DNA of 64,000 nucleotides. Source: Janthinobacterium sp. 64 (GTDB lineage: Bacteria > Pseudomonadota > Gammaproteobacteria > Burkholderiales > Burkholderiaceae_D). Both the position numbers and the translations under genes were made by a program. Below the pieces are notes generated by a model. The model did not search any database, had not been told where the DNA came from, and saw only the letters and a program-made list of their open reading frames with translations. The stretch is taken from positions 5,580,001 through 5,644,000 of the forward strand of contig NZ_PHUG01000001.1 in assembly GCF_002813325.1 (NCBI RefSeq). The letters are read 5' to 3'. Positions 1 to 64,000 of this stretch are shown piece by piece (position 1 is the first letter of the stretch; the number at the start of each line of letters is the position of its first letter).

Positions 1-128
1 TGGCGCAAGTGAACCAGGGCTTGCGCGATTACCTGAAGCCATCGGCCGTGTCGGTCGTGACGGCGGGCGATTTTGCCAAGGTGGCGAAAGAGGGTGAGAG
101 CGGCGCCAAGGCAACGACGTCGAAGTAA
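1..128 (+). CDS. C-terminal end of an M16-type zinc peptidase (partial)
   Basis: Only the last 41 codons are inside the window, read from base 3 and ending at TAA 126-128. The visible tail contains LRDYLKP followed by SVVTAGDF. That pattern is typical of the extreme C-terminus of M16 (pitrilysin/insulinase-like) periplasmic peptidases, where the last strand-turn carries a V-T-A-G-D segment. The catalytic HxxEH motif would lie upstream of the window and cannot be checked. The gene is convergent with the OmpA lipoprotein gene on its right and shares a bidirectional terminator with it. The family call rests on a short tail only. Confidence 0.5.
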   Translation, partial: AQVNQGLRDYLKPSAVSVVTAGDFAKVAKEGESGAKATTSK

Positions 129-142
129 GCTGTTTTCAATGG

Positions 143-184
143 AAAAAACCCGCCGGCAAGTGACCTTGCCGGCGGGTTTTTTTA
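143..184. terminator. bidirectional rho-independent terminator
   Basis: A 12-bp perfect stem (149-160 with 165-176, loop TGAC) is flanked by an A-run on the left and a T-run on the right. It can therefore stop transcription from both convergent genes. Confidence 0.9.
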
Positions 185-199
185 TTGAATCAAGCCAAC

Positions 200-883
200 T
201 TAGCGTGGCGCCATTTCGGCTACGTAGATTTCCACGCGGCGATTGCGTGCGCGTCCCGAGGCATCGGCATTCGAGGCGATCGGCTCGCGGGCGCCGCGGC
301 CTTCCGTGACGACGCGCGTTGGCGATACGCCGCGCATGGCCAGGTAGTCGCGCGTGTGGGCCGCGCGTTCCACCGACAGCGGTTCGTTGATGGAAGCGCT
401 GCCCGTGCTGTCCGTGTGGCCGACGATGCTGACCGTCGTGTTCGGGTTTTCATTCAGGGTAGCGGCAAAGCGGTCGAGAATCGGGCGGAAGTTGCCCTTG
501 ATGTCGGCGCGGTTGGTGTCGAAGGAAATATCGCTGGGGATTTCCATTTTCAGGCGGTTATCGGCCGTCTGCGACACTTGCACACCGGTACCCTGTGTCG
601 CTTGTTCCATCGCGCGCTTCTGGTTTTCCATGCGGTTCGACCAGATATTGCCGACCACGGCGCCCGCTGCCGCGCCGAGCAGGGCGCCGCCGGCCGTACG
701 GCCGCTGCTGCCGCCACCGGTGGTGCCGCCGATCAAGGCGCCCAGGCCCGCGCCGATGCCGGCGCCCGTGGCTGTGCCGCGTTGCGTCGAGGACATGTCC
801 GCGCAGCCGCTGGCGGCCAGTGCGATCACCAGCATGCCGATCAGGGATGTGGCGCCGGGGCCTTTTTTGAATGTTTCTTTCAT
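200..883 (-). CDS. OmpA-family lipoprotein with glycine zipper (YiaD-like)
   Basis: A 227-residue outer-membrane lipoprotein. A lipobox (LAASGC, Cys about residue 27) follows an N-terminal hydrophobic segment. Residues about 37-80 are a glycine zipper (GAGIGAGLGALIGG and GGALLGAAAGAVVGN), and the C-terminal ~110 residues are an OmpA peptidoglycan-binding domain (SFDTNRADI, VGHTDSTGS, NRRVEIYV). The layout matches E. coli YiaD: a lipid anchor, a membrane-inserting zipper and a periplasmic cell-wall clamp. The ATG is preceded by GGAGAAA. It is a single gene, convergent with the peptidase to its left. It does not carry the shared palindrome found near its relatives in this window. Confidence 0.88.
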   Translation of the reverse strand: MKETFKKGPGATSLIGMLVIALAASGCADMSSTQRGTATGAGIGAGLGALIGGTTGGGSSGRTAGGALLGAAAGAVVGNIWSNRMENQKRAMEQATQGTGVQVSQTADNRLKMEIPSDISFDTNRADIKGNFRPILDRFAATLNENPNTTVSIVGHTDSTGSASINEPLSVERAAHTRDYLAMRGVSPTRVVTEGRGAREPIASNADASGRARNRRVEIYVAEMAPR

Positions 884-965
884 GGATTTTCTCCTTGTTT
901 TGTTATTGGGACATACCCAGGACTACCCGTACACGTTACTGCAAAATGGGCCGGTTTGCCAGCGC

Positions 966-993
966 ACGCAAAAGGGCGGCGCCCGTTTGCACG
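966..993 (-). terminator. probable terminator after the small membrane protein gene
   Basis: On the minus strand a GGGC-GCC-GCCC hairpin is extended by GCAAA pairing with TTTTGC, and four T follow the stem. It lies 30-60 bp past the stop at 1025. Confidence 0.5.
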
Positions 994-1024
994 CGCACCG
1001 CCCCTCTGGCCAGTCAATTGGCCT

Positions 1025-1171
1025 CTATAAACCGCGCCCGCTGATCAGGCGCAGCAGCACCATGATCACGGCGACCACCAGCAGGATGTGGATGAAGCCG
1101 CCAATGGTATAGGAAGTTACCAGGCCCAGCAGCCAAAGAATAATGAGTACGACGGCGATTGTATACAGCAT
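1025..1171 (-). CDS. small membrane protein, lmo0937-like
   Basis: A 48-residue protein that is almost entirely two hydrophobic helices (residues 2-20 and 27-44) separated by a short YTIGG turn, ending in a basic SGRGL tail. This matches the short lmo0937-type membrane proteins common in environmental proteobacteria, whose role is unknown but which are often stress-induced. I start at the ATG at 1171 because GGAGG lies seven bases upstream. An in-frame start further upstream would add a charged, unlikely extension. A palindrome at 1330-1345, shared with several envelope genes nearby, lies about 160 bp upstream of the start. Confidence 0.75.
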   Translation of the reverse strand: MLYTIAVVLIILWLLGLVTSYTIGGFIHILLVVAVIMVLLRLISGRGL

Positions 1172-1329
1172 GATATGTCCTCCGAGAGTAATGTGTGGAT
1201 GACGGCGACTGCCATGGCCTTGCAGGCGCTGGCGCATGGCGCCGTCATCGGTTTTTTGTCATTGCGCGGCGATTGGGTCGCTGAACGCTGATGCCATGAC
1301 TTAGTGTCTACTTTGTTTCGCTTGCGTTC

Positions 1330-1345
1330 TGTACGCTGTCGTACA
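1330..1345. promoter_or_regulatory. TGTACG-N4-CGTACA palindrome, copy 1
   Basis: A perfect inverted repeat, TGTACG-CTGT-CGTACA, in the region upstream of the small membrane protein gene (start 1171). At the class II distance on the minus strand the hexamer is GACACT (1308-1303), a weak -10. Eight related sites occur in the window. Confidence 0.6.
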
Positions 1346-1355
1346 CAAGGATCAA

Positions 1356-1601
1356 CTATCGGGACCGGTCAGCGTGATCATCTGCCATGCCCGGTATCCA
1401 GGCCAGCATGCCGGCCATGCCGACGGCGCCTGCCAGGCAGCTGACCATGCCGCCGGTCAGCAGCAGCATCACGCCGAACACGGGCGCGCTCGCTTGCAAT
1501 GGCGCCAGGTCCAGCGCGCAGAAGCCCAGCGCGGTGGCCAGGATGCCGGCACCGATCAAGCCGAGCCAGATCCGCTTACTGCCTGCCTTGTCGTTTTCCA
1601 T
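1356..1601 (-). CDS. small two-helix membrane protein, unknown function
   Basis: An 81-residue protein with a charged N-terminus (MENDKAGSKR). It has two hydrophobic segments (about residues 11-30 and 42-70) joined by a short loop, and an acidic/basic tail (DDHADRSR). I do not recognise a named family. The start at 1601 is chosen because AAGGAG stands seven bases upstream; a longer reading frame exists but lacks such a site. It sits alone between stress-type envelope genes on the same strand, so a membrane stress role is possible but not shown by any motif. Confidence 0.6.
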   Translation of the reverse strand: MENDKAGSKRIWLGLIGAGILATALGFCALDLAPLQASAPVFGVMLLLTGGMVSCLAGAVGMAGMLAWIPGMADDHADRSR

Positions 1602-1750
1602 CGCAGCTCCTTGAAGATATTCGTTGAACTTTCCTGAGTGCATCATCTCGCGGGATGGGAAACTCATCTGTACGCCAACGAACATTGCCAAAAAGAAAAC
1701 GCCCGGACGGGCCGGGCGTGTATTCGGTTTAAACGCCGGCTGGCGGCCGC

Positions 1751-2404
1751 TTAGCCCATGGCGCGCAAGCTGCCGTTGACGACGCGCACGCGGTCGCCCT
1801 GGCGCCAGTTCGGCGCGGCGCTCTGGTGCACGGTGCGCGTCTTGCCGTTATCGAGGCGCACGACGATGTTGTAGCTGCGCGTGGCGCGCACGCTGCCTTC
1901 GATCTGGTTGCCGGCCACGGCGCCGCCCACGGCGCCCAGCACGGTGGCCAGCTGCTTGCCGTGGCCGCCGCCTACCTGATTGCCCAGCAAGCCGCCGACG
2001 ACGGCGCCGCCGGCCGCGCCCACGCCGCTGCCTTCGGCGCGCGTATTGACTTCATGGATGGCTTCGATCACGCCGCAATTGCTGCACACCTGCGGCGCCG
2101 GGGCTGCCGCATATTGTTGCTGTGGCTGTTGCTGCGGCTGCTGAGGCTGTGGCTGGCGCACGGGTTGCTGCGGTGGCTGGGCTGCCAGCGCTTGCGCGCC
2201 GGCCGGCTGCAAGTTCGCTGGCGGCTGGTTCGCCTGCAGGCTGGCCATTTGCTCGGCCGAGGTGCCGGCTGCCAGCGGCTGGCTATCGCCCTGGGACGAA
2301 GGCAGCCAGCCCATCAGGGCCGCCGTGCCGACGCCGCAAAACAGCAGGACGGCGACGGCGGCGGCAAGCACCAGTGGATGGAGGGATTTGGTGGTGGTAG
2401 TCAT
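1751..2404 (-). CDS. glycine-zipper 2TM envelope protein with Q/P-rich linker
   Basis: A 217-residue protein. An N-terminal membrane segment (about residues 12-34, no lipobox) is followed by a Q/P/A-rich linker (about 70-105) and a CSNCG pair. Next comes a glycine-zipper block (GAAGGAVVGGLLGNQVGGG and GAVGGAVAGNQIEG). The C-terminal module (VVRLDNGKTRTVHQ, RQGDRVRVVNG) is the one found in SlyB/Pcp-like 17-kDa proteins. An almost identical C-terminal module occurs in the lipoprotein at 11234-11680, so the two are paralogues. AAGGAG precedes the chosen ATG. The upstream gap holds a shared palindrome at 2505-2520. Confidence 0.82.
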   Translation of the reverse strand: MTTTTKSLHPLVLAAAVAVLLFCGVGTAALMGWLPSSQGDSQPLAAGTSAEQMASLQANQPPANLQPAGAQALAAQPPQQPVRQPQPQQPQQQPQQQYAAAPAPQVCSNCGVIEAIHEVNTRAEGSGVGAAGGAVVGGLLGNQVGGGHGKQLATVLGAVGGAVAGNQIEGSVRATRSYNIVVRLDNGKTRTVHQSAAPNWRQGDRVRVVNGSLRAMG

Positions 2405-2504
2405 GGAGAGCTCCTTGTGTTTTTTGAAATAATGAAAAGGGTGATGCGTGTTCTGCGTGTTACTTGCGTCTGTTGCCAGTGTGCTGTGCCGCGTGCGCCG
2501 CTTC

Positions 2505-2520
2505 CGTGCGTCACCGTACA
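2505..2520. promoter_or_regulatory. YGTRCG-N4-CGYACR palindrome, copy 2
   Basis: CGTGCG-TCAC-CGTACA lies between the divergent glycine-zipper gene (start 2404) and the Crp/Fnr-type gene (start 2591). Rightward, the hexamer TAGGCT (2542-2547) sits 29.5 bases from the repeat centre, the class II spacing. Leftward the equivalent hexamer is CACACT. Confidence 0.55.
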
Positions 2521-2590
2521 TACAGGCACGGTACTGCACCGTAGGCTAAGTAAAAATTATGTCGAGTTGTAACGACACCAAGGAAAAGCA

Positions 2591-3367
2591 ATGCCACCAA
2601 CGAACGCCAGCATGACCCTGTCCCGCGATGCAGGCCGATCCGGCATGGGCACGCCTGCGGGCGCGCTTGATGCCGGTAACCGCTTGCTGGCCAGCCTGCC
2701 CGAGCACGACTTGCGGCACCTGACGGCGCTGTTCGAGAGCGTCACGGTCGAGGTGGGCGAGGTACTGTACGAACCAGGCCAGCCTATCGGCCACATCTAT
2801 TTCCCCGGCGACTGCCTGATCTCGCTGCTGGCCGTGGCGGAAGGGCGCATGACCCTGGAAGTGGGCTCCGTCGGCCGCGAAGGCGTGCTGGGCGCTTCCG
2901 TCGCGCTCGGTCATGAGCTGGCGCAAGTGCGTGCCGTCGTGCAACGATCCGGTACGGCCAGCCGCATCGGGCGGGCCGCGTTCTGCGCCGAGTTCGCCCA
3001 GCTCGAATCCCTGCAGCGTTTGCTGTACCGCTACACGGACACCTTGCTGGCGCAAGCCATCCAGATTGCCGTGTGCAGCCGCTTTCACGTGCTTGAGGCA
3101 CGCCTGGCCCGTTCGCTGCTGATCACGCGCGACCGCCTGCAGTCGGAAAAATTTCACCTGACGCATGAATTCCTCGCCCATACCCTGGGCGTGCGGCGGG
3201 TCGGCGTGACCAAGGCCGCCAGCGCGCTGCAACAGCAAAAACTGATTACCTACAGCCGCGGCAATATCGAGATCCTCGATTCCGCCGGCCTGGAAGCCGT
3301 TTCCTGCCGCTGCTACGAGCTGGTCAAGGACAGCGGCGCCATCGGCATGGCCAACGTCTTCGTCTGA
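2591..3367 (+). CDS. Crp/Fnr-family transcriptional regulator
   Basis: 258 residues. An N-terminal cyclic-nucleotide-binding-type beta barrel spans about residues 30-150 (VGEVLYEPGQPIGHIYFPGD is its first part). A dimer helix follows (about 145-175), then a C-terminal Crp-type winged helix (about 187-235). The recognition helix reads LGVRRVGVTKAAS, with Arg202-Arg203 in place of the usual R-E-T pattern. The phosphate-binding cassette is not the cAMP type, and no N-terminal Fnr cysteine cluster is visible, so the signal is unknown. AAGGAAAA precedes the ATG. Because a palindrome with Crp/Fnr geometry recurs around it, including in its own upstream region, I infer that it may be the regulator of that local gene set. 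Confidence 0.85.
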   Translation: MPPTNASMTLSRDAGRSGMGTPAGALDAGNRLLASLPEHDLRHLTALFESVTVEVGEVLYEPGQPIGHIYFPGDCLISLLAVAEGRMTLEVGSVGREGVLGASVALGHELAQVRAVVQRSGTASRIGRAAFCAEFAQLESLQRLLYRYTDTLLAQAIQIAVCSRFHVLEARLARSLLITRDRLQSEKFHLTHEFLAHTLGVRRVGVTKAASALQQQKLITYSRGNIEILDSAGLEAVSCRCYELVKDSGAIGMANVFV

Positions 3368-3392
3368 TTTCCTCATCCTCGTGCCGCGGACG

Positions 3393-3436
3393 CAAAAAAG
3401 CGGGGCGGGCGCCTGGGCACCCACCCCGCTTTTTTG
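3393..3436. terminator. bidirectional rho-independent terminator
   Basis: An A-run, a GC-rich stem (AGCGGGGCGGG against CCACCCCGCT, one mismatch) and a T-run lie between the convergent Crp/Fnr gene and the small glycine-zipper lipoprotein gene. Confidence 0.85.
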
Positions 3437-3444
3437 AGCGTCAA

Positions 3445-3663
3445 TTACTTCGGCTTGACCTGATTACCGATCACGCCACCGACGGCGGCGCCGCCGACTG
3501 CGCCGACGGCGCTGCCGCCCGTCAGCACGGAGCCGGCAACGGCGCCGATACCGGCGCCGATGGCCGTGTTTTTATCCTGGCCGGACATGTTGGCGCAAGC
3601 GGTCAAGCTCAACAGCAAGGCGGCAACGGAAGTGGTAGCGGCGATTTTTTTAATGATTTGCAT
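3445..3663 (-). CDS. small glycine-zipper lipoprotein (OsmB-like)
   Basis: A 72-residue lipoprotein. A signal sequence ends in the lipobox LTAC (Cys 23) and is followed by a glycine zipper (GAGIGAVAGSVLTGG, GAVGGAAVGGVIGNQ) ending in KPK. Size and layout match OsmB and related osmotically inducible outer-membrane lipoproteins. GGAGAA precedes the ATG. A palindrome of the shared type lies at 3786-3801, and a TATTCT hexamer sits at exactly the spacing expected of a class II activated promoter, so the gene is a good candidate member of the local regulon. Confidence 0.85.
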   Translation of the reverse strand: MQIIKKIAATTSVAALLLSLTACANMSGQDKNTAIGAGIGAVAGSVLTGGSAVGAVGGAAVGGVIGNQVKPK

Positions 3664-3758
3664 GATAGTTCTCCTATGAATTCGGACCTCGTGGCGCCGG
3701 CATGGTATGGGCCGGGGGACTTCGTATCGCCACGTCTTGGTGTTTCAGGCACGATCAC

Positions 3759-3801
3759 AGAATAGAATTGTGGCAAGGCAGGGTCTGTTCGGCAACGCAC
3801 A
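3759..3801 (-). promoter_or_regulatory. palindrome copy 3 with correctly spaced -10
   Basis: TGTTCG-GCAA-CGCACA (3786-3801, centre 3793.5). On the minus strand TATTCT (3764-3759) begins 29.5 bases from the centre, which would put the start site near 3752 with the repeat centred at -41.5. The target is the OsmB-like gene starting at 3663. Confidence 0.6.
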
Positions 3802-3853
3802 TAGGGGTGTAACAATTGTAATCGTGCACGGCCGCCCTATCTTGCCATCTTGT

Positions 3854-5890
3854 TCAGCGGCTTTTGCGCGCTGTCTTGCCCGGTTTCGGCGCCACCGGTT
3901 TCACGCGCGCCTGGGCCAGCAGCGCCGCGCATTCGCTATCTTCGACGGGGCCGGTATTGACCAACGGCAGCAGCGCCGCCACGGGCGCCACCACGGCCAG
4001 CGCCAGGGCGCCACCGGCGCGCAGGGCCAGCACGCCCTTGTCGACGCTCACGTCGGGCTTGCTGAACGTGCCATGCACATACAGGGGCGAGCGCAGCGAA
4101 AAGACGCGCAAGCCCTTGCTGTCGGGCCGCAGGGTCAGGTCCAGCCGTTCATCGGCCAGGTTCACCGTGCCATCGATATTGAGGATGGCGTCATCGGTGT
4201 CGACGATGAACTGGCGCGTGCGCATCAAGCCCTTGGTGACGGCGAAGTCGGCGGCCATGCAGTTCAGCCTGACCTGCTTGTCGCCAGACAGTTTGGCCAG
4301 CACGACACTGCCGATGTTCAAGCCCATTTCTTCCAGCAACAGTTTGCTGATGCTGCCCCGGTTGATCAGCGCACGCACTTCGCCGTTCGAACTGCCCAGC
4401 AGGGTGGCGACGGAATTGCCCGTGGCCGACAGCGATGCATCGCCATTGATTTCGCCCACGCTGGCCTGCAGGGCCGGCAGGCGGGGGAACAGTTGCTGGA
4501 TGTGCAGATGGCGGGCGCTGGCCTTGAGTTCGGCCGCGATGCCGTTGGCGATGACCTTGCCGCTGCCGTCGAGCTTGATTTGCGACGTCAGGGTGCCGCC
4601 CGCCACGTTGAAGTTGAGCGGCGTCAATGACAGCACGCCATCCGTCAGCACCACATGCGTGTCGAGCTTGCTGATCGGCAGCTCGGCGTCGCGCGTGATC
4701 TTGTCGGCCGTGTAGCGCACGTCGGCGTCCAGGCTGGTCCACCGCTCCGTCTTGAAGGTTTCCACCGGCAGCACGCGGCCGGCCGGTTGCGTCGACGGCA
4801 CGCCCCGTTCCTTCTTGCTGGCGCTGGAATCAGCGCCCACCAGCGGACCGAGGTCGGAAAATTGCAGCAGGCGCGAGTGCACTTCACCCGTCAGGCGCTT
4901 GCGCGGCGTGCTGGCGGAAAAGGCCAGCTTGCCGCCGATGTCGCTCGAACCCACCTTGCCGCTGAACTGGTCGTACACCCATTCGCCGCCACGCGGTGCC
5001 AGGGTGCCCGTCAAATGGCCTTCCGTGCTGAAATGCGGCGTTTCCGGCAGCAGCACGCCCGTCAAGGGATACAGGCGCGCCATGCTGGGTCCGGATAGCT
5101 TCAGGCGCACGTCGAGCGCGGCCAAGTCCGCCGGGCGCGTCAGCGTGCCTTCGATGGCCACGCTGCTGCCGCTCGCGCGCATGTCGGCCTGGATGGGGAA
5201 GGGCGTGCCTTGCCGCTGCAGCGACAGCACGCCGCCCGCCTTGCCGCCGCCCTTGACGGTTTCGCCGCGGTAGGTGCCCGACAGTGTCCAGGCGATGCCG
5301 TAGCGCGCATCGCCCGCGAGGGTGTCGACATCGGCGCGCATCGCCGTTTTGCTGACGCCATCGTCCAGGGTCACGCTGCCCTTGCTGAAGACCACGCTTT
5401 GCAGTTCCAGCTGCCACGGCGATGGCTGCTCCTGCTTGTCGAAGGTCCAGTTATTTTTGCCATCCTTGCTGCGCAGCAAGCGCACCTGCGGCGTGTCGAA
5501 GCGCAATTGCGGGATGATGATTTTCTTGTCCAGCAGGGCCAGCGGGTTGAGCGAGAACGCCAGCTGGCTGACGCTGGCCAGTTGCGCCTGGCCATCCGTG
5601 TCCGCCATGCTGCTCGGGTTGCCCAGGCGCACATCCTTGGCCTGCAGGTGCGGCCAGGGCAGATAGTCGCGCCAGGTTTTTTGCCCCGTAGTTGCCGGTT
5701 GCCGCCACGTCAGCGCCAGGTCGCCCACGATGGCAAACGGCCGTCCCAGCGCGTCGCTGGCGCGCGCATTGAGCCAGGGCTTGGCGCGGTTCCAATCCAT
5801 GTTCGACAGGACGATGGCGGCGGTGACGGGCAGGGCGATGAGCACGGCGGTGCTGGCAAGGGCGATTTTCTGACGGCGGGAGAGCGGCAT
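3854..5890 (-). CDS. AsmA-family protein
   Basis: A 678-residue member of the AsmA family, inner-membrane-anchored periplasmic proteins linked to lipid transport and outer-membrane assembly. It has one N-terminal membrane segment (about residues 9-29) followed by NMDWNRAKPW, the usual AsmA opening. A long beta-rich periplasmic region follows, with the AsmA C-terminal signature near the end (VVLAKLSGDKQVRLNCMAADF and LDLTLRPDSKGLRVFSLRSPLYVHGTFSKPDV). It ends in a second hydrophobic stretch and a basic tail. I use the ATG at 5890. A GTG ten codons upstream is also possible, and neither has a strong ribosome site. It appears monocistronic. Confidence 0.88.
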   Translation of the reverse strand: MPLSRRQKIALASTAVLIALPVTAAIVLSNMDWNRAKPWLNARASDALGRPFAIVGDLALTWRQPATTGQKTWRDYLPWPHLQAKDVRLGNPSSMADTDGQAQLASVSQLAFSLNPLALLDKKIIIPQLRFDTPQVRLLRSKDGKNNWTFDKQEQPSPWQLELQSVVFSKGSVTLDDGVSKTAMRADVDTLAGDARYGIAWTLSGTYRGETVKGGGKAGGVLSLQRQGTPFPIQADMRASGSSVAIEGTLTRPADLAALDVRLKLSGPSMARLYPLTGVLLPETPHFSTEGHLTGTLAPRGGEWVYDQFSGKVGSSDIGGKLAFSASTPRKRLTGEVHSRLLQFSDLGPLVGADSSASKKERGVPSTQPAGRVLPVETFKTERWTSLDADVRYTADKITRDAELPISKLDTHVVLTDGVLSLTPLNFNVAGGTLTSQIKLDGSGKVIANGIAAELKASARHLHIQQLFPRLPALQASVGEINGDASLSATGNSVATLLGSSNGEVRALINRGSISKLLLEEMGLNIGSVVLAKLSGDKQVRLNCMAADFAVTKGLMRTRQFIVDTDDAILNIDGTVNLADERLDLTLRPDSKGLRVFSLRSPLYVHGTFSKPDVSVDKGVLALRAGGALALAVVAPVAALLPLVNTGPVEDSECAALLAQARVKPVAPKPGKTARKSR

Positions 5891-5974
5891 AAGCGGAATT
5901 CTTTCTGGACAAGTAGACACGATGCTACAGGAATCGCCACAAAACCGGTCCCGTTTCTGGTTTTGCAGGCGTGC

Positions 5975-5992
5975 ACGTGCGCTGCCGCACGT
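5975..5992. promoter_or_regulatory. palindrome copy 4 (upstream of DUF4398 gene)
   Basis: A perfect 7+7 inverted repeat, ACGTGCG-CTGC-CGCACGT, 50 bp upstream of copy 5 (centre to centre). It has no matching -10 at class II distance, so it may be an auxiliary upstream site. Confidence 0.45.
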
Positions 5993-6025
5993 TGCCCATG
6001 CAAGTATTGTCGATTTCTTACTCTA

Positions 6026-6068
6026 TGTGCGGCACCGAACGGATATGTGGGGAGCCGGAGCCTATAAC
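6026..6068 (+). promoter_or_regulatory. palindrome copy 5 with TATAAC -10
   Basis: TGTGCG-GCAC-CGAACG (6026-6041, centre 6033.5) is followed by TATAAC (6063-6068) beginning 29.5 bases from the centre. This puts the predicted start near 6075 and the repeat at -41.5. It is the best promoter candidate of the set and reads into the gene at 6141. Confidence 0.65.
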
Positions 6069-6140
6069 GTCATACATCAAACGCAGTTCCTGATTCGTTC
6101 CACCTGTTACACATCAATCACATTCTCCAGGAGAAGAAAA

Positions 6141-6545
6141 ATGACAAACCGAGATTCCATCACAACCCCCATGACCGCTCTGGCCGCCTGCCTCACCGCC
6201 GTTGTTCTGATGACGGGCTGCTCCAGCCTGAAAACGCCAGCCACGGCTGATGTCGCCGTGTCGCGCGCCGCCGTCGATAACGCCGCCAGCGCCGGCGCCG
6301 CCGAACTGGCCCCCGATGAAATGCGTTCGGCCCGCGAGAAAATGCGCATGGCTAACCAAGCCTTGAAAGACCGCGACTACAAACTGGCGCGCGACCTGGC
6401 CGACCAGGCGCAAGCCGATGCCAAGCTGGCGCAAAGCAAGGCCAACTCGGCCAAGGCCACCAGCGCGGCCGATGAAATCAACGAGAACATCCGCGTCATG
6501 CGAGAAGAACTCGACCGTGCCAATCAGCAAGCTCCAAAACAATAA
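6141..6545 (+). CDS. DUF4398 domain lipoprotein
   Basis: A 134-residue lipoprotein with lipobox LMTGC (Cys about residue 26). The rest is a DUF4398 region: an alpha-helical, alanine-rich repeat-like segment (DEMRSAREKMRMANQALKD, then KLARDLADQAQADAKLAQ) probably forming a coiled coil in the periplasm. GGAGAAG precedes the ATG. It is 35 bp upstream of a second protein that joins the same helical region to an OmpA domain, so the pair is probably co-transcribed and may act together at the cell wall. The upstream promoter carries two shared palindromes. Confidence 0.82.
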   Translation: MTNRDSITTPMTALAACLTAVVLMTGCSSLKTPATADVAVSRAAVDNAASAGAAELAPDEMRSAREKMRMANQALKDRDYKLARDLADQAQADAKLAQSKANSAKATSAADEINENIRVMREELDRANQQAPKQ

Positions 6546-6580
6546 GCAACAACAACAATAACTAATAACAGGACTCCATC

Positions 6581-7480
6581 ATGAAAAAAGCTACCTACAC
6601 CACCATTCCCGGCCTGCTGGCCATGGCCGCTTTAGTTGCCGCCTGCAGCTCCGCACCGACCACCACCAGTCTGCTCGACCAGACGCGCGGCGACTACATG
6701 GCGGCGCAATCGAACCCGCTGGTATCGACCTATGCGCCACGCGAATTCCGCGAAGCGAGCGCTGCGCTGGAAGCGGCGAACGCGGCCGCCACGCGCCAGG
6801 ATGACAGTGAAAAGGTCGACAAGCTGGCCTATCTGGCCAAGCAAAAGATAGCCACGGCACAAGAGGTAGCCAAGCAGAAAGCCGCAGAAGCCGATGTCGC
6901 CAACGCCGGCAAGCAGCGCGATCAGTTGCGCCTCGATGCGCGCACGCAGCAGGCCGACCAGGCCACGGCCCGCGCCCAGTCGGCGCAAGCCGATGCGGAA
7001 GCGGCCAAGGCGCAGGCGCAAGCGGCCGAAGCGTCGGCCCGCGATGCGCAAGCCCGCGCCGCCGGACTCGAAGCGCAGCTGGCCGACCTGGCCGCCAAGA
7101 AAACCGAGCGCGGCATGGTCATCACCCTCGGTGACGTGCTGTTTGGCACGGACAAGGCGAACCTGACGGCCGATGGCGCAAATACGGCGCGCAAGCTGGC
7201 CGACGTACTAAAAAACAACCCGCAACGCACCGTGCTGATCGAAGGTTTTACGGATAGCACGGGCGGTTCCGCGCATAACCTGGAATTGTCGCAACGCCGC
7301 GCCGAATCCGTGCGCAATGCATTGCTGGAACAAGGCATCAGCCGCGACCGCATCGCCACGAAAGGCTACGGCGCCGCCTATCCGGCCGCTGGCAATGACA
7401 CGGTGGCAAACCGCCAGCTGAATCGCCGGGTGGAAATCGTGCTGTCGGAAGATAACACCGCCATTCCCGCCCGCCGTTAA
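6581..7480 (+). CDS. OmpA-family lipoprotein with DUF4398 coiled coil
   Basis: A 299-residue protein. It has a lipobox (LVAAC, Cys about 22), a DUF4398-like helical region (about 30-95) and a long alanine/glutamine-rich coiled coil (about 95-172, QADQATARAQSAQADAEAA). The C-terminus is an OmpA peptidoglycan-binding domain (about 180-290: LGDVLFGTDKANL, IEGFTDSTGG, NRQLNRRVEIVLSE). The outer-membrane lipid anchor and cell-wall domain are therefore separated by a rod of roughly 80 residues. It follows the DUF4398 lipoprotein gene by 35 bp, and a ferritin-like gene follows after two small hairpins. Confidence 0.88.
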   Translation: MKKATYTTIPGLLAMAALVAACSSAPTTTSLLDQTRGDYMAAQSNPLVSTYAPREFREASAALEAANAAATRQDDSEKVDKLAYLAKQKIATAQEVAKQKAAEADVANAGKQRDQLRLDARTQQADQATARAQSAQADAEAAKAQAQAAEASARDAQARAAGLEAQLADLAAKKTERGMVITLGDVLFGTDKANLTADGANTARKLADVLKNNPQRTVLIEGFTDSTGGSAHNLELSQRRAESVRNALLEQGISRDRIATKGYGAAYPAAGNDTVANRQLNRRVEIVLSEDNTAIPARR

Positions 7481-7533
7481 ACGCCTTGGGGCGTTGTAAG
7501 CCAAAGGCAGCACCGGCCGAACCTTGGCCGGTG
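7480..7533 (+). other. two short hairpins between OmpA and ferritin-like genes
   Basis: Hairpin 1 is AACGCC-TTGG-GGCGTT (7480-7495). Hairpin 2 is CACCGGCC-N7-GGCCGGTG (7511-7533). Neither is followed by a T-run, so they look more like RNA processing or stabilising elements, or a leaky stop, than a full terminator. Confidence 0.45.
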
Positions 7534-7564
7534 GATACCCATGCAAGACTTGAAAGGAAACATC

Positions 7565-8101
7565 ATGACACTAACATCTGTTGAGATTCCAGCTGGCATC
7601 GACACGGCCGCCATCCGCGCGGCCGCAAAAAACCTGGACGACGGCGCCGTGACGGCCGGCTACCAGGCCGATCGCCAGGAGTTGATCACTCTGCTGAATG
7701 GGGCCCTGGCCACCGAACTGGTGTGTATTGCGCGATATAAACGCCATTACTACACCGTGAGCGGGCGCGACAATGGCAGCATCAAGGCCGAGTTTCTGGA
7801 ACACGCGCAGCAGGAGCAGGAACACGCCGACTGGCTGGCCGAACGCATCGTGCAATTGAATGGCAAGCCAGATTTTAATCCTGCGACATTGCTTGCACGT
7901 AGCCATGCCGAGTATGATGACTCCGAAGACGTGCAAAGCATGGTGCGTGCCAATCTGATCGCGGAACGGGTGGCGATCGAGTCGTATCGCCAGATGATCG
8001 TGAAAATTGGCGACAAAGATCCGACCACACGCCATTTGTTGATCAAAATCATGGCTGTCGAGGAAGAGCACGCCGATGATATGCGCGATCTAATGGAATA
8101 G
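7565..8101 (+). CDS. ferritin-like (bacterioferritin/Dps-type) protein
   Basis: A 178-residue four-helix-bundle protein. Helix A has ALATELVCIARYKRHYY. A second motif, EFLEHAQQEQEHADWLAERI, carries the ExxH-type iron ligands, and a C-terminal AVEEEHADDM repeats the E-x-x-H pattern. These are the diiron ligands of bacterioferritin-like/DUF892-like ferritins that oxidise and store iron and protect against peroxide. The chosen ATG has AAAGGA upstream; the longer frame starting at 7541 lacks one. It sits in the envelope-stress run and may share the transcript of the two OmpA/DUF4398 genes. Confidence 0.85.
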   Translation: MTLTSVEIPAGIDTAAIRAAAKNLDDGAVTAGYQADRQELITLLNGALATELVCIARYKRHYYTVSGRDNGSIKAEFLEHAQQEQEHADWLAERIVQLNGKPDFNPATLLARSHAEYDDSEDVQSMVRANLIAERVAIESYRQMIVKIGDKDPTTRHLLIKIMAVEEEHADDMRDLME

Positions 8102-8159
8102 TGTTTTTGAGTAAAGTAGGTATAGTAACTACATTCATCCATAGCTAAGGAGCTAAACC

Positions 8160-8462
8160 ATGTTGGAAAACAATATCACCACCGTCAATAACGATGTCAA
8201 AACCCTGGTCAAGGATGCGCAAGCCCTGTTCAGCGCCGCTGCCGCCCTGACGGGCGAAAAAGCCGATGAAGTGCGCGTCAAGGGCATGAAAACCCTGGAC
8301 GCCGCTCTGGCCAAGGCGCATGAAGCGCAAGCGTCGGCCATCGTTGCCACCAAGCAGATGGCTGCCCAGGCGGACGGCTATGTCAAGGAAAACCCATGGC
8401 GCACCGTGGCCGTCGCCGCCGGCGTCGGCGTGCTGGTCGGCTTCATCCTGGGCCGCAAGTAA
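8160..8462 (+). CDS. DUF883 family protein (ElaB/YqjD-like)
   Basis: A 100-residue protein with an amphipathic helical N-terminal two-thirds and a C-terminal membrane helix ending in the family signature (ENPWRTVAVAAGVGVLVGFILGRK, residues about 77-100). ElaB/YqjD proteins are stationary-phase inner-membrane proteins, and YqjD can hold ribosomes at the membrane. AAGGAG precedes the ATG. It is the first of three closely spaced genes arranged like E. coli yqjD-yqjE-yqjK. Confidence 0.88.
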   Translation: MLENNITTVNNDVKTLVKDAQALFSAAAALTGEKADEVRVKGMKTLDAALAKAHEAQASAIVATKQMAAQADGYVKENPWRTVAVAAGVGVLVGFILGRK

Positions 8463-8480
8463 TCCACTGTCAGGAGCGAT

Positions 8481-8867
8481 ATGGACAAGTCTGCTTCGTC
8501 TCACCAGGGGCCGGGATTGATCGGCTCGGTCGCCGGCCTGGCCAGGAACGCCGTCGGACTGATGTTGTCGCGGCTGGAACTGGCCACCATCGAACTGTCG
8601 GAAGTGCGCAATCACATGCTGCAGCTGATTGTCATTTTCGCGCTGGCGACGGTGGCGGGCTTGTTTGCCATCGCTTACGGCAGCGTGCTGATCGTTTTCC
8701 TGGCCTGGGATAGCCTGGGCTGGAAGATCCTCGCGATCATGACGGTCGTGTTCGTACTGCTGGCCATCGCGCTGGTCATGTATGCGCGCGCCATGCTGCG
8801 TCAAGGAAAGCTGTCGATGCCCGCCACCATGGCGGAATTGAAGGCCGACCGCGACATGCTGATGTAA
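8481..8867 (+). CDS. YqjE-like phage-holin-superfamily membrane protein
   Basis: A 128-residue inner-membrane protein. An amphipathic N-terminal segment (residues 12-45) is followed by two strong membrane helices (about 46-72 and 78-100) and a basic/acidic tail (MAELKADRDMLM). This is the standard layout of YqjE (putative Actinobacteria holin-X/holin superfamily III). It starts 18 bp after the DUF883 gene, with AGGAG before the ATG, and belongs to the same operon. No lytic partner is nearby, so the holin label reflects ancestry, not function. Confidence 0.82.
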   Translation: MDKSASSHQGPGLIGSVAGLARNAVGLMLSRLELATIELSEVRNHMLQLIVIFALATVAGLFAIAYGSVLIVFLAWDSLGWKILAIMTVVFVLLAIALVMYARAMLRQGKLSMPATMAELKADRDMLM

Positions 8868-8888
8868 GCTGCCCTACGAGGAGAATTC

Positions 8889-9227
8889 ATGTCGGAAACC
8901 GACAAACTGGCGGCGCAAGCCGCCCGCAAGCGCCTGCTGATCGCCCAGGGCGAAATGTATCGCGTGGGCATCGTGCATGCGCGCGCCAACGTGGGCTATG
9001 CCTTGCGTCCCGAATCGATGCTGCAGGGCGTGGTCGAAACGGCGGTCGGCTTTGCCGGCCACCGCGTCGAATCTCTGCTGGCGCCGGGCGGCATGCGTTT
9101 GCAGGGCGCCATGCCTTACGTGCTGACGGCGCTGTCCTTTATCGGACGCAAGAAGCTGGTCAAGCCGGCCCTGGTCCTCGTGGCCGTGGCCGCCGTTGCC
9201 GCCAGCTGGCTGCGCCGCAAGCGCTGA
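8889..9227 (+). CDS. YqjK-like small protein, third gene of the yqj-type operon
   Basis: A 112-residue protein. The N-terminal charged helix (KLAAQAARKRLLIAQGEMYRVGI) resembles the R-K-x-x-L-x-x-x-A start of YqjK. One weak and one clear hydrophobic segment (about 88-106, VKPALVLVAVAAVAASW) precede a RRKR end that probably stays in the cytoplasm. It follows YqjE by 21 bp with AGGAG before the ATG, and a terminator closes the operon 22 bp after the stop. The family assignment rests mainly on position. Confidence 0.65.
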   Translation: MSETDKLAAQAARKRLLIAQGEMYRVGIVHARANVGYALRPESMLQGVVETAVGFAGHRVESLLAPGGMRLQGAMPYVLTALSFIGRKKLVKPALVLVAVAAVAASWLRRKR

Positions 9228-9248
9228 ACGCAGGTCGTGTTGCACAGG

Positions 9249-9276
9249 AACGCCGTCATTGACGGCGTTTTTTTTG
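9249..9276 (+). terminator. rho-independent terminator of the yqj-type operon
   Basis: Stem AACGCCGTC-ATT-GACGGCGTT followed by eight T. Confidence 0.92.
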
Positions 9277-9360
9277 CCTGTACCCAAGGTCCGACACGCA
9301 CTGACGCAATCCCTTACAATGATCCACGCCGCACCCCGCGGTGGACAGAGGGCCATCTTG

Positions 9361-10515
9361 ATGACGCATTCGAAGACACCGATCAATCAGTTAAATCCCT
9401 CGCGCCTGCGCATCGTGCTGGTGCTGCAGGGGGGCGGCGCACTGGGCGCCTACCAGGCCGGCGTCTACCATGCGCTGCACGAACATGGCCTGGCACCCGA
9501 CTGGGTGGTAGGTACCTCGATCGGCGCCATCAATGCGGCCATTTTGGCCGGCAACAAGCACGAGGACAGGCTCGTGCGTCTGAAAGAGTTCTGGCAGCGC
9601 GTGGCGCACCGCGACAGCATCGACATGAATCTGGTCTCCGACCAGCAGCGCCGCTCGAACATCTGGCTGGCCACGCTCGATACGGTGCTGCGCGGCGTGC
9701 CCGGCTTCTTCAAGCCTCGTTCGTTCAGCCTGTTTCCCGCCGGAATCGCCGTCAAGCCGGAAGAGGCGAGTTTTTATGACACCAGCGAGCTGGCCAGCAC
9801 CCTCGGGGAACTGGTCGATTTCGATTACCTGAACCAGCCCGGCGGCATGCGCCTGACGGTCAACGCGCTGCGCGTCAAATGCGGCAGCCTCACCAGTTTC
9901 GACAGCCAGCAGCAACCGCTGACGGCCGATCACATCCGCGCCAGCGGCGCCTTGCCGCCCGGCTTTGCGGGCGTGCGCGTCGATGGCGATTTGTATTGGG
10001 ACGGCGGCCTGTACTCGAACACGCCGCTTGAAACCGTGCTCGACGACACGCCCCACGTCGACACGCTGGTCTTCATGGTCGACCTGTGGAGCTCGGAAGG
10101 CCCGGAGCCGACCACCCTCGATGAAGTGCAGACGCGGCAAAAGGACGTCACCTTCGCCTCGCGCTCGAAGCGGCACATCGCCGATTACGTCAATACGCAT
10201 ACCTTGCAGCGCAAACTGCGCGAACTGTACGCCGGTCTGCCCGACACCAAGCACAACCGCCAGCAGACGCAAGAGCTGGTAGCGCTCGGTTGCGACAGCA
10301 CCATGCACATCGTGCGCCTGCCGTATGCGGGGCGCGACTGGCACATGGCGGCCAAGGACATCAATTTCTCGAAGGGCTCCATCGAGTGGCGCTGGGAGCA
10401 GGGCTATCAAGACGGCTTGCGCGCGATCAAGGCGGCCGGCTGGCTGGCGTTTGTCACGGAAGACACGCCACTCGTGGTGCATGAATTGCCACCCTACGAG
10501 CGCGACGCCGCTTAG
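9361..10515 (+). CDS. patatin-like phospholipase with DUF3734 C-terminus
   Basis: A 384-residue Ser-Asp dyad acyl hydrolase. The oxyanion-hole loop GGGALGAYQAGV is at about residues 22-33, the nucleophile elbow GTSIGA at about 56-61, and the catalytic Asp in YWDGG about residue 218. A DUF3734 region follows (about 250-360, with RQKDVTFASRS and a long alpha-helical end). Relatives are soluble cytoplasmic or membrane-associated lipases acting on phospholipid or acyl-ester pools, and some are linked to polyhydroxybutyrate granules. No signal peptide is seen. I start at the ATG at 9361, which has GAGGG upstream. The stop at 10513-10515 is followed at once by the first copy of a long-hairpin repeat. 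Confidence 0.88.
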   Translation: MTHSKTPINQLNPSRLRIVLVLQGGGALGAYQAGVYHALHEHGLAPDWVVGTSIGAINAAILAGNKHEDRLVRLKEFWQRVAHRDSIDMNLVSDQQRRSNIWLATLDTVLRGVPGFFKPRSFSLFPAGIAVKPEEASFYDTSELASTLGELVDFDYLNQPGGMRLTVNALRVKCGSLTSFDSQQQPLTADHIRASGALPPGFAGVRVDGDLYWDGGLYSNTPLETVLDDTPHVDTLVFMVDLWSSEGPEPTTLDEVQTRQKDVTFASRSKRHIADYVNTHTLQRKLRELYAGLPDTKHNRQQTQELVALGCDSTMHIVRLPYAGRDWHMAAKDINFSKGSIEWRWEQGYQDGLRAIKAAGWLAFVTEDTPLVVHELPPYERDAA

Positions 10516-10517
10516 TG

Positions 10518-10636
10518 ACGCCTGTCAAAACCTGCTGCGCGTCGGTATAGGCGGCCTGCGATGCTCACCGTACTAGAAGTACGGTTGCGCTTCTTAGCCA
10601 CCTCTCCCTTCCGCTCGCGACGGTTTTGCCAGGCGT
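10518..10636 (+). repeat. long-hairpin repeat, copy A
   Basis: A 119-bp element with 15-bp terminal inverted repeats (ACGCCTGTCAAAACC at 10518-10532 and its complement at 10622-10636, one mismatch). The central 7-bp stem is ACCGTAC-TAGAA-GTACGGT. The two arms also pair in between (AGGCGGC against GCCACCT), so the whole element is one imperfect hairpin. It begins two bases after the patatin stop codon, in the same orientation. Copy B (39309-39428) shares most of its bases. Confidence 0.85.
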
Positions 10637-10674
10637 TGCAAGAGTAAAGAGCAAGAGTACGGCGTATCGCTGCA

Positions 10675-10977
10675 TCACTGCGGATGGGCTGCCTCGCGCA
10701 GCTTCTCCGCGTTCGCCATGTCTTGCCGATACGTGTCTTGCGCGTCCTTCAGGCAGGTGGCGCGCGCGGCCGATGGTTCCGAACGGCAGGCTTTTTTGGC
10801 CTCGGCCAGCGCGGCGGCGATTTCCTTGCGCAGGGTGCGCAGCTGGGCTTGCGCCGTGCTGTCTTCCTGGTACCAGCGTTGCGGGTCTCCCGGCTGCGGC
10901 GTGGCCGTCTGCGCGATTGCCAGCGGCGCCAGGCTGCAGGCTAGCAAGGTGGCCAAGAGTGTGTTGTGGATAGTCAT
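10675..10977 (-). CDS. small secreted protein with a CX10C pair
   Basis: A 100-residue protein with a clean signal peptide (cleavage after AIAQ or AIA, about residues 20-23). The mature part is helical and charged and carries one cysteine pair spaced C-x10-C (ACRSEPSAARATCLKDAQ). The same spacing and flanking pattern occurs three times in the secreted protein at 11949-12503, so the two belong to one family of unnamed periplasmic proteins. AAGGAGG precedes the ATG. It may be the last gene of a minus-strand run that begins at 11680, although a terminator-like hairpin lies upstream. Confidence 0.72.
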   Translation of the reverse strand: MTIHNTLLATLLACSLAPLAIAQTATPQPGDPQRWYQEDSTAQAQLRTLRKEIAAALAEAKKACRSEPSAARATCLKDAQDTYRQDMANAEKLREAAHPQ

Positions 10978-10997
10978 GATATTTCCTCCTTGAAATG

Positions 10998-11024
10998 AAA
11001 AAGGCGCCGTAGCGCCTTTTTTTA
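10998..11024. terminator. terminator after DUF3309 gene
   Basis: AAGGCGC-CGTA-GCGCCTT is flanked by A-rich and T-rich runs. It lies at the 3' end of the minus-strand DUF3309 gene and overlaps its stop codon region. Confidence 0.8.
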
Positions 11025-11174
11025 CAACCTGCCCGTCAGTAATAGCAGGATCAGTATCACTACGACGAGGCCGGCGATGCCGCTGGGGCCGTAACCCCAG
11101 TTGCGGCTATGCGGCCAGGTGGGCAGGACGCCGACCAGGGCCAGGATCAAGATGATCAGAATGATGGTGCCCAT
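11022..11174 (-). CDS. DUF3309 small membrane protein
   Basis: A 50-residue protein made of two hydrophobic helices (residues 2-18 and 29-47) joined by a loop with the DUF3309 signature (LPTWPHSRNWGYGPSGIAG). Function is unknown. Such proteins are often found beside general-stress envelope genes, as here. I use the ATG at 11174, which has AAGGAG seven bases upstream. It lies 59 bp after the glycine-zipper lipoprotein gene on the same strand and probably shares its promoter, which carries a shared palindrome. Confidence 0.85.
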   Translation of the reverse strand: MGTIILIILILALVGVLPTWPHSRNWGYGPSGIAGLVVVILILLLLTGRL

Positions 11175-11233
11175 GGTATCTCCTTGTTGGTGCATGGTTT
11201 GGCGCGGGCTTGCTGGCAAGCCTGGCCAGCGGA

Positions 11234-11680
11234 TTAATAGCGGTAGACGCGGCCGTCAACGACGCGCACGCGGTTGCCCGGGCGCAAATCATTCGCGTTG
11301 TCTTGCACCACGGTACGGTATTCGCCGTTGTCGAGGCGCACGCTGATTTGGTAAGCCTGCGCTTGCTGCCTGCGGCCTTCCACCTGGTTGCCCACGACGC
11401 CGCCGGCGACGGCACCGGCCACGGTGGCGGCCGTGCGTCCGCCGCCCGAGCCGATGGTATTGCCCAGCAGGGCGCCGGCGATGCCGCCGACCACGGCGCC
11501 GGCGCCGCTGGTTTGACCTCCGCCCTGCACGATCTGGATGGAATCGACGGTGCCGTACATGGCGGACTCAGGCTGGTTGGCCGGGTAATATTGTTGTGAC
11601 TGGGAAGGACCGGTGGCGCAACCGCTGAGTACAGCGGTGGCGGCGAGCATCAGTGCAGCCAAGGTGGCGTTGGTTTTCAT
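11234..11680 (-). CDS. glycine-zipper 2TM lipoprotein (SlyB/Pcp-like)
   Basis: A 148-residue lipoprotein. The lipobox is VLSGC (Cys about 21). Two glycine-zipper helices follow (GAGAVVGGIAGALLGNTIG and AATVAGAVAGGVVGNQVEG, about 58-103). The C-terminal beta module (ISVRLDNGEYRTVVQ, RPGNRVRVVDGRVYRY) is nearly the same as that of the protein at 1751-2404. SlyB-type proteins form rings in the outer membrane and stabilise it under stress. The upstream region holds a shared palindrome with TAAGAT at the class II spacing. Confidence 0.87.
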   Translation of the reverse strand: MKTNATLAALMLAATAVLSGCATGPSQSQQYYPANQPESAMYGTVDSIQIVQGGGQTSGAGAVVGGIAGALLGNTIGSGGGRTAATVAGAVAGGVVGNQVEGRRQQAQAYQISVRLDNGEYRTVVQDNANDLRPGNRVRVVDGRVYRY

Positions 11681-11713
11681 TTTATTCTCCTGACGAGGTG
11701 AGGGTGTAGTGCC

Positions 11714-11756
11714 ATCTTAGTCACGCCCCTGTCCTTGGTCTGTACGCTGCCGCACG
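11714..11756 (-). promoter_or_regulatory. palindrome copy 6 with TAAGAT -10
   Basis: TGTACG-CTGC-CGCACG (11741-11756, centre 11748.5). On the minus strand TAAGAT (11719-11714) begins 29.5 bases from the centre, predicting a start near 11707 for the lipoprotein gene at 11680. Confidence 0.62.
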
Positions 11757-11855
11757 CACTTATTTGCTGTCGAACTGGCAATGTGGGCAGGAGCGATCCA
11801 GCAAAACGTTGTTATTTCTCCCTGTCTGCCTTCCGCTTTCAAAATAAATTACTTG

Positions 11856-11898
11856 TGTACGGCAGCGTACAGAAGAGCGGCGACTATCCACGTAAAAC
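11856..11898 (+). promoter_or_regulatory. palindrome copy 7 with TAAAAC -10
   Basis: A perfect TGTACG-GCAG-CGTACA (11856-11871, centre 11863.5) is followed by TAAAAC (11893-11898) 29.5 bases from the centre. The predicted start is near 11905, reading into the CX10C-repeat gene at 11949. Confidence 0.65.
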
Positions 11899-11948
11899 GG
11901 TAGTCATGCCAAGCAGACATGCTTGGTGCCACCAGGGAGAAATACAAT

Positions 11949-12503
11949 ATGAACAAGAACAAGCTCTTCACCGCCATCGTCGTCAGCCTGGCATGCGCCG
12001 CCTGGGGCGGTCAGGCAGTGGCTGCCACGCCGGAAGCGAAAGCGGCCTACAAGGCGGCCAATGAGCAGGCGGGCCTGAATTACAAGCTGGCACATGCCGA
12101 GTGCGAAAAAATCACGGGCAACCCGAAAGATGTCTGCGTCGCCGAAGCGAAGGCCGTGCGCGCCTACGATGAAGCGGTGGCTCAGGCGCAATACACGAAT
12201 ACCCTGCGTGCCTACACCAAGGCGCGCATCAAGATTGCCGATGCCAACTACGACGTCGACCTGGCCCGCTGCAATGCGCTGACGGGCAACGACAAGGATG
12301 TCTGCGTCAAGCTGGCCAAGTCCACCAAGGTGGCGGCCCTGGCCGATGCCAAGGCGGACAAGAAAGTCATCGAAGCGCGCAGCGATGCGCGTGAAGCAAA
12401 AAGAAAAGCCGAGTACAAGGTCGCGACAGAAAAATGCGATGCATTAGCCGGCGCAGCCAAGGATGACTGTATCAAGGCTGCAAAAACCCAGTTTGGCTAC
12501 TGA
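11949..12503 (+). CDS. secreted protein with three CX10C repeats
   Basis: A 184-residue exported protein. The signal peptide ends near AVAA (about residue 26). The mature protein is highly charged and helical and carries three copies of a motif: a cysteine, ten residues, then a second cysteine and an A-K end (CEKITGNPKDVC, CNALTGNDKDVC, CDALAGAAKDDC). Each pair is well placed for a disulphide linking two helices or capping a loop. I do not recognise a characterised family. AGGGAGAAA precedes the ATG at 11949. Its promoter region carries a perfect copy of the shared palindrome, so it probably belongs with the stress envelope genes. Confidence 0.75.
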   Translation: MNKNKLFTAIVVSLACAAWGGQAVAATPEAKAAYKAANEQAGLNYKLAHAECEKITGNPKDVCVAEAKAVRAYDEAVAQAQYTNTLRAYTKARIKIADANYDVDLARCNALTGNDKDVCVKLAKSTKVAALADAKADKKVIEARSDAREAKRKAEYKVATEKCDALAGAAKDDCIKAAKTQFGY

Positions 12504-12585
12504 GCTCCTTCCGGCGCGCAGTCACCACACTGGTATAAGAAGCTCATTGTGAGCACATTGATTGACCACTCCTAAGGAAAAAACC

Positions 12586-12897
12586 ATGAAATTCACTAAA
12601 TCTATCGCTACTGGCCTTTTCATCGCTTCCCTGTTCGCCGTTGCAGGTTGCGCTTCGACCCCAACCAAGGAAGGCACGGGCGAGTACATCGACGACGCGG
12701 CCATCACCACCAAAGTGAAAGCCAGCATCTTCAACGAGCCTACACTGAAATCGACGGAAATCAACGTTGAAACCTTCAAGGGCGTGGTTCAGCTGAGCGG
12801 CTTCGTGGCCCAGCCAGCCGATGCCGCCAAAGCGGGTGAAATTACCCGTGGCGTCAAGGGCGTGAAGTCGGTCAAAAACGACATCCGCGTCAAGTAA
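12586..12897 (+). CDS. BON-domain lipoprotein (OsmY-like)
   Basis: A 103-residue lipoprotein. The lipobox is AVAGC (Cys about 22). One BON domain spans about residues 36-103 (IDDAAITTKVKASIFNEP, VETFKGVVQLSGFV, IRGVKSVKNDIRVK-type end). BON domains bind phospholipid or other envelope components; OsmY and DolP are known members. A single BON domain on a lipid anchor resembles part of DolP. TAAGGA precedes the ATG. It is 72 bp before the AI-2E-type transporter gene and could be co-transcribed with it. Confidence 0.87.
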   Translation: MKFTKSIATGLFIASLFAVAGCASTPTKEGTGEYIDDAAITTKVKASIFNEPTLKSTEINVETFKGVVQLSGFVAQPADAAKAGEITRGVKGVKSVKNDIRVK

Positions 12898-12969
12898 TGG
12901 CATGACCTGCCGCAGCGGCCAGCCCCACGGCTGGCCCTGTGGTCCACCACCGACCGTCGCGGGAATCGC

Positions 12970-14166
12970 ATGCATATCCAGCCTACAGATACCCCGCCCG
13001 AGCCGGTGGCGGCTGCCTCCACCGAGCCTGCCGGGCCACCTCCCGGCACGCCCGTGGAGCACCTTGACACATCCTTGCGTTTGCCGCTGCACGTCAATGC
13101 GCGCGGTCTGGCGCTGGGCATCATCGCCACCGTCAGCTTCATTTATGCGCTGCAGTGGGCACAGAAATTCCTCATTCCCGTCATCTTCGGCATTTTCATT
13201 GCCTATACCCTCAATCCCGTCGTCGCCTGGCTGGAAAAGCTGCGCCTGCCGCGCGCCATCGGCGCTACCGCCGTCACGGCCCTGATCCTGTTCGGTTCCG
13301 TCGTCGTGGTCGAGCGCGTGCAGGGCGAATTTGAATCCATCGTGGAAGAGTTGCCGGCCGCCACGCATAAACTGTCGCGCCTGATTGCCGCCAGTACGGG
13401 CGGCAAGAACAGCACCTTCCAGAAGATGCAGGCCGTGGCCAATGAAATCGAGCAAGTGGCCGCCGGCGCCGAGGCCCGCCGCAACAACCGCCGCGCCGCC
13501 GCGGCCGAGGCGCCCAACTTCAAGATCATGGACTGGGTCTGGGCCGGTTCGCTGGGCCTGGTGGGTTTCCTCAGCCAGGCGACCATGGTCATCTTCCTCG
13601 TATTCTTTTTGCTGCTGTCGGGCAATACCTTCAAGCGCAAGCTCGTCAAGCTGACGGGCCCGTCGCTGAGCCGCAAGAAGGTCACCGTGCACATCCTGGA
13701 AGACATCAATACCTCGATCCAGAACTATATGTTCATGCTGCTCGTCACGAATGGCTTGCTGGCCGTGCTGATGTGGATCGCCCTGCGCGTGATCGGCCTG
13801 GAAAACGCGGGCGCCTGGGCCATCGTGGCGGGCTTGCTGCACATCATGCCGTATTTCGGACCCTTGCTCATCACCATCGCCACGGGCCTGGTTGCCTTTT
13901 TGCAGTTCGAATCGCTGGAAATGGTCTTGCTGGTGACGGGCACGTCGATGGCCATTGCCACCCTGGTCGGCACTTTTGTGACCACCTGGATGACGGGGCG
14001 CATCGCCCGCATGAATCCCACGGCGGTGTTCATCAGCCTGCTGTTCTGGGGCTGGCTGTGGGGCGTCTGGGGCTTGCTGCTGGGCGTGCCCATCATCGTC
14101 ATCGTGAAGGTGGTGGCCGAGCGCGTGCAAGGCATGGAAGTGGTGGCGGAATTGCTGGGCGAATAG
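12970..14166 (+). CDS. AI-2E/PerM family membrane transporter
   Basis: A 398-residue polytopic protein. A proline-rich cytoplasmic N-terminus (residues 1-40) is followed by the PerM/AI-2E exporter fold: helices at about 48-70 and 72-90, a soluble central insert (about 105-200, with an alanine/arginine-rich stretch around 160-182), and five more helices from about 195. The conserved IMPYFGPLL and NPTAVFISLLFWGWLWG segments are characteristic. Members export small molecules (autoinducer-2 or sodium ions), and the substrate here cannot be read from sequence. It ends in a strong palindromic terminator shared with the convergent YihY gene. Confidence 0.87.
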   Translation: MHIQPTDTPPEPVAAASTEPAGPPPGTPVEHLDTSLRLPLHVNARGLALGIIATVSFIYALQWAQKFLIPVIFGIFIAYTLNPVVAWLEKLRLPRAIGATAVTALILFGSVVVVERVQGEFESIVEELPAATHKLSRLIAASTGGKNSTFQKMQAVANEIEQVAAGAEARRNNRRAAAAEAPNFKIMDWVWAGSLGLVGFLSQATMVIFLVFFLLLSGNTFKRKLVKLTGPSLSRKKVTVHILEDINTSIQNYMFMLLVTNGLLAVLMWIALRVIGLENAGAWAIVAGLLHIMPYFGPLLITIATGLVAFLQFESLEMVLLVTGTSMAIATLVGTFVTTWMTGRIARMNPTAVFISLLFWGWLWGVWGLLLGVPIIVIVKVVAERVQGMEVVAELLGE

Positions 14167-14175
14167 TTCTCCAAA

Positions 14176-14219
14176 ACGCATGTCAAAACGGCGCCCGCGG
14201 GCGCCGTTTTGACATGCGT
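14176..14219. terminator. perfect 44-bp palindrome acting as a bidirectional terminator
   Basis: The two 22-bp halves (14176-14197 and 14198-14219) are exactly complementary with no loop bases. CAAAA and TTTTG lie inside the stem, so each strand gives a GC-rich hairpin followed by T residues. It separates two convergent genes. Confidence 0.85.
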
Positions 14220-14227
14220 CAGCCTGC

Positions 14228-15175
14228 TCAGGACTGGTGGCGTTTCAATATCTTGACTTGCACATCGCCATCGTCCGTCTTCGGCATATCCTTCATGCTG
14301 CCCAGCTGCAGGGCGAACTGGCGCGTGAATTCGGCGCCCAGGAAGAAGATTTGCGCCGAGTAATACACCCACAGCAGCAGGGCCACCAGCGAACCGGCCG
14401 CGCCATAGCTGCTGGCCACGCCGCTATTGCCGATATACACGCCAATTGCATACTTCCCCAATGAAAACATGAAGGCCGTGCCCACGGCGCCGATCACCAC
14501 GTCGCGCCAGGACAGGCGCACGCGCGGCAGCATTTTATAGATGACGGCAAACAGGCTGGCGATGACGGCAAAGCCGATCAGATTCGACAGCATGGTAAAC
14601 AGCACGGCTGTATCCTTCCACACGCCCTCCCAGAAGTTGGCGAGGATGGCCATGGCCGCGTTGACCACCAGCGACACCATCAGCAGGAAGGCCAGCACCA
14701 GCACCAGGCCGAAGGACAGCAAGCGCGTGCGCAGCATGTCCCAGGCGCCCGCTTCCTTCAGCGGTGGTACTTGCCAGATTTCATCGAGACTGGCTTTCAG
14801 TTCGGCAAACACGCTGGTGGCGCCAAACAGCAGCAGGGCGCTGGCGATGAGGGTGGCGATGCGGCCCTGTTCATGGTTCTTCGCGCCGGCCAGCACCAGC
14901 TGGATGGCTTCGGCGCCTTGCGTGCCCAGCAAACCCTGCAGTTGCCCCATCAGTTCGCCGCGCGCGGCGGCCGGGCCATAGAAAAAGCCGGCGATGGCAA
15001 TCACCAGCACGAGGATGGGGGCGATGGAAAACAGGGTGTAATAGGCGAGGGCGGCGCCCTTGCTCGAGGCGCGGTGTTCCAGCCATTCGGTGACGGAACA
15101 GACGATGACACTGCGCATCTGCTTGCTGAACGGCGCCAGGCCGGCCAGTCTGGGATAACGGGTAGAAAAATTCAT
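14228..15175 (-). CDS. YihY/BrkB family inner-membrane protein
   Basis: A 315-residue protein with about six membrane helices. The family signatures are visible: SKGAALAYYTLFSIAPILV in the first helix, FGATSVFAELKASLDEIW in the second loop, and a terminal ASSYGAAGSLVALLLWVYYSAQIFFLGAEFT. YihY proteins were once annotated as ribonuclease BN and the Bordetella member as BrkB; their true activity is uncertain. The ATG at 15175 has GAAAG upstream. A longer open frame runs back through a terminator and is unlikely. The gene is downstream of the OmpA gene but separated from it by that terminator. Confidence 0.88.
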   Translation of the reverse strand: MNFSTRYPRLAGLAPFSKQMRSVIVCSVTEWLEHRASSKGAALAYYTLFSIAPILVLVIAIAGFFYGPAAARGELMGQLQGLLGTQGAEAIQLVLAGAKNHEQGRIATLIASALLLFGATSVFAELKASLDEIWQVPPLKEAGAWDMLRTRLLSFGLVLVLAFLLMVSLVVNAAMAILANFWEGVWKDTAVLFTMLSNLIGFAVIASLFAVIYKMLPRVRLSWRDVVIGAVGTAFMFSLGKYAIGVYIGNSGVASSYGAAGSLVALLLWVYYSAQIFFLGAEFTRQFALQLGSMKDMPKTDDGDVQVKILKRHQS

Positions 15176-15188
15176 GATGACTTTCAAT

Positions 15189-15218
15189 GCAAAAAAGGGG
15201 CGCGAGCCCCTTTTTTTA
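15189..15218. terminator. terminator after the OmpA-family gene
   Basis: AAAGGGGC-GCGA-GCCCCTTT is flanked by A and T runs. It sits 30 bp past the OmpA stop on the minus strand. Confidence 0.9.
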
Positions 15219-15245
15219 TTCACAAGTGGCGTACCACTGTTGAGC

Positions 15246-16274
15246 TTACTGCACGCGGCGTTCGATGGTGATTTGTTCCACTTCAACGCGGCGGTTTGGT
15301 TCCAGGCACTTGATCAGGTCGGCACGCTTCTTGTTATCGCAGGTGACGACAGGATTGGTGGAGCCCTTGCCTTCAGCCGTCAGGCGGTTGGCGGCGACAC
15401 CGTGGGCGACCAGGTATTCCTTGACTGCATCAGCGCGCTGCTGCGACAGTTTCAGGTTGTACTTCGGCGAGCCGATGCGGTCGGCATAACCGCTGATGAC
15501 CACGTTGTTGACGTCCGGCGCAGCGCTCAGCACGCGGGCGATTTCGTCGAGCTTGGTCTGTGTCGGACCCAGCTTGGCGCTGTCGAACGCGAACAGCTCC
15601 GTTGCCGACATCGTCACTTTTTCAAAGCGTGCTGGCGGTGGCGGTGGTGGTGGCGGCACGACCACGACGACTTCTTCGCGCGCTGGCGGCGGCGGTGGCG
15701 GTGGTGGCGGCGGTGCAGGCGGTTTGTCGAACGCGAAGTTCAGGCCCACGGTGACGTAGTAGTTGTTGCTCTTGCTGCTAGGGTCGAAGGTGTTACCGCG
15801 CAGGAAACCGTGCACATTGCGGATGTCAGCCTGGAACGACAATTGATCGTTGATCGTGGACTGGAAGCCCAGGCCGACGCTGGCGTAAGGCGAGCTCTTG
15901 CTGCGTTCGCCGAAAGCGAAGCTGGTGTCCTTGTCGCGCTGCATGCCGGCACCGACCAGCAGGAAGGGACGGAAGGCTTTACGCGAGAACATGTACAAGC
16001 CGTCTACGCCCAGCGTATTTTGCTGGTAGCGCTGACCGCCATCCTTGGAGCGGGCGTACGTGGTGCCCAGCTGGATATCCCAGTCCGGGGAAACAGGTTT
16101 GCCGAAACGCAAGCCTGCGCCATAGCCGGTTTTATCCGTGGCAAAGTCGGAATCTGGCTTGAGTGCGTTGAGGCTGGGTTGAATGTACCAGGAGGGATTG
16201 ATTTCCTGGGCCTGTGCGCCGAGGGCGGAGCACAGTACTGCGGCGGCAACGGCGATTTTTTTTAGATTATTCAC
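15246..16274 (-). CDS. OmpA-like outer-membrane protein with two polyproline linkers
   Basis: A 342-residue protein. A signal peptide ends at ALGAQAQ (about residue 23). An eight-strand beta-barrel of the OmpA/OprF type follows (about 25-180), ending NYYVTVGLNFAFDK. The linker has two proline runs of about ten and eight residues separated by an R-E-E-V5 strand. The C-terminal OmpA peptidoglycan domain starts at about residue 230 (FAFDSAKLG, ISGYADRIG, CLEPNRRVEVEQ). I choose the GTG at 16274 because GGGAG lies eight bases upstream and a clean signal peptide follows. No ATG in frame does as well. It is probably the major OmpA porin. Confidence 0.88.
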   Translation of the reverse strand: MNNLKKIAVAAAVLCSALGAQAQEINPSWYIQPSLNALKPDSDFATDKTGYGAGLRFGKPVSPDWDIQLGTTYARSKDGGQRYQQNTLGVDGLYMFSRKAFRPFLLVGAGMQRDKDTSFAFGERSKSSPYASVGLGFQSTINDQLSFQADIRNVHGFLRGNTFDPSSKSNNYYVTVGLNFAFDKPPAPPPPPPPPPPAREEVVVVVPPPPPPPPARFEKVTMSATELFAFDSAKLGPTQTKLDEIARVLSAAPDVNNVVISGYADRIGSPKYNLKLSQQRADAVKEYLVAHGVAANRLTAEGKGSTNPVVTCDNKKRADLIKCLEPNRRVEVEQITIERRVQ

Positions 16275-16746
16275 AAGTAACTCCCAACGTTGATAAGAGA
16301 TTGTCTCTACTGCATCAATGCGACAACTGCCAGACATGCTATTGCTAGAGATAGACAGCAATTCCAGGTGCGCTTTCTTGCGATAAATGCACTGCTGTTG
16401 GAGTAGAGAATACGGTTGCAGGTTCAGGTGGTCGGTGCGCTGGCGCACAAAGCATTGTGGTAGATCAATGGTGTTGCAGATTCACGACAAATACTTTGCT
16501 GTTGAAAAAAACTCATCTGCCTCGACAAAAACTGGCGGCAACAGCCTATGGACGGGCATCGCTGCGGGAGGCAATCGTACGACTTGTTACTGGCATGCCA
16601 CTGTATATTAGCAACAATGATGAGCTTGATAACTAGTATTACTTTACTGTTGTATTCCTGCCGCGTTCGCTTACCTTGTCTTGCTTCCTCCAGGCAATTT
16701 TTGCGCGCCGCAGCCAGCTCCGCCACATTTCATCAAGGAGTCACCC
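16275..16746. other. 472-bp divergent intergenic region, AT-richer than surroundings
   Basis: This lies between the OmpA gene and the alpha-2-macroglobulin gene. It is visibly AT-rich, with a TATATT hexamer near 16605 and several A/T tracts. It must hold the promoters of both genes, but I cannot assign a matched -35/-10 pair with confidence. No RNA gene, shared palindrome or repeat was found in it. Confidence 0.4.
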
Positions 16747-19700
16747 GTGCCTGACCTGTCCCGTGTTGTTTCTTCCCCGCTGTCTGGCAAGCTGGGGCGG
16801 CTATGTCTTTCGCTGTCGCTGTCGCTGGGCCTGGCTCTGCCGGCCTGGGCCGATAGCGGCGTGGCCCTGTTTTCGCCGAGTGGCACGGTCAAGGCCGTGC
16901 GCCAGGTGCGGGCCCAGTTCGCCACGCCGATGGTGCCGTTCGGCGACATGGGCTTGCCCGCACCGTTTGCCATCGATTGTGGCAAGGCCGAGCCTGGCGT
17001 CGTGGCGGGCGCGGGGCGCTGGGCCGACGAGCGCAACTGGAATTATGATTTCGAGCGCGACTTGCCGGCCGGCGTGGCCTGCAGCTTCACCTTGAAGCCG
17101 GGCCTGAAGGACCAGGCCGGCAAGCCCTTGCAGGGGACGGCCTCCTACCGCTTTTCCACGGGCGGCCCGACCATCGTCGAGGCCGTACCGTATGACGGCC
17201 AGCCCTACATCGATGAAAACCAGATCTTCGTGCTGGGCCTGGACGCTGCGCCGAACGAGGCCAGCGTGGCCGCGAACGCATATTGCCGCGCCGATGGCAT
17301 CAATGAAAAGATTCCAGTACGCCTGTTCAAAGGCAAGGAACTGGAGCAGGTCTTGACCCTGCGCAAGAGCTTTCTCGACCGCTACCTGACCGTCTACTTC
17401 AAGAAGCGCGGCGTCGTGTGGAAAGTCGGCATGCCCGTCGCCAGCAAGGGCGCGCCGCCGCTGCCCGTCACCGTGCTGCAATGCAAGCGCAGCTTCCCCG
17501 CCAACGCCAAGGTCTCGCTCGTATGGGGCGAGGGCATCGCCAGCGCCAGCGGCATCGCCACGGACAAGGCGCAAACACTGCAGTACAAGACGCGTCCCGA
17601 TTTCACGGCCAAATTCAGCTGCGAGCGCAGCAACCCGAAGGAACAATGCATCCCCTTCCTGCCCATGCGCGTGCAGTTTTCCGCGCCCGTGAGCGCGGCG
17701 CAGGTGCGCGCCATGACCCTGAAGGGCGGCGGCAAGACGTATGCGCCGACGATTTCAAAAGAGGAAGAAAAGGCCGAATTCCTGCATGGCGCCACCTTCA
17801 ATGGCCCCTTCCCCGTGCAAGCCAGTTTTGTGCTGAACCTGCCGCCGAAGCTGACGGATGACGCGGGCCGCATCCTGCTCAACCGCGCGCGCTTTCCCAT
17901 GACGGTGCGCACGGGCGAACAGCCGCCGCTGCTCAAATTCCCGGCCCCGTTCGGCATCATCGAAGCGAAGGGCGACGGCTTGCTGCCCGTCACCGTGCGC
18001 AATATCGAGCCTGTGCTGTCGGGCAAGGAAATCGCCCAGCCATCGGCTGCCGCCACGGGCGCCACCTTGCGCGTGCCCGACAATGACGACAAGTTCATCA
18101 TCGAGTGGATGCAGCGCCTGGCCGGCGATGGCGCCGGGGGCGAGTACTGGCAACCGTATGCGCAATATGCGGGCAACATGAGCAAGTCCGTGCTGGCGGG
18201 CGCGGCCGGTACGCGTCCCATCAGCCTGCCGCGTCCGGACGGCAAGAAAACCTTCGAAGTGATCGGCATCCCGTTGCAAAAACCGGGCTTTTATGTGGTC
18301 GAGCTGGCCAGCCCCATCCTCGGCAAGGTGCTGCTGGGCAAGCCGACCACGGCGTACATCCGCACGGCCGCGCTGGTGACGAATCTGGCGGCCCACTTCA
18401 AGCATGGCGCGCAATCGTCGCTCGTGTGGGTGACGTCGCTCGACAAGGGCGCGCCAGTTGCGAAAGCGCAAGTGGCCGTGCGCGACTGCGCCGGCAAGCT
18501 GCTGTGGCAAGGCCCCACGGGCGCGGACGGCGTGGCGCACATCCCCGGCGAGCTGGCCAACTCCAGCTGCAAGAACAATGGCCGCTACTTTATCAGTGCG
18601 CGTAGCGGCGGCGACATGACGTTCACCCTGTCGGACTGGGTGGGCGGCATCGAAGCCTGGCGTTTCAATTTGCCGACCGACGATACGCGCGCCGACAACA
18701 CCTTGCTGGCGACGGTATTCGACCGCACCCTGCTGCGCGCCGGCGAAACGGTGCACATGAAGCATTTCATTCGCAAGCACACGGGCGAAGGCATGAGCCT
18801 GGTCGACAAGAACAACGGTCCCGGCAGCGCCACCTCCGTCGTCATCACGCACCAGGGCAGCGACCAGAACTATCAATTGCCGCTGCGCTGGTCCGCCAGC
18901 GGCACGGCGGAAAGCGACTGGGTCATTCCCGCCGACGCCAAGCAGGGCGAATACAGCGTCACCATGGCGGGACGCCCGTCCGGCAGTTTCCGCGTCGAAG
19001 CGTTTCGCGTACCGACCATGAAAGCCGTGCTGCAGGGGCCAAAGGCGCCCGCCGTGCAGGCAAAGCAGCTGGCCCTCGATGCGCAAATCACCTATCTGGC
19101 CGGCGGCGCCGCCACGAATGCGCCCGTCAAGCTGCGCACGGTGCTGCAAGACAAGAGCGTGACGTTTGCCGATTATCCCGACTATAGTTTCAGCAATGGC
19201 GACGTGAAGGAAGGTCTGGTGAAGCAGGGCACCGGTTACGACGACGACGAGGGCGAATGGCAGGACGAAGGCCATGGCGCGGCTGGTGCCGGTGCAGCTG
19301 CCGCGCGCACGCAAAGCTTGACCCTCGACAAGGCGGGCGGCGCGCGCATCGTCATCGACCAGCTGCCGCAGTTGTCCACGCCGCGCGACCTGGTGGCGGA
19401 AATGGCCTTCCAGGATGCGAATGGCGAGACAGCCTCGGTTGCCACGCGGGTGCCGCTGTGGCCGTCAAACTATGTGATCGGCATCAAGCCTGATGCCTGG
19501 GCCTTGAGCAAGGAGGCCTTCAAGTTCACGGTCGCCGTGCTCGGCACGAATGGCAAGCCCGTGGCGAATGCCCCGGTCGCCGTCGATTTCTTCCAGCGCA
19601 ACAGCTATTCGCACCGCCGGCGCCTGATCGGCGGCTTCTATGCGTATGAAAACAGCAGCGAAGTGGTCAAGCTCGGTCCCGCTTGCAATGGCAAGACGGA

Positions 19701-22494
19701 CAATAAAGGCCTGTTGATCTGCGACGTGAAAGCGCCCGCCAGCGGCAATCTGGTCTTGCGCGCCCGCACGCAGGATGCATCCGGCAACGCGGCCGTCGCC
19801 AACCGCGAAACCTGGGTGGCCGGCAGCGGCGACTGGTGGTTCAACGCCAGCGACAATGACCGCATCGACGTGCTGCCTGAAAAGAAACGCTATGAACCTG
19901 GCCAGGAAGCAAGCTTGCAGGTGCGCATGCCGTTCCGCTCGGGCACGGCCTTGATCACGGTCGAGCGCGAAGGCATCCTCGACACCTATGTGCGCCAGCT
20001 CAATGGCCGGGAACCGGTGGTCAATATCCCGGTCAAACCGAATTACGCGCCGAATGTGTATGTGTCCGTGTTTGTCGTGCGCGGACGCGTCGATGGCGTG
20101 CAGCCGACGGCGCTGGTCGACCTGGGCAAGCCAGCCTACAAGATGGGCATTGCACCGCTGAACGTGGGGTGGCAGGCGCATGAGCTGAACGTCATGGTGG
20201 TGTCCGACAAGGAAGTGTATAAAACGCGTGACAAGGCGGAAGTGTCCGTACGCGTGCGCCGCGCCGACGGCAAGCCGTTGCCGGCCGGTGCCGAAGTGGC
20301 GCTGGCGGCCGTCGACACGGGGCTGCTGGAACTGATGCCCAACGAGAGCTGGAAGCTGCTCGACACCATGATGGCGCAGCGCAGCCTGCAGGTGGAAACG
20401 GCGACGGCGCAGATGCAGGTCATCGGCAAGCGCCACTTCGGCCGCAAGGCTTTCCCGGCCGGCGGTGGCGGCGGCAAGGGTGCCAGCCGCGAACTGTTCG
20501 ACACCCTGCTGTTCTGGAAGGGCACGGTCAAGCTCGACGCCAAGGGCGAGGCAACCGTACAAGTGCCGCTGAACGATTCGCTGACGGCGTTCCGCATCGT
20601 TGCGATCGCCAGCGCCGGCAAGGAATTGTTCGGCACGGGCAGCACGGATATCCGCAGCTCGCAAGACTTGATTTTGATGTCGGGCTTGCCGACCCTCGTG
20701 CGCGAAGGCGACCAGTTGCGCGCAGGCTTCACGGTACGTAACACCTCGGCCGCCGCCTTGAGCGTGGACCTGAACGCCACGGCGGCCGGCAAGGCGCTGC
20801 CGCGCCAGAGCTTGAGTCTGGCGGCGGGCGAAGCGCGCGAGGTGGGGTGGGATTACCAGGTGCCGCTCGGCGCGCAAACGGTCGTGTGGGAGATAGTCGC
20901 GAAAGCGGGAAGCCACAGCGATAAACTGAAAATCACGCAAAAAGTGGGCCAGGCGACGCCCGTGCGCACGTATCAGGCCACCTTGCAGCAGATCGACAAG
21001 CCCGTCAATATGTCCGTGCAAATGCCGGCCGGCGCCTTGCCGGGCCGGGGCGGCATCCAGACGAGCTTTGTCGCCAAGCTCGGTGGCGAGCTGCCCGGCG
21101 TGCGCGAGTACATGGCCGCCTACCCGTACACCTGCTTCGAGCAAAACACGTCGAAAGCCATCGCCCTGCAAGACCAAGAGGCGTGGAACAAGCTGGCTGC
21201 CAGCCTGCCCGCCTACCTGGACAGTGATGGCCTGCTGAAATACTTCCCCATCATGGAGCAGGGCAGCGACAGCTTGACGGCCTACGTGCTGTCGGCAACA
21301 AAAGAAGCGGGCTATGCGATTCCTGAACAGACGAAGAACCGCATGGAAGCAGCCTTGACGGCCTTCGTGCAGGGCCGCATCGTGCGCCGTTCCGCGCTGG
21401 ATACGACCGACTTGGCCGTGCGCAAGCTCGCTGCGCTGGAAGCGCTGTCGCGTTCCAACAAGGTGCCGCCCGATGCGCTGGAAAGCATCAGCATCAACCC
21501 GAACCTGTGGCCGACTTCCGCCGTCATCGACTGGAGCTTGCTCCTGCAACGCACGCCAGGCCTGGCGCGCCGCGCTGCGCTGCTGGCTGAAGCGCAGCAG
21601 ATCCTGCGTTCACGCCTGAATTTCCAGGGCACGACCATGGGCTTTTCCACCGAGCGCAAGGATAACTGGTGGTGGCTGATGGTGTCCGGCGATGTCAACG
21701 CCAACCGCCTGCTGCTGGCCGTGATGGACGACCCGGCGTGGAAAGACGACATCGGCCGCCTCGTGCGCGGCAGCATGGGCCGGCAGAAAAAGGGCCGCTG
21801 GGATACGACTGTCGCCAACGCCTGGGGCACCCTGGCGATTGCCAAATTCTCGGCCACATTCGAATCGACACCCGTGACGGGCGCCAGCGCCGTCAAGCTG
21901 GGTAGCGATACGCAAGCGCTCGTGTGGAATGGCGCGGCGAAAGTGGGCCCCGTGCTGCAGGCGTGGCCGAAGGGCACGGATACCCTGGGCCTGGCGCACA
22001 GCGGCACGGGCAAGCCTTGGGCCACCGTGCAAAGTCTGGCGGCCATCCCGCTCAAGGCGCCCGTCTCCAGCGGCTACACGATCAGGAAAACCGTGACGCC
22101 CGTGGAACAGAAGACGGCGGGTGCCTGGTCGCGCGGCGATGTCTACCGCGTGCGCCTGGATTTGTCGGCGCAGGCAGACATGAGCTGGGTAGTAGTCGAC
22201 GATCCGATCCCCGCCAGCGCCACGGTGCTGGGCAATGGCCTGGGCCGCGATTCGCAACTGCTGACGGCGGGCGAGAAATCCACGGGCTGGGTCTGGCCCA
22301 CGTTTGAGGAGCGGGCGTTTGACGCTTTCCGCGCCTACTACGCTTTCGTGCCGAAGGGCAACTGGAGCGTGGAATACACGGTGCGCCTGAACAATGCAGG
22401 TGACTTCAGCTTGCCGGCCACGCGCATCGAAGCGATGTATTCGCCCGAGATGTTTGGCGAGTCGCCGAACGCGAACGTGAAGGTGGGGCAGTGA
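16747..22494 (+). CDS. bacterial alpha-2-macroglobulin family protein
   Basis: A 1915-residue periplasmic protease trap. It has a signal peptide (about residues 20-38, LSLSLSLGLALPAWA) and then the chain of macroglobulin (MG) domains. Recognisable segments include RAGETVHMKHFIRKH, WPSNYVIGIKPDAWAL and the A2M core DTLLFWKGTVKLDAKGEA. The thioester motif CxEQ is intact as Cys1463-Phe-Glu-Gln1466 in YPYTCFEQN, so it should bind attacking proteases covalently. The GTG start at 16747 is preceded by AAGGAG. Its stop overlaps the start of pbpC, and this same pairing in many proteobacteria links trapping of proteases to cell-wall repair. No lipobox is seen, so it is probably soluble or signal-anchored. 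Confidence 0.92.
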   Translation: MPDLSRVVSSPLSGKLGRLCLSLSLSLGLALPAWADSGVALFSPSGTVKAVRQVRAQFATPMVPFGDMGLPAPFAIDCGKAEPGVVAGAGRWADERNWNYDFERDLPAGVACSFTLKPGLKDQAGKPLQGTASYRFSTGGPTIVEAVPYDGQPYIDENQIFVLGLDAAPNEASVAANAYCRADGINEKIPVRLFKGKELEQVLTLRKSFLDRYLTVYFKKRGVVWKVGMPVASKGAPPLPVTVLQCKRSFPANAKVSLVWGEGIASASGIATDKAQTLQYKTRPDFTAKFSCERSNPKEQCIPFLPMRVQFSAPVSAAQVRAMTLKGGGKTYAPTISKEEEKAEFLHGATFNGPFPVQASFVLNLPPKLTDDAGRILLNRARFPMTVRTGEQPPLLKFPAPFGIIEAKGDGLLPVTVRNIEPVLSGKEIAQPSAAATGATLRVPDNDDKFIIEWMQRLAGDGAGGEYWQPYAQYAGNMSKSVLAGAAGTRPISLPRPDGKKTFEVIGIPLQKPGFYVVELASPILGKVLLGKPTTAYIRTAALVTNLAAHFKHGAQSSLVWVTSLDKGAPVAKAQVAVRDCAGKLLWQGPTGADGVAHIPGELANSSCKNNGRYFISARSGGDMTFTLSDWVGGIEAWRFNLPTDDTRADNTLLATVFDRTLLRAGETVHMKHFIRKHTGEGMSLVDKNNGPGSATSVVITHQGSDQNYQLPLRWSASGTAESDWVIPADAKQGEYSVTMAGRPSGSFRVEAFRVPTMKAVLQGPKAPAVQAKQLALDAQITYLAGGAATNAPVKLRTVLQDKSVTFADYPDYSFSNGDVKEGLVKQGTGYDDDEGEWQDEGHGAAGAGAAAARTQSLTLDKAGGARIVIDQLPQLSTPRDLVAEMAFQDANGETASVATRVPLWPSNYVIGIKPDAWALSKEAFKFTVAVLGTNGKPVANAPVAVDFFQRNSYSHRRRLIGGFYAYENSSEVVKLGPACNGKTDNKGLLICDVKAPASGNLVLRARTQDASGNAAVANRETWVAGSGDWWFNASDNDRIDVLPEKKRYEPGQEASLQVRMPFRSGTALITVEREGILDTYVRQLNGREPVVNIPVKPNYAPNVYVSVFVVRGRVDGVQPTALVDLGKPAYKMGIAPLNVGWQAHELNVMVVSDKEVYKTRDKAEVSVRVRRADGKPLPAGAEVALAAVDTGLLELMPNESWKLLDTMMAQRSLQVETATAQMQVIGKRHFGRKAFPAGGGGGKGASRELFDTLLFWKGTVKLDAKGEATVQVPLNDSLTAFRIVAIASAGKELFGTGSTDIRSSQDLILMSGLPTLVREGDQLRAGFTVRNTSAAALSVDLNATAAGKALPRQSLSLAAGEAREVGWDYQVPLGAQTVVWEIVAKAGSHSDKLKITQKVGQATPVRTYQATLQQIDKPVNMSVQMPAGALPGRGGIQTSFVAKLGGELPGVREYMAAYPYTCFEQNTSKAIALQDQEAWNKLAASLPAYLDSDGLLKYFPIMEQGSDSLTAYVLSATKEAGYAIPEQTKNRMEAALTAFVQGRIVRRSALDTTDLAVRKLAALEALSRSNKVPPDALESISINPNLWPTSAVIDWSLLLQRTPGLARRAALLAEAQQILRSRLNFQGTTMGFSTERKDNWWWLMVSGDVNANRLLLAVMDDPAWKDDIGRLVRGSMGRQKKGRWDTTVANAWGTLAIAKFSATFESTPVTGASAVKLGSDTQALVWNGAAKVGPVLQAWPKGTDTLGLAHSGTGKPWATVQSLAAIPLKAPVSSGYTIRKTVTPVEQKTAGAWSRGDVYRVRLDLSAQADMSWVVVDDPIPASATVLGNGLGRDSQLLTAGEKSTGWVWPTFEERAFDAFRAYYAFVPKGNWSVEYTVRLNNAGDFSLPATRIEAMYSPEMFGESPNANVKVGQ

Positions 22495-24602
22495 GGAGTG
22501 TCATCGTTGTCCTGGGCTGCCTGCTGGCCAGTCCCGTCTTTGCAGAAGCGATATTGACGCCGGCCCAGGTGCAAGCCGCCTACCGCAGTTCGGAAGCACA
22601 GTTGCTGGACCGCAGCGGTGCACCGCTGCAATCGTTGCGCGTGGACATGAAGGTGCGGCGCTTGCCATGGGTGCCGCTGGCCGATATTTCACCGGCCGTG
22701 CAGCAGGCCGTGCTGCTGGCGGAAGACCAGCGCTTCATGCGCCATGGCGGCGTGGATGTGTCCGCGCTGGCCACGGCCGCCTGGGACAATCTGTTTTCGA
22801 AAAAGCCCCGGGGCGCTTCGACCATCACCATGCAGCTGGCGGGCCAGCTCGATGCGGACTTGCAGGCATCTTCGGGCGGACGCAGCCTGCGCCAGAAATG
22901 GGACCAGATGCGCGCCGCGCAAGCCATCGAAGATAGCTGGAGCAAGGCGCAGATTTTTGAAGCGTATCTGAACCTGGTGTCGTTCCGCGGCGAGCTGCAG
23001 GGCATCGCCTCCGCCTCGTACAGCCTGTTCGGCAAGGCGCCGTCCGGCCTGAACCAGACCGATGCCATCATTTTGGCCAGCCTCGTGCGCGCACCGAACG
23101 CGCCGCCAGCCACCGTCACGCGCCGTGCCTGTGCGCTGGCCAAAGAGTGGCGCATGGACAGCAGTTGCCAGCTGATCGGCCAGCGCGTGCAAACGGCACT
23201 GCAGCGCAATGCGGTCTACGCGGACCTGGCGCCGGCGCCGCAAGTGGCGCAGCAATTGCTGAAACAGCCCGGTGCGCAGGTGGCCAGCACGCTCGATGGC
23301 CCCTTGCAGCGCTTTGCACAGGAAAACCTGCGCCAGCAACTGGCCTCCTTGCGCGAGCGCAATGTCAACGATGGCGCCATCATCGTGTTGGATAACCGCA
23401 GCGGAGAAATCCTTGCCTATGTGGGCAATGCGGGCGGCAGCCACGTCGATGGCGTGGCTGCGCTGCGCCAGGCGGGATCCACATTAAAACCGTTTTTATA
23501 TGAACTGGCCATCGAGCGCCGCTTGATGACGGCCGCGTCCGTCATGGACGACTCGCCGCTCGACGTCGCCACGGTGTCGGGCATGTATGCGCCGCAAAAT
23601 TACGACCGCAACTTCAAGGGTTACGTCAGCGCCCGCACCAGCCTGGCCAGTTCGCTCAACATTCCCGCCGTGCGCACGGTGCTGCTGACGGGGCAGGACG
23701 GCTTTTACAACCGTCTCAAGGAAGTGGGCCTGTCCAGCCTGACGGAACCTGCCGAATACTACGGCCCTTCGCTGGCCCTGGGCTCATCCGAAGTGACCCT
23801 GCTGGAACTGGCCAACGCCTACCGCGCGCTGGCCAATGGCGGACTGTACAGCACCGCCAGCCTGCAGCCGGGGCAGGCGGGCAAGGACCGGCGCCGCGTG
23901 ATGGACGCGGGCGCCGCCTTCATCGTCGGCGACATCCTGGCCGACCGCGCCGCGCGCAGCATGACGTTTGGCTTGCGCAATGAACTGGGGACGAATTTCT
24001 GGAGCGCCGTCAAGACGGGCACGAGCAAGGACATGCGCGACAACTGGTGCATGGGTTACTCGGCGCGCTACACGGTGGGCGTGTGGGTGGGCAACTTCGA
24101 CGGCAAGCCCATGTGGGACGTGTCGGGCGTGACGGGCGCCGCGCCCGTGTGGCGCGACGTCATGGATTACCTGCACAAGAACGTGCCCAGCCACGCGCCG
24201 AAAGCCCCGCCCGGCGTGCTGCAGCAGATGGTGGCCTACCAGCCCGGGCTGGAGGCGCCGCGCCGCGAATGGTTTATCGCCGGCACGGAAAGCCCCGTCA
24301 TCGCCGTCTTGGGCGACACCGTGAAGCCGCCCGCCATCGTGTATCCGGCCGAAGACAGCATCCTCGCCATCGACCCCGACATTCCGCCAGCCTTGCAGCG
24401 CGTCTTCTTCCAGGCCCAGGGCAGCCATGCCTTGCGCTGGGTACTCGACGGCAAGGATATGGGCGCGGCGCTTGACAGCATCAGCTGGCGTCCCGTGCCA
24501 GGCAAGCATGCGCTGGCCCTCGTCGATGCTGCCGGCAAGACGGTGGCGCAGGTGGCGTTTCAGGTGCGGGGCAATGCCTTGGCGCCGCTTGCCGCGCACT
24601 GA
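22491..24602 (+). CDS. pbpC: penicillin-binding protein 1C
   Basis: A 703-residue bifunctional peptidoglycan synthase. The GT51 glycosyltransferase domain spans about residues 45-215 (catalytic Glu in AEDQRFMRHGGVD, then GASTITMQLAGQ and KAQIFEAYLNLVSF). The transpeptidase domain has the SxxK motif in AGSTLKPF, SSLNIPA as SxN and VKTGTSKDMRDNW as KTG. The C-terminus is the PBP1C-specific domain (about 620-695, RWVLDGKDMG). The GTG start overlaps the alpha-2-macroglobulin stop (GTGA), indicating translational coupling. The N-terminal hydrophobic segment is short and resembles a signal peptide (MRSVIVVLGCLLASPVFAEA), so membrane anchoring may differ from E. coli. Confidence 0.93.
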   Translation: MRSVIVVLGCLLASPVFAEAILTPAQVQAAYRSSEAQLLDRSGAPLQSLRVDMKVRRLPWVPLADISPAVQQAVLLAEDQRFMRHGGVDVSALATAAWDNLFSKKPRGASTITMQLAGQLDADLQASSGGRSLRQKWDQMRAAQAIEDSWSKAQIFEAYLNLVSFRGELQGIASASYSLFGKAPSGLNQTDAIILASLVRAPNAPPATVTRRACALAKEWRMDSSCQLIGQRVQTALQRNAVYADLAPAPQVAQQLLKQPGAQVASTLDGPLQRFAQENLRQQLASLRERNVNDGAIIVLDNRSGEILAYVGNAGGSHVDGVAALRQAGSTLKPFLYELAIERRLMTAASVMDDSPLDVATVSGMYAPQNYDRNFKGYVSARTSLASSLNIPAVRTVLLTGQDGFYNRLKEVGLSSLTEPAEYYGPSLALGSSEVTLLELANAYRALANGGLYSTASLQPGQAGKDRRRVMDAGAAFIVGDILADRAARSMTFGLRNELGTNFWSAVKTGTSKDMRDNWCMGYSARYTVGVWVGNFDGKPMWDVSGVTGAAPVWRDVMDYLHKNVPSHAPKAPPGVLQQMVAYQPGLEAPRREWFIAGTESPVIAVLGDTVKPPAIVYPAEDSILAIDPDIPPALQRVFFQAQGSHALRWVLDGKDMGAALDSISWRPVPGKHALALVDAAGKTVAQVAFQVRGNALAPLAAH

Positions 24603-24604
24603 GA

Positions 24605-26344
24605 TCAGTTCGATGGATAATTCGCCGGGTCGATGGCCGGCGTGACGTAATGCCGCAAGACGTCGCCGCCGTGCGGGTGTTTTTGCGTGCGGCGTTTTTC
24701 GTCCGACGGCGGGCTGACCAGTACGATGGTCGCTTCGTCCGGATTGCGTAAATTCACCACGGCGCTGACGCCGCCATCGCGGTAGCTGCCCATCACGGCG
24801 ATGGCCATTTGCACGAACAGGGTGGCCGCACCCGTGTTGCCCAGGCGCTGGTCCGTGTCTATCCATTGCGCCGTGTTGCCGCTGTCGAGTTCCGTGCCGC
24901 CATCTTCCGCATGGCTCAGCAGGGTCTTGTGCAGTGCCACCAGCTGCGCCTGATTGCCACCGGTGGCGGCGACCAGGCGCGCCGGCGCAGCGGGGCGCTC
25001 CGCTTCCGGCAGACTGCGCAAGGCTTGCTGCCAGCCCGCCTGCAAGGCTTGTTCGCGCTGATCGCGCCGCGTCAGGGGCTTGCCATCTTTGTCGACCATT
25101 CTGACGAATGTGGGCCGGTGGAGGAAACCGAAGGTCGGCAGGCGGTCCAGTTGGGCCAGTTGTTCCTTGTTGAAGGGCAAGGGAAACCAGGGCGTGGGTT
25201 GCCAGTCTTTGGGCGGTTGGTAGGTCTTGTGCTGGAGCCTGTCGACCATGCTGAAGCTGCCCGTGCCGCGGATATCGGAGCGCTGCGCGAATTGCGCGGC
25301 GGCGGGGAGCCATTCGGCAACTAAAGGCGGGCGCCGGGTAATGGCTGATGGATCGCTTTCCAGGCGCGCTTGCGGCACGGTGCCCATCAACTCGTAGTAC
25401 GCCAGATACAGCCGCCGCGCTACACCGAAAGTATTCAAATCATCGACGCTGTCTTCTGGCGGCGCATCGTCATACGCAAACTTCCGCACGGCATCGATGC
25501 GCTCGCGCCGGGCCAGCACGAACAGGGCGGAGGCGTCGGGCATTTCGGGGATGTAGCGGCCGTCCTTGACCAGCGATGGCGAATCAATGGGCCGGTACAG
25601 ATCGCGCGTGGGCGTGCTGTCTTCGGAATTGAGCACGATGTAGGGTACGTCGGGATTGGCGTCAAAAAAGGCGAACACGTCTTCCAGGATGCGATCCGGA
25701 TGCTCGCTGAAGCGGCGCGGACCGGCAATGAACAGATGCCAGTGCAGACCGGAGGGGGCGGCGCCACCTGTTAAACCGATGAGTGGAGCATCTGGTTTGT
25801 CCACCATGCGAGAATTGAAGACAGGCGGTTCTGCGTTAAACACGGGTACACCAAAATACATGGGGATGTACTTTGCGCCATTTTCCAGTGCATCGCCACC
25901 ACGACTACCCGACATGCCTGATCTTTCCATGGCATCCCATGGATATTTTTCCTTGTCCTGTTCGCGGATGCTGGCATAGACATTTCCCTTCTGCAGCGCT
26001 TCCCACAATTTTCCTTGTCGGTATTTGTCCAGGGTGACGCCAAGGCCGATGACTTCCAGCACATATTCCCGCTTTTCCTGCTCGGTGGGCGTAGCAAGTT
26101 GCACTTGCGGCTTTGCGATGGGCACAGGCTTGGACGAATGCAGCCAGCGTGCACCGAGCAATGCGGCCGCCACGATGGGCAGGATCAGCAAGAACCATCG
26201 CAGGTGCTTCCATATTTTGCTGCTCATCGTTGCCTCCAGCAAGAAAGGTGAGTGATTGCTCAGTGCAGACCAAAGCAGTAGCAGTGCCAGTGCACCAAGG
26301 CCAGCAGCGAACGGATACGTCAAGCGAGGAAGCAAGTTGTTCAT
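24605..26344 (-). CDS. tla3: type VI lipase adaptor Tla3-like protein (DUF2875)
   Basis: A 579-residue protein. Two membrane segments (about residues 8-28 and 49-66) precede a large soluble region with the Tla3/DUF2875 layout, including GLTGGAAPSGLHWHLFIAGPRR, ENGAKYIPMYFGVPVFNAEPP and a C-terminal VSPPSDEKRRTQKHPHGGDVLRHYVTPAIDP. In Pseudomonas, Tla3 binds the phospholipase Tle3 and helps load it onto the VgrG spike of the type VI secretion system. The ATG overlaps the stop of the Tle3-like gene by ATGA, so the two are co-translated. The first ~250 codons look less GC-rich than the genes around them. No VgrG gene is in the window. Confidence 0.82.
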   Translation of the reverse strand: MNNLLPRLTYPFAAGLGALALLLLWSALSNHSPFLLEATMSSKIWKHLRWFLLILPIVAAALLGARWLHSSKPVPIAKPQVQLATPTEQEKREYVLEVIGLGVTLDKYRQGKLWEALQKGNVYASIREQDKEKYPWDAMERSGMSGSRGGDALENGAKYIPMYFGVPVFNAEPPVFNSRMVDKPDAPLIGLTGGAAPSGLHWHLFIAGPRRFSEHPDRILEDVFAFFDANPDVPYIVLNSEDSTPTRDLYRPIDSPSLVKDGRYIPEMPDASALFVLARRERIDAVRKFAYDDAPPEDSVDDLNTFGVARRLYLAYYELMGTVPQARLESDPSAITRRPPLVAEWLPAAAQFAQRSDIRGTGSFSMVDRLQHKTYQPPKDWQPTPWFPLPFNKEQLAQLDRLPTFGFLHRPTFVRMVDKDGKPLTRRDQREQALQAGWQQALRSLPEAERPAAPARLVAATGGNQAQLVALHKTLLSHAEDGGTELDSGNTAQWIDTDQRLGNTGAATLFVQMAIAVMGSYRDGGVSAVVNLRNPDEATIVLVSPPSDEKRRTQKHPHGGDVLRHYVTPAIDPANYPSN

Positions 26345-28659
26345 TTTGGGATATCATCGCTGGCTTTGTGGACGACTGGCGTGATGACCGATTCGGTGCG
26401 TTTGCCCATTACGGTTTCACACACGACGGTGGAGGGCATGCCAGCTTCCAGGGCAGGTAACCAGGCCGGTAGCACTCCCGAACTGTAGTAATGGGCATTT
26501 CCTTCGATAATTTGTCTGTATTGCGTGGATTCAGCCGCCCAATAGACACCAAATTGCGTCAAGAATTCTTCCCATCCGAGGATGGATAATCGCTTCGGGG
26601 CATAGATATTTCGTTGCAACCGCCAATCCGCCACCGCACACAAATACCGGTAAAACTTCGGATCGCTGCTCGCCTTGCCGCTACCGATGGCCACGTCATA
26701 CGCCGTCACGTTGCGGTGGTTTTCCGCATTGCCGATAATGGCGCCGTGGAAGGATTTTGGGCTGACCTCGTTCTGCCAGCGTTTGCGCGCCTGGTTTGGG
26801 GTTTCCAGTGGATCGATGTACAGCAGGTCGCCGCCGCGCGGGTAGCGGGCCACGCGTTCCAGCTTGCGCCAGTCTCCCGGTTCTTTGCCCAGATTCAGAG
26901 CTTGCTCCACCTGTTTGAGTGCGGACGGACTGAAGGGGCCATAGTTGTATTCCGATTTCCGGTCGTGCAGGGGGCGAGGATCGTCCACGACTTCCCTCGG
27001 GAGTTTTCGCACGCCTTTTTTACTGGTAATGGCGATGGCCGCATCGATCGGGTCGACTTCTTCGCATGGTCCTTGCTTCTCGCGCGGCAGCTTGGCCTGG
27101 TCGGAATCCTTGGGAAACTGCCCAGGGCGGATCTCGCCGCCGTCCAGCACGGCGGCCCTGGGCACGCGCAGCGCTTCGCCATTGATCGTGCGCAATCCTT
27201 CGCGCCGACCAGCCTCCGTGGAAAAGACGTTCCATTTGCTGGGTTTGACGGGCGGCCACGGCGCCTCGTCATGGTTGCCGCGATGGCCACGGTTGGCGGC
27301 GGCCACGTGGGCGTGGTCGTCCTCGCCGTCCAGGCGCAGGGCGAAGTCGTGCGGCGGCAGGCCCACCAGCACCGGCCCTTTGTTCTTGCCAGCCGCATCG
27401 AGCCGCTGCTTGTTGGTGAAGACGCGCTGGTAGAATCCCGCCCCCAGTTCCGCCAGCGGCTTGCGCATTTGATACTCCTTTTCCCAATTAGTGGGACCTG
27501 CGCTCCAGATACCCCCCTCCTTCTTGCCCTTGCTTGTCGACAGACCATGGCCGTTCTGATGATCGGGTACGCCCTGCCAGCCGATGCCCTGCATATTGTC
27601 CAGCGCCACCGTCATGTCTTCGGGGCAGAAGTACAGGTAGACCTTGCCCCGGTTGTCGCGGTCCGCTTCCGCGCGCCATGCCGCGCCTGCCATGCCATGG
27701 CAAACGGCATGATCCTTGATCTGCGCAAAGGCGGGTGTGGCGTGCTTCTTGCTCACCACGCCTTGCACGATCTGCACCAGCGTTTGCAGGCGCGCATGAA
27801 AGGTCTGGCGGTCCGTGATGGCCATGTACTGCTTGCGCATGGCCGCATCCTGGCCGCCGCCGAAGATGCGGCTCGTTTCCGCCGCGCCGAAGAACATGGT
27901 CGTGTCTTCCACCAGGCTGTAGGGCGGATGCGTGAGAATCAGGGTGTCGGCGGGCCGCTTGCCCTCGTCGAGCAGGAAGGCTTGCGCCAGCAGCGAGATC
28001 AAGCAGCCCTGGCTGTGCGCGACGATGGAAACCACGTCGTCGCTGTCGTAATCGCGGATCATGGCGATGAGCGTTGCCAGGCGCTTGGCGGCCAGCACCA
28101 TGTACATGCGGCCCGGCGCCGTCATCAGGGGGCGCACGGGGTCGCCGCCCAGGTCGTACGGAGAGAATAATCCCGTGTTCCACATGTCGGGCAAGGTGTT
28201 GGTGGCATTGCCGAACGGGCCGCCGTTCTTCGACATATCCTTGTCCAGGCGGTTGCCGTAGCGGTCAGTGTTCTGGCCGTTGACCACTTTGCTGGCGTTG
28301 CTGTGTTCGCGAAAGCCCCAGTAAAACGGGATGACGGGGCTGTACGTCGTGTCATCAGGCTTGCGCTTGAAATAGACGGCGTCCGGATCGGCGATCACTT
28401 CACGCTTGTCGGCCTCCTGCGGCAGGCGGTACGCGGCTGGGGTGAACACGTGGCCACCGTCATACATGCGCGCGTCGAGTCCCTGGCATAAACCCTTTTC
28501 CACGGCGGCAAAACTGGTGCCCACGTCATTGACGCCATGGATGACGATGATGTTGCCCGGCAGCTCAGGGCGGATGCGCACGATGGCGTCCTGCATGCGG
28601 TCGCAGTGCAGCAAGGCGGTACTCTTGCCGCTGGTGTAGGGAAGTTTGGGATACGCCAT
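26341..28659 (-). CDS. tle3: Tle3-type T6SS phospholipase effector
   Basis: A 772-residue alpha/beta hydrolase without a signal peptide, as expected for a type VI cargo. The first strand ends in IIVIHGVNDVGTSF (oxyanion region, about residues 37-50). The nucleophile elbow VAHSQGC places the catalytic Ser at residue 216. The long region after about residue 300 matches the DUF3274/Tle3 C-terminal domain (FALRLDGEDDHAHVA, YNYGPFSPSALKQVE). Tle3 enzymes hydrolyse phospholipids in the periplasm of rival bacteria. GGAGC precedes the ATG. The immunity protein is expected next to it, and the two genes upstream on the same strand are candidates. Confidence 0.85.
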   Translation of the reverse strand: MAYPKLPYTSGKSTALLHCDRMQDAIVRIRPELPGNIIVIHGVNDVGTSFAAVEKGLCQGLDARMYDGGHVFTPAAYRLPQEADKREVIADPDAVYFKRKPDDTTYSPVIPFYWGFREHSNASKVVNGQNTDRYGNRLDKDMSKNGGPFGNATNTLPDMWNTGLFSPYDLGGDPVRPLMTAPGRMYMVLAAKRLATLIAMIRDYDSDDVVSIVAHSQGCLISLLAQAFLLDEGKRPADTLILTHPPYSLVEDTTMFFGAAETSRIFGGGQDAAMRKQYMAITDRQTFHARLQTLVQIVQGVVSKKHATPAFAQIKDHAVCHGMAGAAWRAEADRDNRGKVYLYFCPEDMTVALDNMQGIGWQGVPDHQNGHGLSTSKGKKEGGIWSAGPTNWEKEYQMRKPLAELGAGFYQRVFTNKQRLDAAGKNKGPVLVGLPPHDFALRLDGEDDHAHVAAANRGHRGNHDEAPWPPVKPSKWNVFSTEAGRREGLRTINGEALRVPRAAVLDGGEIRPGQFPKDSDQAKLPREKQGPCEEVDPIDAAIAITSKKGVRKLPREVVDDPRPLHDRKSEYNYGPFSPSALKQVEQALNLGKEPGDWRKLERVARYPRGGDLLYIDPLETPNQARKRWQNEVSPKSFHGAIIGNAENHRNVTAYDVAIGSGKASSDPKFYRYLCAVADWRLQRNIYAPKRLSILGWEEFLTQFGVYWAAESTQYRQIIEGNAHYYSSGVLPAWLPALEAGMPSTVVCETVMGKRTESVITPVVHKASDDIPK

Positions 28660-28769
28660 CGCCGCTCCATGCTGACCAGACAGGACAGTGTAGAGGGGCG
28701 CGATGGCGGATTAGTTGTGCTTGCGCAAGCTTTGCAGGAAAGAAGGCAGTGCTGCCGTAGGTGCAGGCG

Positions 28770-29018
28770 CTAGCGGCTGGCCGGTTTGCCCTCGGTTAGC
28801 TTGCTGTCCGCCAGCCCCGGTGCGGCCCACAACAGGCCCATCCAGATGCAGAACGACAGGCCGCGGTGCAGCGCTGTGAAGCACAGGCCGAAAATCAGGC
28901 CGCGCGCGAACGGGTTCATGTTTGGCACGTTGGCACTGTCGAGCAGAAACAGGGTAGCGATGGCGGCGACCATCATGACGGGCAGCATGAACCACCATTT
29001 GCGTTCGATCGGCGACAT
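28770..29018 (-). CDS. small membrane protein upstream of tle3
   Basis: An 82-residue protein with two or three hydrophobic segments (about residues 9-27, 38-52 and 54-68) and a hydrophilic tail (DSKLTEGKPASR). I do not recognise the family. AGGAAA precedes the ATG. It lies 110 bp upstream of the Tle3 effector gene on the same strand, which makes it one of two positional candidates for an immunity or accessory factor. A membrane protein is less typical of Tle3 immunity, which is usually periplasmic or lipid-anchored. Confidence 0.6.
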   Translation of the reverse strand: MSPIERKWWFMLPVMMVAAIATLFLLDSANVPNMNPFARGLIFGLCFTALHRGLSFCIWMGLLWAAPGLADSKLTEGKPASR

Positions 29019-29071
29019 GGTTTCCTGATAAGAAGTGTGTCACCGATTCTAGCGCAATATTTTCAAAGTAT

Positions 29072-29752
29072 CTATGGCGCGCTGAGGATGTTCGTCAGCG
29101 CAATGCGGTAGGCCGGCTGCACCTCGCCATCCCTGTCCAGCTTGTCCGTCATGATCACGCCATAGCCTTGCGCGTACCACACGTATTCGCCGCTTTTGCC
29201 TTTGCTCTTGCCACCGACGTCGCGCAGTTCGAACTTGCAGGCGTCGGGGAAGCGGCGCCCGCCCAGTTCCAGGCGTTCCCAGCCGAGGAAGGTGATGGAA
29301 AAGTTGCGTTCGTCCGTGCGCGTCGAGGTGGTGATCTTGTCGGACAGGCCCGCCAGCGGGTAGTGGGTGCTCGTTTGCGTGTCCGTGAACTGCACGCGCA
29401 CTTCCTGGCCGGCGCGCATGTTGGCGGGGATGGCAGACTGCGCCGCGTAGACGTTCTTGCTGCGCACGCTGCCGTCTTCGTTGTAATGGACTGCGCCCGT
29501 CAGGAAGACCTGGCCGTCGCGGATGTCCTGGTAGGACGTGGCCAGCAGCACGCCGCCGTTGAGGATCAGCTGCGTGCCCTTGAGTTTCTTGCCCTCGAAC
29601 AGTTCCTCGACGTTGACTTGGGCGTCGCCATTGTTCTTGCCGAACTTGATGCCCGTCGTCAGCTCCATGCACTCGCCCACCGTGGGTGCCGCCTGTACAC
29701 CGGCGGCGGCCAGTACGCCTGCCGCAAGCATCATTTGCCATGCTGCTTTCAT
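29072..29752 (-). CDS. secreted protein of unknown function (candidate Tle3 immunity)
   Basis: A 226-residue exported protein. The signal peptide ends at GVQA-A (about residue 21), and the mature part is beta-rich with a conserved-looking Cys pair (GECMELT near the start, PDACKFELRD near residue 185). No named domain was recognised. Two ATGs lie six bases apart. I choose the second (29752) because AAGG directly abuts the first and leaves it no spacing. It is on the same strand as the Tle3-Tla3 genes and periplasmic, as Tle3 immunity proteins are, but one small gene separates it from tle3, so the link is only positional. Confidence 0.6.
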   Translation of the reverse strand: MKAAWQMMLAAGVLAAAGVQAAPTVGECMELTTGIKFGKNNGDAQVNVEELFEGKKLKGTQLILNGGVLLATSYQDIRDGQVFLTGAVHYNEDGSVRSKNVYAAQSAIPANMRAGQEVRVQFTDTQTSTHYPLAGLSDKITTSTRTDERNFSITFLGWERLELGGRRFPDACKFELRDVGGKSKGKSGEYVWYAQGYGVIMTDKLDRDGEVQPAYRIALTNILSAP

Positions 29753-29912
29753 TGCCATCCTTGTTATTGTTAATGATGCGATGATAGCGTGCGGCTACTG
29801 TTCATGAGTGCACGATTGCCTTATGCTTGAGACGCGGGCGGCATCAGGACCACCTGCGACTGGCGTCAGCGGCCGCGCGTTTCGCGGCATGGATTGTTGC
29901 AGGAGTTAGCCC

Positions 29913-30431
29913 ATGACGTTACGATTATCGATATTGCTGTCCCTGCTGTGCGGCGCGCTCGTGTTGTCAGCCGCGCAGGCGGAAGATGCGCCGTATGCCA
30001 TGCGCGCCGCTTCGGCGCCTGTGCCAGGCGCGCTGGATCTGGGCTTCATGAATGAGGCGCCCAACCGGAAATTCAAGCAGCGCGTGGACTTGTCCGCCAT
30101 CACCCGTGCCGACGACCTGGCGGTCGTCAAGGCGGCCATCAATCCGATCGTGCAATTTTTCCAGATGACAGGGCAGGTGCGCCAGCCTGCGCATGCGATA
30201 CGGATGGTGACGACCCGCAACGGCGAACTGGCCTTGATCAAGCCGCCGCGTATCGATGACTACAATTATCTTCTTGCGCGCCGCTTATGGAACTGGACCG
30301 TGCATGATGCACAGACCATCAGCTTGACGGTCGAGTTCGTGGGACTCAGTCCTACTCAGCCCCACTATGTCAACACCTATGTCTTTGTCGAACGCTATGG
30401 CAGCTGGCTGTTCGACCGCCATGTGCTGTAG
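29913..30431 (+). CDS. exported protein of unknown function
   Basis: A 172-residue protein with a signal peptide (LLSLLCGALVLSAAQA, cleavage near residue 23) and a compact alpha/beta mature part rich in aromatic residues near the end (YNYLLARRLWNWTVHD, YVNTYVFVERYGSWLFDRHVL). No cysteine pair, lipobox or catalytic motif is visible, and I do not recognise a family. AGGAG precedes the ATG. It is convergent with the next gene (one base apart) and has no clear functional neighbour. Confidence 0.6.
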   Translation: MTLRLSILLSLLCGALVLSAAQAEDAPYAMRAASAPVPGALDLGFMNEAPNRKFKQRVDLSAITRADDLAVVKAAINPIVQFFQMTGQVRQPAHAIRMVTTRNGELALIKPPRIDDYNYLLARRLWNWTVHDAQTISLTVEFVGLSPTQPHYVNTYVFVERYGSWLFDRHVL

Positions 30432-30432
30432 T

Positions 30433-30720
30433 TCAGCGCGTCGTCGCTGGCGGCGAGGTGGCCGGTCCGCTGGCGACCGGCGTGGCTGTCGGCTTGCCGC
30501 GCCGCGTGCGCTTGTCCGTGCGCGCCTTGGCGGGCTTGGCGTCGTGGATGACCTTGCCCTTGTTGTCGAGCTTGTCGGACTGGTCCGATTTCTGGCCCGG
30601 ATCGTTGGGATTGTTGGTGTGGTTGCCCGTCTGGTTGACATTTGTCGTCGACTGGGCTTGCACCCAGGCGCCGCCGACGGTCATCAGGATGGCTGCCAGC
30701 AAGAGAGCGGGAGTTTTCAT
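30433..30720 (-). CDS. small secreted low-complexity protein
   Basis: A 95-residue protein. The signal peptide ends near WVQAQ (about residue 23). The mature part is hydrophilic and disordered: an Asn/Gly-rich segment (NVNQTGNHTNNPNDPGQ), a charged Lys/Asp segment and a basic Thr/Pro/Ala-rich tail. The composition resembles the protein at 31375-31707, which also combines a signal peptide with a polar disordered body. AGGA stands nine bases before the ATG. The function is unknown. Confidence 0.55.
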   Translation of the reverse strand: MKTPALLLAAILMTVGGAWVQAQSTTNVNQTGNHTNNPNDPGQKSDQSDKLDNKGKVIHDAKPAKARTDKRTRRGKPTATPVASGPATSPPATTR

Positions 30721-30834
30721 GGTGCGTGTCCTGTATCAAAGTTGGGAATTGCTGTCGAGACTGGATTGTCACATGCGTGTCGCCGTTTCCAAGTAGGAAT
30801 ATGCCGCATGCGCGTGTGAGCATATTGCCAGTGT

Positions 30835-31347
30835 TCAGGCATGCTTGCCCGCACGCAAGCGCAGGCGCCGCGCGCTCAGACCGTCGCGCACGCACCATGC
30901 CAGCGAGATGGCGCCCATGGCGGCCAGGCACTGGCCAGCTGCGCCGGGCGGCAGGGCTTGCATGGCGGTGGACAGGGCCAGCCAGCCGGGCAGCGCTTGC
31001 AGCAGCAAGTCGGCGATCACGCCCAGGTTGATGAACAGCAGGACGTGCAGGATGCGTTCGGGCACGGGCAAGCGGCGCGTGTCGCCTTCGACCACGGTGT
31101 CGCGCAGCGAGACGAGTATTTCCGCCAGCAGCAAAGCTACAGGCCAGCAAGCCAGCCAGCCATGCCAGCTGAGCAGGCCCAGCGAGGGAAACAGCAGGCC
31201 GAAGATGGCTTCGCGGGCGCTGTGCAGGCGCTGCTCGGCGGCCGCACCTGGGCGCGATGGCAGGCGCACGAGCAGTTCGTGGTTGAGGATGACGTCGGCC
31301 CCGCCCAGCAGGCCATGCAGCAGCAGTGCGGCCTGCAGCGCCGTCAT
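30835..31347 (-). CDS. polytopic membrane protein, unknown function
   Basis: A 170-residue protein with about four membrane helices (roughly 3-18, 45-78, 98-118 and 132-150) and a basic C-terminus (ARRLRLRAGKHA). A conserved-looking N-terminal region, HGLLGGADVILNHELLVRLP, followed by a Glu/Arg-rich loop, might hold functional residues. I do not recognise a named family. It lies 27 bp upstream of nothing coding on its own strand's 5' side, and it is in a run of small minus-strand envelope genes. Confidence 0.55.
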   Translation of the reverse strand: MTALQAALLLHGLLGGADVILNHELLVRLPSRPGAAAEQRLHSAREAIFGLLFPSLGLLSWHGWLACWPVALLLAEILVSLRDTVVEGDTRRLPVPERILHVLLFINLGVIADLLLQALPGWLALSTAMQALPPGAAGQCLAAMGAISLAWCVRDGLSARRLRLRAGKHA

Positions 31348-31374
31348 GGCTATCCCGTGCCGTGTTGCCGGCGA

Positions 31375-31707
31375 TTAGCGGCCGGGCTGGCGCGGCGGCA
31401 CCACGCCCGTGTTGCCGTTCATGTTTTGCGTGCCGCTGCGCGCGGCGTTGCCTGCGGACTGGCCGGCGCTGCCCGGGGCGCCGCCGCCCGAGTTGCTGCC
31501 GCTGCTTGATTGTCCCGTATCGTGGCTGCGCGATTTGCCTGATTTCTTGTGTTGCTTCTTGCCATGCTTGCGCGTCGTCGTGTCGTCTTGCGATGTATTT
31601 TGCTGGGCGGACGTACCGGTGTTGCCGGTGCCCGTCGATTGCGCCTGTGCCAGGGCGCTTGCACTACCGAACAGCAGGATGGCCAGCATCAATGCGGATG
31701 GTTTCAT
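31375..31707 (-). CDS. secreted Gly/Ser/Asn-rich protein
   Basis: A 110-residue protein. The signal peptide ends at ALAQAQ (about residue 22). A disordered mature part follows with a basic centre (RKHGKKQHKKSGKSR) between polar Gly/Ser/Thr/Asn/Gln stretches, ending VVPPRQPGR. The sequence has no enzyme motif and may be an unstructured periplasmic or surface protein. I start at 31707, where GGAG lies six bases upstream; an ATG four codons earlier overlaps that site and is less likely. Confidence 0.55.
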   Translation of the reverse strand: MKPSALMLAILLFGSASALAQAQSTGTGNTGTSAQQNTSQDDTTTRKHGKKQHKKSGKSRSHDTGQSSSGSNSGGGAPGSAGQSAGNAARSGTQNMNGNTGVVPPRQPGR

Positions 31708-31824
31708 GGAGAACTCCATCTCGTGGCAGGAAGTGGAGTCCCGATTCTGGCACGTTGGGGCAGGCCGGCAAGTAGGAGCGCGCCGCCTGCTGCTGTGGGT
31801 GCAGCGCTGGCCGCAGCGCAGGCG

Positions 31825-33171
31825 TCAGCGGAACTGCTCGGTTGAAATGTCGAATCGCTTGAGCTTGTCGTACAAGGTTTTCTTCGGGATATTCAAAGCT
31901 GCAGCCGCCTCGATGACGTTGCCGTTGTGACGGCGCAAGGCTTCCTCGATGATGGCAATCTCGAAGGTGTCGACTTGCTCGGCCAGCGACGCTTCGCGGC
32001 AGCCGGCCGGACTCAGCGTGTCGTCGAGCAGGCCCAGCACGAAGCGGTCGGCCACATTGTGCAGCTCGCGCACATTGCCGGCCCAGCGCTGCGCCATCAA
32101 CGAGGTGATCAGCTCGCCGCTGACGAGGGCGGCCGGCTGGCCATAGCGCAAGGCTGCCTGCAGCACGAAAAACTCGAACAGCAGCGGGATATCCTCGCGC
32201 CGGTTGCGCAGGGCGGGCAGGGTGAGGCTGGCCACGTTCAGGCGGTAATACAGGTCGGGCCGGAATTTTCCTTGTTCCGCCAGCACATTCAAATCTTCCT
32301 TGGCGGCGGCAATCACGCGGAAATTGACGGAAATCAATTTGTTCGAGCCGAGGCGCTCCACTTGCCGTTCCTGCAGCACGCGCAGCAGTTTGACTTGCAG
32401 TGCCAGCGGCATGCTTTCGATTTCATCGAGGAACAGGGTGCCGCCATTCGCGTATTCGATCTTGCCGATGCGCTGGCGCTGCGCACCTGTAAATGCGCCT
32501 TCCTCGTGGCCGAACAGTTCCGACTCAAAGATCGATTCGGGCAGCGCGCCGCAATTGATGGCCACGAAAGGGTGGTCGCGCCGCTCGCTGAAGTCGTGCA
32601 GGCAGCGCGCGATCAGTTCCTTGCCGGTGCCCGTTTCGCCGAGGATGATGATGTCGGCCGACTTCGGCGCCAGGTTCAGCACCAGCTGGCGCACCTTGGC
32701 CATGGCCGCGCTGCGGCCCACGATGCGCGCCTCGATGCCGACCCGCTGCTCGAGCTGGCGGCGCAAGTTCATGTTTTCCAGCACCAGGTGGCGCTTGTCG
32801 AGCGCACGGCGGCACACTTCCACCAGCAAGTCGGCGGAAAACGGTTTTTCGATGAAATCATAGGCGCCACGGCGCATGGCGCCCACGGCCATCGACACGT
32901 CGCCGTGGCCCGTGACGAGGATCACGGGCAGGCTGGCATCCTGCGCCACGGCGATATCGAGCAGTTTCAAGCCATCCATACCGGGCAGCTTGATATCGCT
33001 CAATAAAATGCCCGCAAATTCGGGCACCAGCCAGGGCAGCGCTTCCTCGGCCGTGGCGACGGCCGTCACTTGCAGTCCCGCCAGTTCCAGCGATTGCCGG
33101 GCGCCCTTGCGCACGACGGCGTCATCTTCCACCAGCAGCACTTGCATGCCTTCAAAATTATTCTCGTGCAT
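31825..33171 (-). CDS. sigma-54-dependent response regulator, DctD type
   Basis: A 448-residue NtrC/DctD-family activator. The receiver domain (about 8-122) has acidic pocket E15-D16-D17, phospho-acceptor D59, the VTGHGD switch region and Lys in IEKPFSAD. The central AAA+ domain has Walker A GETGTGKE, the sigma-54 contact loop GAFTGA and Walker B LFLDEIE. A Fis-type helix-turn-helix is at the C-terminus (GNVIEAAAALNIPKKTLYDKLKRF). It overlaps its kinase gene by one base (TGATG). A sigma-54 promoter upstream of the ABC operon on the same strand suggests that its target is its own operon. Confidence 0.93.
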   Translation of the reverse strand: MHENNFEGMQVLLVEDDAVVRKGARQSLELAGLQVTAVATAEEALPWLVPEFAGILLSDIKLPGMDGLKLLDIAVAQDASLPVILVTGHGDVSMAVGAMRRGAYDFIEKPFSADLLVEVCRRALDKRHLVLENMNLRRQLEQRVGIEARIVGRSAAMAKVRQLVLNLAPKSADIIILGETGTGKELIARCLHDFSERRDHPFVAINCGALPESIFESELFGHEEGAFTGAQRQRIGKIEYANGGTLFLDEIESMPLALQVKLLRVLQERQVERLGSNKLISVNFRVIAAAKEDLNVLAEQGKFRPDLYYRLNVASLTLPALRNRREDIPLLFEFFVLQAALRYGQPAALVSGELITSLMAQRWAGNVRELHNVADRFVLGLLDDTLSPAGCREASLAEQVDTFEIAIIEEALRRHNGNVIEAAAALNIPKKTLYDKLKRFDISTEQFR

Positions 33172-35093
33172 CAGATGTTTCCTTCGTCTCTCTCCCCCGG
33201 GTCGCAGCTCAGGGTGATGGTAAATTGTGCGCCGCCCCCTTCCTGCGCGCTGCGGTTGCGCACGGCCAGTGCGCTGCCGGCCGCGCGCAGTATGCCTGCG
33301 CTGATCGACAATCCCAAGCCCAGCCCGTGTTCCTTGGTGGTGTAGAAGGGATCGAAGATCTTGTCGAGCGAGGCCAGCGGGATGCCGGGACCATTATCGG
33401 TGATATGCAGCACAGCAAGGCTGCCTTCGCGGCGCACCTGTAACCATATCTGCACGGGCTCGCTTTCCGGCACGGCATCCATGGCGTTGGTGATCAGATT
33501 GGTAAACACCTGTTCCAGGCCGATGGCGTTGCACAGCACGATGATGTCATCCTCCAGCCAGCTTTCATGCAGGGTCAAACGCTGCGAGTTCTTGCGCGTG
33601 CGGATTTGCAGCATGGTTTGCGCAAACGCCTGGCGCACGCTGACGGGTTTGCGCGCATCGTCGCTGCGCCGCGCAAAGCCTTTCAGTTGCGAGGTGACAT
33701 AGCCGAGACGCTTGACGAGGTCGGAAATGGTCGACAGGTTGTCGAGCGCGTCGTCGATCTGGCCCCGCGCCAGAAACACCTTGGCATTGTCGGAAAACGT
33801 TTGCAGGGCGGCCAGCGGCTGGTTCAGCTCGTGCGTGACGCCGGCCGCCATCTGGCCGATGGCCGCCAGCTTGCCGCTTTGCACCAGTTCCGCCTGGGCA
33901 TAGCGCAAGGTCTGCTCGGCGCGCTCGCGCTCGGCCACTTCCGCCTGCAGGCGGCCATTCGCGTGCACCAGGTCGGCCGTGCGCTGCTCGACCTTGATTT
34001 CCAGCTGTTCATAGGCGCGCGCCAGGGTTTGCTGCGCATTGAGTTTGTCGGCGATGCGGCGCCGGCGCTGGCGCGCATACATCAGGGCCAGCAGCAGCAA
34101 GGCCCAGCCCAGCGCGGCGGCCATGGCTGCGTTGCGCGCGGCCGCGTTGACCTGGTCGAGTTCGGCCAGCACGGTGATCTGCCATTGCAGCGGGCCAAGA
34201 GCGCGGTTGACGGCAAGATAGTCCACCTTCTCGGCGCTGCCGGACAGGGCCGCCGTGTCGCCCGCCTGCGGGCGCTCCAGCGTCATCACGCTGGCGCCGT
34301 CGGCGAACTGGCGCAGCACCTTGTGCGGCAAAATGGGCAGGTTTTCCTGCAGGAACTGTCGCTGCGCGCTGATATCGTTCTTCGCGGCCGGCGACAAAGG
34401 CGCCAGGGTCTTGAACTTGAAGGCCGGCGTGGTGGCCAGGATGATCACGCCATTCGCATCCTTGACCCAGATCTGTTCGCCCGCACCGGGCGTGCGCCAC
34501 GATTGCTCGATCCAGTCCAGGTTGACCTTGGCGGCGACGACGCCGATGATGCGCCCGTCGCGCTGCACGGGTTGTGAAATGAAATAGCCGGCCTCGAAGG
34601 TCGAGGCGCCGATGCCGTAGAAGCGGCCGATGCCGCCCGCGATGGAATTCTTGAAATAGGGACGGAAGCCGTAGTTGACGCCCACGTAGGAGCTGCGGTC
34701 TTGCCAGTTGCTCGATGCCAGGGTCGTGCCCTTGTCGTCGAGCACGTAGACGGCAAAGGCGCCCGCGCGGCGGTTCATGTCGACCAGGTAGGCGTTGATC
34801 TGCGTAACTTTATCGGCGCCGGGCTGCTCCAGCAGTTGCGCGACGGCATCGCTCTGCGCCACGGCCAGGGGCAGGAATTCGTATTTATTCAGGGCGCCGC
34901 CGATCGACGCCGCATACAGTTCCGCGCGCGAGTCTAGCGTGCGGTGCAATTCATCGAGCTGGCGCTGCTGGACCCAGGCATACGACGCCCAGGTCAGCAC
35001 GACCAGCGACCCCACGGCCAGCAGGGGGGCGAATGGCCTTGGGGTCTGACCCGCCGGGTCAGACCCCAAATAAGTTTGCGGTCGCTTAATCAA
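33171..35093 (-). CDS. DctB-type sensor histidine kinase
   Basis: A 640-residue kinase with two membrane helices (about 23-40 and 323-341) bracketing a periplasmic double-Cache sensor (VGVNYGFRPYFKNS is the DctB-type signature). A cytoplasmic coiled coil (350-400) leads to phospho-acceptor His421 in GVTHELNQPLAAL, and the ATPase domain (NLITNAMDAV, DNGPGI, GLGLGLSI) follows. DctB kinases sense C4-dicarboxylates or related organic acids. Translation appears to begin at TTG 35093 with GGGAG just upstream, six bases after the ABC ATPase stop. Codons 9-17 are made of an inserted 27-bp palindrome, which is unusual. Confidence 0.88.
   Translation of the reverse strand: MIKRPQTYLGSDPAGQTPRPFAPLLAVGSLVVLTWASYAWVQQRQLDELHRTLDSRAELYAASIGGALNKYEFLPLAVAQSDAVAQLLEQPGADKVTQINAYLVDMNRRAGAFAVYVLDDKGTTLASSNWQDRSSYVGVNYGFRPYFKNSIAGGIGRFYGIGASTFEAGYFISQPVQRDGRIIGVVAAKVNLDWIEQSWRTPGAGEQIWVKDANGVIILATTPAFKFKTLAPLSPAAKNDISAQRQFLQENLPILPHKVLRQFADGASVMTLERPQAGDTAALSGSAEKVDYLAVNRALGPLQWQITVLAELDQVNAAARNAAMAAALGWALLLLALMYARQRRRRIADKLNAQQTLARAYEQLEIKVEQRTADLVHANGRLQAEVAERERAEQTLRYAQAELVQSGKLAAIGQMAAGVTHELNQPLAALQTFSDNAKVFLARGQIDDALDNLSTISDLVKRLGYVTSQLKGFARRSDDARKPVSVRQAFAQTMLQIRTRKNSQRLTLHESWLEDDIIVLCNAIGLEQVFTNLITNAMDAVPESEPVQIWLQVRREGSLAVLHITDNGPGIPLASLDKIFDPFYTTKEHGLGLGLSISAGILRAAGSALAVRNRSAQEGGGAQFTITLSCDPGERDEGNI
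35041..35067. repeat. 27-bp REP-like palindrome inside the kinase 5' coding region
   Basis: Two perfect 12-bp arms (GGGGTCTGACCC and its complement) enclose the trinucleotide GCC. The arm sequence is one I associate with dispersed REP-type repeats in betaproteobacteria. Here it is read in frame (27 bp, nine codons) near the N-terminus of the kinase. Confidence 0.8.
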
Positions 35094-35099
35094 GCTCCC

Positions 35100-35891
35100 T
35101 CAATCGGCGGTACTGGCCATGGTTTCGGCATTGTGATGACGCTGCTGCTCTTCCATCACCATCTCGCCCAGCATGCGTTTCAAGCGGTTGAACTCGGGGT
35201 CGCTCGGATCGCGCGGGCGCGGCAGGTCGATGGCCACGTCGCGCTTGATGGTGCCGGGACGGTAGGTCATGACGATGGTGCGGTCGGCCAGGTAGATCGA
35301 TTCCTCAATCGAGTGCGTCACGAACACGATGGTGGTGCCGAAGACTTTCCAGATTTTCAGCAATTCATCTTGCAGGTTGCGTCGCGTCAAGGCATCGAGC
35401 GCGCCGAACGGTTCATCCATCAGCATGATCGGCGAATCGAGGGCCAGCACGCGGGCAATCGCCACGCGCTGGCGCATGCCACCCGACAAGTCTTTCGGGT
35501 AGCGGGCACGGAATTCCGTCAAGCCCAGCATGCTCAGCAGCATGTCGACCCGTTCGCGGATTTCGGCTGGCGTCTTGCCGGCGATTTCCAGGCCGAAAGC
35601 GATATTGCTCTCGATGGTCATCCACGGGAACAGCGCGTATTCCTGGAACACCATGCCGCGGTCAGGACCGGGCTCGGTGATCAGCTTGCCGCCGGCCAGG
35701 ATCTGGCCCGAGGTCGGCTGCGAAAAGCCGGCGATGGCGTTGAGCAGGGTCGACTTGCCGCAGCCGGACGGCCCCAGCAGGCAGATGAATTCGCCGCTGG
35801 CGATTTCCAGGTTGATGTCTTTCAGGGCGATGACGTCCGCGCCGCCCGTGGTGAAGATTTTATTGACTGCATTGATATTGATCGTGGTCAT
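35100..35891 (-). CDS. ABC importer ATPase (nitrate/sulfonate/taurine type)
   Basis: A 263-residue ATPase of the TauB/SsuB/NrtD group. Walker A is GPSGCGKST (about 41-49), the Q-loop is in FQEYALFPWM, the signature LSGGMRQR, Walker B MLMDEPFGALD and the switch His in FVTHSIEE. The C-terminal RPGTIKRDVAIDLPRPRDP is typical of this subfamily. GAGAGGAA precedes the chosen ATG. It follows the permease gene by 11 bp and precedes the kinase gene by six, so all five genes from 37741 to 31825 look like one transcript. Confidence 0.92.
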   Translation of the reverse strand: MTTININAVNKIFTTGGADVIALKDINLEIASGEFICLLGPSGCGKSTLLNAIAGFSQPTSGQILAGGKLITEPGPDRGMVFQEYALFPWMTIESNIAFGLEIAGKTPAEIRERVDMLLSMLGLTEFRARYPKDLSGGMRQRVAIARVLALDSPIMLMDEPFGALDALTRRNLQDELLKIWKVFGTTIVFVTHSIEESIYLADRTIVMTYRPGTIKRDVAIDLPRPRDPSDPEFNRLKRMLGEMVMEEQQRHHNAETMASTAD

Positions 35892-35902
35892 GGCCGTTCC
35901 TC

Positions 35903-36724
35903 TCAGTGTTCCAGGCCGCGGTGCCACTGCAGCAAATGATTATTCAGGGCATTCATGGCCATATCGATGGCCAGGCCGAACAGGCCGATGGTAAACATGC
36001 CGGCGATAATCTTGTCAGACCAGAAGTACTCGCGCGCTTCCAGGATGCGGAAACCCAGACCGCTGTTGACGGCGATCATTTCCGCCACGATCACGACGAT
36101 GAAGGCCGTGCCCATGCCGATGCGCGCGCCGGCCAGGATATACGGCGTGGCCGCTGGCAGGATCACGCGGCGGAACATCGTCATCTGGCTGGCGCCCAGG
36201 TTGCGCGCGGCGCGGATATAGATGCCGTCGACCTGGCGCACGCCGGCGATGGTATTCATCAGCACGGGGAAGAAGGAACCGATGCTGATCAGGAAGAAGG
36301 CGGGCGGGTTGCCCAGGCCGAACCACAAAATTGCCAGCGGGATGTAGGCGATCGGCGGAATCGGGCGCAGCACCTGCACCAGCGGGTCGAACAGTTTATA
36401 GATGGTCTTGTTGGTGCCCATCAGCAAGCCCAGCGGCAAGGCCAGGCCGGCGCCGATGGCGAAGCCGCCCAGCACGCGCGACAGGCTGGCCCAGGCGTCG
36501 TGCGGCAGTTCGCCGGAGAACATCCACACCAGGTAATTGCCCGCTTCGGGCGTGTACGCTTGCATGGGGATCAGGTATTCATACCACTTCACGACCACGG
36601 CGACGGGCGAGGGCAGGATTTGCGGGTTGATCCAGCCGAACGTGGACAGTGCTTGCCAGAATAGCAGCACGACCACGGGCACGATGGCACCGTGCGCGAA
36701 GCGTTTCATCATTTGAATATTCAT
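35903..36724 (-). CDS. ABC importer permease (TauC/SsuC type)
   Basis: A 273-residue inner-membrane permease with about six helices. The cytoplasmic EAA loop, which docks the ATPase, is visible as RAARNLGASQMTMFRRVILPAATPYILAG. The N-terminal FWQALSTFGWINPQILPSPVAVV is the usual start of this subfamily. GAAAG precedes the ATG. It is 15 bp downstream of the binding-protein gene and 11 bp upstream of the ATPase gene. Confidence 0.92.
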   Translation of the reverse strand: MNIQMMKRFAHGAIVPVVVLLFWQALSTFGWINPQILPSPVAVVVKWYEYLIPMQAYTPEAGNYLVWMFSGELPHDAWASLSRVLGGFAIGAGLALPLGLLMGTNKTIYKLFDPLVQVLRPIPPIAYIPLAILWFGLGNPPAFFLISIGSFFPVLMNTIAGVRQVDGIYIRAARNLGASQMTMFRRVILPAATPYILAGARIGMGTAFIVVIVAEMIAVNSGLGFRILEAREYFWSDKIIAGMFTIGLFGLAIDMAMNALNNHLLQWHRGLEH

Positions 36725-36739
36725 CGTGATACTTTCAGA

Positions 36740-37741
36740 TTAGCGTGGAGCGTAGGTTTTCTTGGCTTTTTCCAGCAGGTCCAGCTTGACCCAGTCCTTG
36801 GCGGCAGGCGCTTTGGCCATGCGGCCCACGCCGAATTTCACCATGTAGTCGGTGGTCAGCTGCACGTGGCTCTGCGTGATGTCTTCCGTGAAGATGGCGT
36901 TGTCGATGGCGTCGCGGTAATCGTCGGACGTGATCTGATTCTTGAACATCGATTCGCGCACGTATTTTTCCGCCAGTTTCGGGTCGGCCAAAAACGCCCG
37001 GGTGGCGGCGACGAAGCAATCCATGAAGCGCTGGGCCACGGCCGGCTTTTCCTTGTACATCTTTTCCGTCATCACGAGGGCGCGCACGGGCTCGCCCAGC
37101 GGCGTGTCGTAGGGCTTGATGATGGCCGAACCGTACTTCTTGTGGATCGCCTGGGTGGAATATGGCTCGGACTGGCTCATCACGTCGATATCCTTGGTCA
37201 AGAGAGCCTGGTTCAGGTCCGGGTAGCCCATATACAGAATCTGCACGTCCTTGCCCGGCTTGTCGGACCAGGTCAGCTTGGCCTTGGTCAGTTCGGCAAA
37301 CAGCAGGATTTCCTGCGGGCCGCCGCGCGTGACGCCGACTTTCTTGCCTTTCAGGTCGGCAATGCCCTTGATGTTCAGGTCAGGGCGGCCGACGATCTGC
37401 ACGCCGCCCTTGGCGAAGCCGCCCACCAGGTACACGGGCAAGCCCGTGGCGCGGCCCGTGATGGCCGCTTCCAGCGCGCTGGCGGACACGTCGATTTCGC
37501 CGGCGATCATGGCTGGCACGATGTCGAGGCCCTTGGCGAAGATGCGTTCCTCGATTTTCAGGTCGTATTTGGGCGCGATTTCCTTCATGTAGGCGACGGC
37601 GCCGTAATGGGCGAATTTCAGGTTGCCCAGGCGAACCAGGTCGGCCGCATGGACGGCCAGCGGGAATTGCGCGGCCAGGGCGACGGCCACGGTCAGAGCC
37701 TTGGTGTTGAGGAAGGACGAGATGCGGAAGGTGCTTGCCAT
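36740..37741 (-). CDS. ABC importer periplasmic binding protein (TauA/SsuA/NMT1 type)
   Basis: A 333-residue binding protein. The signal peptide ends at AVHAAD (about residue 33). The mature part is the two-lobe fold of the nitrate/sulfonate/taurine group (LGNLKFAHYGAVAYMKEIAPKY, then GEIDVSASALEAAITGRATGLPVYLVGG and IADLKGKKVGVTRGG). The ligand cannot be read with confidence; sulfonates, nitrate-like anions or aromatic acids are possible. It heads the five-gene operon, with TTGGAG before the ATG and a sigma-54 promoter about 67 bp upstream of the start codon. Confidence 0.9.
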   Translation of the reverse strand: MASTFRISSFLNTKALTVAVALAAQFPLAVHAADLVRLGNLKFAHYGAVAYMKEIAPKYDLKIEERIFAKGLDIVPAMIAGEIDVSASALEAAITGRATGLPVYLVGGFAKGGVQIVGRPDLNIKGIADLKGKKVGVTRGGPQEILLFAELTKAKLTWSDKPGKDVQILYMGYPDLNQALLTKDIDVMSQSEPYSTQAIHKKYGSAIIKPYDTPLGEPVRALVMTEKMYKEKPAVAQRFMDCFVAATRAFLADPKLAEKYVRESMFKNQITSDDYRDAIDNAIFTEDITQSHVQLTTDYMVKFGVGRMAKAPAAKDWVKLDLLEKAKKTYAPR

Positions 37742-37818
37742 GCTGTTGTCTCCAAAAGGTAGATGGTTTTATATAGTGGGTCAGGCTGCCGCTCTGATGG
37801 CGGTTATGAAAATATAAA

Positions 37819-37834
37819 AGCATCTTCCGTGCCA
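37819..37834 (-). promoter_or_regulatory. sigma-54 (-24/-12) promoter of the ABC/two-component operon
   Basis: On the minus strand TGGCACGGAAGATGCT matches the sigma-54 consensus TGGCACG-N4-TTGCW with one mismatch and has the essential GG-N10-GC spacing. It predicts a start near 37808, giving a 67-base leader before the ATG at 37741. The operon itself encodes a sigma-54 activator. Confidence 0.75.
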
Positions 37835-37925
37835 GTGGAGCGCATTTTGGCGTTTATTGCAAGTGATTGTTTATAAAGGTTTAATTTGATTCTATTGAAA
37901 ATGGGAAATATCGATATTCCGTCTT

Positions 37926-37965
37926 TCCGCACGGCGAGGGGAAAGCTTGTGCGGATTGCCGCATT
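37926..37965. promoter_or_regulatory. candidate enhancer (upstream activator site)
   Basis: TGTGCGGATTGCCGCATT (37948-37965) has a TGCGG-N4-CCGCA inverted repeat centred near -148 relative to the predicted sigma-54 start. A further half-site TCCGCAC (37926-37932) forms a second perfect inverted repeat with GTGCGGA (37949-37955). The arrangement suits a DctD/NtrC-type activator. Confidence 0.55.
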
Positions 37966-38028
37966 CCGGGCGCTGCGCATGCGGGACTGCATGCGGGTGA
38001 ACCTTCACGGCGTGGCCGACTCCAATCG

Positions 38029-38064
38029 TAAAAAAACGCGTTGCAAACAGGCTGGCAACGCGTA
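38029..38064 (-). terminator. terminator of the proline-rich lipoprotein gene
   Basis: ACGCGTTGC-N10-GCAACGCGT is a perfect 9-bp stem. On the minus strand it is followed by seven T. It lies 60-100 bp past the stop at 38126. Confidence 0.85.
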
Positions 38065-38125
38065 ACTCCCCCGTGGAGTAGGGGCGGCGCCGCGCGGGCG
38101 CCTGATCGATCGCCGGCTGGCGGGT

Positions 38126-38362
38126 TTATTTCGGCGCCGTGGCGGGCGGCAGTGCCGGCGCGGTGGCCGGATCGGTCAGTGGCGCAGGCGGCGTGACGTG
38201 GCCGGGACCGGCTTCCGGGACGGCTGGCGTGACGGGGGCGGGCATCACTTGTGGCGCGGATGTGGGGTTGGGCGCCGTTTCGGGCAGTGGCGCTTCTGCC
38301 GGTTTTTTACAGGCAGACAGGGTGACGAGCAAGGCGGCGGCCAACAGGGCAGGCAGGTTCAT
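38126..38362 (-). CDS. small Pro/Ala-rich lipoprotein
   Basis: A 78-residue lipoprotein. The signal sequence ends in the lipobox LVTLSAC (Cys about 18), followed by KKP and then about 55 residues made almost wholly of Pro, Ala, Thr and Val (for example AEAPLPETAPNPTSAPQV). It should be an extended, unstructured chain tethered to a membrane, probably the outer one. AAAGGAAA precedes the ATG. No partner gene is evident. The codons are strongly GC-rich because of the Pro/Ala content. Confidence 0.65.
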   Translation of the reverse strand: MNLPALLAAALLVTLSACKKPAEAPLPETAPNPTSAPQVMPAPVTPAVPEAGPGHVTPPAPLTDPATAPALPPATAPK

Positions 38363-38689
38363 GATTTTTCCTTTGCAAGAGTCGACATAGCGCGATGCGG
38401 GGGCGTGCGCCGCGCGTGAAGCTTGAATTTATGGCAAGAAGGCTGATGCTTCTGTTCGCCACTTCACCTTGAACGCAGAAATGTCACTGCAGGTAGATGC
38501 TCTGTAGAAATAATTCAGTAAGGAAATATTTTTCACTTTCTTGTTCCTAATGTTCGTTAACGCACAGACCAAGGAAGAGCAGGGTGGCATTCTGTGACCA
38601 GACGCCCAGGATTTGTGGTGTTCTGGTATAAAAATTGCCAAGAACTTAACAATCCGGGCTACCGGCAATCGTTTAAAAGGAGTATTCAA
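38363..38689. other. 327-bp divergent gap with an inverted repeat around a TATAAA box
   Basis: The gap is AT-richer than its surroundings. GTTCTGG (38620-38626) and CCAAGAAC (38638-38645) form an inverted repeat, with one bulge, flanking TATAAA at 38627-38632. No -35 match is present at the right distance. It may be the promoter and operator of the DNA-binding-like gene at 38690. Nothing else was recognised. Confidence 0.35.
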
Positions 38690-39310
38690 ATGCATGCAAT
38701 GACTCAGTCTCACGTGAAGAGCGAATTAAAGGCAGCGCACCAGGAACTTCGTAGCCCCGAAAAAGGCTCGCAAATGGTAGAACGCGCAGCACCCATCCCC
38801 CCGGAACGCATGAACCCCATTTCCATGGCACCGATCGAGCGCGTGCGTTCGACGTCGGCCACCCTGCGCCGCATCGAAAACATGCAAAAGCTGATCGGCG
38901 AATTGTCGCTGCACGAGATGCTGGCCGATGAAATCGCCTGGTTCCTCAAGTTTTCGCCATCGGGCGCCCGCAAATACATCCGCGACTTGCGCGAAGCGGG
39001 CGTGATCGAACTGGCCCGCTACATCGAAGGCACCGCCACCTACCTGGGCAAGGCAGTGTACCAGCTGACCCCCGACCCTGAGCGCGTGCGCGCCTTCCTG
39101 GCCGCCATCGTCCAGCCGAAACGCGAAGGCGCGCCACCGCGCAAGGATCGTCCCGGCCTGCGCGAGCAAAGCATGGCAGGCAGCGGCCGCCACTTCCACA
39201 TCCTGGCCGATGACACGCATTACGCCATCCGCGTCAACCGTGGTCCCGTGACGCGCGATCCGCTCGTCGCTGCATTGTTTGGAGCCCCACAGCAAAAATC
39301 TGCCGAGTAA
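38690..39310 (+). CDS. probable winged-helix DNA-binding protein
   Basis: A 206-residue protein. A polar N-terminal arm (about 1-60) precedes a helical segment ending in a winged-helix-like region (LADEIAWFLKFSPSGARKYIRDLREAGVIELARYIEGTATYLGKAVYQLTPDPERV, about residues 78-135). This has the shape of a helix-turn-helix followed by a beta wing. The C-terminal third is basic and then compact (HFHILADDTHYAIRVNRGPVTRDPLVAALFG). I do not know a characterised homologue. AAGGAG precedes the ATG at 38690. The stop codon is immediately followed by copy B of the long-hairpin repeat. Confidence 0.65.
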   Translation: MHAMTQSHVKSELKAAHQELRSPEKGSQMVERAAPIPPERMNPISMAPIERVRSTSATLRRIENMQKLIGELSLHEMLADEIAWFLKFSPSGARKYIRDLREAGVIELARYIEGTATYLGKAVYQLTPDPERVRAFLAAIVQPKREGAPPRKDRPGLREQSMAGSGRHFHILADDTHYAIRVNRGPVTRDPLVAALFGAPQQKSAE

Positions 39311-39428
39311 CACCTGACCAAACCTACTGCGCGTCGGGATAGGCGGCCTGCGATGCTCACCGTACCTTCGTACGGTTGCGCTTCTTAGCCACCTCTCCCT
39401 TCCGCTCGCTACGGTTTTGTCAGGCGTT
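39309..39428 (+). repeat. long-hairpin repeat, copy B
   Basis: A 120-bp element closely matching copy A. Its terminal inverted repeats are about 16 bp (39309-39324 with 39413-39428, two mismatches), and its central stem is ACCGTAC-CTTC-GTACGGT. It starts within the stop codon of the upstream gene and has the same orientation as that gene. Confidence 0.85.
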
Positions 39429-39440
39429 GTGACGTAATAG

Positions 39441-39465
39441 AAGCCGGGTTGCAACCCGGCTTTTG
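39441..39465 (+). terminator. rho-independent terminator after repeat copy B
   Basis: AAGCCGGGTTGCAACCCGGCTT is a perfect palindrome followed by TT. It closes the transcript of the gene at 38690. From 39466 to the mtfA start I see nothing further. Confidence 0.75.
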
Positions 39466-39637
39466 GCGTTCAGGCAGGCCGTTTCACGTAGTCTGATTGA
39501 AAAGACTGCAAGCATCCCCATGTGGGCTGGACTGCCCGCTCGTTCCGCTGCGGGTTCATTCGAAGGAGCTTGTCCTTGTCAGCCTACGCCGTCTCCCTTG
39601 GCCTCATTACCCTCGCTGCCCTGCAGCGGGTCGCCGC

Positions 39638-40510
39638 ATGAATCCGCTGCTGTGGATCGCCCTCGTCACGGCCGCCATCGTCTTGTCGCTGTGGTTTCCC
39701 CGCTGGCGTCTGAAGCGGGCCCTGTCCAGGCCCTTGCCAGCTGAAGGCCTGGCCGTGCTGGAAAAGAATATTCCCGTCTATCCCCGCATGCCGGCGCCGC
39801 TGCAGGAGCAGTTGCGCCGCCTCGTCGTGCAATTCCTGTATCAGAAGAAATTCGTCGGTTGCGGCGGCCTGGAAATCACGGACGAGATGCGCTACACCAT
39901 CGCCGGCCAGGCTTGCTTGCTGCTGCTGAACCGCCAGACGCAGGTGTATCCGGAACTCGATACCATCCTCGTATACCCCACGGAATTCATCGTCACGCGC
40001 GATGAAGTGGGGCCGGGCGGTGTAGTCACGCCATCGGCCAACGGTTTATTGGGCGAGTCCTGGGGCGACGGCAGAGTGGTGCTGGCCTGGGACCACGTGC
40101 AGCGCGGTGCGGCCGACTGGACCGATGGACACAATGTGGTGCTGCATGAATTCGCCCACCAGCTCGACAGCGAATCGGGCGCCGCGAATGGCGCACCGTA
40201 TTTGCCCAGCGTGTCGAGCTACCGCAGCTGGGCCACCGTGCTGTCGCGCGATTTCGACAACCTGCGCCATGACGCCATCTACCAGCAGCACAGCGTGATG
40301 GACCATTACGGCGCCACGAATCCCGCCGAATTCTTTGCCGTTGCCACGGAAACCTTCTTTGAAAAGCCGTACCAGATGGCCGAGCACCACGAGGAGCTGT
40401 ACGCGCAATTCTTGCAGTACTACAAGGTCGACCCGCGCGACTGGATGGCGCCGCCCGTGGAAGCCGAACACATGGCCTCGCCATTCCCCAATTACGCGCC
40501 GCAATGGTAG
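39638..40510 (+). CDS. mtfA: MtfA-type zinc peptidase (M90 family)
   Basis: A 290-residue protein. One N-terminal hydrophobic segment (about 4-20) is followed by the MtfA/DUF980 domain. The metal site is VVLHEFAHQLDSE (HExxH with the downstream Asp/Glu), and NPAEFFAVATETFFEKP supplies the third ligand region. In E. coli, MtfA binds the repressor Mlc and thereby affects glucose phosphotransferase expression, and it has aminopeptidase activity. I use the ATG at 39638; an in-frame start 47 codons upstream would add an Arg/Pro-rich stretch without homology. The ribosome site is weak. Confidence 0.88.
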   Translation: MNPLLWIALVTAAIVLSLWFPRWRLKRALSRPLPAEGLAVLEKNIPVYPRMPAPLQEQLRRLVVQFLYQKKFVGCGGLEITDEMRYTIAGQACLLLLNRQTQVYPELDTILVYPTEFIVTRDEVGPGGVVTPSANGLLGESWGDGRVVLAWDHVQRGAADWTDGHNVVLHEFAHQLDSESGAANGAPYLPSVSSYRSWATVLSRDFDNLRHDAIYQQHSVMDHYGATNPAEFFAVATETFFEKPYQMAEHHEELYAQFLQYYKVDPRDWMAPPVEAEHMASPFPNYAPQW

Positions 40511-40620
40511 GCGGCGGCGCCTTACCTGATTTACTCATAAGCAAGGCTGAAAAGATTCCTTTTTGGAAATAAGGGCGCTGCGGTCTAATGGCGGCATTCG
40601 TTATCCACCAGAGGAATTCC

Positions 40621-41451
40621 ATGCAGACCCGTCTTCATTTCGCCGCCCTGTTATTTACCAGCATCGCCTTCACCCAAGTCGCGCAAGCGGACCAGCTGGC
40701 CAACATCAAGGCGAAGGGCGAGCTGGTCTGCGGCACCTTGGGCACGGACGAGCCCAACAGTTTCATCGACGCCAGGTCGCGCCAGCTGGTTGGCTATGAA
40801 GTGGACCTGTGCCGTGCCATCGCCCATGGCCTGGGCGTCAAGCCGGTGATCAAGCAGCTGGCCGTGGCGGCCCGCATTCCCGAATTGCAGCAGGGCCGCA
40901 TCGATATCCTGACGGCGTCCTTGACGCACAACAAGGAACGCGAAGCGCTGGTCGACTTTTCCCTGTCTACGTTTTACACGGGCCAGCGCGTGCTGGTCAA
41001 AAAAAGCAGCAATATCACGACGGTCGCTGGCCTGGCCGGCAAGAAAGTGCTGACCGTCAAGGGCGGCACGCAGGAACCGAATCTCCGCAAGGCCGTGCCC
41101 GGCGTGGACGTGGTGACGTTCGAGACGGCGGGCCAGGCTTACCTGGGCTTGCAGCAGGGAAAAGGCGTCGGCTATGTCGACGATGAAGTCTCGCTGTTGA
41201 ACAACTACGCCAAGCTGGGCGCCGCGCAAAAGGATTACCTTGTGCTGCCGCAAAACATCAGCCAGGAAGTGTTTGCCTTCGGCATCCGCAAAGGCGAGAC
41301 GGGCGTGAAGACAGCCGTCGACCAGGTGTTGCGCGGGCTGGAGAAATCGGGCGAGGCGGAAAAATTGTTTTTCAAATGGTATGGCCCCACCAGCAACGTC
41401 AAATTTCAAAAACGTACCTTCAAGATCGAATCGGACAAGATCGACGCCTGA
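40621..41451 (+). CDS. polar amino-acid ABC transporter binding protein
   Basis: A 276-residue periplasmic protein. The signal peptide ends at AQADQ (about residue 22). The fold is that of family 3 solute-binding proteins (LANIKAKGELVCGTLG, GYEVDLCRAIAHGLGVKPVI, GRIDILTASLTHNKEREALVDFS). These bind glutamate, aspartate, glutamine or similar. AGAGGAA precedes the ATG at 40621. It heads a four-gene operon with two permeases and an ATPase, the gltIJKL-type order. Confidence 0.9.
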   Translation: MQTRLHFAALLFTSIAFTQVAQADQLANIKAKGELVCGTLGTDEPNSFIDARSRQLVGYEVDLCRAIAHGLGVKPVIKQLAVAARIPELQQGRIDILTASLTHNKEREALVDFSLSTFYTGQRVLVKKSSNITTVAGLAGKKVLTVKGGTQEPNLRKAVPGVDVVTFETAGQAYLGLQQGKGVGYVDDEVSLLNNYAKLGAAQKDYLVLPQNISQEVFAFGIRKGETGVKTAVDQVLRGLEKSGEAEKLFFKWYGPTSNVKFQKRTFKIESDKIDA

Positions 41452-41471
41452 ACCTTGCCTGACGCTTTCGC

Positions 41472-42149
41472 ATGTTTGATCTGAACTTTCTGCTGGCCGG
41501 CGACTACCGCGACTGGTTGCTCTCCGGCCTGCTGCTATCCCTGCAACTGATGGGCATCACCTTGCTCTTGTCTCTGCCGCTGGCGTGCGGCGTGGCCATG
41601 CTGCGCATGGCGCCGTCGCGCCTGCTCAATGCCCTGGGTGCCGCGTATGTCGAGCTGATCCGCAACGTGCCCTTGCTGGCCCACTTCCTGTTCTGGTATT
41701 TCGGCGCGCCCGAATTGCTGCCCGACACGTGGAAGGAGCGCTTGTATGCCGGCAATATCGAAGCGGCCAGCGCCATTACGGCCCTGACCTTGTACACGGC
41801 CGCCTACATGGCGGAAGACATCCGCAGCGGCATCCGCGCCATTCCCGCCCAGCAATTCGAAGCGGGCCGGGCGCTGGGCTTCAGCTTTCTCGCCACCATG
41901 CGCCTGTGCGTCGTGCCGCAGGCGCTGCGGCTGGCCGCGCCACCGCTGCTGTCGCAAACCCTGACCTTGTGGCAAAACACCAGCATCGCCACCGTCATCG
42001 GCGTGGCCGAACTGATGTACCAGACGCAACGCGTGGAAGCGGCCTCGTTTCGCAGCGTGGAGGCGTTCGTCTTCGCCAGCGCGGCCTATCTGGCCGTTTC
42101 GCTGCTGATCGCGGGCCTGGCGGCTTTGCTGCAAAGGAAGGTGTCCTGA
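41472..42149 (+). CDS. amino-acid ABC transporter permease, first
   Basis: A 225-residue His/Glu/Gln/Arg/opine-type permease with about five membrane helices. The N-terminal LLSGLLLSLQLMGITLLLSLPL is the usual first helix. The EAA-type loop AIPAQQFEAGRALGFSFLATMRLCVVPQALR contacts the ATPase. It is 20 bp after the binding-protein gene, and its TGA overlaps the next ATG by one base. Confidence 0.92.
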   Translation: MFDLNFLLAGDYRDWLLSGLLLSLQLMGITLLLSLPLACGVAMLRMAPSRLLNALGAAYVELIRNVPLLAHFLFWYFGAPELLPDTWKERLYAGNIEAASAITALTLYTAAYMAEDIRSGIRAIPAQQFEAGRALGFSFLATMRLCVVPQALRLAAPPLLSQTLTLWQNTSIATVIGVAELMYQTQRVEAASFRSVEAFVFASAAYLAVSLLIAGLAALLQRKVS

Positions 42150-42841
42150 TGCTGGAACTCATCCACGATTATTGGCTGTATTTTCTTGTGGGACGCTATC
42201 CCGAAGGGCCGCTGGGCGGCCTGGCGCTGACGGTCGTGCTGGCCAGCCTGGCGCTGGTGCTCAGCTTGCCGTTCGGCTTGCTGCTGGGGCTGGCGCGCCT
42301 GAGTCCCTGGCGGCTGCTGCGCTGGCCCGTCGCCGCGCTGATCCACGTGGTGCGGGGCATCCCCTTGCTGCTCGTCATCTTCTGGGCGTACTTTTTCCTG
42401 CCCAGCATCACCGGGCATGAAAGCGGGCAATTCGGCACCATGCTGGCAGCCCTCGTCATCTTCGATGGCATTTATCTGGCCGAGATCGTGCGCGCCGGGG
42501 TGCAAGCCGTGCCCACGGGCCAGGTGGAGGCGGCCCGTTCGCTGGGCTTGAATTACCTGGACAGCATGCGCACGGTGGTGCTGCCGCAGGCGCTGCGCCA
42601 CATGCTGCCGTCCCTGGTGAACCAGTTCGTCTCGACCATCAAGGAAACCTCGCTGGGCACCATCATCGGCCTGGCCGAAGTGTCGTTCATCGCCTCGCAA
42701 GTCAATGGCCTGGTGCTGACGAAACCTGTGCAAGTGTATTTTTTGCTGGGCATGACGTACTTTGTTTTATGTTTCAGCCTGTCGCGCGCCGCCTTCTGGC
42801 TTGAGCGGCGCCAGGCGCGTGTTTTGAAAGCGGCAGCATGA
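42149..42841 (+). CDS. amino-acid ABC transporter permease, second
   Basis: A 230-residue permease of the same family as its neighbour. The first helix is [22 protein letters not shown], and [18 protein letters not shown] is a family hallmark. The EAA loop reads [31 protein letters not shown]. The two permeases should form a heterodimer. Its start overlaps the previous stop (TGATG) and its stop overlaps the ATPase start (ATGA), so the three are translationally coupled. Confidence 0.92.
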
Positions 42842-43581
42842 TTACCTTTGACAACGTCAACAAATACTATGGCGACTATCACGCCTTGAGCGATATCAAT
42901 GAACACGTGGCCAAGGGCGAGGTGCTGGTCGTGTGCGGGCCATCCGGTTCCGGCAAGTCGACCCTGATCCGCACCATCAACCGCCTGGAGGCGATCGCTT
43001 CGGGCCGCATCACGGTGGCCGGCCAGGACATTTACGCGCCGGGGCTGGACGTGAACGCCTTGCGCTCGCACATCGGTTTTGTGTTTCAGCAATTCAATCT
43101 GTTTCCCCACTTGTCCGTGCTGGACAATTGCGCGCTGGCGCCGCAGCGCTTGCGCGGCCTGACCCGGCGCGAGGCGGAAGAGCGGGCGCTGGCCCTGCTG
43201 GAACGGGTGGGCCTGGCGCACAAGGCGCGCGCGATGCCGGCGGCTTTGTCGGGCGGCCAGCAGCAGCGCGTGGCGATTGCCCGCGCGCTGGCCATGCAGC
43301 CGCCGCTGATGCTGTTCGATGAACCGACCAGCGCGCTGGACCCGGAAATGGTGGGCGAAGTGCTGCAAGTGATGCGCGACCTGGCGCAGGGCGGCATGAC
43401 CATGGTGTGCGTGACGCATGAGATGGGTTTCGCGCGCGAGGTGGCGGACCGCGTCTGGTTCATGGACCACGGGCACGTGCTGGAACGGGCCACGCCCGAG
43501 GATTTCTTTGCGCGGCCGCAACATGCGCGTGCACAACAATTCCTGTCCGATATACGCAGCCCGTTCGGCGCGACCGCATGA
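42838..43581 (+). CDS. amino-acid ABC transporter ATPase (GlnQ/GltL type)
   Basis: A 247-residue ATPase with Walker [11 protein letters not shown]-loop [12 protein letters not shown], signature LSGGQQQR, Walker [15 protein letters not shown] and switch His [15 protein letters not shown]. The motif set is the standard one for polar amino-acid importers. It is the last gene of the operon, with a four-base overlap with the second permease. The next gene starts 106 bp later, after a shared palindrome. Confidence 0.95.
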
Positions 43582-43592
43582 TTGACCTGGTG

Positions 43593-43608
43593 TGTGCGCA
43601 AGCGAACG
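43593..43608. promoter_or_regulatory. YGTRCG-N4-CGYACR palindrome, copy 8
   Basis: TGTGCG-CAAG-CGAACG lies 80 bp upstream of the glycine-zipper gene at 43688, more than 30 kb from the other copies. The halves match copy 5 exactly. No good -10 is seen at the class II distance. Confidence 0.5.
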
Positions 43609-43687
43609 GTATTTCGCTGGCGGCAAGCGCACGCTAGCCAGGCAAGCGGCGCACGGTGCGCCAGCAGCCGACCAGGAGGGCCGTATC

Positions 43688-44254
43688 ATGTCACGCATCA
43701 TCGCAGGTCATTTTCAGTTGCAGGAACAGATAGACGCAGCGCGCGCCGCCCTGAACCAGGCGGGTTTTGCCGATAGCCGCATCAGCGCCTTCTTTGTCAA
43801 CCAGCCGGGGCAGCACGACTTGCACGCGCTCGGCGGCGACCGCGACATGTCGCCCGGCGCGAAAGAGACGCCGGAAGGCGTGGTCGAGGGCGTGGCCGTC
43901 GGGGCCGCCGTCGGTGCGGGCATCGGCGCGGCCACCACCCTGGCGACGGGGCCGCTCGGTCCCGTCGTCGGCGCGCTGGTGGGCGCACACGTGGGCTCGC
44001 TCTACAGTTTCAATAAAATGAAGGAGGCGGGCGAGGCCGAAGCAAATGGGGACCGGGATGGCGAAAACCGCCGCCAGCCACGCCATCCTGGCATGCTGAT
44101 CGCCGTGGCGCTGGGCGGCCTCGACGAGCGCGAACGGGCGCTCGAAGCGCTGCACCGGCTGGGCGCCGAGCATATCGAGGAAGCGGAAGGCACGATCGCC
44201 AATGGCGACTGGCATGATTTCGACCCGCTCAGCATTCCCGTGCTGGTGGCGTGA
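43688..44254 (+). CDS. glycine-zipper protein of unknown function
   Basis: A 188-residue protein without a signal peptide. The first ~45 residues (QLQEQIDAARAALNQAGF) look like a ferredoxin-like stress-protein start. A long glycine zipper follows (VVEGVAVGAAVGAGIGAAT through VVGALVGAHVGSLYSF, about 66-115), then a hydrophilic stretch and a second alpha/beta half (GMLIAVALGGLDERERALEALHRLGAEHIEEAEG). The two halves around a membrane-insertable zipper resemble general-stress proteins in related bacteria. GGAGG precedes the ATG. A shared palindrome upstream ties it to the 1-12 kb gene set. Confidence 0.68.
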   Translation: MSRIIAGHFQLQEQIDAARAALNQAGFADSRISAFFVNQPGQHDLHALGGDRDMSPGAKETPEGVVEGVAVGAAVGAGIGAATTLATGPLGPVVGALVGAHVGSLYSFNKMKEAGEAEANGDRDGENRRQPRHPGMLIAVALGGLDERERALEALHRLGAEHIEEAEGTIANGDWHDFDPLSIPVLVA

Positions 44255-44428
44255 ATTCATAAATTCCGAGCTGCATGAAATTTAGGTATGATACTTGTCA
44301 GTATTAGTAATTATTGGTAAACAATGCCGACAGGGATAGTTTCCGCGCGCCCAAAGTGACACCGGACCAAGGTGACTGCCTGTAGTACTTGCCTCGCATG
44401 CTAACGAGTATGGATAGGAGGTCGCGTC

Positions 44429-44782
44429 ATGACACAGGCATGGTTCATTCTGACACGGGCAGACGGGCGCGACATCTGCGCGCCCTCGCCGGCACAGCTG
44501 GCCGATGCGCTGGCCGAGGTTTACCGCGGCGCCACGCCGGACGGCAGCCCGGCCGCCGTTTTGTTGCGCTTTGGATACGACGACGGCTTGATGTATCAGG
44601 TCGAGGTCGCTAGCGGAGGCGAAGTCACTTTCGAGGAATGGTCGGACCGCGATTGCGAAATCGCCCTGGCCAGTCCGCGCCACATGTCGGCTCTGCCGCA
44701 GGGCGACGCGCTGCAGCTGTGGCAGTGGCTGGCGCAGCGCCAGGTGGCGAAGATCCGCAGCCAGCCCTGGCAGGGCGGCTAG
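44429..44782 (+). CDS. small cytoplasmic protein of unknown function
   Basis: A 117-residue acidic alpha/beta protein (WFILTRADGRDICAPSP, AVLLRFGYDDGLMYQVEV, WQWLAQRQVAKIRSQPWQGG). It has no signal peptide, membrane segment or metal motif, and I do not recognise a family. AGGAGG precedes the ATG. The 174-bp upstream gap is AT-rich with a TATGAT hexamer at 44287-44292, so it probably has its own promoter. It is convergent with the universal stress protein gene, 20 bp away. Confidence 0.55.
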   Translation: MTQAWFILTRADGRDICAPSPAQLADALAEVYRGATPDGSPAAVLLRFGYDDGLMYQVEVASGGEVTFEEWSDRDCEIALASPRHMSALPQGDALQLWQWLAQRQVAKIRSQPWQGG

Positions 44783-44802
44783 TCCGCCTTTTTCAACAGG
44801 CC

Positions 44803-45669
44803 CTAGTGCGCCATCAGCACGGGGATCGTCATGCTCTGCAAAATCGTGCGCGTGACGCCGCCGAGGATGGTTTCGCGCAGGCGCGAATGGCCATACGCTC
44901 CCATCACCAGCAAGTCGGCCGACAGGTCGGCGGCCTGCGACAGCAGCGCTTCGCCGATGTCGCCGCGCCGCACGCCACCGCCATCGAGCAGATGCAGCCG
45001 CGCTTCCACGCCGTGGCGCGCCAGGTAGTGCGTCAGTTCGGCGCCCGGTTGTTCGCCGTGTTCGGCCGCATGCACCTGGGCGTCGAAGATGGCCACGTGG
45101 ACTTGCCCGGCACGCTGCAGCAGGGGCAGGGCGGCGCTCACGGCGCGGCTCGCTTCCTTGCTGGCGTTCCAGGAAATGAGCACATTGCGCGCCGCTGCCG
45201 GCGGCGCCAGCAGGGGCAGCGGCGGCGCATACGGCACGATCAGCACGGGACGGCCCGAATGCAGCAGCACATAGGCGGGGAAGTCGCGCATCACGGATGG
45301 CGATTTATCCTTGGCATTGTATTGGCTGATGACGACCAGGTCCGCATAGCGGGCCAGCAGGCTGATGCCGCCCGCCGCCTCGTCGTCGAGCACGCGCTGT
45401 TCGAACGAGGCGACGCCGGCCGCGCGCACCTGTTGCTCGAAACCGTCGAGGGCGCGCGTCGCCCGTTCGCGCAGGAAATTCAAATGCAAGCTCAGGTTCG
45501 GGTCGGCATCGAGGTCGGGCTGGTTCTGGTACAGCAGCCGCGACACGCCCGTCAGCGCCACGCCCGTCAGGTGGCCGCCGCACGCCTGGGCGATGCTGGC
45601 GGCCGCGTCGATGCGGGCGGCGCGCCCGGCGCTGTCGTCGATGTGGAGCAATACGGTTTTATATGTCAT
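44803..45669 (-). CDS. tandem universal stress protein (UspA family)
   Basis: A 288-residue protein with two Usp folds. The first (about 1-150) starts MTYKTVLLHIDDS and includes a degenerate end. The second (about 160-285) starts NVLISWNASKEASRAV and ends with the ATP-binding signature LVMGAYGHSRLRETILGGVTRTIL (G-x2-G-x9-G-S/T). Usp tandems are induced by starvation, oxygen limitation or other stress. GAGAGGA precedes the ATG at 45669. It is divergent from the acetoacetyl-CoA reductase gene, a pairing that fits control by oxygen or carbon storage state. Confidence 0.9.
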   Translation of the reverse strand: MTYKTVLLHIDDSAGRAARIDAAASIAQACGGHLTGVALTGVSRLLYQNQPDLDADPNLSLHLNFLRERATRALDGFEQQVRAAGVASFEQRVLDDEAAGGISLLARYADLVVISQYNAKDKSPSVMRDFPAYVLLHSGRPVLIVPYAPPLPLLAPPAAARNVLISWNASKEASRAVSAALPLLQRAGQVHVAIFDAQVHAAEHGEQPGAELTHYLARHGVEARLHLLDGGGVRRGDIGEALLSQAADLSADLLVMGAYGHSRLRETILGGVTRTILQSMTIPVLMAH

Positions 45670-45752
45670 GGCCTGTCCTCTCGCTGTGCGGTAGCGGCCA
45701 TTCTGGCACAGTCCGGGGTGCCGGCCGCGCACGACTGCATCAGGCTGACCAC

Positions 45753-45794
45753 TTGATCTGGCGCAACGCTGGCGATAAAAACTGCCCCTACACT
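45753..45794 (+). promoter_or_regulatory. candidate Fnr/Anr-type box and -10 upstream of phaB
   Basis: TTGAT-CTGG-CGCAA (45753-45766) matches the Fnr box TTGAT-N4-ATCAA in the left half and in 3 of 5 bases on the right. TACACT (45789-45794) begins 29.5 bases from its centre, the class II spacing, giving a predicted start near 45801. Confidence 0.42.
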
Positions 45795-45837
45795 TGATCC
45801 CACGCAGAACAACCATAACAAGCGGGGAGAGACAGCA

Positions 45838-46584
45838 ATGAAGGAACAAAAGGTAGCACTGGTCACGGGCGGCATGGGCGGCCTGGGCACGGCCTTGTGC
45901 CGCCGCCTGCATGCGGCGGGCTTTGCCGTTGTGGCGGCACATACGCCAGGCAATGCGCGCGTGGCAAGCTGGCTCGACGAGCAGCAGGCGCAGCAGTATT
46001 ATTTCCATCCGCTGGCCATCGACGTGACGGATTTCGCTGCCTGCAGCGAGGCCGTCGGCAAGGTGCTGGCGCAGTTCGGCCGCATCGACGTGCTGGTCAA
46101 CAACGCCGGCATCACGCGCGACCAGAGCATGCGCAAGATGGAATTGCCGCACTGGGCCGAGGTCATGCGCACCAATCTCGACAGCCTGTTCAACATGAGC
46201 AAGCAGGTGCTCGAACCCATGCTGGAAAAAAAATGGGGCCGCATCATCAATATCTCGTCCGTGAATGGCCAGAAGGGCGCGTTTGGCCAGTGCAACTATG
46301 CGGCCGCCAAGGCGGGCGTGCATGGCTTCAGCAAGGCGCTGGCGCTGGAAGTGGCGCGCCACGGCATCACCGTCAACACGGTCTCGCCCGGCTACCTGCG
46401 CACGCAGATGGTGACGGCCGTGCCGGCCGATATTTTGGAAACGAAGATCCTGCCGCAGATTCCCCTGGGCCGCCTGGGCGAGCCGGACGAGGTGGCGGCC
46501 CTGGTGGCTTACCTGGCGTCCGACGAGGCGGCGTTCGTCACGGGCGCGAACATCGCCATCAATGGCGGACAGCACATGAGTTAA
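45838..46584 (+). CDS. phaB: acetoacetyl-CoA reductase (PhaB type)
   Basis: A 248-residue short-chain dehydrogenase. The NADPH site is LVTGGMGGLGTALCRRL, NNAGITRD follows, and the catalytic residues are Ser in INISSVNGQKGAFGQ and Tyr-x3-Lys in NYAAAKAG. The C-terminal region (GYLRTQMVTAVPADIL, INGGQHMS) matches PhaB, which reduces acetoacetyl-CoA to (R)-3-hydroxybutyryl-CoA for polyhydroxybutyrate synthesis. A FabG role cannot be fully excluded, but the QGKMGQ-like segment and C-terminus favour PhaB. GGGGAGAG precedes the ATG. No phaA or phaC lies beside it. Confidence 0.88.
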   Translation: MKEQKVALVTGGMGGLGTALCRRLHAAGFAVVAAHTPGNARVASWLDEQQAQQYYFHPLAIDVTDFAACSEAVGKVLAQFGRIDVLVNNAGITRDQSMRKMELPHWAEVMRTNLDSLFNMSKQVLEPMLEKKWGRIINISSVNGQKGAFGQCNYAAAKAGVHGFSKALALEVARHGITVNTVSPGYLRTQMVTAVPADILETKILPQIPLGRLGEPDEVAALVAYLASDEAAFVTGANIAINGGQHMS

Positions 46585-46716
46585 GCAAGCTCAGTCAAGC
46601 AAGCAAGACTGCAGCTTGCATCAGGGCAATGGCAGTAGAGGAGACCCGTCCACCCAGCCGGCACGCACGATGCTGGCGCAGGACGGAAGGCAATGGTAGT
46701 CACGCTGGAAAACAGG

Positions 46717-46745
46717 GGGCAGGGCAGCGATGCCTTGCCCTTTGT
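46717..46745. terminator. probable bidirectional terminator
   Basis: GGGCAGGGCA-GCGA-TGCCTTGCCC is a 10-bp stem with one wobble, followed by TTTGT. On the other strand it is followed by TTTT after a short gap. It lies between the convergent phaB and zinc-finger genes. Confidence 0.6.
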
Positions 46746-46758
46746 CGTTGCGCCGCCG

Positions 46759-47139
46759 TCATGCTACGCCGCGCCGGGCTTTTTCCAGCCGTGTCTGGCA
46801 ATCGATGCACAGGCGCGCTTCCGGGCGCGCATTCAGGCGCGACAGGCCGATGGCTTCGCCGCAGTTGTCGCACAGGCCATAACTGCCATCGGCAAACCTG
46901 GCCAGCGCATGCCGGATGATGGCCAGCTGCGCCAGGTTGTGCTCGGCCGCTTCGCTGACGAGGGCGTTCAAGGTGCGCACGCTGGCGTTGTCGGCCGGCG
47001 AAGCTTCGATTTCATTGAGCAGCGAGGCGCGCGCATCGGCTTCGGCCGTCTCGTTCTCGATCTGTTCCAGCAACGCCAGCTTGCGTTGCTCCAGCACGCC
47101 GCGCAGGCGTTGCAGCTGGTCTTGCGGCAATCCATTCAT
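46759..47139 (-). CDS. DksA/TraR-type zinc-finger protein
   Basis: A 126-residue protein. The N-terminal coiled coil (about 5-75: QLQRLRGVLEQRKLALLEQIENE) leads to a four-cysteine zinc finger (YGLCDNCGEAIGLSRLNARPEARLCIDCQ, about 90-118). DksA-family proteins enter the RNA polymerase secondary channel. The two acidic tip residues of true DksA are not clearly present, so a minor paralogue is more likely than DksA itself. I use the ATG at 47139; an upstream frame lacks homology, and the ribosome site is weak (GGGTGAT). Confidence 0.85.
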   Translation of the reverse strand: MNGLPQDQLQRLRGVLEQRKLALLEQIENETAEADARASLLNEIEASPADNASVRTLNALVSEAAEHNLAQLAIIRHALARFADGSYGLCDNCGEAIGLSRLNARPEARLCIDCQTRLEKARRGVA

Positions 47140-47204
47140 GGCTATCACCCGGTAGAGGTTACTCCCATCATGGTAGTCCAAGATCGGCAGCTTTGCTTGC
47201 GCTA

Positions 47205-47237
47205 CTGCCTGCGCCGCGTTTGACGCGGCGCAGGCAG
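47205..47237 (-). other. perfect 15-bp hairpin without T-run
   Basis: CTGCCTGCGCCGCGT pairs exactly with its complement across a three-base TTG loop. It sits between two minus-strand genes, just past the stop of the VOC gene. With no T tract on either side it is not a classic terminator. It may block 3' exonucleases or attenuate read-through. Confidence 0.6.
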
Positions 47238-47249
47238 GCACGGGCCGTT

Positions 47250-47669
47250 CTATGCTGGCTCCTTCAGGCAGTTGACCATCCAGGCGACGCCGAACTGGTC
47301 TTTCAGCATGCCGAAGCGCTTGGCCCAGAACGTTTCCTCCAGCGGCATCTGGATGTTGCCATCACGCGCCAGCGCGTCGAAGGCCCGTTCCGCCTCTTCC
47401 GGCGTGTCGAGGGTCAGGCAGATCGAGCTGCCGTGCATGCCCTTGGCGCCATCTTCGGTGCAGCCGCCGTCCGAGCCCATCAGCATGGTGGGGCCCAGCT
47501 GCACGGAGCCGTGCATGATCTTGTCGTACCAGTCTTCCTTGACTTGCTCCTGGCCCGGCGAGCCGCGAAACGGCATCAGGCACAGGTCTGTGCCATGCAG
47601 GTGCTGGCGGTAGTATTCCAGCGCTTGTGCGCAATTTCCATTGAATTGCAAATACGGTTCGATACGCAT
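47250..47669 (-). CDS. VOC-superfamily protein (PhnB-like)
   Basis: A 139-residue protein of the glyoxalase/bleomycin-resistance fold in its PhnB/3-demethylubiquinone-like form (IEPYLQFNGNCAQALEYYRQHLHG at the start, EETFWAKRFGMLKDQFGVAWMVN at the end). These proteins are dimers of beta-alpha-beta modules, and the usual metal ligands are partly lost in the PhnB group. The reaction is unknown. AGGAGG precedes the ATG at 47669. It is in a run of minus-strand genes, with a strong hairpin after its stop. Confidence 0.87.
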   Translation of the reverse strand: MRIEPYLQFNGNCAQALEYYRQHLHGTDLCLMPFRGSPGQEQVKEDWYDKIMHGSVQLGPTMLMGSDGGCTEDGAKGMHGSSICLTLDTPEEAERAFDALARDGNIQMPLEETFWAKRFGMLKDQFGVAWMVNCLKEPA

Positions 47670-47749
47670 ATTGGCCTCCTCTGGTGGCCCCGCGGGCACG
47701 ATTGCCAGGCGGGGACGTCCCAGTATAGGCGCTCGCCGGCCAAATTCAA

Positions 47750-48223
47750 TCAGTCCGGCGCCATCTCTTGCAGCCGCTCACGCACCTTGCCCAGGGTGCC
47801 GAGGATGCGCTCGGGATTGCGGGCAAGCACGGCGCTGCCCAGGTGCAACAAGCTCGTCGCCAGGCTGATCCAGTGCCGCACGTCGTCGTTGCGGGCGATG
47901 CGCAGGCGCACCGTGTCGAGCAGGCCGCTGAGCTGGCGCTGCGCCGTTTCCAGGCCGGCCACCGTATGCCCGGCGGCATCGGCATACAGCTGGTTGGCTT
48001 GCTGGCGCAAGGCCACTTCCAGGGCGAAGACGGCTTGCGCCTGACTGTGGCTGATGCCGTTTTCTCCCTGGCTGGCGCGCTTGCGGATGGCGCGCATGAC
48101 GGCGCCATGCAGGGTGACGGCCGCCTGCGACAGGCTGTCGGCCAGTTGCTCGACGCGCATGGCGCTGCTCAGGGCCGCTTCGCGGCGTTCGTCGCCGCTG
48201 TTCCTGTCTACCGATCCGTCCAT
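47750..48223 (-). CDS. helical cytoplasmic protein of unknown function
   Basis: A 157-residue, almost entirely helical protein (AMRVEQLADSLSQAAVTLHGAVMRAIRKRA; QAVFALEVALRQQANQLYADAAG; HWISLATSLLHLGSAVLARNPERILGTLGKVRERLQEM). It has no signal or membrane segment and no motif I recognise. GGAGGCAAG precedes the ATG. It overlaps the end of the upstream lipoprotein gene by 16 bp, so the two are co-translated and probably work in the same process. Confidence 0.6.
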   Translation of the reverse strand: MDGSVDRNSGDERREAALSSAMRVEQLADSLSQAAVTLHGAVMRAIRKRASQGENGISHSQAQAVFALEVALRQQANQLYADAAGHTVAGLETAQRQLSGLLDTVRLRIARNDDVRHWISLATSLLHLGSAVLARNPERILGTLGKVRERLQEMAPD

Positions 48224-49026
48224 CTTGCCTCCGTGGTGGTGAGGGTGGCAGCGAGCTGGGCGTGTTCACGCCCCAGTGCCGCCAGTTGCCGGCGCGCCAG
48301 AGTGTGGCGCAAGCCGTACAGCCGGTACTCCTCGGTTTTGCTTTGCTGCATGTTTTTCGCCAGCACGGCCAGCAGGCGCTGCTGCGGCGCGTCCGCATAC
48401 GCGATTTCCACGTCGAGCAAGCCGAGCACCATGTCGCGCTCGTTGTCGCCGCTCTTGTCGTACAGCGCCAGCAAGCCGTCGAGCGCGGCCAGCAGGGCTT
48501 GCAGCGGCGCATCGCCCTCGTGCAGCACCTGCGCCAGGTGCGCCTGCTGGCTGGCCGCGCCGCCCAGGCGCGAGAGTTGCTGCAGCAGCAAGGTGTAGGC
48601 GCTGACATGGCGGTCATCGATGCCGCTGCCCGGCCAGGCGCGGATGGCGGCGCCGGCACTGGCCAGTTCGGGCTGCACGTCATACGCGTCGTCCTGCGCC
48701 AGCCGGCCCAGCGCCTGCAGGTACAGGCGCACGGCTTGCGCCAGGCGCGCGACATCCGCTTGTGCGGCACGGCGCTGGGCATCGAGCAGGCGTTCGCGCG
48801 CGTCTTCGGCCGGCGACAGATAGGGACGGGCGCGCTGGTAAGTGTCGACGTGGCGCTGCGACAGTTCGCTGAAGGCGTTCAGGGCATCGGTGCCGGCGGC
48901 CAGGGCGCGCACCTGCGCCAGCTCGGGGCGCGCGGTGGCGCAGCCGCACAGCACGGCAGCCAGGCAGAGGTGCAAAAAGAGGGTCAGGCCAAGGGTGCGG
49001 CCATGGCGGGCGGGCAGGGCGGACAC
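48208..49026 (-). CDS. lipoprotein of unknown function
   Basis: A 272-residue lipoprotein. The signal peptide ends in the lipobox AVLCGC (Cys about 29, followed by ATARPE, so probably outer-membrane). The rest is helical (ALAAGTDALNAFSELSQRHVDTY, ARERLLDAQRRAAQADVARLAQAVRLYLQALGRLA). No named domain was recognised. The start is GTG at 49026 with GAGAGG upstream. Its last 16 bp overlap the next gene. The two form a two-gene unit of a secreted helical protein plus a cytoplasmic helical partner. Confidence 0.62.
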   Translation of the reverse strand: MSALPARHGRTLGLTLFLHLCLAAVLCGCATARPELAQVRALAAGTDALNAFSELSQRHVDTYQRARPYLSPAEDARERLLDAQRRAAQADVARLAQAVRLYLQALGRLAQDDAYDVQPELASAGAAIRAWPGSGIDDRHVSAYTLLLQQLSRLGGAASQQAHLAQVLHEGDAPLQALLAALDGLLALYDKSGDNERDMVLGLLDVEIAYADAPQQRLLAVLAKNMQQSKTEEYRLYGLRHTLARRQLAALGREHAQLAATLTTTEARWTDR

Positions 49027-49114
49027 GTCACCTCTCGACAGGAAATACTGTATGGAAAGGTATTGTCGTGCCGGCCTGCGCCGCCCGCCTTGTGCGGGCG
49101 CAAGCGCGCTGCGA

Positions 49115-49915
49115 TCAGGCGCCGATTGTGCCCGCTCTGCCCGTCAATTGCCCGCGCCAGCCCAGCCCGGCGACAGTGTCGCTGGCGGGACGGTATTCGC
49201 AGCCGACCCAGCCTGCGTAGCCGATCTGGTCGAGCAGCTTGAACAGATGGCGGTAGTTGATTTCGCCCGTGCCCGGTTCGTGGCGGCCCGGCGTGTCGGC
49301 GATCTGGATGTGGCGGATCAGGGGCAGCAGGGCGCGGATGGTGTTGCTCAGTTCGCCCTCCATCCGCTGCATGTGATAGATGTCGTATTGCAGGAAGATG
49401 TTGCTGCGCTGGCAGTCGGCGATGATGTCGGCCGCTTGCTGGCTATGGTTCAGAAAGTAAGCGGGCATGTCGTAGTGGTTGATCGGCTCGATCAGCACGT
49501 GGATGCCGTGCGGCCGGCAGGCGTCGGCTGCATATTGCAGGTTGCCGATCAGGCTTTGCCGCGCCCGCTCCAGGCTCATGCCGGGCGGCACGATGCCGGA
49601 CATGCAGTGCAGCTGTTTTGCGCCCAGCGCCAGCGCGTAGTTGAGCGCCAGTTGCACGTTGCTGCGGAATTCTTCGCCCCGGCGCGGATCGCAGGCGATG
49701 CCCCGGTCGCCGTGGTCCCAGTCGCCGGGCGGAAAGTTGAAGACGGCCAGCTGCAGATGGTGGCGTTCCAGGCACATGGCGATCTGTTGCGCCTCGACGG
49801 CATAGGGAAACAGGAATTCGACGGCATCGAAGCCCGCTACCCTGGCGGCGGCAAAGCGGTCCAGGAAGGGCAGTTCGGTAAACATCATGCTGAGGTTGGC
49901 AGCAAAGTTCGGCAT
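49115..49915 (-). CDS. hyi: hydroxypyruvate isomerase
   Basis: A 266-residue TIM-barrel sugar isomerase of the Hyi/xylose-isomerase-like group. Metal-ligand Glu and His residues appear in HVLIEPINHYDMP, FLQYDIYHMQRMEG, HIQIADTPGRHEPGTGEINY and VGCEYRP. MPNFAANLSMMFTELPFLDRF at the N-terminus is typical of Hyi. The enzyme interconverts hydroxypyruvate and tartronate semialdehyde in glyoxylate metabolism. I use the ATG at 49915. No other glyoxylate genes (gcl, glxR) are adjacent, so it acts as a single gene here. Confidence 0.88.
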   Translation of the reverse strand: MPNFAANLSMMFTELPFLDRFAAARVAGFDAVEFLFPYAVEAQQIAMCLERHHLQLAVFNFPPGDWDHGDRGIACDPRRGEEFRSNVQLALNYALALGAKQLHCMSGIVPPGMSLERARQSLIGNLQYAADACRPHGIHVLIEPINHYDMPAYFLNHSQQAADIIADCQRSNIFLQYDIYHMQRMEGELSNTIRALLPLIRHIQIADTPGRHEPGTGEINYRHLFKLLDQIGYAGWVGCEYRPASDTVAGLGWRGQLTGRAGTIGA

Positions 49916-49978
49916 GGCAGCACGCAGGTGAGGATGATGGACACTATCGTAGCCCAAAACGGCAATCGGTGGCGTGCA

Positions 49979-50021
49979 TAAAAAAACCGTTCCAGAAACA
50001 AGTCCTGGAACGGTTTTTATC
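49979..50021. terminator. bidirectional rho-independent terminator
   Basis: AAAAAACCGTTCCAG-N10-CTGGAACGGTTTTT is a strong stem with A and T runs on the two sides. It closes the RhlE transcript, just beyond repeat copy C. Confidence 0.92.
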
Positions 50022-50038
50022 GTCTTTTTGATAAAGAC

Positions 50039-50160
50039 AAACGCCGCCTGAAAGCGTAGCGAGCGGGAGTGATATTGCGTCGAGTAGCGCAGCCGTACAG
50101 GAGTACGGCGAGCAACGCAAACGCAATAGCGCCCCGCGCAGTAGCTTTAAGGCCGCGTTT
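50039..50160 (-). repeat. long-hairpin repeat, copy C (divergent)
   Basis: A 122-bp element in minus orientation. Terminal inverted repeats are about 17 bp (two mismatches), and the central stem is GCCGTAC-TCCT-GTACGGC. It shares the layout and short conserved blocks with copies A and B, but much of its sequence differs while staying self-complementary. It abuts the RhlE stop codon and has that gene's orientation. Confidence 0.75.
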
Positions 50161-51530
50161 TAGCGGCCGCGGCCGCCGGAGCGGTGATTGGCTGCCGAAC
50201 GCGGCGCATTGCCGCTGCGGTTGCCGCCGCCACCGCCGCCCGCCGGGCCGGCGCTGCGTGGCTTGGCGCCGCTGCCGCCGGTTTTCACGCGCACCACGGC
50301 GCCGGCTGGCGCGCGGCTGTTGTTGCGGTGACCGCCGGTGCCGCTGCGCAATTGCACAGGCTGGGCGCGGGCGTTCAGGTCGGGCTCGAAGCCTTCGATG
50401 ACTTCACGCGGCAGGGTTTGCTTGATCAGCTTTTCGATGTCTTTCAACATTTCGTGCTCATCCACGCAGACCAGCGACACGGCTTCGCCCTTGGCGCCGG
50501 CACGGCCCGTACGGCCGATACGGTGCACATAGTCTTCCGGAATGTTCGGCAAGTCGTAGTTGACGACGTGCGGCAACTGGTCGATGTCGATGCCGCGCGC
50601 GGCGATGTCGGTGGCGACCAGCACTTGCAAGGTGCCATCCTTGAACTCGGACAGCGCGCGCGTGCGCGCCGACTGGCTCTTGTTGCCGTGGATGGCCAGG
50701 GCGCCGATGCCGTCCGCGCCCAGTTGCTCGACCAGTTTATTGGCGCCATGCTTGGTGCGCGTGAAGACCAGTACTTGCGTCCAGTTGTTCGACTTGATCA
50801 GGTGGGACAGCATCGGGTGCTTCTTGTCGCGGTCGACCGGATGGATCTTTTGCTTGATCACTTCCACGGTCGAATTGCGGCGCGCCACTTCGATCATGGC
50901 TGGCTTGTTCAGCAAGCCGTCGGCCAGGGCCTTGATCTCTTCCGAGAACGTGGCCGAGAACAGCAGGTTCTGGCGTTTCGGCGGCAGCACGGCCAGCACT
51001 TTCTTGATGTCGCGGATGAAACCCATGTCGAGCATGCGGTCGGCTTCGTCGAGAATCAGGATTTCCACTTTCGACAGGTCAACCGTGCCCTGGCCCATGT
51101 GGTCCAGCAAGCGGCCCGGCGTGGCGACGAGCACGTCGACGCCGTGTTTGAGCTGCTTGATTTGCGGGTTGATGCCGACGCCGCCGAAGATCACGGTGGA
51201 GTTCAGCTTGGTGTATTTGCCGTAGGTGCGCACGCTTTCCTCGACCTGCGCGGCGAGTTCGCGCGTCGGTGCCAGGATCAGGGCGCGGATCGGGCGCGTG
51301 GACGTGTTGCTGGTGATGGCCGCGCCATTCGCGTCAGTCGACAGGCGGTGCAGCAAGGGCAGGGTGAAGCCGGCCGTCTTGCCGGTACCGGTTTGTGCGC
51401 CGGCCAGCAAGTCGCCGCCAGCCAGCACGGCGGGAATCGCCTGCGTCTGGATGGGGGTCGGCACGGTGTAGCCGTGTTCGGTAACGGCACGTACGATAGC
51501 GTCGGACAATCCGAGGGAGGAAAAGGACAT
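50160..51530 (-). CDS. rhlE: DEAD-box RNA helicase RhlE
   Basis: A 456-residue helicase. The motif order is complete: GFxxP-like Q motif, AQTGTGKT (I), PTRELAAQV (Ia), TPGRLLD (Ib), [11 protein letters not shown] (II), SATF (III), [12 protein letters not shown] (IV), [10 protein letters not shown] (V) and [10 protein letters not shown] (VI). The C-terminal ~70 residues are a basic Gly/Arg/Ser-rich tail ([16 protein letters not shown]) that binds RNA without sequence preference. RhlE proteins act in RNA turnover and ribosome maturation, often in the cold. I use the ATG at 51530, where the conserved region starts. Its stop codon abuts repeat copy C. Confidence 0.93.
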
Positions 51531-51864
51531 GGTAACTTTATTGTGAGATCGGCCTGTCGCCATCGGGGGGCGCCAGTCGCAGGCAATCAGATTAGGGGTC
51601 GAAAGACAGCGGCAAGGGGACTGGTCATATGTGCCGCACACGCGAAGTATAACAGCATGGCAAAAACGCGCCTGTTTTGTTTCAACTTTGCAATGCCGCA
51701 AGTAAAGAAAAGTCAGGCCAAGGCGCGCTGCCGTCCTGGAAAGCCTCAGCTATACGATAGGGAAACGGGGCAGTGGCGATGTGATCACGGGCAAGGCGGC
51801 CTTTCGCCGCCACCTGGACATGGCGTGCCCGAGCGCAAGACGCGCGGGAGGCGTTTTAGCGCAT

Positions 51865-51931
51865 GCGACATTTGTCGCACATGGCGCTTGCGTGTGTGTG
51901 ACTCTTGTCGCATAATTGCGTCAATAGTCAC
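51865..51931 (+). promoter_or_regulatory. promoter and BlaI-type operators of the blaI-like operon
   Basis: TTGCGT (51888-51893) and CATAAT (51911-51916) are spaced by 17 bp. A 34-bp imperfect palindrome (51898-51931, arms GTGACT-N-TTG-N-CGCA) covers the -10. A second site, GCGACA-TT-TGTCGC, is at 51865-51878. Both share GAC-N2-TTGTCGCA. From 51531 to about 51860 I recognise nothing. Confidence 0.65.
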
Positions 51932-51945
51932 TAAAAGGATGCACC

Positions 51946-52323
51946 ATGAGCACGCCCTCCGTCACCGAACTGTCGTTATTGAAAGCCTTGTGGAAAGACC
52001 ACCCGCTATCCGCGCGTGAATTGCACGAAAGGGTGGAAGACGAGCTGGGATGGTCGTTTTCATCCACGCGCAAGACGCTTGAACGCATGCTGGACAAGGG
52101 CATGCTGCTGCAGCGCAGCGTGCATGGCGTACTCGTGTATGAGGCGAACGTGGACAAGGTGGCTACCCTGGCCGCGTTCGCCCACGACTTTGGCCGGCGC
52201 GTGATGGAAATCGACAGTCCCTTGCCGGTCAGTATGTTTACGGGCAGCAAACTGGTGGACCAGCAGGAACTGGCGGCGCTGGAGCAATTGCTGCAGGACT
52301 GGCCGCTCGAGGGAAAGGACTAA
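51946..52323 (+). CDS. BlaI/MecI-family transcriptional repressor
   Basis: A 125-residue protein. The N-terminal winged helix (about 5-75: SVTELSLLKALWKDHPLSARELHERVEDELGWSFSSTRKTLERMLDKGML) is the BlaI/MecI/CopY DNA-binding domain. A C-terminal helical dimerisation part follows (about 80-120), where BlaI proteins are cleaved on induction. AAAAGGA precedes the ATG. It is three bases upstream of an M56 peptidase gene, as in blaI-blaR1 or mecI-mecR1 pairs. A palindrome over its own promoter suggests autoregulation. No beta-lactamase is present. Confidence 0.88.
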   Translation: MSTPSVTELSLLKALWKDHPLSARELHERVEDELGWSFSSTRKTLERMLDKGMLLQRSVHGVLVYEANVDKVATLAAFAHDFGRRVMEIDSPLPVSMFTGSKLVDQQELAALEQLLQDWPLEGKD

Positions 52324-52326
52324 GCG

Positions 52327-53742
52327 ATGCTGCTGTTTTCTCTCACGCTGTTGCAGGCCAGCGTCGCCTGTCTCGTGACCGGTCCGCTGCTGTGGGTATT
52401 GCTGAGCCTGGCGCAACGGCGCTGGCCCGCGCTGGCGGCGCAGCGCAGCGTGTGGCTGGTCGCGCAACTGGTGCTGGCCGCCGTGTTCGTGCTGCCGCTG
52501 CTGCCTGACACGCGGCAACTGAGCGTGGTGCCCGAACTGAGCGTGCCCGTTTCGCTGGCCGGCGCCGCGCCCGACGTGCAGCTGGCTATGGCTGGGCCAG
52601 CTGTCGGGCTGCCACCCACTGCTTCCTGGCTGGCCCTGGTGCCATCCGCCTGGGGCCTGATCTACCTGCTGGGCGTCGCTTGGACCGCCTGGCGCTGGCA
52701 GCGTGGCCACGCCATGTTGCGCAGCTTGCTGCAACTGGCGCAGCGCCGCCGCCTGCACGGCATGGACGTGCTGGAAGTGGCGGCGCCGATCTCGCCGATG
52801 CTGGTGGGCGTGTGGCGGCCGCGTCTGCTGTTGCCGGCGCACCTGGCGCAATTTACGCCGGAACAGCAGCAGCTGGTGATCGCCCATGAGCTGACCCATG
52901 CACGCCGGCGCGACCCCGTGCTCCTGCTGCTGGCCAACATGCTGCAGGCGCTGCTGTGGTTCAATCCGGCCGCGCGCTGGCTGGCCGGCCAGCTGGCTTG
53001 GGCGCAAGAGCTCGGTTGCGACCGCCAGGTACTGGCTGGCCGGCCCCCGCGCCAGCGCCAGCAATATGCGGCGGCCCTGGTCAGGCAACTGGGCCTGCAG
53101 GCCCAGCCGCTGCCGGGGCTGGCCTTTGGCGGCGGCGGCATGGCCGAGCGCCTGCTGCGCATGCGTGACGGGCAGGCGCGCCCATCCACGGCCCTGCGGG
53201 TGTTGACGGCGCTGCTGCTGTGCGCGATCGGCGCGGCCAGCCTGGCGCTGCAGCCGGCACTGGCGTGGGCCGTGGCAGCCGCGCCGGCAAGCATGCTCGC
53301 TGCGCCAGCTCTCTTGCGCAATCCCCTGGACAGCATGCGCGTGACCGGCTTCTTTGGCGTCGTGCGCGAGTTGACGCCGCAAGGCCATCGCGGCATCGAT
53401 CTGGGCGCCAGGCGCGGCACGCCCGTGCATGCAGCGGCCGACGGCATCGCCAGCGTCAGCGAAGATGCGCGCCTTGGCAAGGCCGTGCGCATCGACCATG
53501 GCGCTGGCGTCGCGTCGCTGTATGCCCATCTCGACCGGGTCACGCTGACGACCGGCATGGCCGTCACGGCAGGGCAGGGCATCGGCACCGTGGGCGCCAC
53601 CGGTCTGGCGACGGGGCCGCATTTGCATTTCGAGGTCACCCGCGACGGGCGCTTGCAGGATCCGCAACAGTGGCTGGCCGGCCTCGATGCCAACGCCACC
53701 GCGCGCGCCCTGCGCATGCGCAAGGAACAATTCGGCCATTAG
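52327..53742 (+). CDS. M56/M23 fusion metallopeptidase (BlaR1-like sensor with LytM domain)
   Basis: A 471-residue membrane protein. Several N-terminal helices (about 5-30, 42-60 and 102-122) lead to a cytoplasmic M56 zinc peptidase with HELTH at 187-191 and the third ligand in AQELGCD (Glu228). A helix at about 292-318 crosses the membrane. The periplasmic C-terminus is an M23/LytM domain with GHRGIDLG (His354, Asp358), YAHLD (His401) and GPHLHFEV (His432, His434); all ligands for an active endopeptidase are present. BlaR1 usually carries a penicillin-binding sensor here, so the M23 module is a replacement. AAGGA precedes the ATG. Confidence 0.9.
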   Translation: MLLFSLTLLQASVACLVTGPLLWVLLSLAQRRWPALAAQRSVWLVAQLVLAAVFVLPLLPDTRQLSVVPELSVPVSLAGAAPDVQLAMAGPAVGLPPTASWLALVPSAWGLIYLLGVAWTAWRWQRGHAMLRSLLQLAQRRRLHGMDVLEVAAPISPMLVGVWRPRLLLPAHLAQFTPEQQQLVIAHELTHARRRDPVLLLLANMLQALLWFNPAARWLAGQLAWAQELGCDRQVLAGRPPRQRQQYAAALVRQLGLQAQPLPGLAFGGGGMAERLLRMRDGQARPSTALRVLTALLLCAIGAASLALQPALAWAVAAAPASMLAAPALLRNPLDSMRVTGFFGVVRELTPQGHRGIDLGARRGTPVHAAADGIASVSEDARLGKAVRIDHGAGVASLYAHLDRVTLTTGMAVTAGQGIGTVGATGLATGPHLHFEVTRDGRLQDPQQWLAGLDANATARALRMRKEQFGH

Positions 53743-53816
53743 CGTGAGCTGGCCACGGGTCGGCTGAGCGCGGGAACGCGCCAGCCGACACCACCACAGA
53801 CCTTTCAGGATTTCCC

Positions 53817-55943
53817 ATGCGATTGAGTATTGTATTGTGCAGCCTTGCGCTGCCCTTGACGGCGCACGTGCGTGCCGAGGTCGTTCTGCCTTCCGTGACG
53901 GTCAATGCGGGCAAGGTGGAGCAGCGCCGCAGCGACACCGTGGCCGCCATCGTCGTCGGCCACGAGGAATTGATACGCCAGGGCGACCGTGCCCTGTCCG
54001 ACGCCCTGAAGCGCCTGCCCGGCATTACCCTCGGCGGCACGGCTGGCGGGCAAATCCAGCTGCGCGGACTGGGCCAGGGTTACACCTTGATCATGCTCGA
54101 CGGCGTGCCCGTGGCGCCCGGTTTTTCGCTCGACTCGCTGGACCCGGAACTGGTCGAGCGCGTGGAAATCATGCGTGCCGCCACGGCGCAATTTTCCGCC
54201 CAGGCGATCGCCGGTTCCATCAATATCGTGCTGAAAAAATCGGGCAAGCGGCGCGAACGCACCTTCAAGCTGGGGGCGTCCGGCAGCCACGGCATGCCCG
54301 CCGGCAGCACCACCGTGCAGTGGGCGGACAAGGACGGCCGCCTGTCGTATGCGCTGGCCGGCACGCTCGCGCACACGGGACGCCGGGGCTTGCTCGACGA
54401 GTGGAACCGCGCATTTGATGGCGAAGGCAGGCCCACGGTGGTGCGCCATATGCCGCTGACCGAGCGCGTGACCAGCGATACGTTCGAGCTGGCGCCCCGT
54501 TTGCAATGGGCGCTGGCGGGCGAAGACAGCCTGGCCTGGCAAAGCCTGGTCAGCTTGCGCCGCCTGGCCAGCCGCCGCCAGGTCGTGGAAACGGCTTACC
54601 TGGGCGGCCATACCGACTATCCGGACAACGACGCCGCGTTCAGCCAGGACAGCAGCACCGTGCGCAGCGATCTGCACTGGCTGCGCAAGTTCGGACCAGG
54701 GGATAGCCTCGACATGAAACTGGGCCTCGATGCCAATCACCGTGGCAGCGACTATCTGTTCCAGGGCGTCAGCGCCGCGCCCGGGCCGGCGAATGTGCGC
54801 CGGGTCGATGCGGGCCTCGATGATGTGGGCGTGCAGACCAGCGGCACCTATCGCCGGGCTCTGGGCCAGGGACATGCGCTGGCGGCGGGCTGGGATGCGG
54901 GCAGCCGGCGGCGCACGGAGTTCCGCCGCGAACGCCAGCTGTCGCCGGGCGGGCCACCCGTGCTGCCGGACGAAGACTATGCGGCCACGGCGCGGCGCCT
55001 GGCCCTGTTCGCGCAGGATGAATGGGATATCTCCGCGCGCTGGTCGCTGTATCTGGGGCTGCGCTGGGAAACCTTGCGCACGGCCAGCGCCAATGGTGCC
55101 GCGCAGCGCCGCGTCGACGTGCGCGCGCAGGTATGGAGCCCCGTGCTGCAAAGCCTGTGGAAGCTGGCCGGCAAGGATCAGGTGCGCCTGGCCGTCACCC
55201 GCACCTACAAGGCGCCGCAGATTTTCCAGCTGATCCCGCGCCCCTACCTCAACGACAACGGCAATAGTCCCGTGAATCCCGACAACCAGGGCAACCCGGC
55301 GCTGCGCCCGGAACTGGCGTGGGGCCTGGATGCGGCCTATGAATACTACCTTGGGCAAGGCGCCATGCTGGGCGCCAGCGCCTCGCTGCGGCGCATCGAC
55401 GACGTAATGCTGGACCGGCTGTATCAGGACCAGGGGCGCTGGGTGGCCACGCCCGTCAATCAGGGCAGGGCGCAGGTGCGCGGCGTCGAACTGGAAGCGA
55501 AGCTGCCGCTGTCGGCGCTGTGGGCAGGCGCCCCCGCGCTGGACCTGCGGGCGAACGTGGCGCGCAACTGGTCGACGCTAGACGCCGTCGCCGGCCCGGA
55601 CAACCGCCTCGACGGCCAGCTGCCTTGGAGCGCCAACCTGGGCGCCGATTACCGGCTGGCCGGCAAGCCCTTGACCCTGGGCGGCAATCTGCATTACCAG
55701 GGCGGTGGACGGACGCGCGAGTCAAGCCAGCTGCTGGCCTGGCAGGGCGCCCGGCGCGAACTGGATCTGTACGCGTTATGGACCTTCAGCGACCAGTTGC
55801 GCCTGCGCGTGTCGGGCGCCAATCTGCTGCGCCAGCCTGAGCGCACGCGCAGCCTGTATGCGGATGGCGGCGGCAGCCTGCTGCGCACGGTCGATACGGG
55901 CAGCTACCGCACCCTGCGCGTCATGCTCGAAGGCTCCCTGTAG
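53817..55943 (+). CDS. TonB-dependent outer-membrane receptor
   Basis: A 708-residue receptor. The signal peptide ends near HVRAE (about residue 20). The plug domain (about 25-145) has LSDALKRLPGITLGG, IQLRGLGQGYTLIMLDGVPV and the VERVEIMRAATAQFSAQAIAGSINIVLKK pattern. The beta barrel follows to residue 708 and ends VMLEGSL rather than in an aromatic residue. The ligand is unknown; the plug resembles siderophore- or vitamin-type receptors in general. AGGA precedes the ATG. It is 75 bp after the M56/M23 gene with no terminator between, so it is probably controlled by the BlaI-like repressor. Confidence 0.88.
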   Translation: MRLSIVLCSLALPLTAHVRAEVVLPSVTVNAGKVEQRRSDTVAAIVVGHEELIRQGDRALSDALKRLPGITLGGTAGGQIQLRGLGQGYTLIMLDGVPVAPGFSLDSLDPELVERVEIMRAATAQFSAQAIAGSINIVLKKSGKRRERTFKLGASGSHGMPAGSTTVQWADKDGRLSYALAGTLAHTGRRGLLDEWNRAFDGEGRPTVVRHMPLTERVTSDTFELAPRLQWALAGEDSLAWQSLVSLRRLASRRQVVETAYLGGHTDYPDNDAAFSQDSSTVRSDLHWLRKFGPGDSLDMKLGLDANHRGSDYLFQGVSAAPGPANVRRVDAGLDDVGVQTSGTYRRALGQGHALAAGWDAGSRRRTEFRRERQLSPGGPPVLPDEDYAATARRLALFAQDEWDISARWSLYLGLRWETLRTASANGAAQRRVDVRAQVWSPVLQSLWKLAGKDQVRLAVTRTYKAPQIFQLIPRPYLNDNGNSPVNPDNQGNPALRPELAWGLDAAYEYYLGQGAMLGASASLRRIDDVMLDRLYQDQGRWVATPVNQGRAQVRGVELEAKLPLSALWAGAPALDLRANVARNWSTLDAVAGPDNRLDGQLPWSANLGADYRLAGKPLTLGGNLHYQGGGRTRESSQLLAWQGARRELDLYALWTFSDQLRLRVSGANLLRQPERTRSLYADGGGSLLRTVDTGSYRTLRVMLEGSL

Positions 55944-55950
55944 CCTGTAT

Positions 55951-56205
55951 TCAGTCGTCGATCTCGTCGACGGCATAGCGCACGCCCTGCGCATCGAGCC
56001 AGGCGCGCACGGTCTCCAGGCCGTGCCACGGGTCCGGGCGCAGGTGCTGGCATATATACAGGCCGGCGTCCGTCAGCCTCGCTTCGGTGTCGGGCATGGC
56101 GCCGCCGGGCGGGCGCGGCGCCGGCGCCGCCAACTCTGGCAGCTGCGCAAGGTGCTGGCGCTGCTCCTGCGTCAGGCTGGCCGCAATCCTGAATTCAAAT
56201 CCCAT
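55951..56205 (-). CDS. small acidic protein of unknown function
   Basis: An 84-residue protein (FEFRIAASLTQEQRQHLAQLPEL, DAGLYICQHLRPDPWHGLETVRAWLDAQGVRYAVDEIDD). It has no signal or membrane segment and two cysteine-free lobes joined by a Pro/Gly-rich link. I do not recognise the family. GAGGAGAAA precedes the ATG, which supports it being translated. It converges on the TonB receptor gene with seven bases between them. Confidence 0.55.
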   Translation of the reverse strand: MGFEFRIAASLTQEQRQHLAQLPELAAPAPRPPGGAMPDTEARLTDAGLYICQHLRPDPWHGLETVRAWLDAQGVRYAVDEIDD

Positions 56206-56423
56206 GTTTTCTCCTCGATGTGCAGCTTGTAGCCGCGGTCATTTTTCATTGTCGAAAAAATTGCACATAGCTTGGCATTCTTTCCGTTTTTGTTTTCAAA
56301 CCATCTCGTCCATACTGCATAGCACTGGCCCGGCACACACGGCGTGACGCAAGGGCAGGAGCAGAAGCACCGTATAACGACCTCTCTTTTTTATATTCAA
56401 TTATTTTCACTAAGGAAAACATC

Positions 56424-57077
56424 ATGCCTATCGCCACCGCCCAAGCCGCCCAAAAACTGCTGACCCCGAACGATCATACCCTGATCATGATCGACCACCA
56501 GTCGCAAATGGCCTTCGCCACCCGTTCCATCGACCTGGCCCTGCTGCGTAACAACGCGGCCCTGGTGGCCAAGGCGGCGGCGCAATTCAAGGTGCCGACG
56601 ATTCTGACGACGGTGGCGGCCAAATCGTTCTCCGGCCCGATCTTCGACGAGATCCAGTCCGTCTTCCCGGATCAGGCGCCGATCGACCGCACCAGCATGA
56701 ACACCTGGGAAGATGCGCGCATCGCCGACAAGGTGAATGGCTACGGCAAGGGCAAGATCGTGCTGGCCGGCCTGTGGACGTCGGTATGCATCGTGGGACC
56801 GGCGCTGTCGGCGCTGGAGCAGGGCTTTGACGTGTACGTGATCGCCGACGCCAGCGGCGACGTCTCCGACGAAGCCCATGCGATGGCCATGCAGCGCATG
56901 ATACAGGCGGGCGCACAGCCGATGACGTCCGTGCAATACTTGCTGGAACTGCAGCGCGACTGGGCCCGCGGCGAGACCTACAACGAGACGGTAGCGACGG
57001 CCGTGGCGCACGGCGGCGGCTATGGCCTGGGTCTGATCTACGCCAAATCCATGTTCAACGCCAGCGAAGGCCATTGA
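56424..57077 (+). CDS. isochorismatase-family cysteine hydrolase (YcaC-like)
   Basis: A 217-residue hydrolase of the isochorismatase fold. Asp24 in MIDHQSQM and the nucleophile Cys122 in LWTSVCIVGPAL are in the expected places. The cis-peptide segment TSVC and the DAMAMQRMIQAGAQPMTSVQ-type ending fit the YcaC subgroup, whose substrate is unknown. AAGGAAAA precedes the ATG. The amidohydrolase gene follows in the same direction after a terminator-like hairpin, and both are amide or imide hydrolase types, suggesting a shared but unidentified nitrogen compound. Confidence 0.87.
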   Translation: MPIATAQAAQKLLTPNDHTLIMIDHQSQMAFATRSIDLALLRNNAALVAKAAAQFKVPTILTTVAAKSFSGPIFDEIQSVFPDQAPIDRTSMNTWEDARIADKVNGYGKGKIVLAGLWTSVCIVGPALSALEQGFDVYVIADASGDVSDEAHAMAMQRMIQAGAQPMTSVQYLLELQRDWARGETYNETVATAVAHGGGYGLGLIYAKSMFNASEGH

Positions 57078-57088
57078 TTTTTCACTGA

Positions 57089-57125
57089 TTTTGGCTCCGC
57101 CGCCCGCCGGCGGGGCCGTGTTTTC
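57089..57125 (+). terminator. terminator-like hairpin between hydrolase genes
   Basis: GGCTCCGCC pairs with GGCGGGGCC (one G-T wobble). The downstream TTTT begins four bases after the stem. It may give partial termination before the amidohydrolase gene. Confidence 0.55.
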
Positions 57126-57144
57126 ATTTGATCCGGGAGTTCTC

Positions 57145-58995
57145 ATGCACGCAAACACCATCTTGCTCAACGGCCGTTTCCACACGGTCGACCGGACGCA
57201 GCCGCTGGCGTCCGCCGTCGCCATCGCCGATGGCAAATTTCTCGCCGTGGGCGACGTGGAGGACGTGATGCGCCATCGCGGCCCGGCCACGCAGCTGATC
57301 GACCTGGCTGGCCGCACGGTGATTCCCGGCCTGAACGACTCGCATCTGCACCTGATCCGGGGCGGCTTGAACTACAACCTGGAATTGCGCTGGGAAGGCG
57401 TGCCTTCGCTGGCCGATGCCTTGCGCATGCTCAAGGAACAAGCCTTGCGCACGCCGAACCCGCAGTGGGTGCGCGTCGTGGGCGGTTGGACCGAGTTCCA
57501 GTTCGCGGAAAAGCGCATGCCCACCCTCGATGAAATCAACGCGGCCGCGCCCGACACGCCCGTCTTCATCCTGCACCTGTACGACCGCGCCCTGCTGAAC
57601 CGGGCCGCCCTGCGCGCCGTCGGCTACGATAAAAATACGCCGAATCCGCCGGGCGGCGAAATCGTGCGCGACGCGGCCGGCAATCCGACCGGCCTGCTGA
57701 TCGCCCGCCCGAACGCCATGATTTTATATGCGACCCTGGCGCAAGGCCCCAAGCTGCCGCTCGACTTGCAAGTCAATTCCACGCGCCAGTTCATGCGCGA
57801 ACTCAATCGTCTGGGCATCACCAGCGCCATCGACGCGGGCGGCGGCTTCCAGAACTATCCCGAGGATTACGCCGTCGTCGACGAGCTGGCGCAAAAGGAG
57901 CAGCTGACCATCCGCATCGCCTACAACCTGTTCACGCAAAACAAGGGCGCGGAACTGCGGGACTTCCAGAAGTGGACGGGCATGATCAAACCGGGCGACG
58001 GCACGGACTTTTACCGCCACAACGGCGCCGGCGAAATGCTGGTGTTTTCCGCCGCCGACTTCGAGGATTTCCTCGAGCCGCGTCCCGAGCTGGCGGCCGG
58101 CATGGAGGATGAACTGGAAAAGGTCGTGCGCCACCTGGTCGAGCAGCGCTGGCCGTTCCGCCTGCACGCCACCTATGACGAATCGATCAGCCGCATGCTC
58201 GACGTGTTCGAAAAGGTCAACCGCGACACACCGTTCGGCGGCTTGCACTGGCTGTTCGACCACGCGGAAACCATCAGCCCGAAAAACATCGACCGGGTCA
58301 GGGCGCTCGGTGGCGGCATCGCCATCCAGCACCGCATGGCCTTCCAGGGCGAATATTTTGTCGAGCGTTATGGCGCGGATGCCGCCAAGGCCACACCCCC
58401 CGTGCAGCGCATGCTGGACGCGGGCGTACCCGTGGGCGGCGGCACGGATGCGACCAGGGTCGCCAGCTACAACCCGTGGACGGCGCTGTACTGGCTGGTG
58501 TCGGGGCGCACCGTGGGCGGCCTGGCCCTGACGGAGGCGGCGGGCAGATTGTCGCGCGACACGGCGCTGGAACTGTGGACGGCGGGCAGCGCCTGGTTTT
58601 CCAGCGAACAAGGCAAGAAGGGGCGTATCCGCGAGGGCATGCTGGCCGACCTTGCCGTGCTGTCGGCCGATTATTTCGCCGTGCCGGAAGAGGCGATCAA
58701 GTCCATCGAATCCGTGCTGACCATGGTCGGCGGCAAGATCGTCTACGGCCAGGCGGAATTCACCACGCTGGCGCCGCCCCCGATTCCCGTGCTGCCCGAG
58801 TGGTCGCCCGTGCGCACGGTGCCGGGCCACTACCGTCCTGCGGCCAGGCCGGCGCAAGCCTTGCTACCGCACCAGTGCGCGGGCGCCTGCGGCGTGCACG
58901 CGCACGCCCACGACCGGGCGCGCAAGTCGGCCGTGCCGGTCAGCGATTTTTCCGGCTTCTGGGGCACCTTGGGCTGCAGCTGCTTCGCCTTCTAG
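57145..58995 (+). CDS. YtcJ-like metal-dependent amidohydrolase
   Basis: A 616-residue amidohydrolase_3 family enzyme. The N-terminal small beta domain (NTILLNGRFHTVDRTQPLASAVAIADGKFLAVG) is followed by the metal barrel with NDSHLHLIRGG (HxH), the His in LHATYDE and DHAETI, and the Asp in GGGTDATRV. The C-terminus has a Cys/His-rich tail (HQCAGACGVHAHAHDRA and GTLGCSCFAF) of about 45 residues. Members hydrolyse amides such as formamides or exoenzyme-type substrates, but the specific substrate is unknown. GGGAG precedes the ATG at 57145. No signal peptide is visible. Confidence 0.87.
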   Translation: MHANTILLNGRFHTVDRTQPLASAVAIADGKFLAVGDVEDVMRHRGPATQLIDLAGRTVIPGLNDSHLHLIRGGLNYNLELRWEGVPSLADALRMLKEQALRTPNPQWVRVVGGWTEFQFAEKRMPTLDEINAAAPDTPVFILHLYDRALLNRAALRAVGYDKNTPNPPGGEIVRDAAGNPTGLLIARPNAMILYATLAQGPKLPLDLQVNSTRQFMRELNRLGITSAIDAGGGFQNYPEDYAVVDELAQKEQLTIRIAYNLFTQNKGAELRDFQKWTGMIKPGDGTDFYRHNGAGEMLVFSAADFEDFLEPRPELAAGMEDELEKVVRHLVEQRWPFRLHATYDESISRMLDVFEKVNRDTPFGGLHWLFDHAETISPKNIDRVRALGGGIAIQHRMAFQGEYFVERYGADAAKATPPVQRMLDAGVPVGGGTDATRVASYNPWTALYWLVSGRTVGGLALTEAAGRLSRDTALELWTAGSAWFSSEQGKKGRIREGMLADLAVLSADYFAVPEEAIKSIESVLTMVGGKIVYGQAEFTTLAPPPIPVLPEWSPVRTVPGHYRPAARPAQALLPHQCAGACGVHAHAHDRARKSAVPVSDFSGFWGTLGCSCFAF

Positions 58996-59006
58996 GCGGC
59001 CGGGCC

Positions 59007-60371
59007 TTATTTGGAAATGCGCAGGATGGCCGAGGCGAGGCGCGTAAAGCAGGGGCTCAGGTCGCTCTCCGTGGCGGCATAGCAGTACAGGCCCACGGGT
59101 TCGGCCGGCTTGCGGCAGCGCAATGGCGCATCGGCCGTATTGGCCATGCAGCGCAGCAAGTCTTCGCCCACCTCGTTGTCCGGGCCTTCCTTGGCCTTCA
59201 GTCCCGCGCCCATGCCCAGGGTAAATATGTAGGTGTTTTCCAGGCGCGACTTGCTTGCCATCGCTTCGGGCAAGTTGCGCGCTGCACGGTGCACATTGTC
59301 GTATTGGAGCGTGCGTGTGGAAATGTCTGCCGTCACCTTGCGCGGCGTATTGGTCAAGATGGGAAATTCCCCTGGCGCCGCGGCATCGGCCTGGGCCTTG
59401 GTTTGGTGGGCGTTATACCAGGCAGGCAGCTTGTTGATCAGGCTAGCCGCGCACGAGTTGGTGGGGGGAAGACTTTGCGAGGCAGCATCAATGCGATACA
59501 GCCCGCTCGTTGCCCTGCCGCTGGAGGGCAGCGTGGCCGAGACGGCCAGCGCCCCGGCCTCCGTGCAGTTGCCGCTGGTGGCGGGGAAAAAATACGAGGA
59601 CAAGGCAGTGGGCGCACCGTCGGAAAAGAAGACGATGACGCGCAGGCTGGAGCGGTCGGACTGGCTGATGCCATTGAGCTGTTCGCGTGCCCGCCACATG
59701 CCTTCCGAGTAATTCGTGTTGCCACTAAAAGCGTAGTTGTCGATCGCAGTGCTCGCTTGCGTGCGGTTGAAGCCCCGGTCGAGCTTCTTGATCGGCAGGT
59801 CGATGACGTTGCCGCTGGAAAAATGCAGCAAGCCGATCCGGTCCACGGTGGAATTGAATTTATTCAGGAATGACTTGCCTGCGGCCCGTACGGCGGCCGC
59901 ATTGCTGGACAGCGACCCCGACGTATCCATGACCAGCACCATGTCGAGGTCCTTGCGGATGGTTTGCGCGGCAGCTGCCACGTTCAGGGTCTTGAAGCCG
60001 AGTATGCCCATCAGCGAGACGGGCATCGAGGCGGTGGCCGAGACGTCGATGGTGACGGTGCCCCTGTCGAAAACCACGCCGACGGGATTGAGTACGGGCG
60101 TGGAGAGCAGGAATTTGTCGGGATAGTTGATGTCAAAAAATTCCTTGGCCGATTGGCGCGCGTTGTTCGCCTGCGCCGCCTGTGTATCGCCCAAGGTCAC
60201 GCCGCGCGCCGCCGCCAGGCTGGCCGAGTCGACGGCCGCATTGAGCTTGGCCTTGACGAAGTAGCCGAGCGCCGAATCGATGGCCAGGCCCGCCGAAGCG
60301 ATCAGCACGACGGCCGATAGCGCCACCATGATCAGCACTTGGCCGCTTTGCCGCTTGTGTGGAATGCGCAT
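59007..60371 (-). CDS. TadG-like protein with von Willebrand A domain
   Basis: A 454-residue protein. It starts with a Tad-type prepilin-like N-terminus (GQVLIMVALSAVVLIASAGLAIDSALGYFVKAKLNAAVDSASLAAA). A von Willebrand A domain follows (about 140-440) with MIDAS motif DTSGS and downstream Ser/Thr and Asp residues. The C-terminal part has several cysteines (LLRCMANTADAPLRCRKPAEPVGLYCYAA). TadG-type proteins help assemble Flp/Tad pili or act as their minor subunits. Its start overlaps the upstream TadE-like stop by one base. No tadA, tadB or tadC lies in the window. Confidence 0.85.
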   Translation of the reverse strand: MRIPHKRQSGQVLIMVALSAVVLIASAGLAIDSALGYFVKAKLNAAVDSASLAAARGVTLGDTQAAQANNARQSAKEFFDINYPDKFLLSTPVLNPVGVVFDRGTVTIDVSATASMPVSLMGILGFKTLNVAAAAQTIRKDLDMVLVMDTSGSLSSNAAAVRAAGKSFLNKFNSTVDRIGLLHFSSGNVIDLPIKKLDRGFNRTQASTAIDNYAFSGNTNYSEGMWRAREQLNGISQSDRSSLRVIVFFSDGAPTALSSYFFPATSGNCTEAGALAVSATLPSSGRATSGLYRIDAASQSLPPTNSCAASLINKLPAWYNAHQTKAQADAAAPGEFPILTNTPRKVTADISTRTLQYDNVHRAARNLPEAMASKSRLENTYIFTLGMGAGLKAKEGPDNEVGEDLLRCMANTADAPLRCRKPAEPVGLYCYAATESDLSPCFTRLASAILRISK

Positions 60372-60988
60372 CAGAATACCGTCATTGAATTAAGGTTGGG
60401 ACCGAGGACAGGCGTCGTGCTGTTGCCAATTTTCAATGTGCCGAACAGCATGTCGAAATTATAGAAAGTCTCCACGGCATAAATCAGTTCGCCGTCGGAC
60501 AACTGGCCCGACATCAGTGACACTGTGGGGGCACTGTCGGCCTTGGCGATATTGGTGCACGTGCCATTGCTCCAGCTGCCGCATTGTTTCCACACCTGGC
60601 TGGCGGGCAGGTAGCCGCTGGCCTTCGCGCCGGCGTCCCAGCGGTACTGTTCCAGCACGATATTGCGCAAGCCGCTCTTCGCCGTGTAGCCCATGATCTT
60701 GGTGATATAGATCATGCCGCGCTTGTTCATGTCCAGCGGCGGTGTGCTGGCGGCCAGCGCATTCATGATGGTCTGGCCCGAACCGCTCAGGTCGGTGGTC
60801 GAGCGCGAGGCCAGGTTGGCGCCTTCGCGGCTGATGTTGAGCAGGATGATCTTGGCCTGGATGGCGCGCGACAGGTCGACCACCATGAACAGCAGCACGG
60901 CCAGCAGTGGCAGCACGATGGCAAATTCCACCGCGGCGATGCCGCGCGCGGCACGGCGTAGCAGAGGGAGCGAGCGGCGGCGCATCAT
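60371..60988 (-). CDS. TadE/TadF-like pseudopilin
   Basis: A 205-residue protein. The N-terminal segment RRAARGIAAVEFAIVLPLLAVLLFMVVDLSRA has the TadE pattern of a G-x4-E-F prepilin-like start inside a membrane helix, and the remainder is periplasmic with one Cys pair (KQCGSWSNGTC). It overlaps the previous gene by four bases (ATGA) and the next by one. It should act as a minor pilin or pilus-assembly pseudopilin together with its two neighbours. Confidence 0.85.
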   Translation of the reverse strand: MMRRRSLPLLRRAARGIAAVEFAIVLPLLAVLLFMVVDLSRAIQAKIILLNISREGANLASRSTTDLSGSGQTIMNALAASTPPLDMNKRGMIYITKIMGYTAKSGLRNIVLEQYRWDAGAKASGYLPASQVWKQCGSWSNGTCTNIAKADSAPTVSLMSGQLSDGELIYAVETFYNFDMLFGTLKIGNSTTPVLGPNLNSMTVF

Positions 60989-61476
60989 AGGCCGCCAAAG
61001 CTTTCATTGCGCATGGTGGCGGCGACGATGTTGGACGATTTGCCGTCCTTGTAGAAGGCGGCCATCATCGGCGTGGCGAATTTCCAGTTGTATGCGACGG
61101 AGATGACGACGATATCGCCGCTGTTGCCGAACATGCCGGTGCTGGTGCCGCTCACGCCGTTCACCGTGATGACGGGATTGACCTTGTCGTAGATGCCCAT
61201 CGAACTTTCCTTCATTTTTTGAATGACGGCCTGGTAGCGCTGCTGGTTGCTGCTGGCGGGATCGAGATCCTTGTTGCCCGTCACGGCATAGCGCGCGCCT
61301 TCGCGTACCGCATGCTGCATGGTGAGATTGGCGAAATACGCCATGCTCACCTCGATGATGCCTATCATGAGCAGCAGGAAGGCTGGTGCGATGATGGCGA
61401 ACTCGACGATGGCGGAGCCGCATTGCCTGAATCTGCCTTGCGGGGACCGGAAGGGTGTGGCCTGGTTGAGCATCAT
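60985..61476 (-). CDS. TadE-like pseudopilin
   Basis: A 163-residue protein. After a short basic lead (FRSPQGRFRQ) comes CGSAIVEFAIIAPAFLLLMIGIIEVSMAYF, the TadE prepilin-like helix, followed by a periplasmic domain with ATGRRARYAVTG-type and YDKVNPVITVNG segments. The start at 61476 is preceded by a weak GGA site, and a longer frame to 61536 is possible. It is the first of three overlapping Tad genes and so the likely start of their transcript. Confidence 0.83.
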   Translation of the reverse strand: MMLNQATPFRSPQGRFRQCGSAIVEFAIIAPAFLLLMIGIIEVSMAYFANLTMQHAVREGARYAVTGNKDLDPASSNQQRYQAVIQKMKESSMGIYDKVNPVITVNGVSGTSTGMFGNSGDIVVISVAYNWKFATPMMAAFYKDGKSSNIVAATMRNESFGGL

Positions 61477-61722
61477 GTCTGGTATCCGTATCAAGGCTCG
61501 CGCCGGCATCGGTGTGATGGTGGGCCTGTTGCCCATGGAGCGGGCTTTATTGTATCTCGCTTCGAGTGCGCAAGGTTGGCACTAAAATGCATATAAATCA
61601 AGTTTCTTGCAATAAATGTAGTTAATTGTTTACTCCATACCCCTGAGTAACGTTCCTGAGAGTAAGATGCGGAGGCTTAAGAAATTAAAAAATAATTAAC
61701 CATTTTCCTGGCGATCGAGCCG

Positions 61723-63450
61723 ATGGTATTTTTGAAAAGTGAATACATAAGCATGCTGCAACAGCAACAACTGCACGAGGAACCACATGCCGATACGGCA
61801 TTGCCAATGGTTGATCATGCAGATTTGATCATGATCTCTGGCATGCGCCTGCTGCTGTCGGTGACGGCCTTATTAACGCTGATCATCAACCCGGGCAAGC
61901 TGGGTGTGCCGAATCAGCTGGCCTGGCTGATCCTGTGTTCGTATGTGCTGCATAGCGCAGTGCTGTTTGTTTTTCTTTATTTCAAGCATCCGGTGGTGCA
62001 TGGCAAGCTGATATCCTGGCTCGACGTGCTGTGGTGCGGGCTGATCGTGTATGGCACCGGGGGCGCCGATAGCTATTTTTTCCCCTTCTTTTTCTTCGTC
62101 ATCCTGGCGGCGTCGTTTCAGCGCGGACTCGATGAAGGCGCGCGCATCACGCTTGCCTCCTGTGTTCTGCTGGTGCTGGCATCGGTGGCATCGACCCCTG
62201 AGCTGATCATTTCGCACCTGTTGCTGCGCACGACCTTTGTCATGGCGCTTGGCTACATGATTGCGTACTGGGGCGGCCTGGGGCTGTTGCAGAAGCGCCG
62301 CCTGGCGTTGTTGCGCGAGGTCAGCCAGCAATCGAATCCCCGCTTTGGCGTCGACCACACGGTGGCGTCGGTCTTGCAGAAAGCGCGAGTTTTTTTTGAT
62401 GCCAGCAGCTGTATCCTCGTCATGCGCGAGGGCGATGCGGCGCAGTGGCAGTTGCGTACGGCGCTAGAAGAGAGAGGCGGACACGCGGGGCGTGTCAGCC
62501 AGCTGAGCGAAGCCGCGGTGGCGCCGCTGATGGTGTTCGATGCCAGCCAGAGCGTGCTGTACGCGCCGTCGTTGCGCACGCGCCTGGGGCTGGCGAGCGT
62601 GCTCACGGGAGTCGAACGCGGCAGTGTGAAGTGGCAGCGGATCGATGCGGATGGGCCGCAGGGCACGGCGCTGGCCGAACTGCTCGATGCGCGCTCCTTC
62701 ATCAGCGTGCCCCTTCCTTTGCATAAGGGACTGGGCCGCATCTACGTGATCTCCGCGAAGAACCGGCTGACCCGGGCCGACGCCAGATTCCTGCTGCATA
62801 TCGTGGCGCAAGTGTTCCCCCTGATTGAAAACATTGCCATTCTCGACAAGCTGGCCTCCGGTGCGGCGTTCCGCGAGCGGCAAAAGATTGCGCGCGACTT
62901 GCACGATTCGACCATCCAGCCGTATATCGGCCTGCGCCATGGCATGAGTGCCTTGCGCGCCAAGGTGGCCGCCGACAGCCCCTTGCTGGCCGATCTCGAC
63001 AAGCTGATCGACATGAGTGGCCAGGTGATTGACGACCTGCGCCGGATGGCGCAGACGGTGCGCGGCGGCGCGGCGCGGGAGCAGGTGACCTTGCTGGTGG
63101 CGCTGCGGCGCCAGGCGGAACAGCTGAAGAAGTTTTTTGGCATCACGATCGAGATCGTCTCGGACAGCGCGTTTGATCTCAGCGACCGGCTGGCAGCCGA
63201 AGTGTTTCAGATAGTCAATGAAGGCATGAGCAATATCCGCAAGCACACCACTGCCCGCGAGGGCCGCGTGACACTCGTTTGCGATGCGCATGCCTTGTCG
63301 ATCTCGATAGAGAATGCGGGCGAAACGTCGTCCCGTGTCGAGTTCATGCCTGCCTCCATTGCTGAACGCGCCATGGCGCTGGGCGGCCGGGTGCAGGTCA
63401 GCCAGGGCGCTGATGGTGCCACCGCCGTGCATATTGAAATTCCAGTCTGA
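61723..63450 (+). CDS. sensor histidine kinase, NarX/HisKA_3 type
   Basis: A 575-residue kinase. Five or six N-terminal membrane helices (about 40-180) carry no large periplasmic loop, so it probably senses a membrane or intracellular signal. A GAF-like region follows (about 200-370). The dimerisation helix holds the phospho-acceptor His in FRERQKIARDLHDSTIQPYIG (HisKA_3), and the ATPase domain is weakly conserved (VNEGMSNIRKHTTAREG). I use the ATG at 61723; 61753 is a possible alternative. It is 39 bp upstream of a NarL-type regulator gene and forms a pair with it. Confidence 0.88.
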   Translation: MVFLKSEYISMLQQQQLHEEPHADTALPMVDHADLIMISGMRLLLSVTALLTLIINPGKLGVPNQLAWLILCSYVLHSAVLFVFLYFKHPVVHGKLISWLDVLWCGLIVYGTGGADSYFFPFFFFVILAASFQRGLDEGARITLASCVLLVLASVASTPELIISHLLLRTTFVMALGYMIAYWGGLGLLQKRRLALLREVSQQSNPRFGVDHTVASVLQKARVFFDASSCILVMREGDAAQWQLRTALEERGGHAGRVSQLSEAAVAPLMVFDASQSVLYAPSLRTRLGLASVLTGVERGSVKWQRIDADGPQGTALAELLDARSFISVPLPLHKGLGRIYVISAKNRLTRADARFLLHIVAQVFPLIENIAILDKLASGAAFRERQKIARDLHDSTIQPYIGLRHGMSALRAKVAADSPLLADLDKLIDMSGQVIDDLRRMAQTVRGGAAREQVTLLVALRRQAEQLKKFFGITIEIVSDSAFDLSDRLAAEVFQIVNEGMSNIRKHTTAREGRVTLVCDAHALSISIENAGETSSRVEFMPASIAERAMALGGRVQVSQGADGATAVHIEIPV

Positions 63451-63489
63451 CGGCAAGAGCGTCACGGCTGACCCGTTAAAGGCCATCGT

Positions 63490-64000
63490 ATGTCAAGTCT
63501 GCATCCCATCCGCGTCATGCTGGTTGATGATCATAAAACCATGTTGTGGGGACTGGAAAAACTGCTGGAAGAGGCGCAGCCGGCGATGCAGGTGGTCGCC
63601 AGCACCAGTACGATAGGCGGCGCGCTGGAGCTTGCCGAGAGCTTGCGCCCCGATATTGTCGTGCTGGACGTGGACCTCGCCGGCGTGTGTTCCGTCGATT
63701 TCATCCCCGCGCTGTTGGCCAATGGCGTCACGCGGGCGGTGATGTTCAGCGGCACGCGCGACCAGGAGGTGCTGGGCCGCGCCGTGCGCAGCGGCGCGCG
63801 CGGCGTGATCGGCAAGGAGGCGGTGGCGGAGCAGGTGATCGATACCATTGCCAGGGTACACCGGGGCGAATTGTGCCTGGACCAGGCTTTGCTGGGCAGT
63901 TTGCTGGGAGCACTGATCAAGCCGGCGCCAGCGCCGGCGCCGCCCGATCCCGAAATGGCGCGCATTGCCCAGTTGACCCTCAAGGAACGCAAGATAGTCG
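63490..64000 (+). CDS. NarL/FixJ-type response regulator (partial, runs off the window)
   Basis: At least 170 residues are visible from the ATG at 63490. The receiver domain (about 6-125) has VMLVDDHKTMLWGL, the phospho-acceptor Asp in VLDVDLAG and the GARGVIGKEA Lys. An Ala/Pro-rich linker (PAPAPAPPDP) follows, and then the start of a LuxR helix-turn-helix (LTLKERKIV). The end lies beyond the window. It is paired with the kinase 39 bp upstream. Confidence 0.88.
   Translation, partial: MSSLHPIRVMLVDDHKTMLWGLEKLLEEAQPAMQVVASTSTIGGALELAESLRPDIVVLDVDLAGVCSVDFIPALLANGVTRAVMFSGTRDQEVLGRAVRSGARGVIGKEAVAEQVIDTIARVHRGELCLDQALLGSLLGALIKPAPAPAPPDPEMARIAQLTLKERKIV

Follow-up and report, generated by a model that had tools for sequence, protein, structure and literature searches.

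Introduction

Binding sites of the CRP/FNR family are 16-bp palindromes made up of two half-sites. The half-site of Escherichia coli CRP is TGTGA, and FNR-type regulators recognize another half-site in a geometry similar to that of the operator described here, with FNR itself carrying an N-terminal cluster of cysteines that binds an iron-sulphur centre. Among the genes of RpoS/AlgU-type regulons for envelope and osmotic stress are osmY, elaB/yqjD, lptF and otsBA. A literature search, the wording of which the slash spelling "Crp/Fnr" escaped, returned no described regulon for the Crp/Fnr group treated here. The class II position, centred at -41.5, is named in PMC5957442.

We analysed a stretch of 64,000 nt (the window) from the soil bacterium Janthinobacterium sp. 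64 (GCF_002813325.1, NZ_PHUG01000001.1, positions 5,580,001-5,644,000), which encodes a Crp/Fnr-family protein at 2591-3367. The system resembles E. coli CRP class II promoters in its 16-bp geometry, in a predicted operator centre at -41.5 and in a Crp-type HTH and fold, but it differs from them in its half-site (TGTRCG), in a cNMP_binding score below the cut-off and in a polar GA that follows the site. The protein shares the superfamily fold of FNR-type regulators; unlike FNR, it has its first cysteine, by translation, at residue 75, and hence no N-terminal FNR-like cluster. The families associated with the putative targets (BON, ElaB-like DUF883, LptF-like OmpA, glycine zippers and otsBA) overlap with those of RpoS/AlgU-type regulons, whereas the promoters here carry a Crp/Fnr-type operator.

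Results

The preliminary description of this DNA had listed eight inverted repeats of the form YGTRCG-N4-CGYACR, and all eight are present in the window, five as exact copies (1330, 2505, 5976, 11741 and 11856) and three with one mismatch (3786, 6026 and 43593). The palindrome that had been placed at 5975-5992 has its proper register at 5976-5991, and the list was incomplete, sites at 1669, 16434 and 38551 having been overlooked. The features are given below with the dinucleotide directly after the promoter-proximal half-site, the hexamer at 29.5 bases from the centre and the gene that each site is predicted to serve.

1330-1345, reverse strand: operator TGTACG-N4-CGTACA; GA; GACACT at 29.5; would serve the DUF5670 gene 1025-1171
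1669-1684, reverse strand: operator, one mismatch; GA; GATGAT at 29.5; would serve the small membrane-protein gene 1356-1601
2505-2520, both directions: operator; GA and CACACT towards the glycine-zipper gene 1751-2404; no GA, and TAGGCT, towards the Crp/Fnr gene
2591-3367, forward strand: Crp/Fnr-family regulator, recognition helix VRRVGVTK; proposed binder
3786-3801, reverse strand: operator, one mismatch; GA; TATTCT at 29.5; would serve the glycine-zipper gene 3445-3663
5976-5991, no strand assigned: palindrome, probably accessory; no GA and no -10 match towards asmA; 50 bases upstream of the 6026 site
6026-6041, forward strand: operator, one mismatch; GA; TATAAC at 29.5; would serve the DUF4398 gene 6141-6545 and perhaps also those downstream
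11741-11756, reverse strand: operator; GA; TAAGAT at 29.5; would serve the glycine-zipper gene 11234-11680
11856-11871, forward strand: operator; GA; TAAAAC at 29.5; would serve the CX10C-repeat gene 11949-12503
16434-16449, reverse strand: operator, overlooked earlier; GA; TATTCT at 29.5; would serve the OmpA-barrel gene 15246-16277 (Pfam OmpA and OMP_b-brl matches)
38551-38566, forward strand: operator, overlooked earlier; GA; CATTCT at 29.5; would serve gene 38690-39310 (no Pfam match)
43593-43608, forward strand: operator, one mismatch; GT replaces GA; CACGCT at 29.5; would serve the glycine-zipper gene 43688-44254

When spacers of 0-11 were compared in the window, spacer 4 gave five exact matches and each other spacer 0 or 1. 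The looser core.GT.CG-N4-CG.AC. was found at 12 places in the 64 kb, i.e., 24 matches when both strands are counted, where a first-order Markov model predicts 4.1, and 11 of these 12 places are sites treated in this analysis. The spacer preference was also observed in 69 Oxalobacteraceae-type loci, where the spacer-4 palindrome occurred 215 times in exact form and each other spacer (0-10) 0-5 times. That the motif might be equally common inside genes is contradicted by the same loci, since 6 of the 460 matches that differ from the motif by no more than one base, and none of the 215 exact ones, were intragenic, as counted within window-homologous genes (46% of the bases in those loci), the only genes called there.

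Individual sites were conserved as well. GA was present in 62/64 loci of the DUF5670 group (the 1330 site), for which the 29.5 offset ranked first of 74, and in 22/22 loci with the 1669-type site. The sites at 16434 and 38551 had been predicted from the signature (site, GA and hexamer at 29.5), and their conservation was counted as support for the operator: core and GA were kept at 16434 in 20/20 same-genus loci, with TATTCT in 18/20, and the 38551 site was kept in 16 of the 18 loci read (L384 and L403, in which the frame was not matched, were excluded from this set). The 43593 site was kept, with no more than one mismatch and with NANNCT at 29.5, in 30/30 same-genus loci. In a separate comparison, row L343 was excluded (stop in frame).

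We then considered the promoter geometry. The hexamers TATAAC, TAAAAC, TATTCT and TAAGAT lie 29.5 bases from the centre of four of the repeats, as had been stated. The remaining copies had been described as having weak -10 elements; most of them still show a conserved -10-like hexamer at that distance (TAGGCT and CACACT at 2505, in its two directions, GACACT at 1330 and CACGCT at 43593), and 5976 does not. The 29.5 offset was the best of 74 in 10/10 gene groups, the poorly scoring asmA group included, and in 0/5 far-site controls. Judged from these -10-like hexamers, the operator centre is predicted to lie at -41.5, the class II position. The GA found directly after the promoter-proximal half-site is a polar feature of the sites, and on the regulator-facing side of the 2505-type site it was observed in 0/67 cases. 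It would form the core of a predicted -35 box (-33/-32) that abuts this half-site. The operator, its conservation, its spacing and the polarity of GA are shown by the sequence.

The asmA gene was considered as a target via 5976 but found no support in the window, where this direction has no GA and 0/6 hexamer matches. In the asmA group the 29.5 offset still ranked first of 74, yet its score was negative, and 7% of the hexamers were good. The 50-base spacing of the 5976/6026 pair was found in 19 of 28 double-site loci. 5976 looks like an accessory site, and of the two sites between asmA and the DUF4398 gene both probably act towards the latter.

Genome-wide, the loose exact motif showed no excess (24 places against 23 for a reversed control), so that most loose matches outside the cluster are probably due to chance, and its use as a genome-wide regulon finder was dropped. 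The GA-extended motif occurred at 8 places in the 6.3 Mb genome, 5 of them in this cluster; the reversed control gave 3 matches, as many as lie outside it. The excess resides locally, in the GA-extended form, and in cross-species conservation. Outside the cluster, GA-form match L354 has CTGAGA at 29.5, which is no -10 match, and L353 has CAGACT, but open frames overlap it on both strands; the match at 4417264, with CATGCT, precedes a small lipoprotein with collagen-like repeats and is a plausible candidate. The regulon had been called local, which holds for these five of eight matches but is too narrow, since conserved sites were also found elsewhere in the genome, upstream of mscS/otsBA, of a GH94 protein gene and of a small-protein gene (L283 and L301 were excluded from the GH94/small-protein set). 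The mscS/otsA palindrome carries 2-3 mismatches in 5 of 19 loci, with L142 excluded from the set, and distant or partial mscS/otsA matches (L138-L141) have no such site. An envelope-stress role had been proposed, with which the gene families are compatible, but osmotic or general stress would fit them equally well. Given the conserved mscS/otsBA, GH94 and small-protein sites, envelope/osmotic stress would be a better fit than envelope stress alone.

The protein encoded at 2591-3367 has a C-terminal Crp-type HTH (Pfam HTH_Crp_2, 51 bits, cut-off 27), and its match to Pfam cNMP_binding (17.7 bits) falls under the 27.5 cut-off. Its structure model (pLDDT 77.5) found CRP/FNR structures as the best Foldseek matches, with a TM of only 0.38-0.50 to the query, and profile matches to NtcA and GlxR extended over nearly the full length. 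By its HTH and by the modelled N-terminal beta-roll and overall fold, the protein is a member of the Crp/Fnr superfamily. Its gene sits inside the operator cluster; 65 of 69 orthologs keep the self-site upstream of it without a mismatch and 3 more with one, and in L077 the usual self-site is missing. Because this self-site is conserved and the recognition helix is identical in the 67/67 orthologs read, the protein is the likely binder of the palindromes. Furthermore, since the single 2505 site faces both the glycine-zipper and the regulator genes, the regulator is probably self-regulated.

Discussion

We consider it likely that TGTRCG-N4-CGYACA is a class II operator through which the 2591-3367 protein activates an envelope/osmotic stress regulon; from the sequence we infer binding by this protein, activation and not repression, and the role in stress. 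A dimer of the protein would occupy the palindrome with its centre at -41.5 and would assist RNA polymerase where the promoter carries a -10-like element. Most target promoters have a single polar site. Two divergent gene pairs have two sites each, of which both probably act for DUF4398 in the asmA/DUF4398 pair, and the glycine-zipper/regulator pair has one common site, facing both ways. The predicted targets in the window are small membrane, glycine-zipper, DUF4398/OmpA, CX10C and OmpA-barrel genes, and those elsewhere are mscS/otsBA, a GH94 glucan-synthase-like gene and a small protein.

Some or all of the sites could instead have as their main binder one or more VRRE-helix paralogs, three of which are encoded in this genome (39-43% identical to the 2591-3367 protein). 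Operators of VRRE-type genes have the same core.GT.CG-N4-CG.AC. and spacing, in part with a -10-like hexamer at 29.5; the proteins differ in having Glu for Val in the recognition helix, and their half-sites lean, with exceptions, to TGTTCG/TGTGCG. The core lies upstream of 28 of 72 VRRE-type genes (0.4 expected), NANNNT is found at 29.5 in 15 of 30 VRRE-type sites, and one paralog, L086, has CGTTCGCTACCGAACG upstream of its own gene with TATAGT at 29.5; in the genus g12, VRRE-type genes occur together with TGTACG sites. The first candidates for such binding would be the sites with a CGAAC half (1669, 3786, 6026 and 43593). Of 40 genomes lacking a VRRV-type regulator, 8 showed the strict promoter signature, among them g12 with its DUF5670 sites, but the signature was commoner in genomes with such a regulator (12 of 15; Fisher test applied), and it is the VRRV-type gene that lies inside the cluster with its self-site preserved. 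Also against the paralogs, VRRV-type self-sites favour A/G at position 4 of the half-site (A 44, G 37, T 7, C 2) and VRRE-type self-sites T/G (T 25, G 22, A 11, C 2), although this lean is confounded by descent. A Val/Glu helix switch setting position 4 was considered but is not claimed, in view of the g12 sites and because a single orthologous site makes up most of the VRRV-type self-sites. Overall, we regard a paralog as an unlikely main binder, although the sister paralogs' operators suggest that these sites may be cross-read.

Less probable still is repression, in which the dimer would cover the -35 region and block the polymerase until a signal releases it. The site does abut the predicted -35 GA, and the absence of GA on the regulator's own side leaves room for a different promoter there, but the strict 29.5 distance in unrelated promoters would suit a contact between activator and polymerase, and a repressor would be expected to tolerate variation. 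That the palindrome is a product of chance or base composition, or a dispersed repeat, of no regulatory meaning, would agree with the genome-wide count of the loose form, which is close to that of its reversed control, but can practically be dismissed in view of the spacer specificity, intergenic placement, cross-genus conservation, fixed -10 distance and polar GA.

Under the preferred reading, in which the 2591-3367 protein activates from a class II operator, a Crp/Fnr group without an operator in the literature searched gains an operator that can be tested, together with a promoter architecture and a list of targets, largely function-unknown genes (DUF4398, DUF5670, glycine zippers and CX10C repeats). 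More tentatively, and with somewhat less than even confidence, the VRR[EV]G[VI]T Crp/Fnr group, a large and little-known one that occurs in at least two proteobacterial classes, might use one operator code (NGTNCG-N4-CGNACN, GA and a -10 at 29.5), with a network of paralogs of slightly different half-sites reading overlapping promoter sets and a dedicated envelope/osmotic stress system in Oxalobacteraceae. If the wider group does follow this code, regulons would become predictable in many genomes, and the paralogs with their slightly different half-sites would offer a case for how sister regulators avoid or exploit cross-talk.

A conserved inverted repeat with a fixed spacer

Comparison across related loci firmly establishes the operator YGTRCG-N4-CGYACR, along with its conservation and the fixed geometry of its promoters. 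The eight inverted repeats listed in the preliminary description were all found in the window, at the coordinates assigned to them except for one, which starts at 5976 instead of 5975, a one-base shift. Exact matches in the window numbered 5 at a spacer of 4 bases and 0 or 1 at other spacers. In 69 related loci, 215 exact matches were observed at spacer 4 versus 0-5 at the other spacers from 0 to 10, and when up to one mismatch was allowed the figures were 460 sites and 24-148, respectively. The looser core.GT.CG-N4-CG.AC. occurs at 12 places in the window, 11 of which are described sites; the sole exception, at 60486-60501 (AGTTCGCCGTCGGACA), is without GA or -10 signature and is probably a chance match.

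Genes in the 69 loci were located by tblastn with 21 window proteins, and the genes so found span 609,972 of 1,339,031 bases. Inside these window homologs the motif was rare: 6 of the 460 sites with up to one mismatch, and 0 of the 215 exact ones, lay within them. No neighbour was assigned to 62 of the sites (21 exact), a few of which may fall within other genes.

Largest groups of sites assigned to neighbouring genes (glycine-zipper, glyz, and small membrane-protein, mem, genes are named by window start)
asmA/DUF4398 intergenic: 81 sites, 54 loci
glyz1751/regulator intergenic: 67 sites, 65 loci
DUF5670: 65 sites, 63 loci
glyz11234/bon: 60 sites, 32 loci
glyz11234/cx10c: 42 sites, 22 loci
glyz3445: 28 sites, 28 loci
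mem1356: 22 sites, 22 loci

Promoter architecture

For each gene group, a -10 matrix was scored at 74 offsets relative to the centre of the palindrome. The spacing of 29.5 bases between centre and -10-like hexamer, proposed earlier from a few sites, was borne out, since this offset ranked first of the 74 in 10/10 groups (22 to 67 loci each). In the five groups built on the farther of two sites it ranked 72nd, 29th, 41st, 48th and 47th. The asmA group was not counted as a promoter; 29.5 ranks first there, but the score is poor. Pooling of the nine groups without asmA gave the profile TGTRCG-N4-CGTACA-GA followed by a -10-like hexamer with A as second base in 92% and T as sixth in 71%, and with G next in 72%.

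GA at the start of the promoter-proximal flank
DUF5670: 62/64
mem1356: 22/22
glyz1751: 64/67
glyz3445: 28/28
duf4398: 50/56
cx10c: 20/22
glyz11234: 49/54
bon: 31/33

On the regulator side of its site GA was observed in 0/67. The distal flank had GA in 0-5 loci per group, excepting the regulator group (65/67), where that side is the glyz1751 promoter; glyz1751 and the regulator share this one site, and 29.5 was its best offset in both directions. The TTGACA box contains a GA, and if the centre lies at -41.5, the flanking GA would fall at -33/-32 and could be that of such a box. The DUF4398 promoter (61 loci) carried two sites in 28, one in 28 and none in 5, and the spacing in the 28 double-site loci was 50 bases in 19 and different in 9. 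With a spacing of 50 bases, the upstream site of such a pair would fall near -91.5, close to the class III position, given as -93.5 in PMC5957442.

Additional sites in the window and the genome

Two window sites absent from the earlier list were flagged by the composite signature:
16434, - strand: site upstream of an OmpA-barrel gene
38551, + strand: site upstream of a gene that matches no Pfam family

The core and GA of the former were present in 20/20 same-genus loci, with TATTCT at 29.5 in 18, TAATCT in one and a hexamer off by a base in one. The latter kept site, GA and CATTCT in 16 of the 18 loci read; one was off by a base and one had no such site. The 43593 site, which has GT instead of GA in the window, was kept in 30/30 same-genus loci, all with NANNCT at 29.5.

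In the 6.30-Mb genome (window on contig 1 at 5,580,001-5,644,000), the tight form TGTRCG-N4-CGTACAGA with up to one mismatch occurs at 8 places, of which 5 belong to this cluster and 3 lie elsewhere, a count that is not independent because the form was built from this cluster's orthologs; its reversed control gave 3 matches. The mscS/otsA intergenic site (gene order otsA then otsB) had at most one mismatch in 14/19 same-genus loci, with GATACT at 29.5 in 19/19. The site before the gene of a 131-residue protein was exact in 17/18 loci read, with CATAGT, and that before the gene of a 2,896-residue GH94 protein, which we take to be of the cyclic-glucan-synthase type, was kept with TAC[GC]AT in 18/20 loci, one half being TGTTCG in 3 of the 18. 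A candidate GA-form operator with one mismatch and CATGCT at 29.5 was also noted at 4417264-4417281 of contig 1 (G000:C1; loci L013 and L355), upstream of a small lipoprotein gene with collagen-like repeats.

The regulator and its paralogs

The Crp/Fnr-family protein encoded at 2591-3367 is the likely, predicted binder of the operator. It matches at 84-97% in the Janthinobacterium loci L016-L034, the closest named relatives. Its HTH_Crp_2 domain is clear and its nucleotide-binding domain scores below cut-off; profile matches to NtcA and GlxR span nearly its full length, and the structure model (pLDDT 77.5) matches CRP/FNR folds. The helix LGVRRVGVTK was identical in 67/67 orthologs read, a count that leaves out L038 and L083 (whose helices could not be read from where the match began). 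Within 300 bases upstream, 65 of 69 orthologs had an exact best site; that of L035-L037 carried a single mismatch, and L077 had a different sequence, also one mismatch away from the motif. Among 26 aligned relatives C241 is kept in all, and C162 and C239 in at least 90%; a redox or metal site is possible.

In 55 genomes of the GTDB family with a completeness of 90% or more (5 of 60 were dropped on this ground), the strict signature was found in 12/15 with a VRRVG[VI]T[KN] regulator versus 8/40 without (Fisher p 7e-5), in a hand-compiled table which the own genus enters three times and in which the helices of the 40 were read in part of the genomes.

The genome has three regulator paralogs (39-43%) with VRRE helices. 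One, L086 (G000:C1:4593683-4594393; 40% identical, helix VRREGVTE), carries CGTTCGCTACCGAACG with TATAGT at 29.5 in its own upstream region. The core was present within 400 bases upstream of 28/72 VRRE-type genes (0.4 expected) and of 43/46 VRRV-type genes, many of them close relatives (0.2 expected). The VRRE-type sites had NANNNT at 29.5 in 15/30 (background 5.6%), versus 1 to 8 of 30 at the other eight offsets between 25.5 and 33.5; 14/30 had GA. In a phylum-wide sample, 51/249 genomes had an L086 homolog (E 1e-35), and the core lay upstream in 10/28 loci examined (0.24 expected): 9/16 with VRREGVT, 1/9 with an unread helix, and 0/3 with VQRTT, VRRTS or VKRTS helices. In other genomes, L211, L213, L214, L215, L216, L218, L220 and L221 hold two or three Crp/Fnr paralogs of the regulator's group within a few kilobases.

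No described regulon of this kind was found in the literature searched, with several search terms being weak. The predicted regulation is likely to be activation, and a role of the predicted regulon in stress is plausible.
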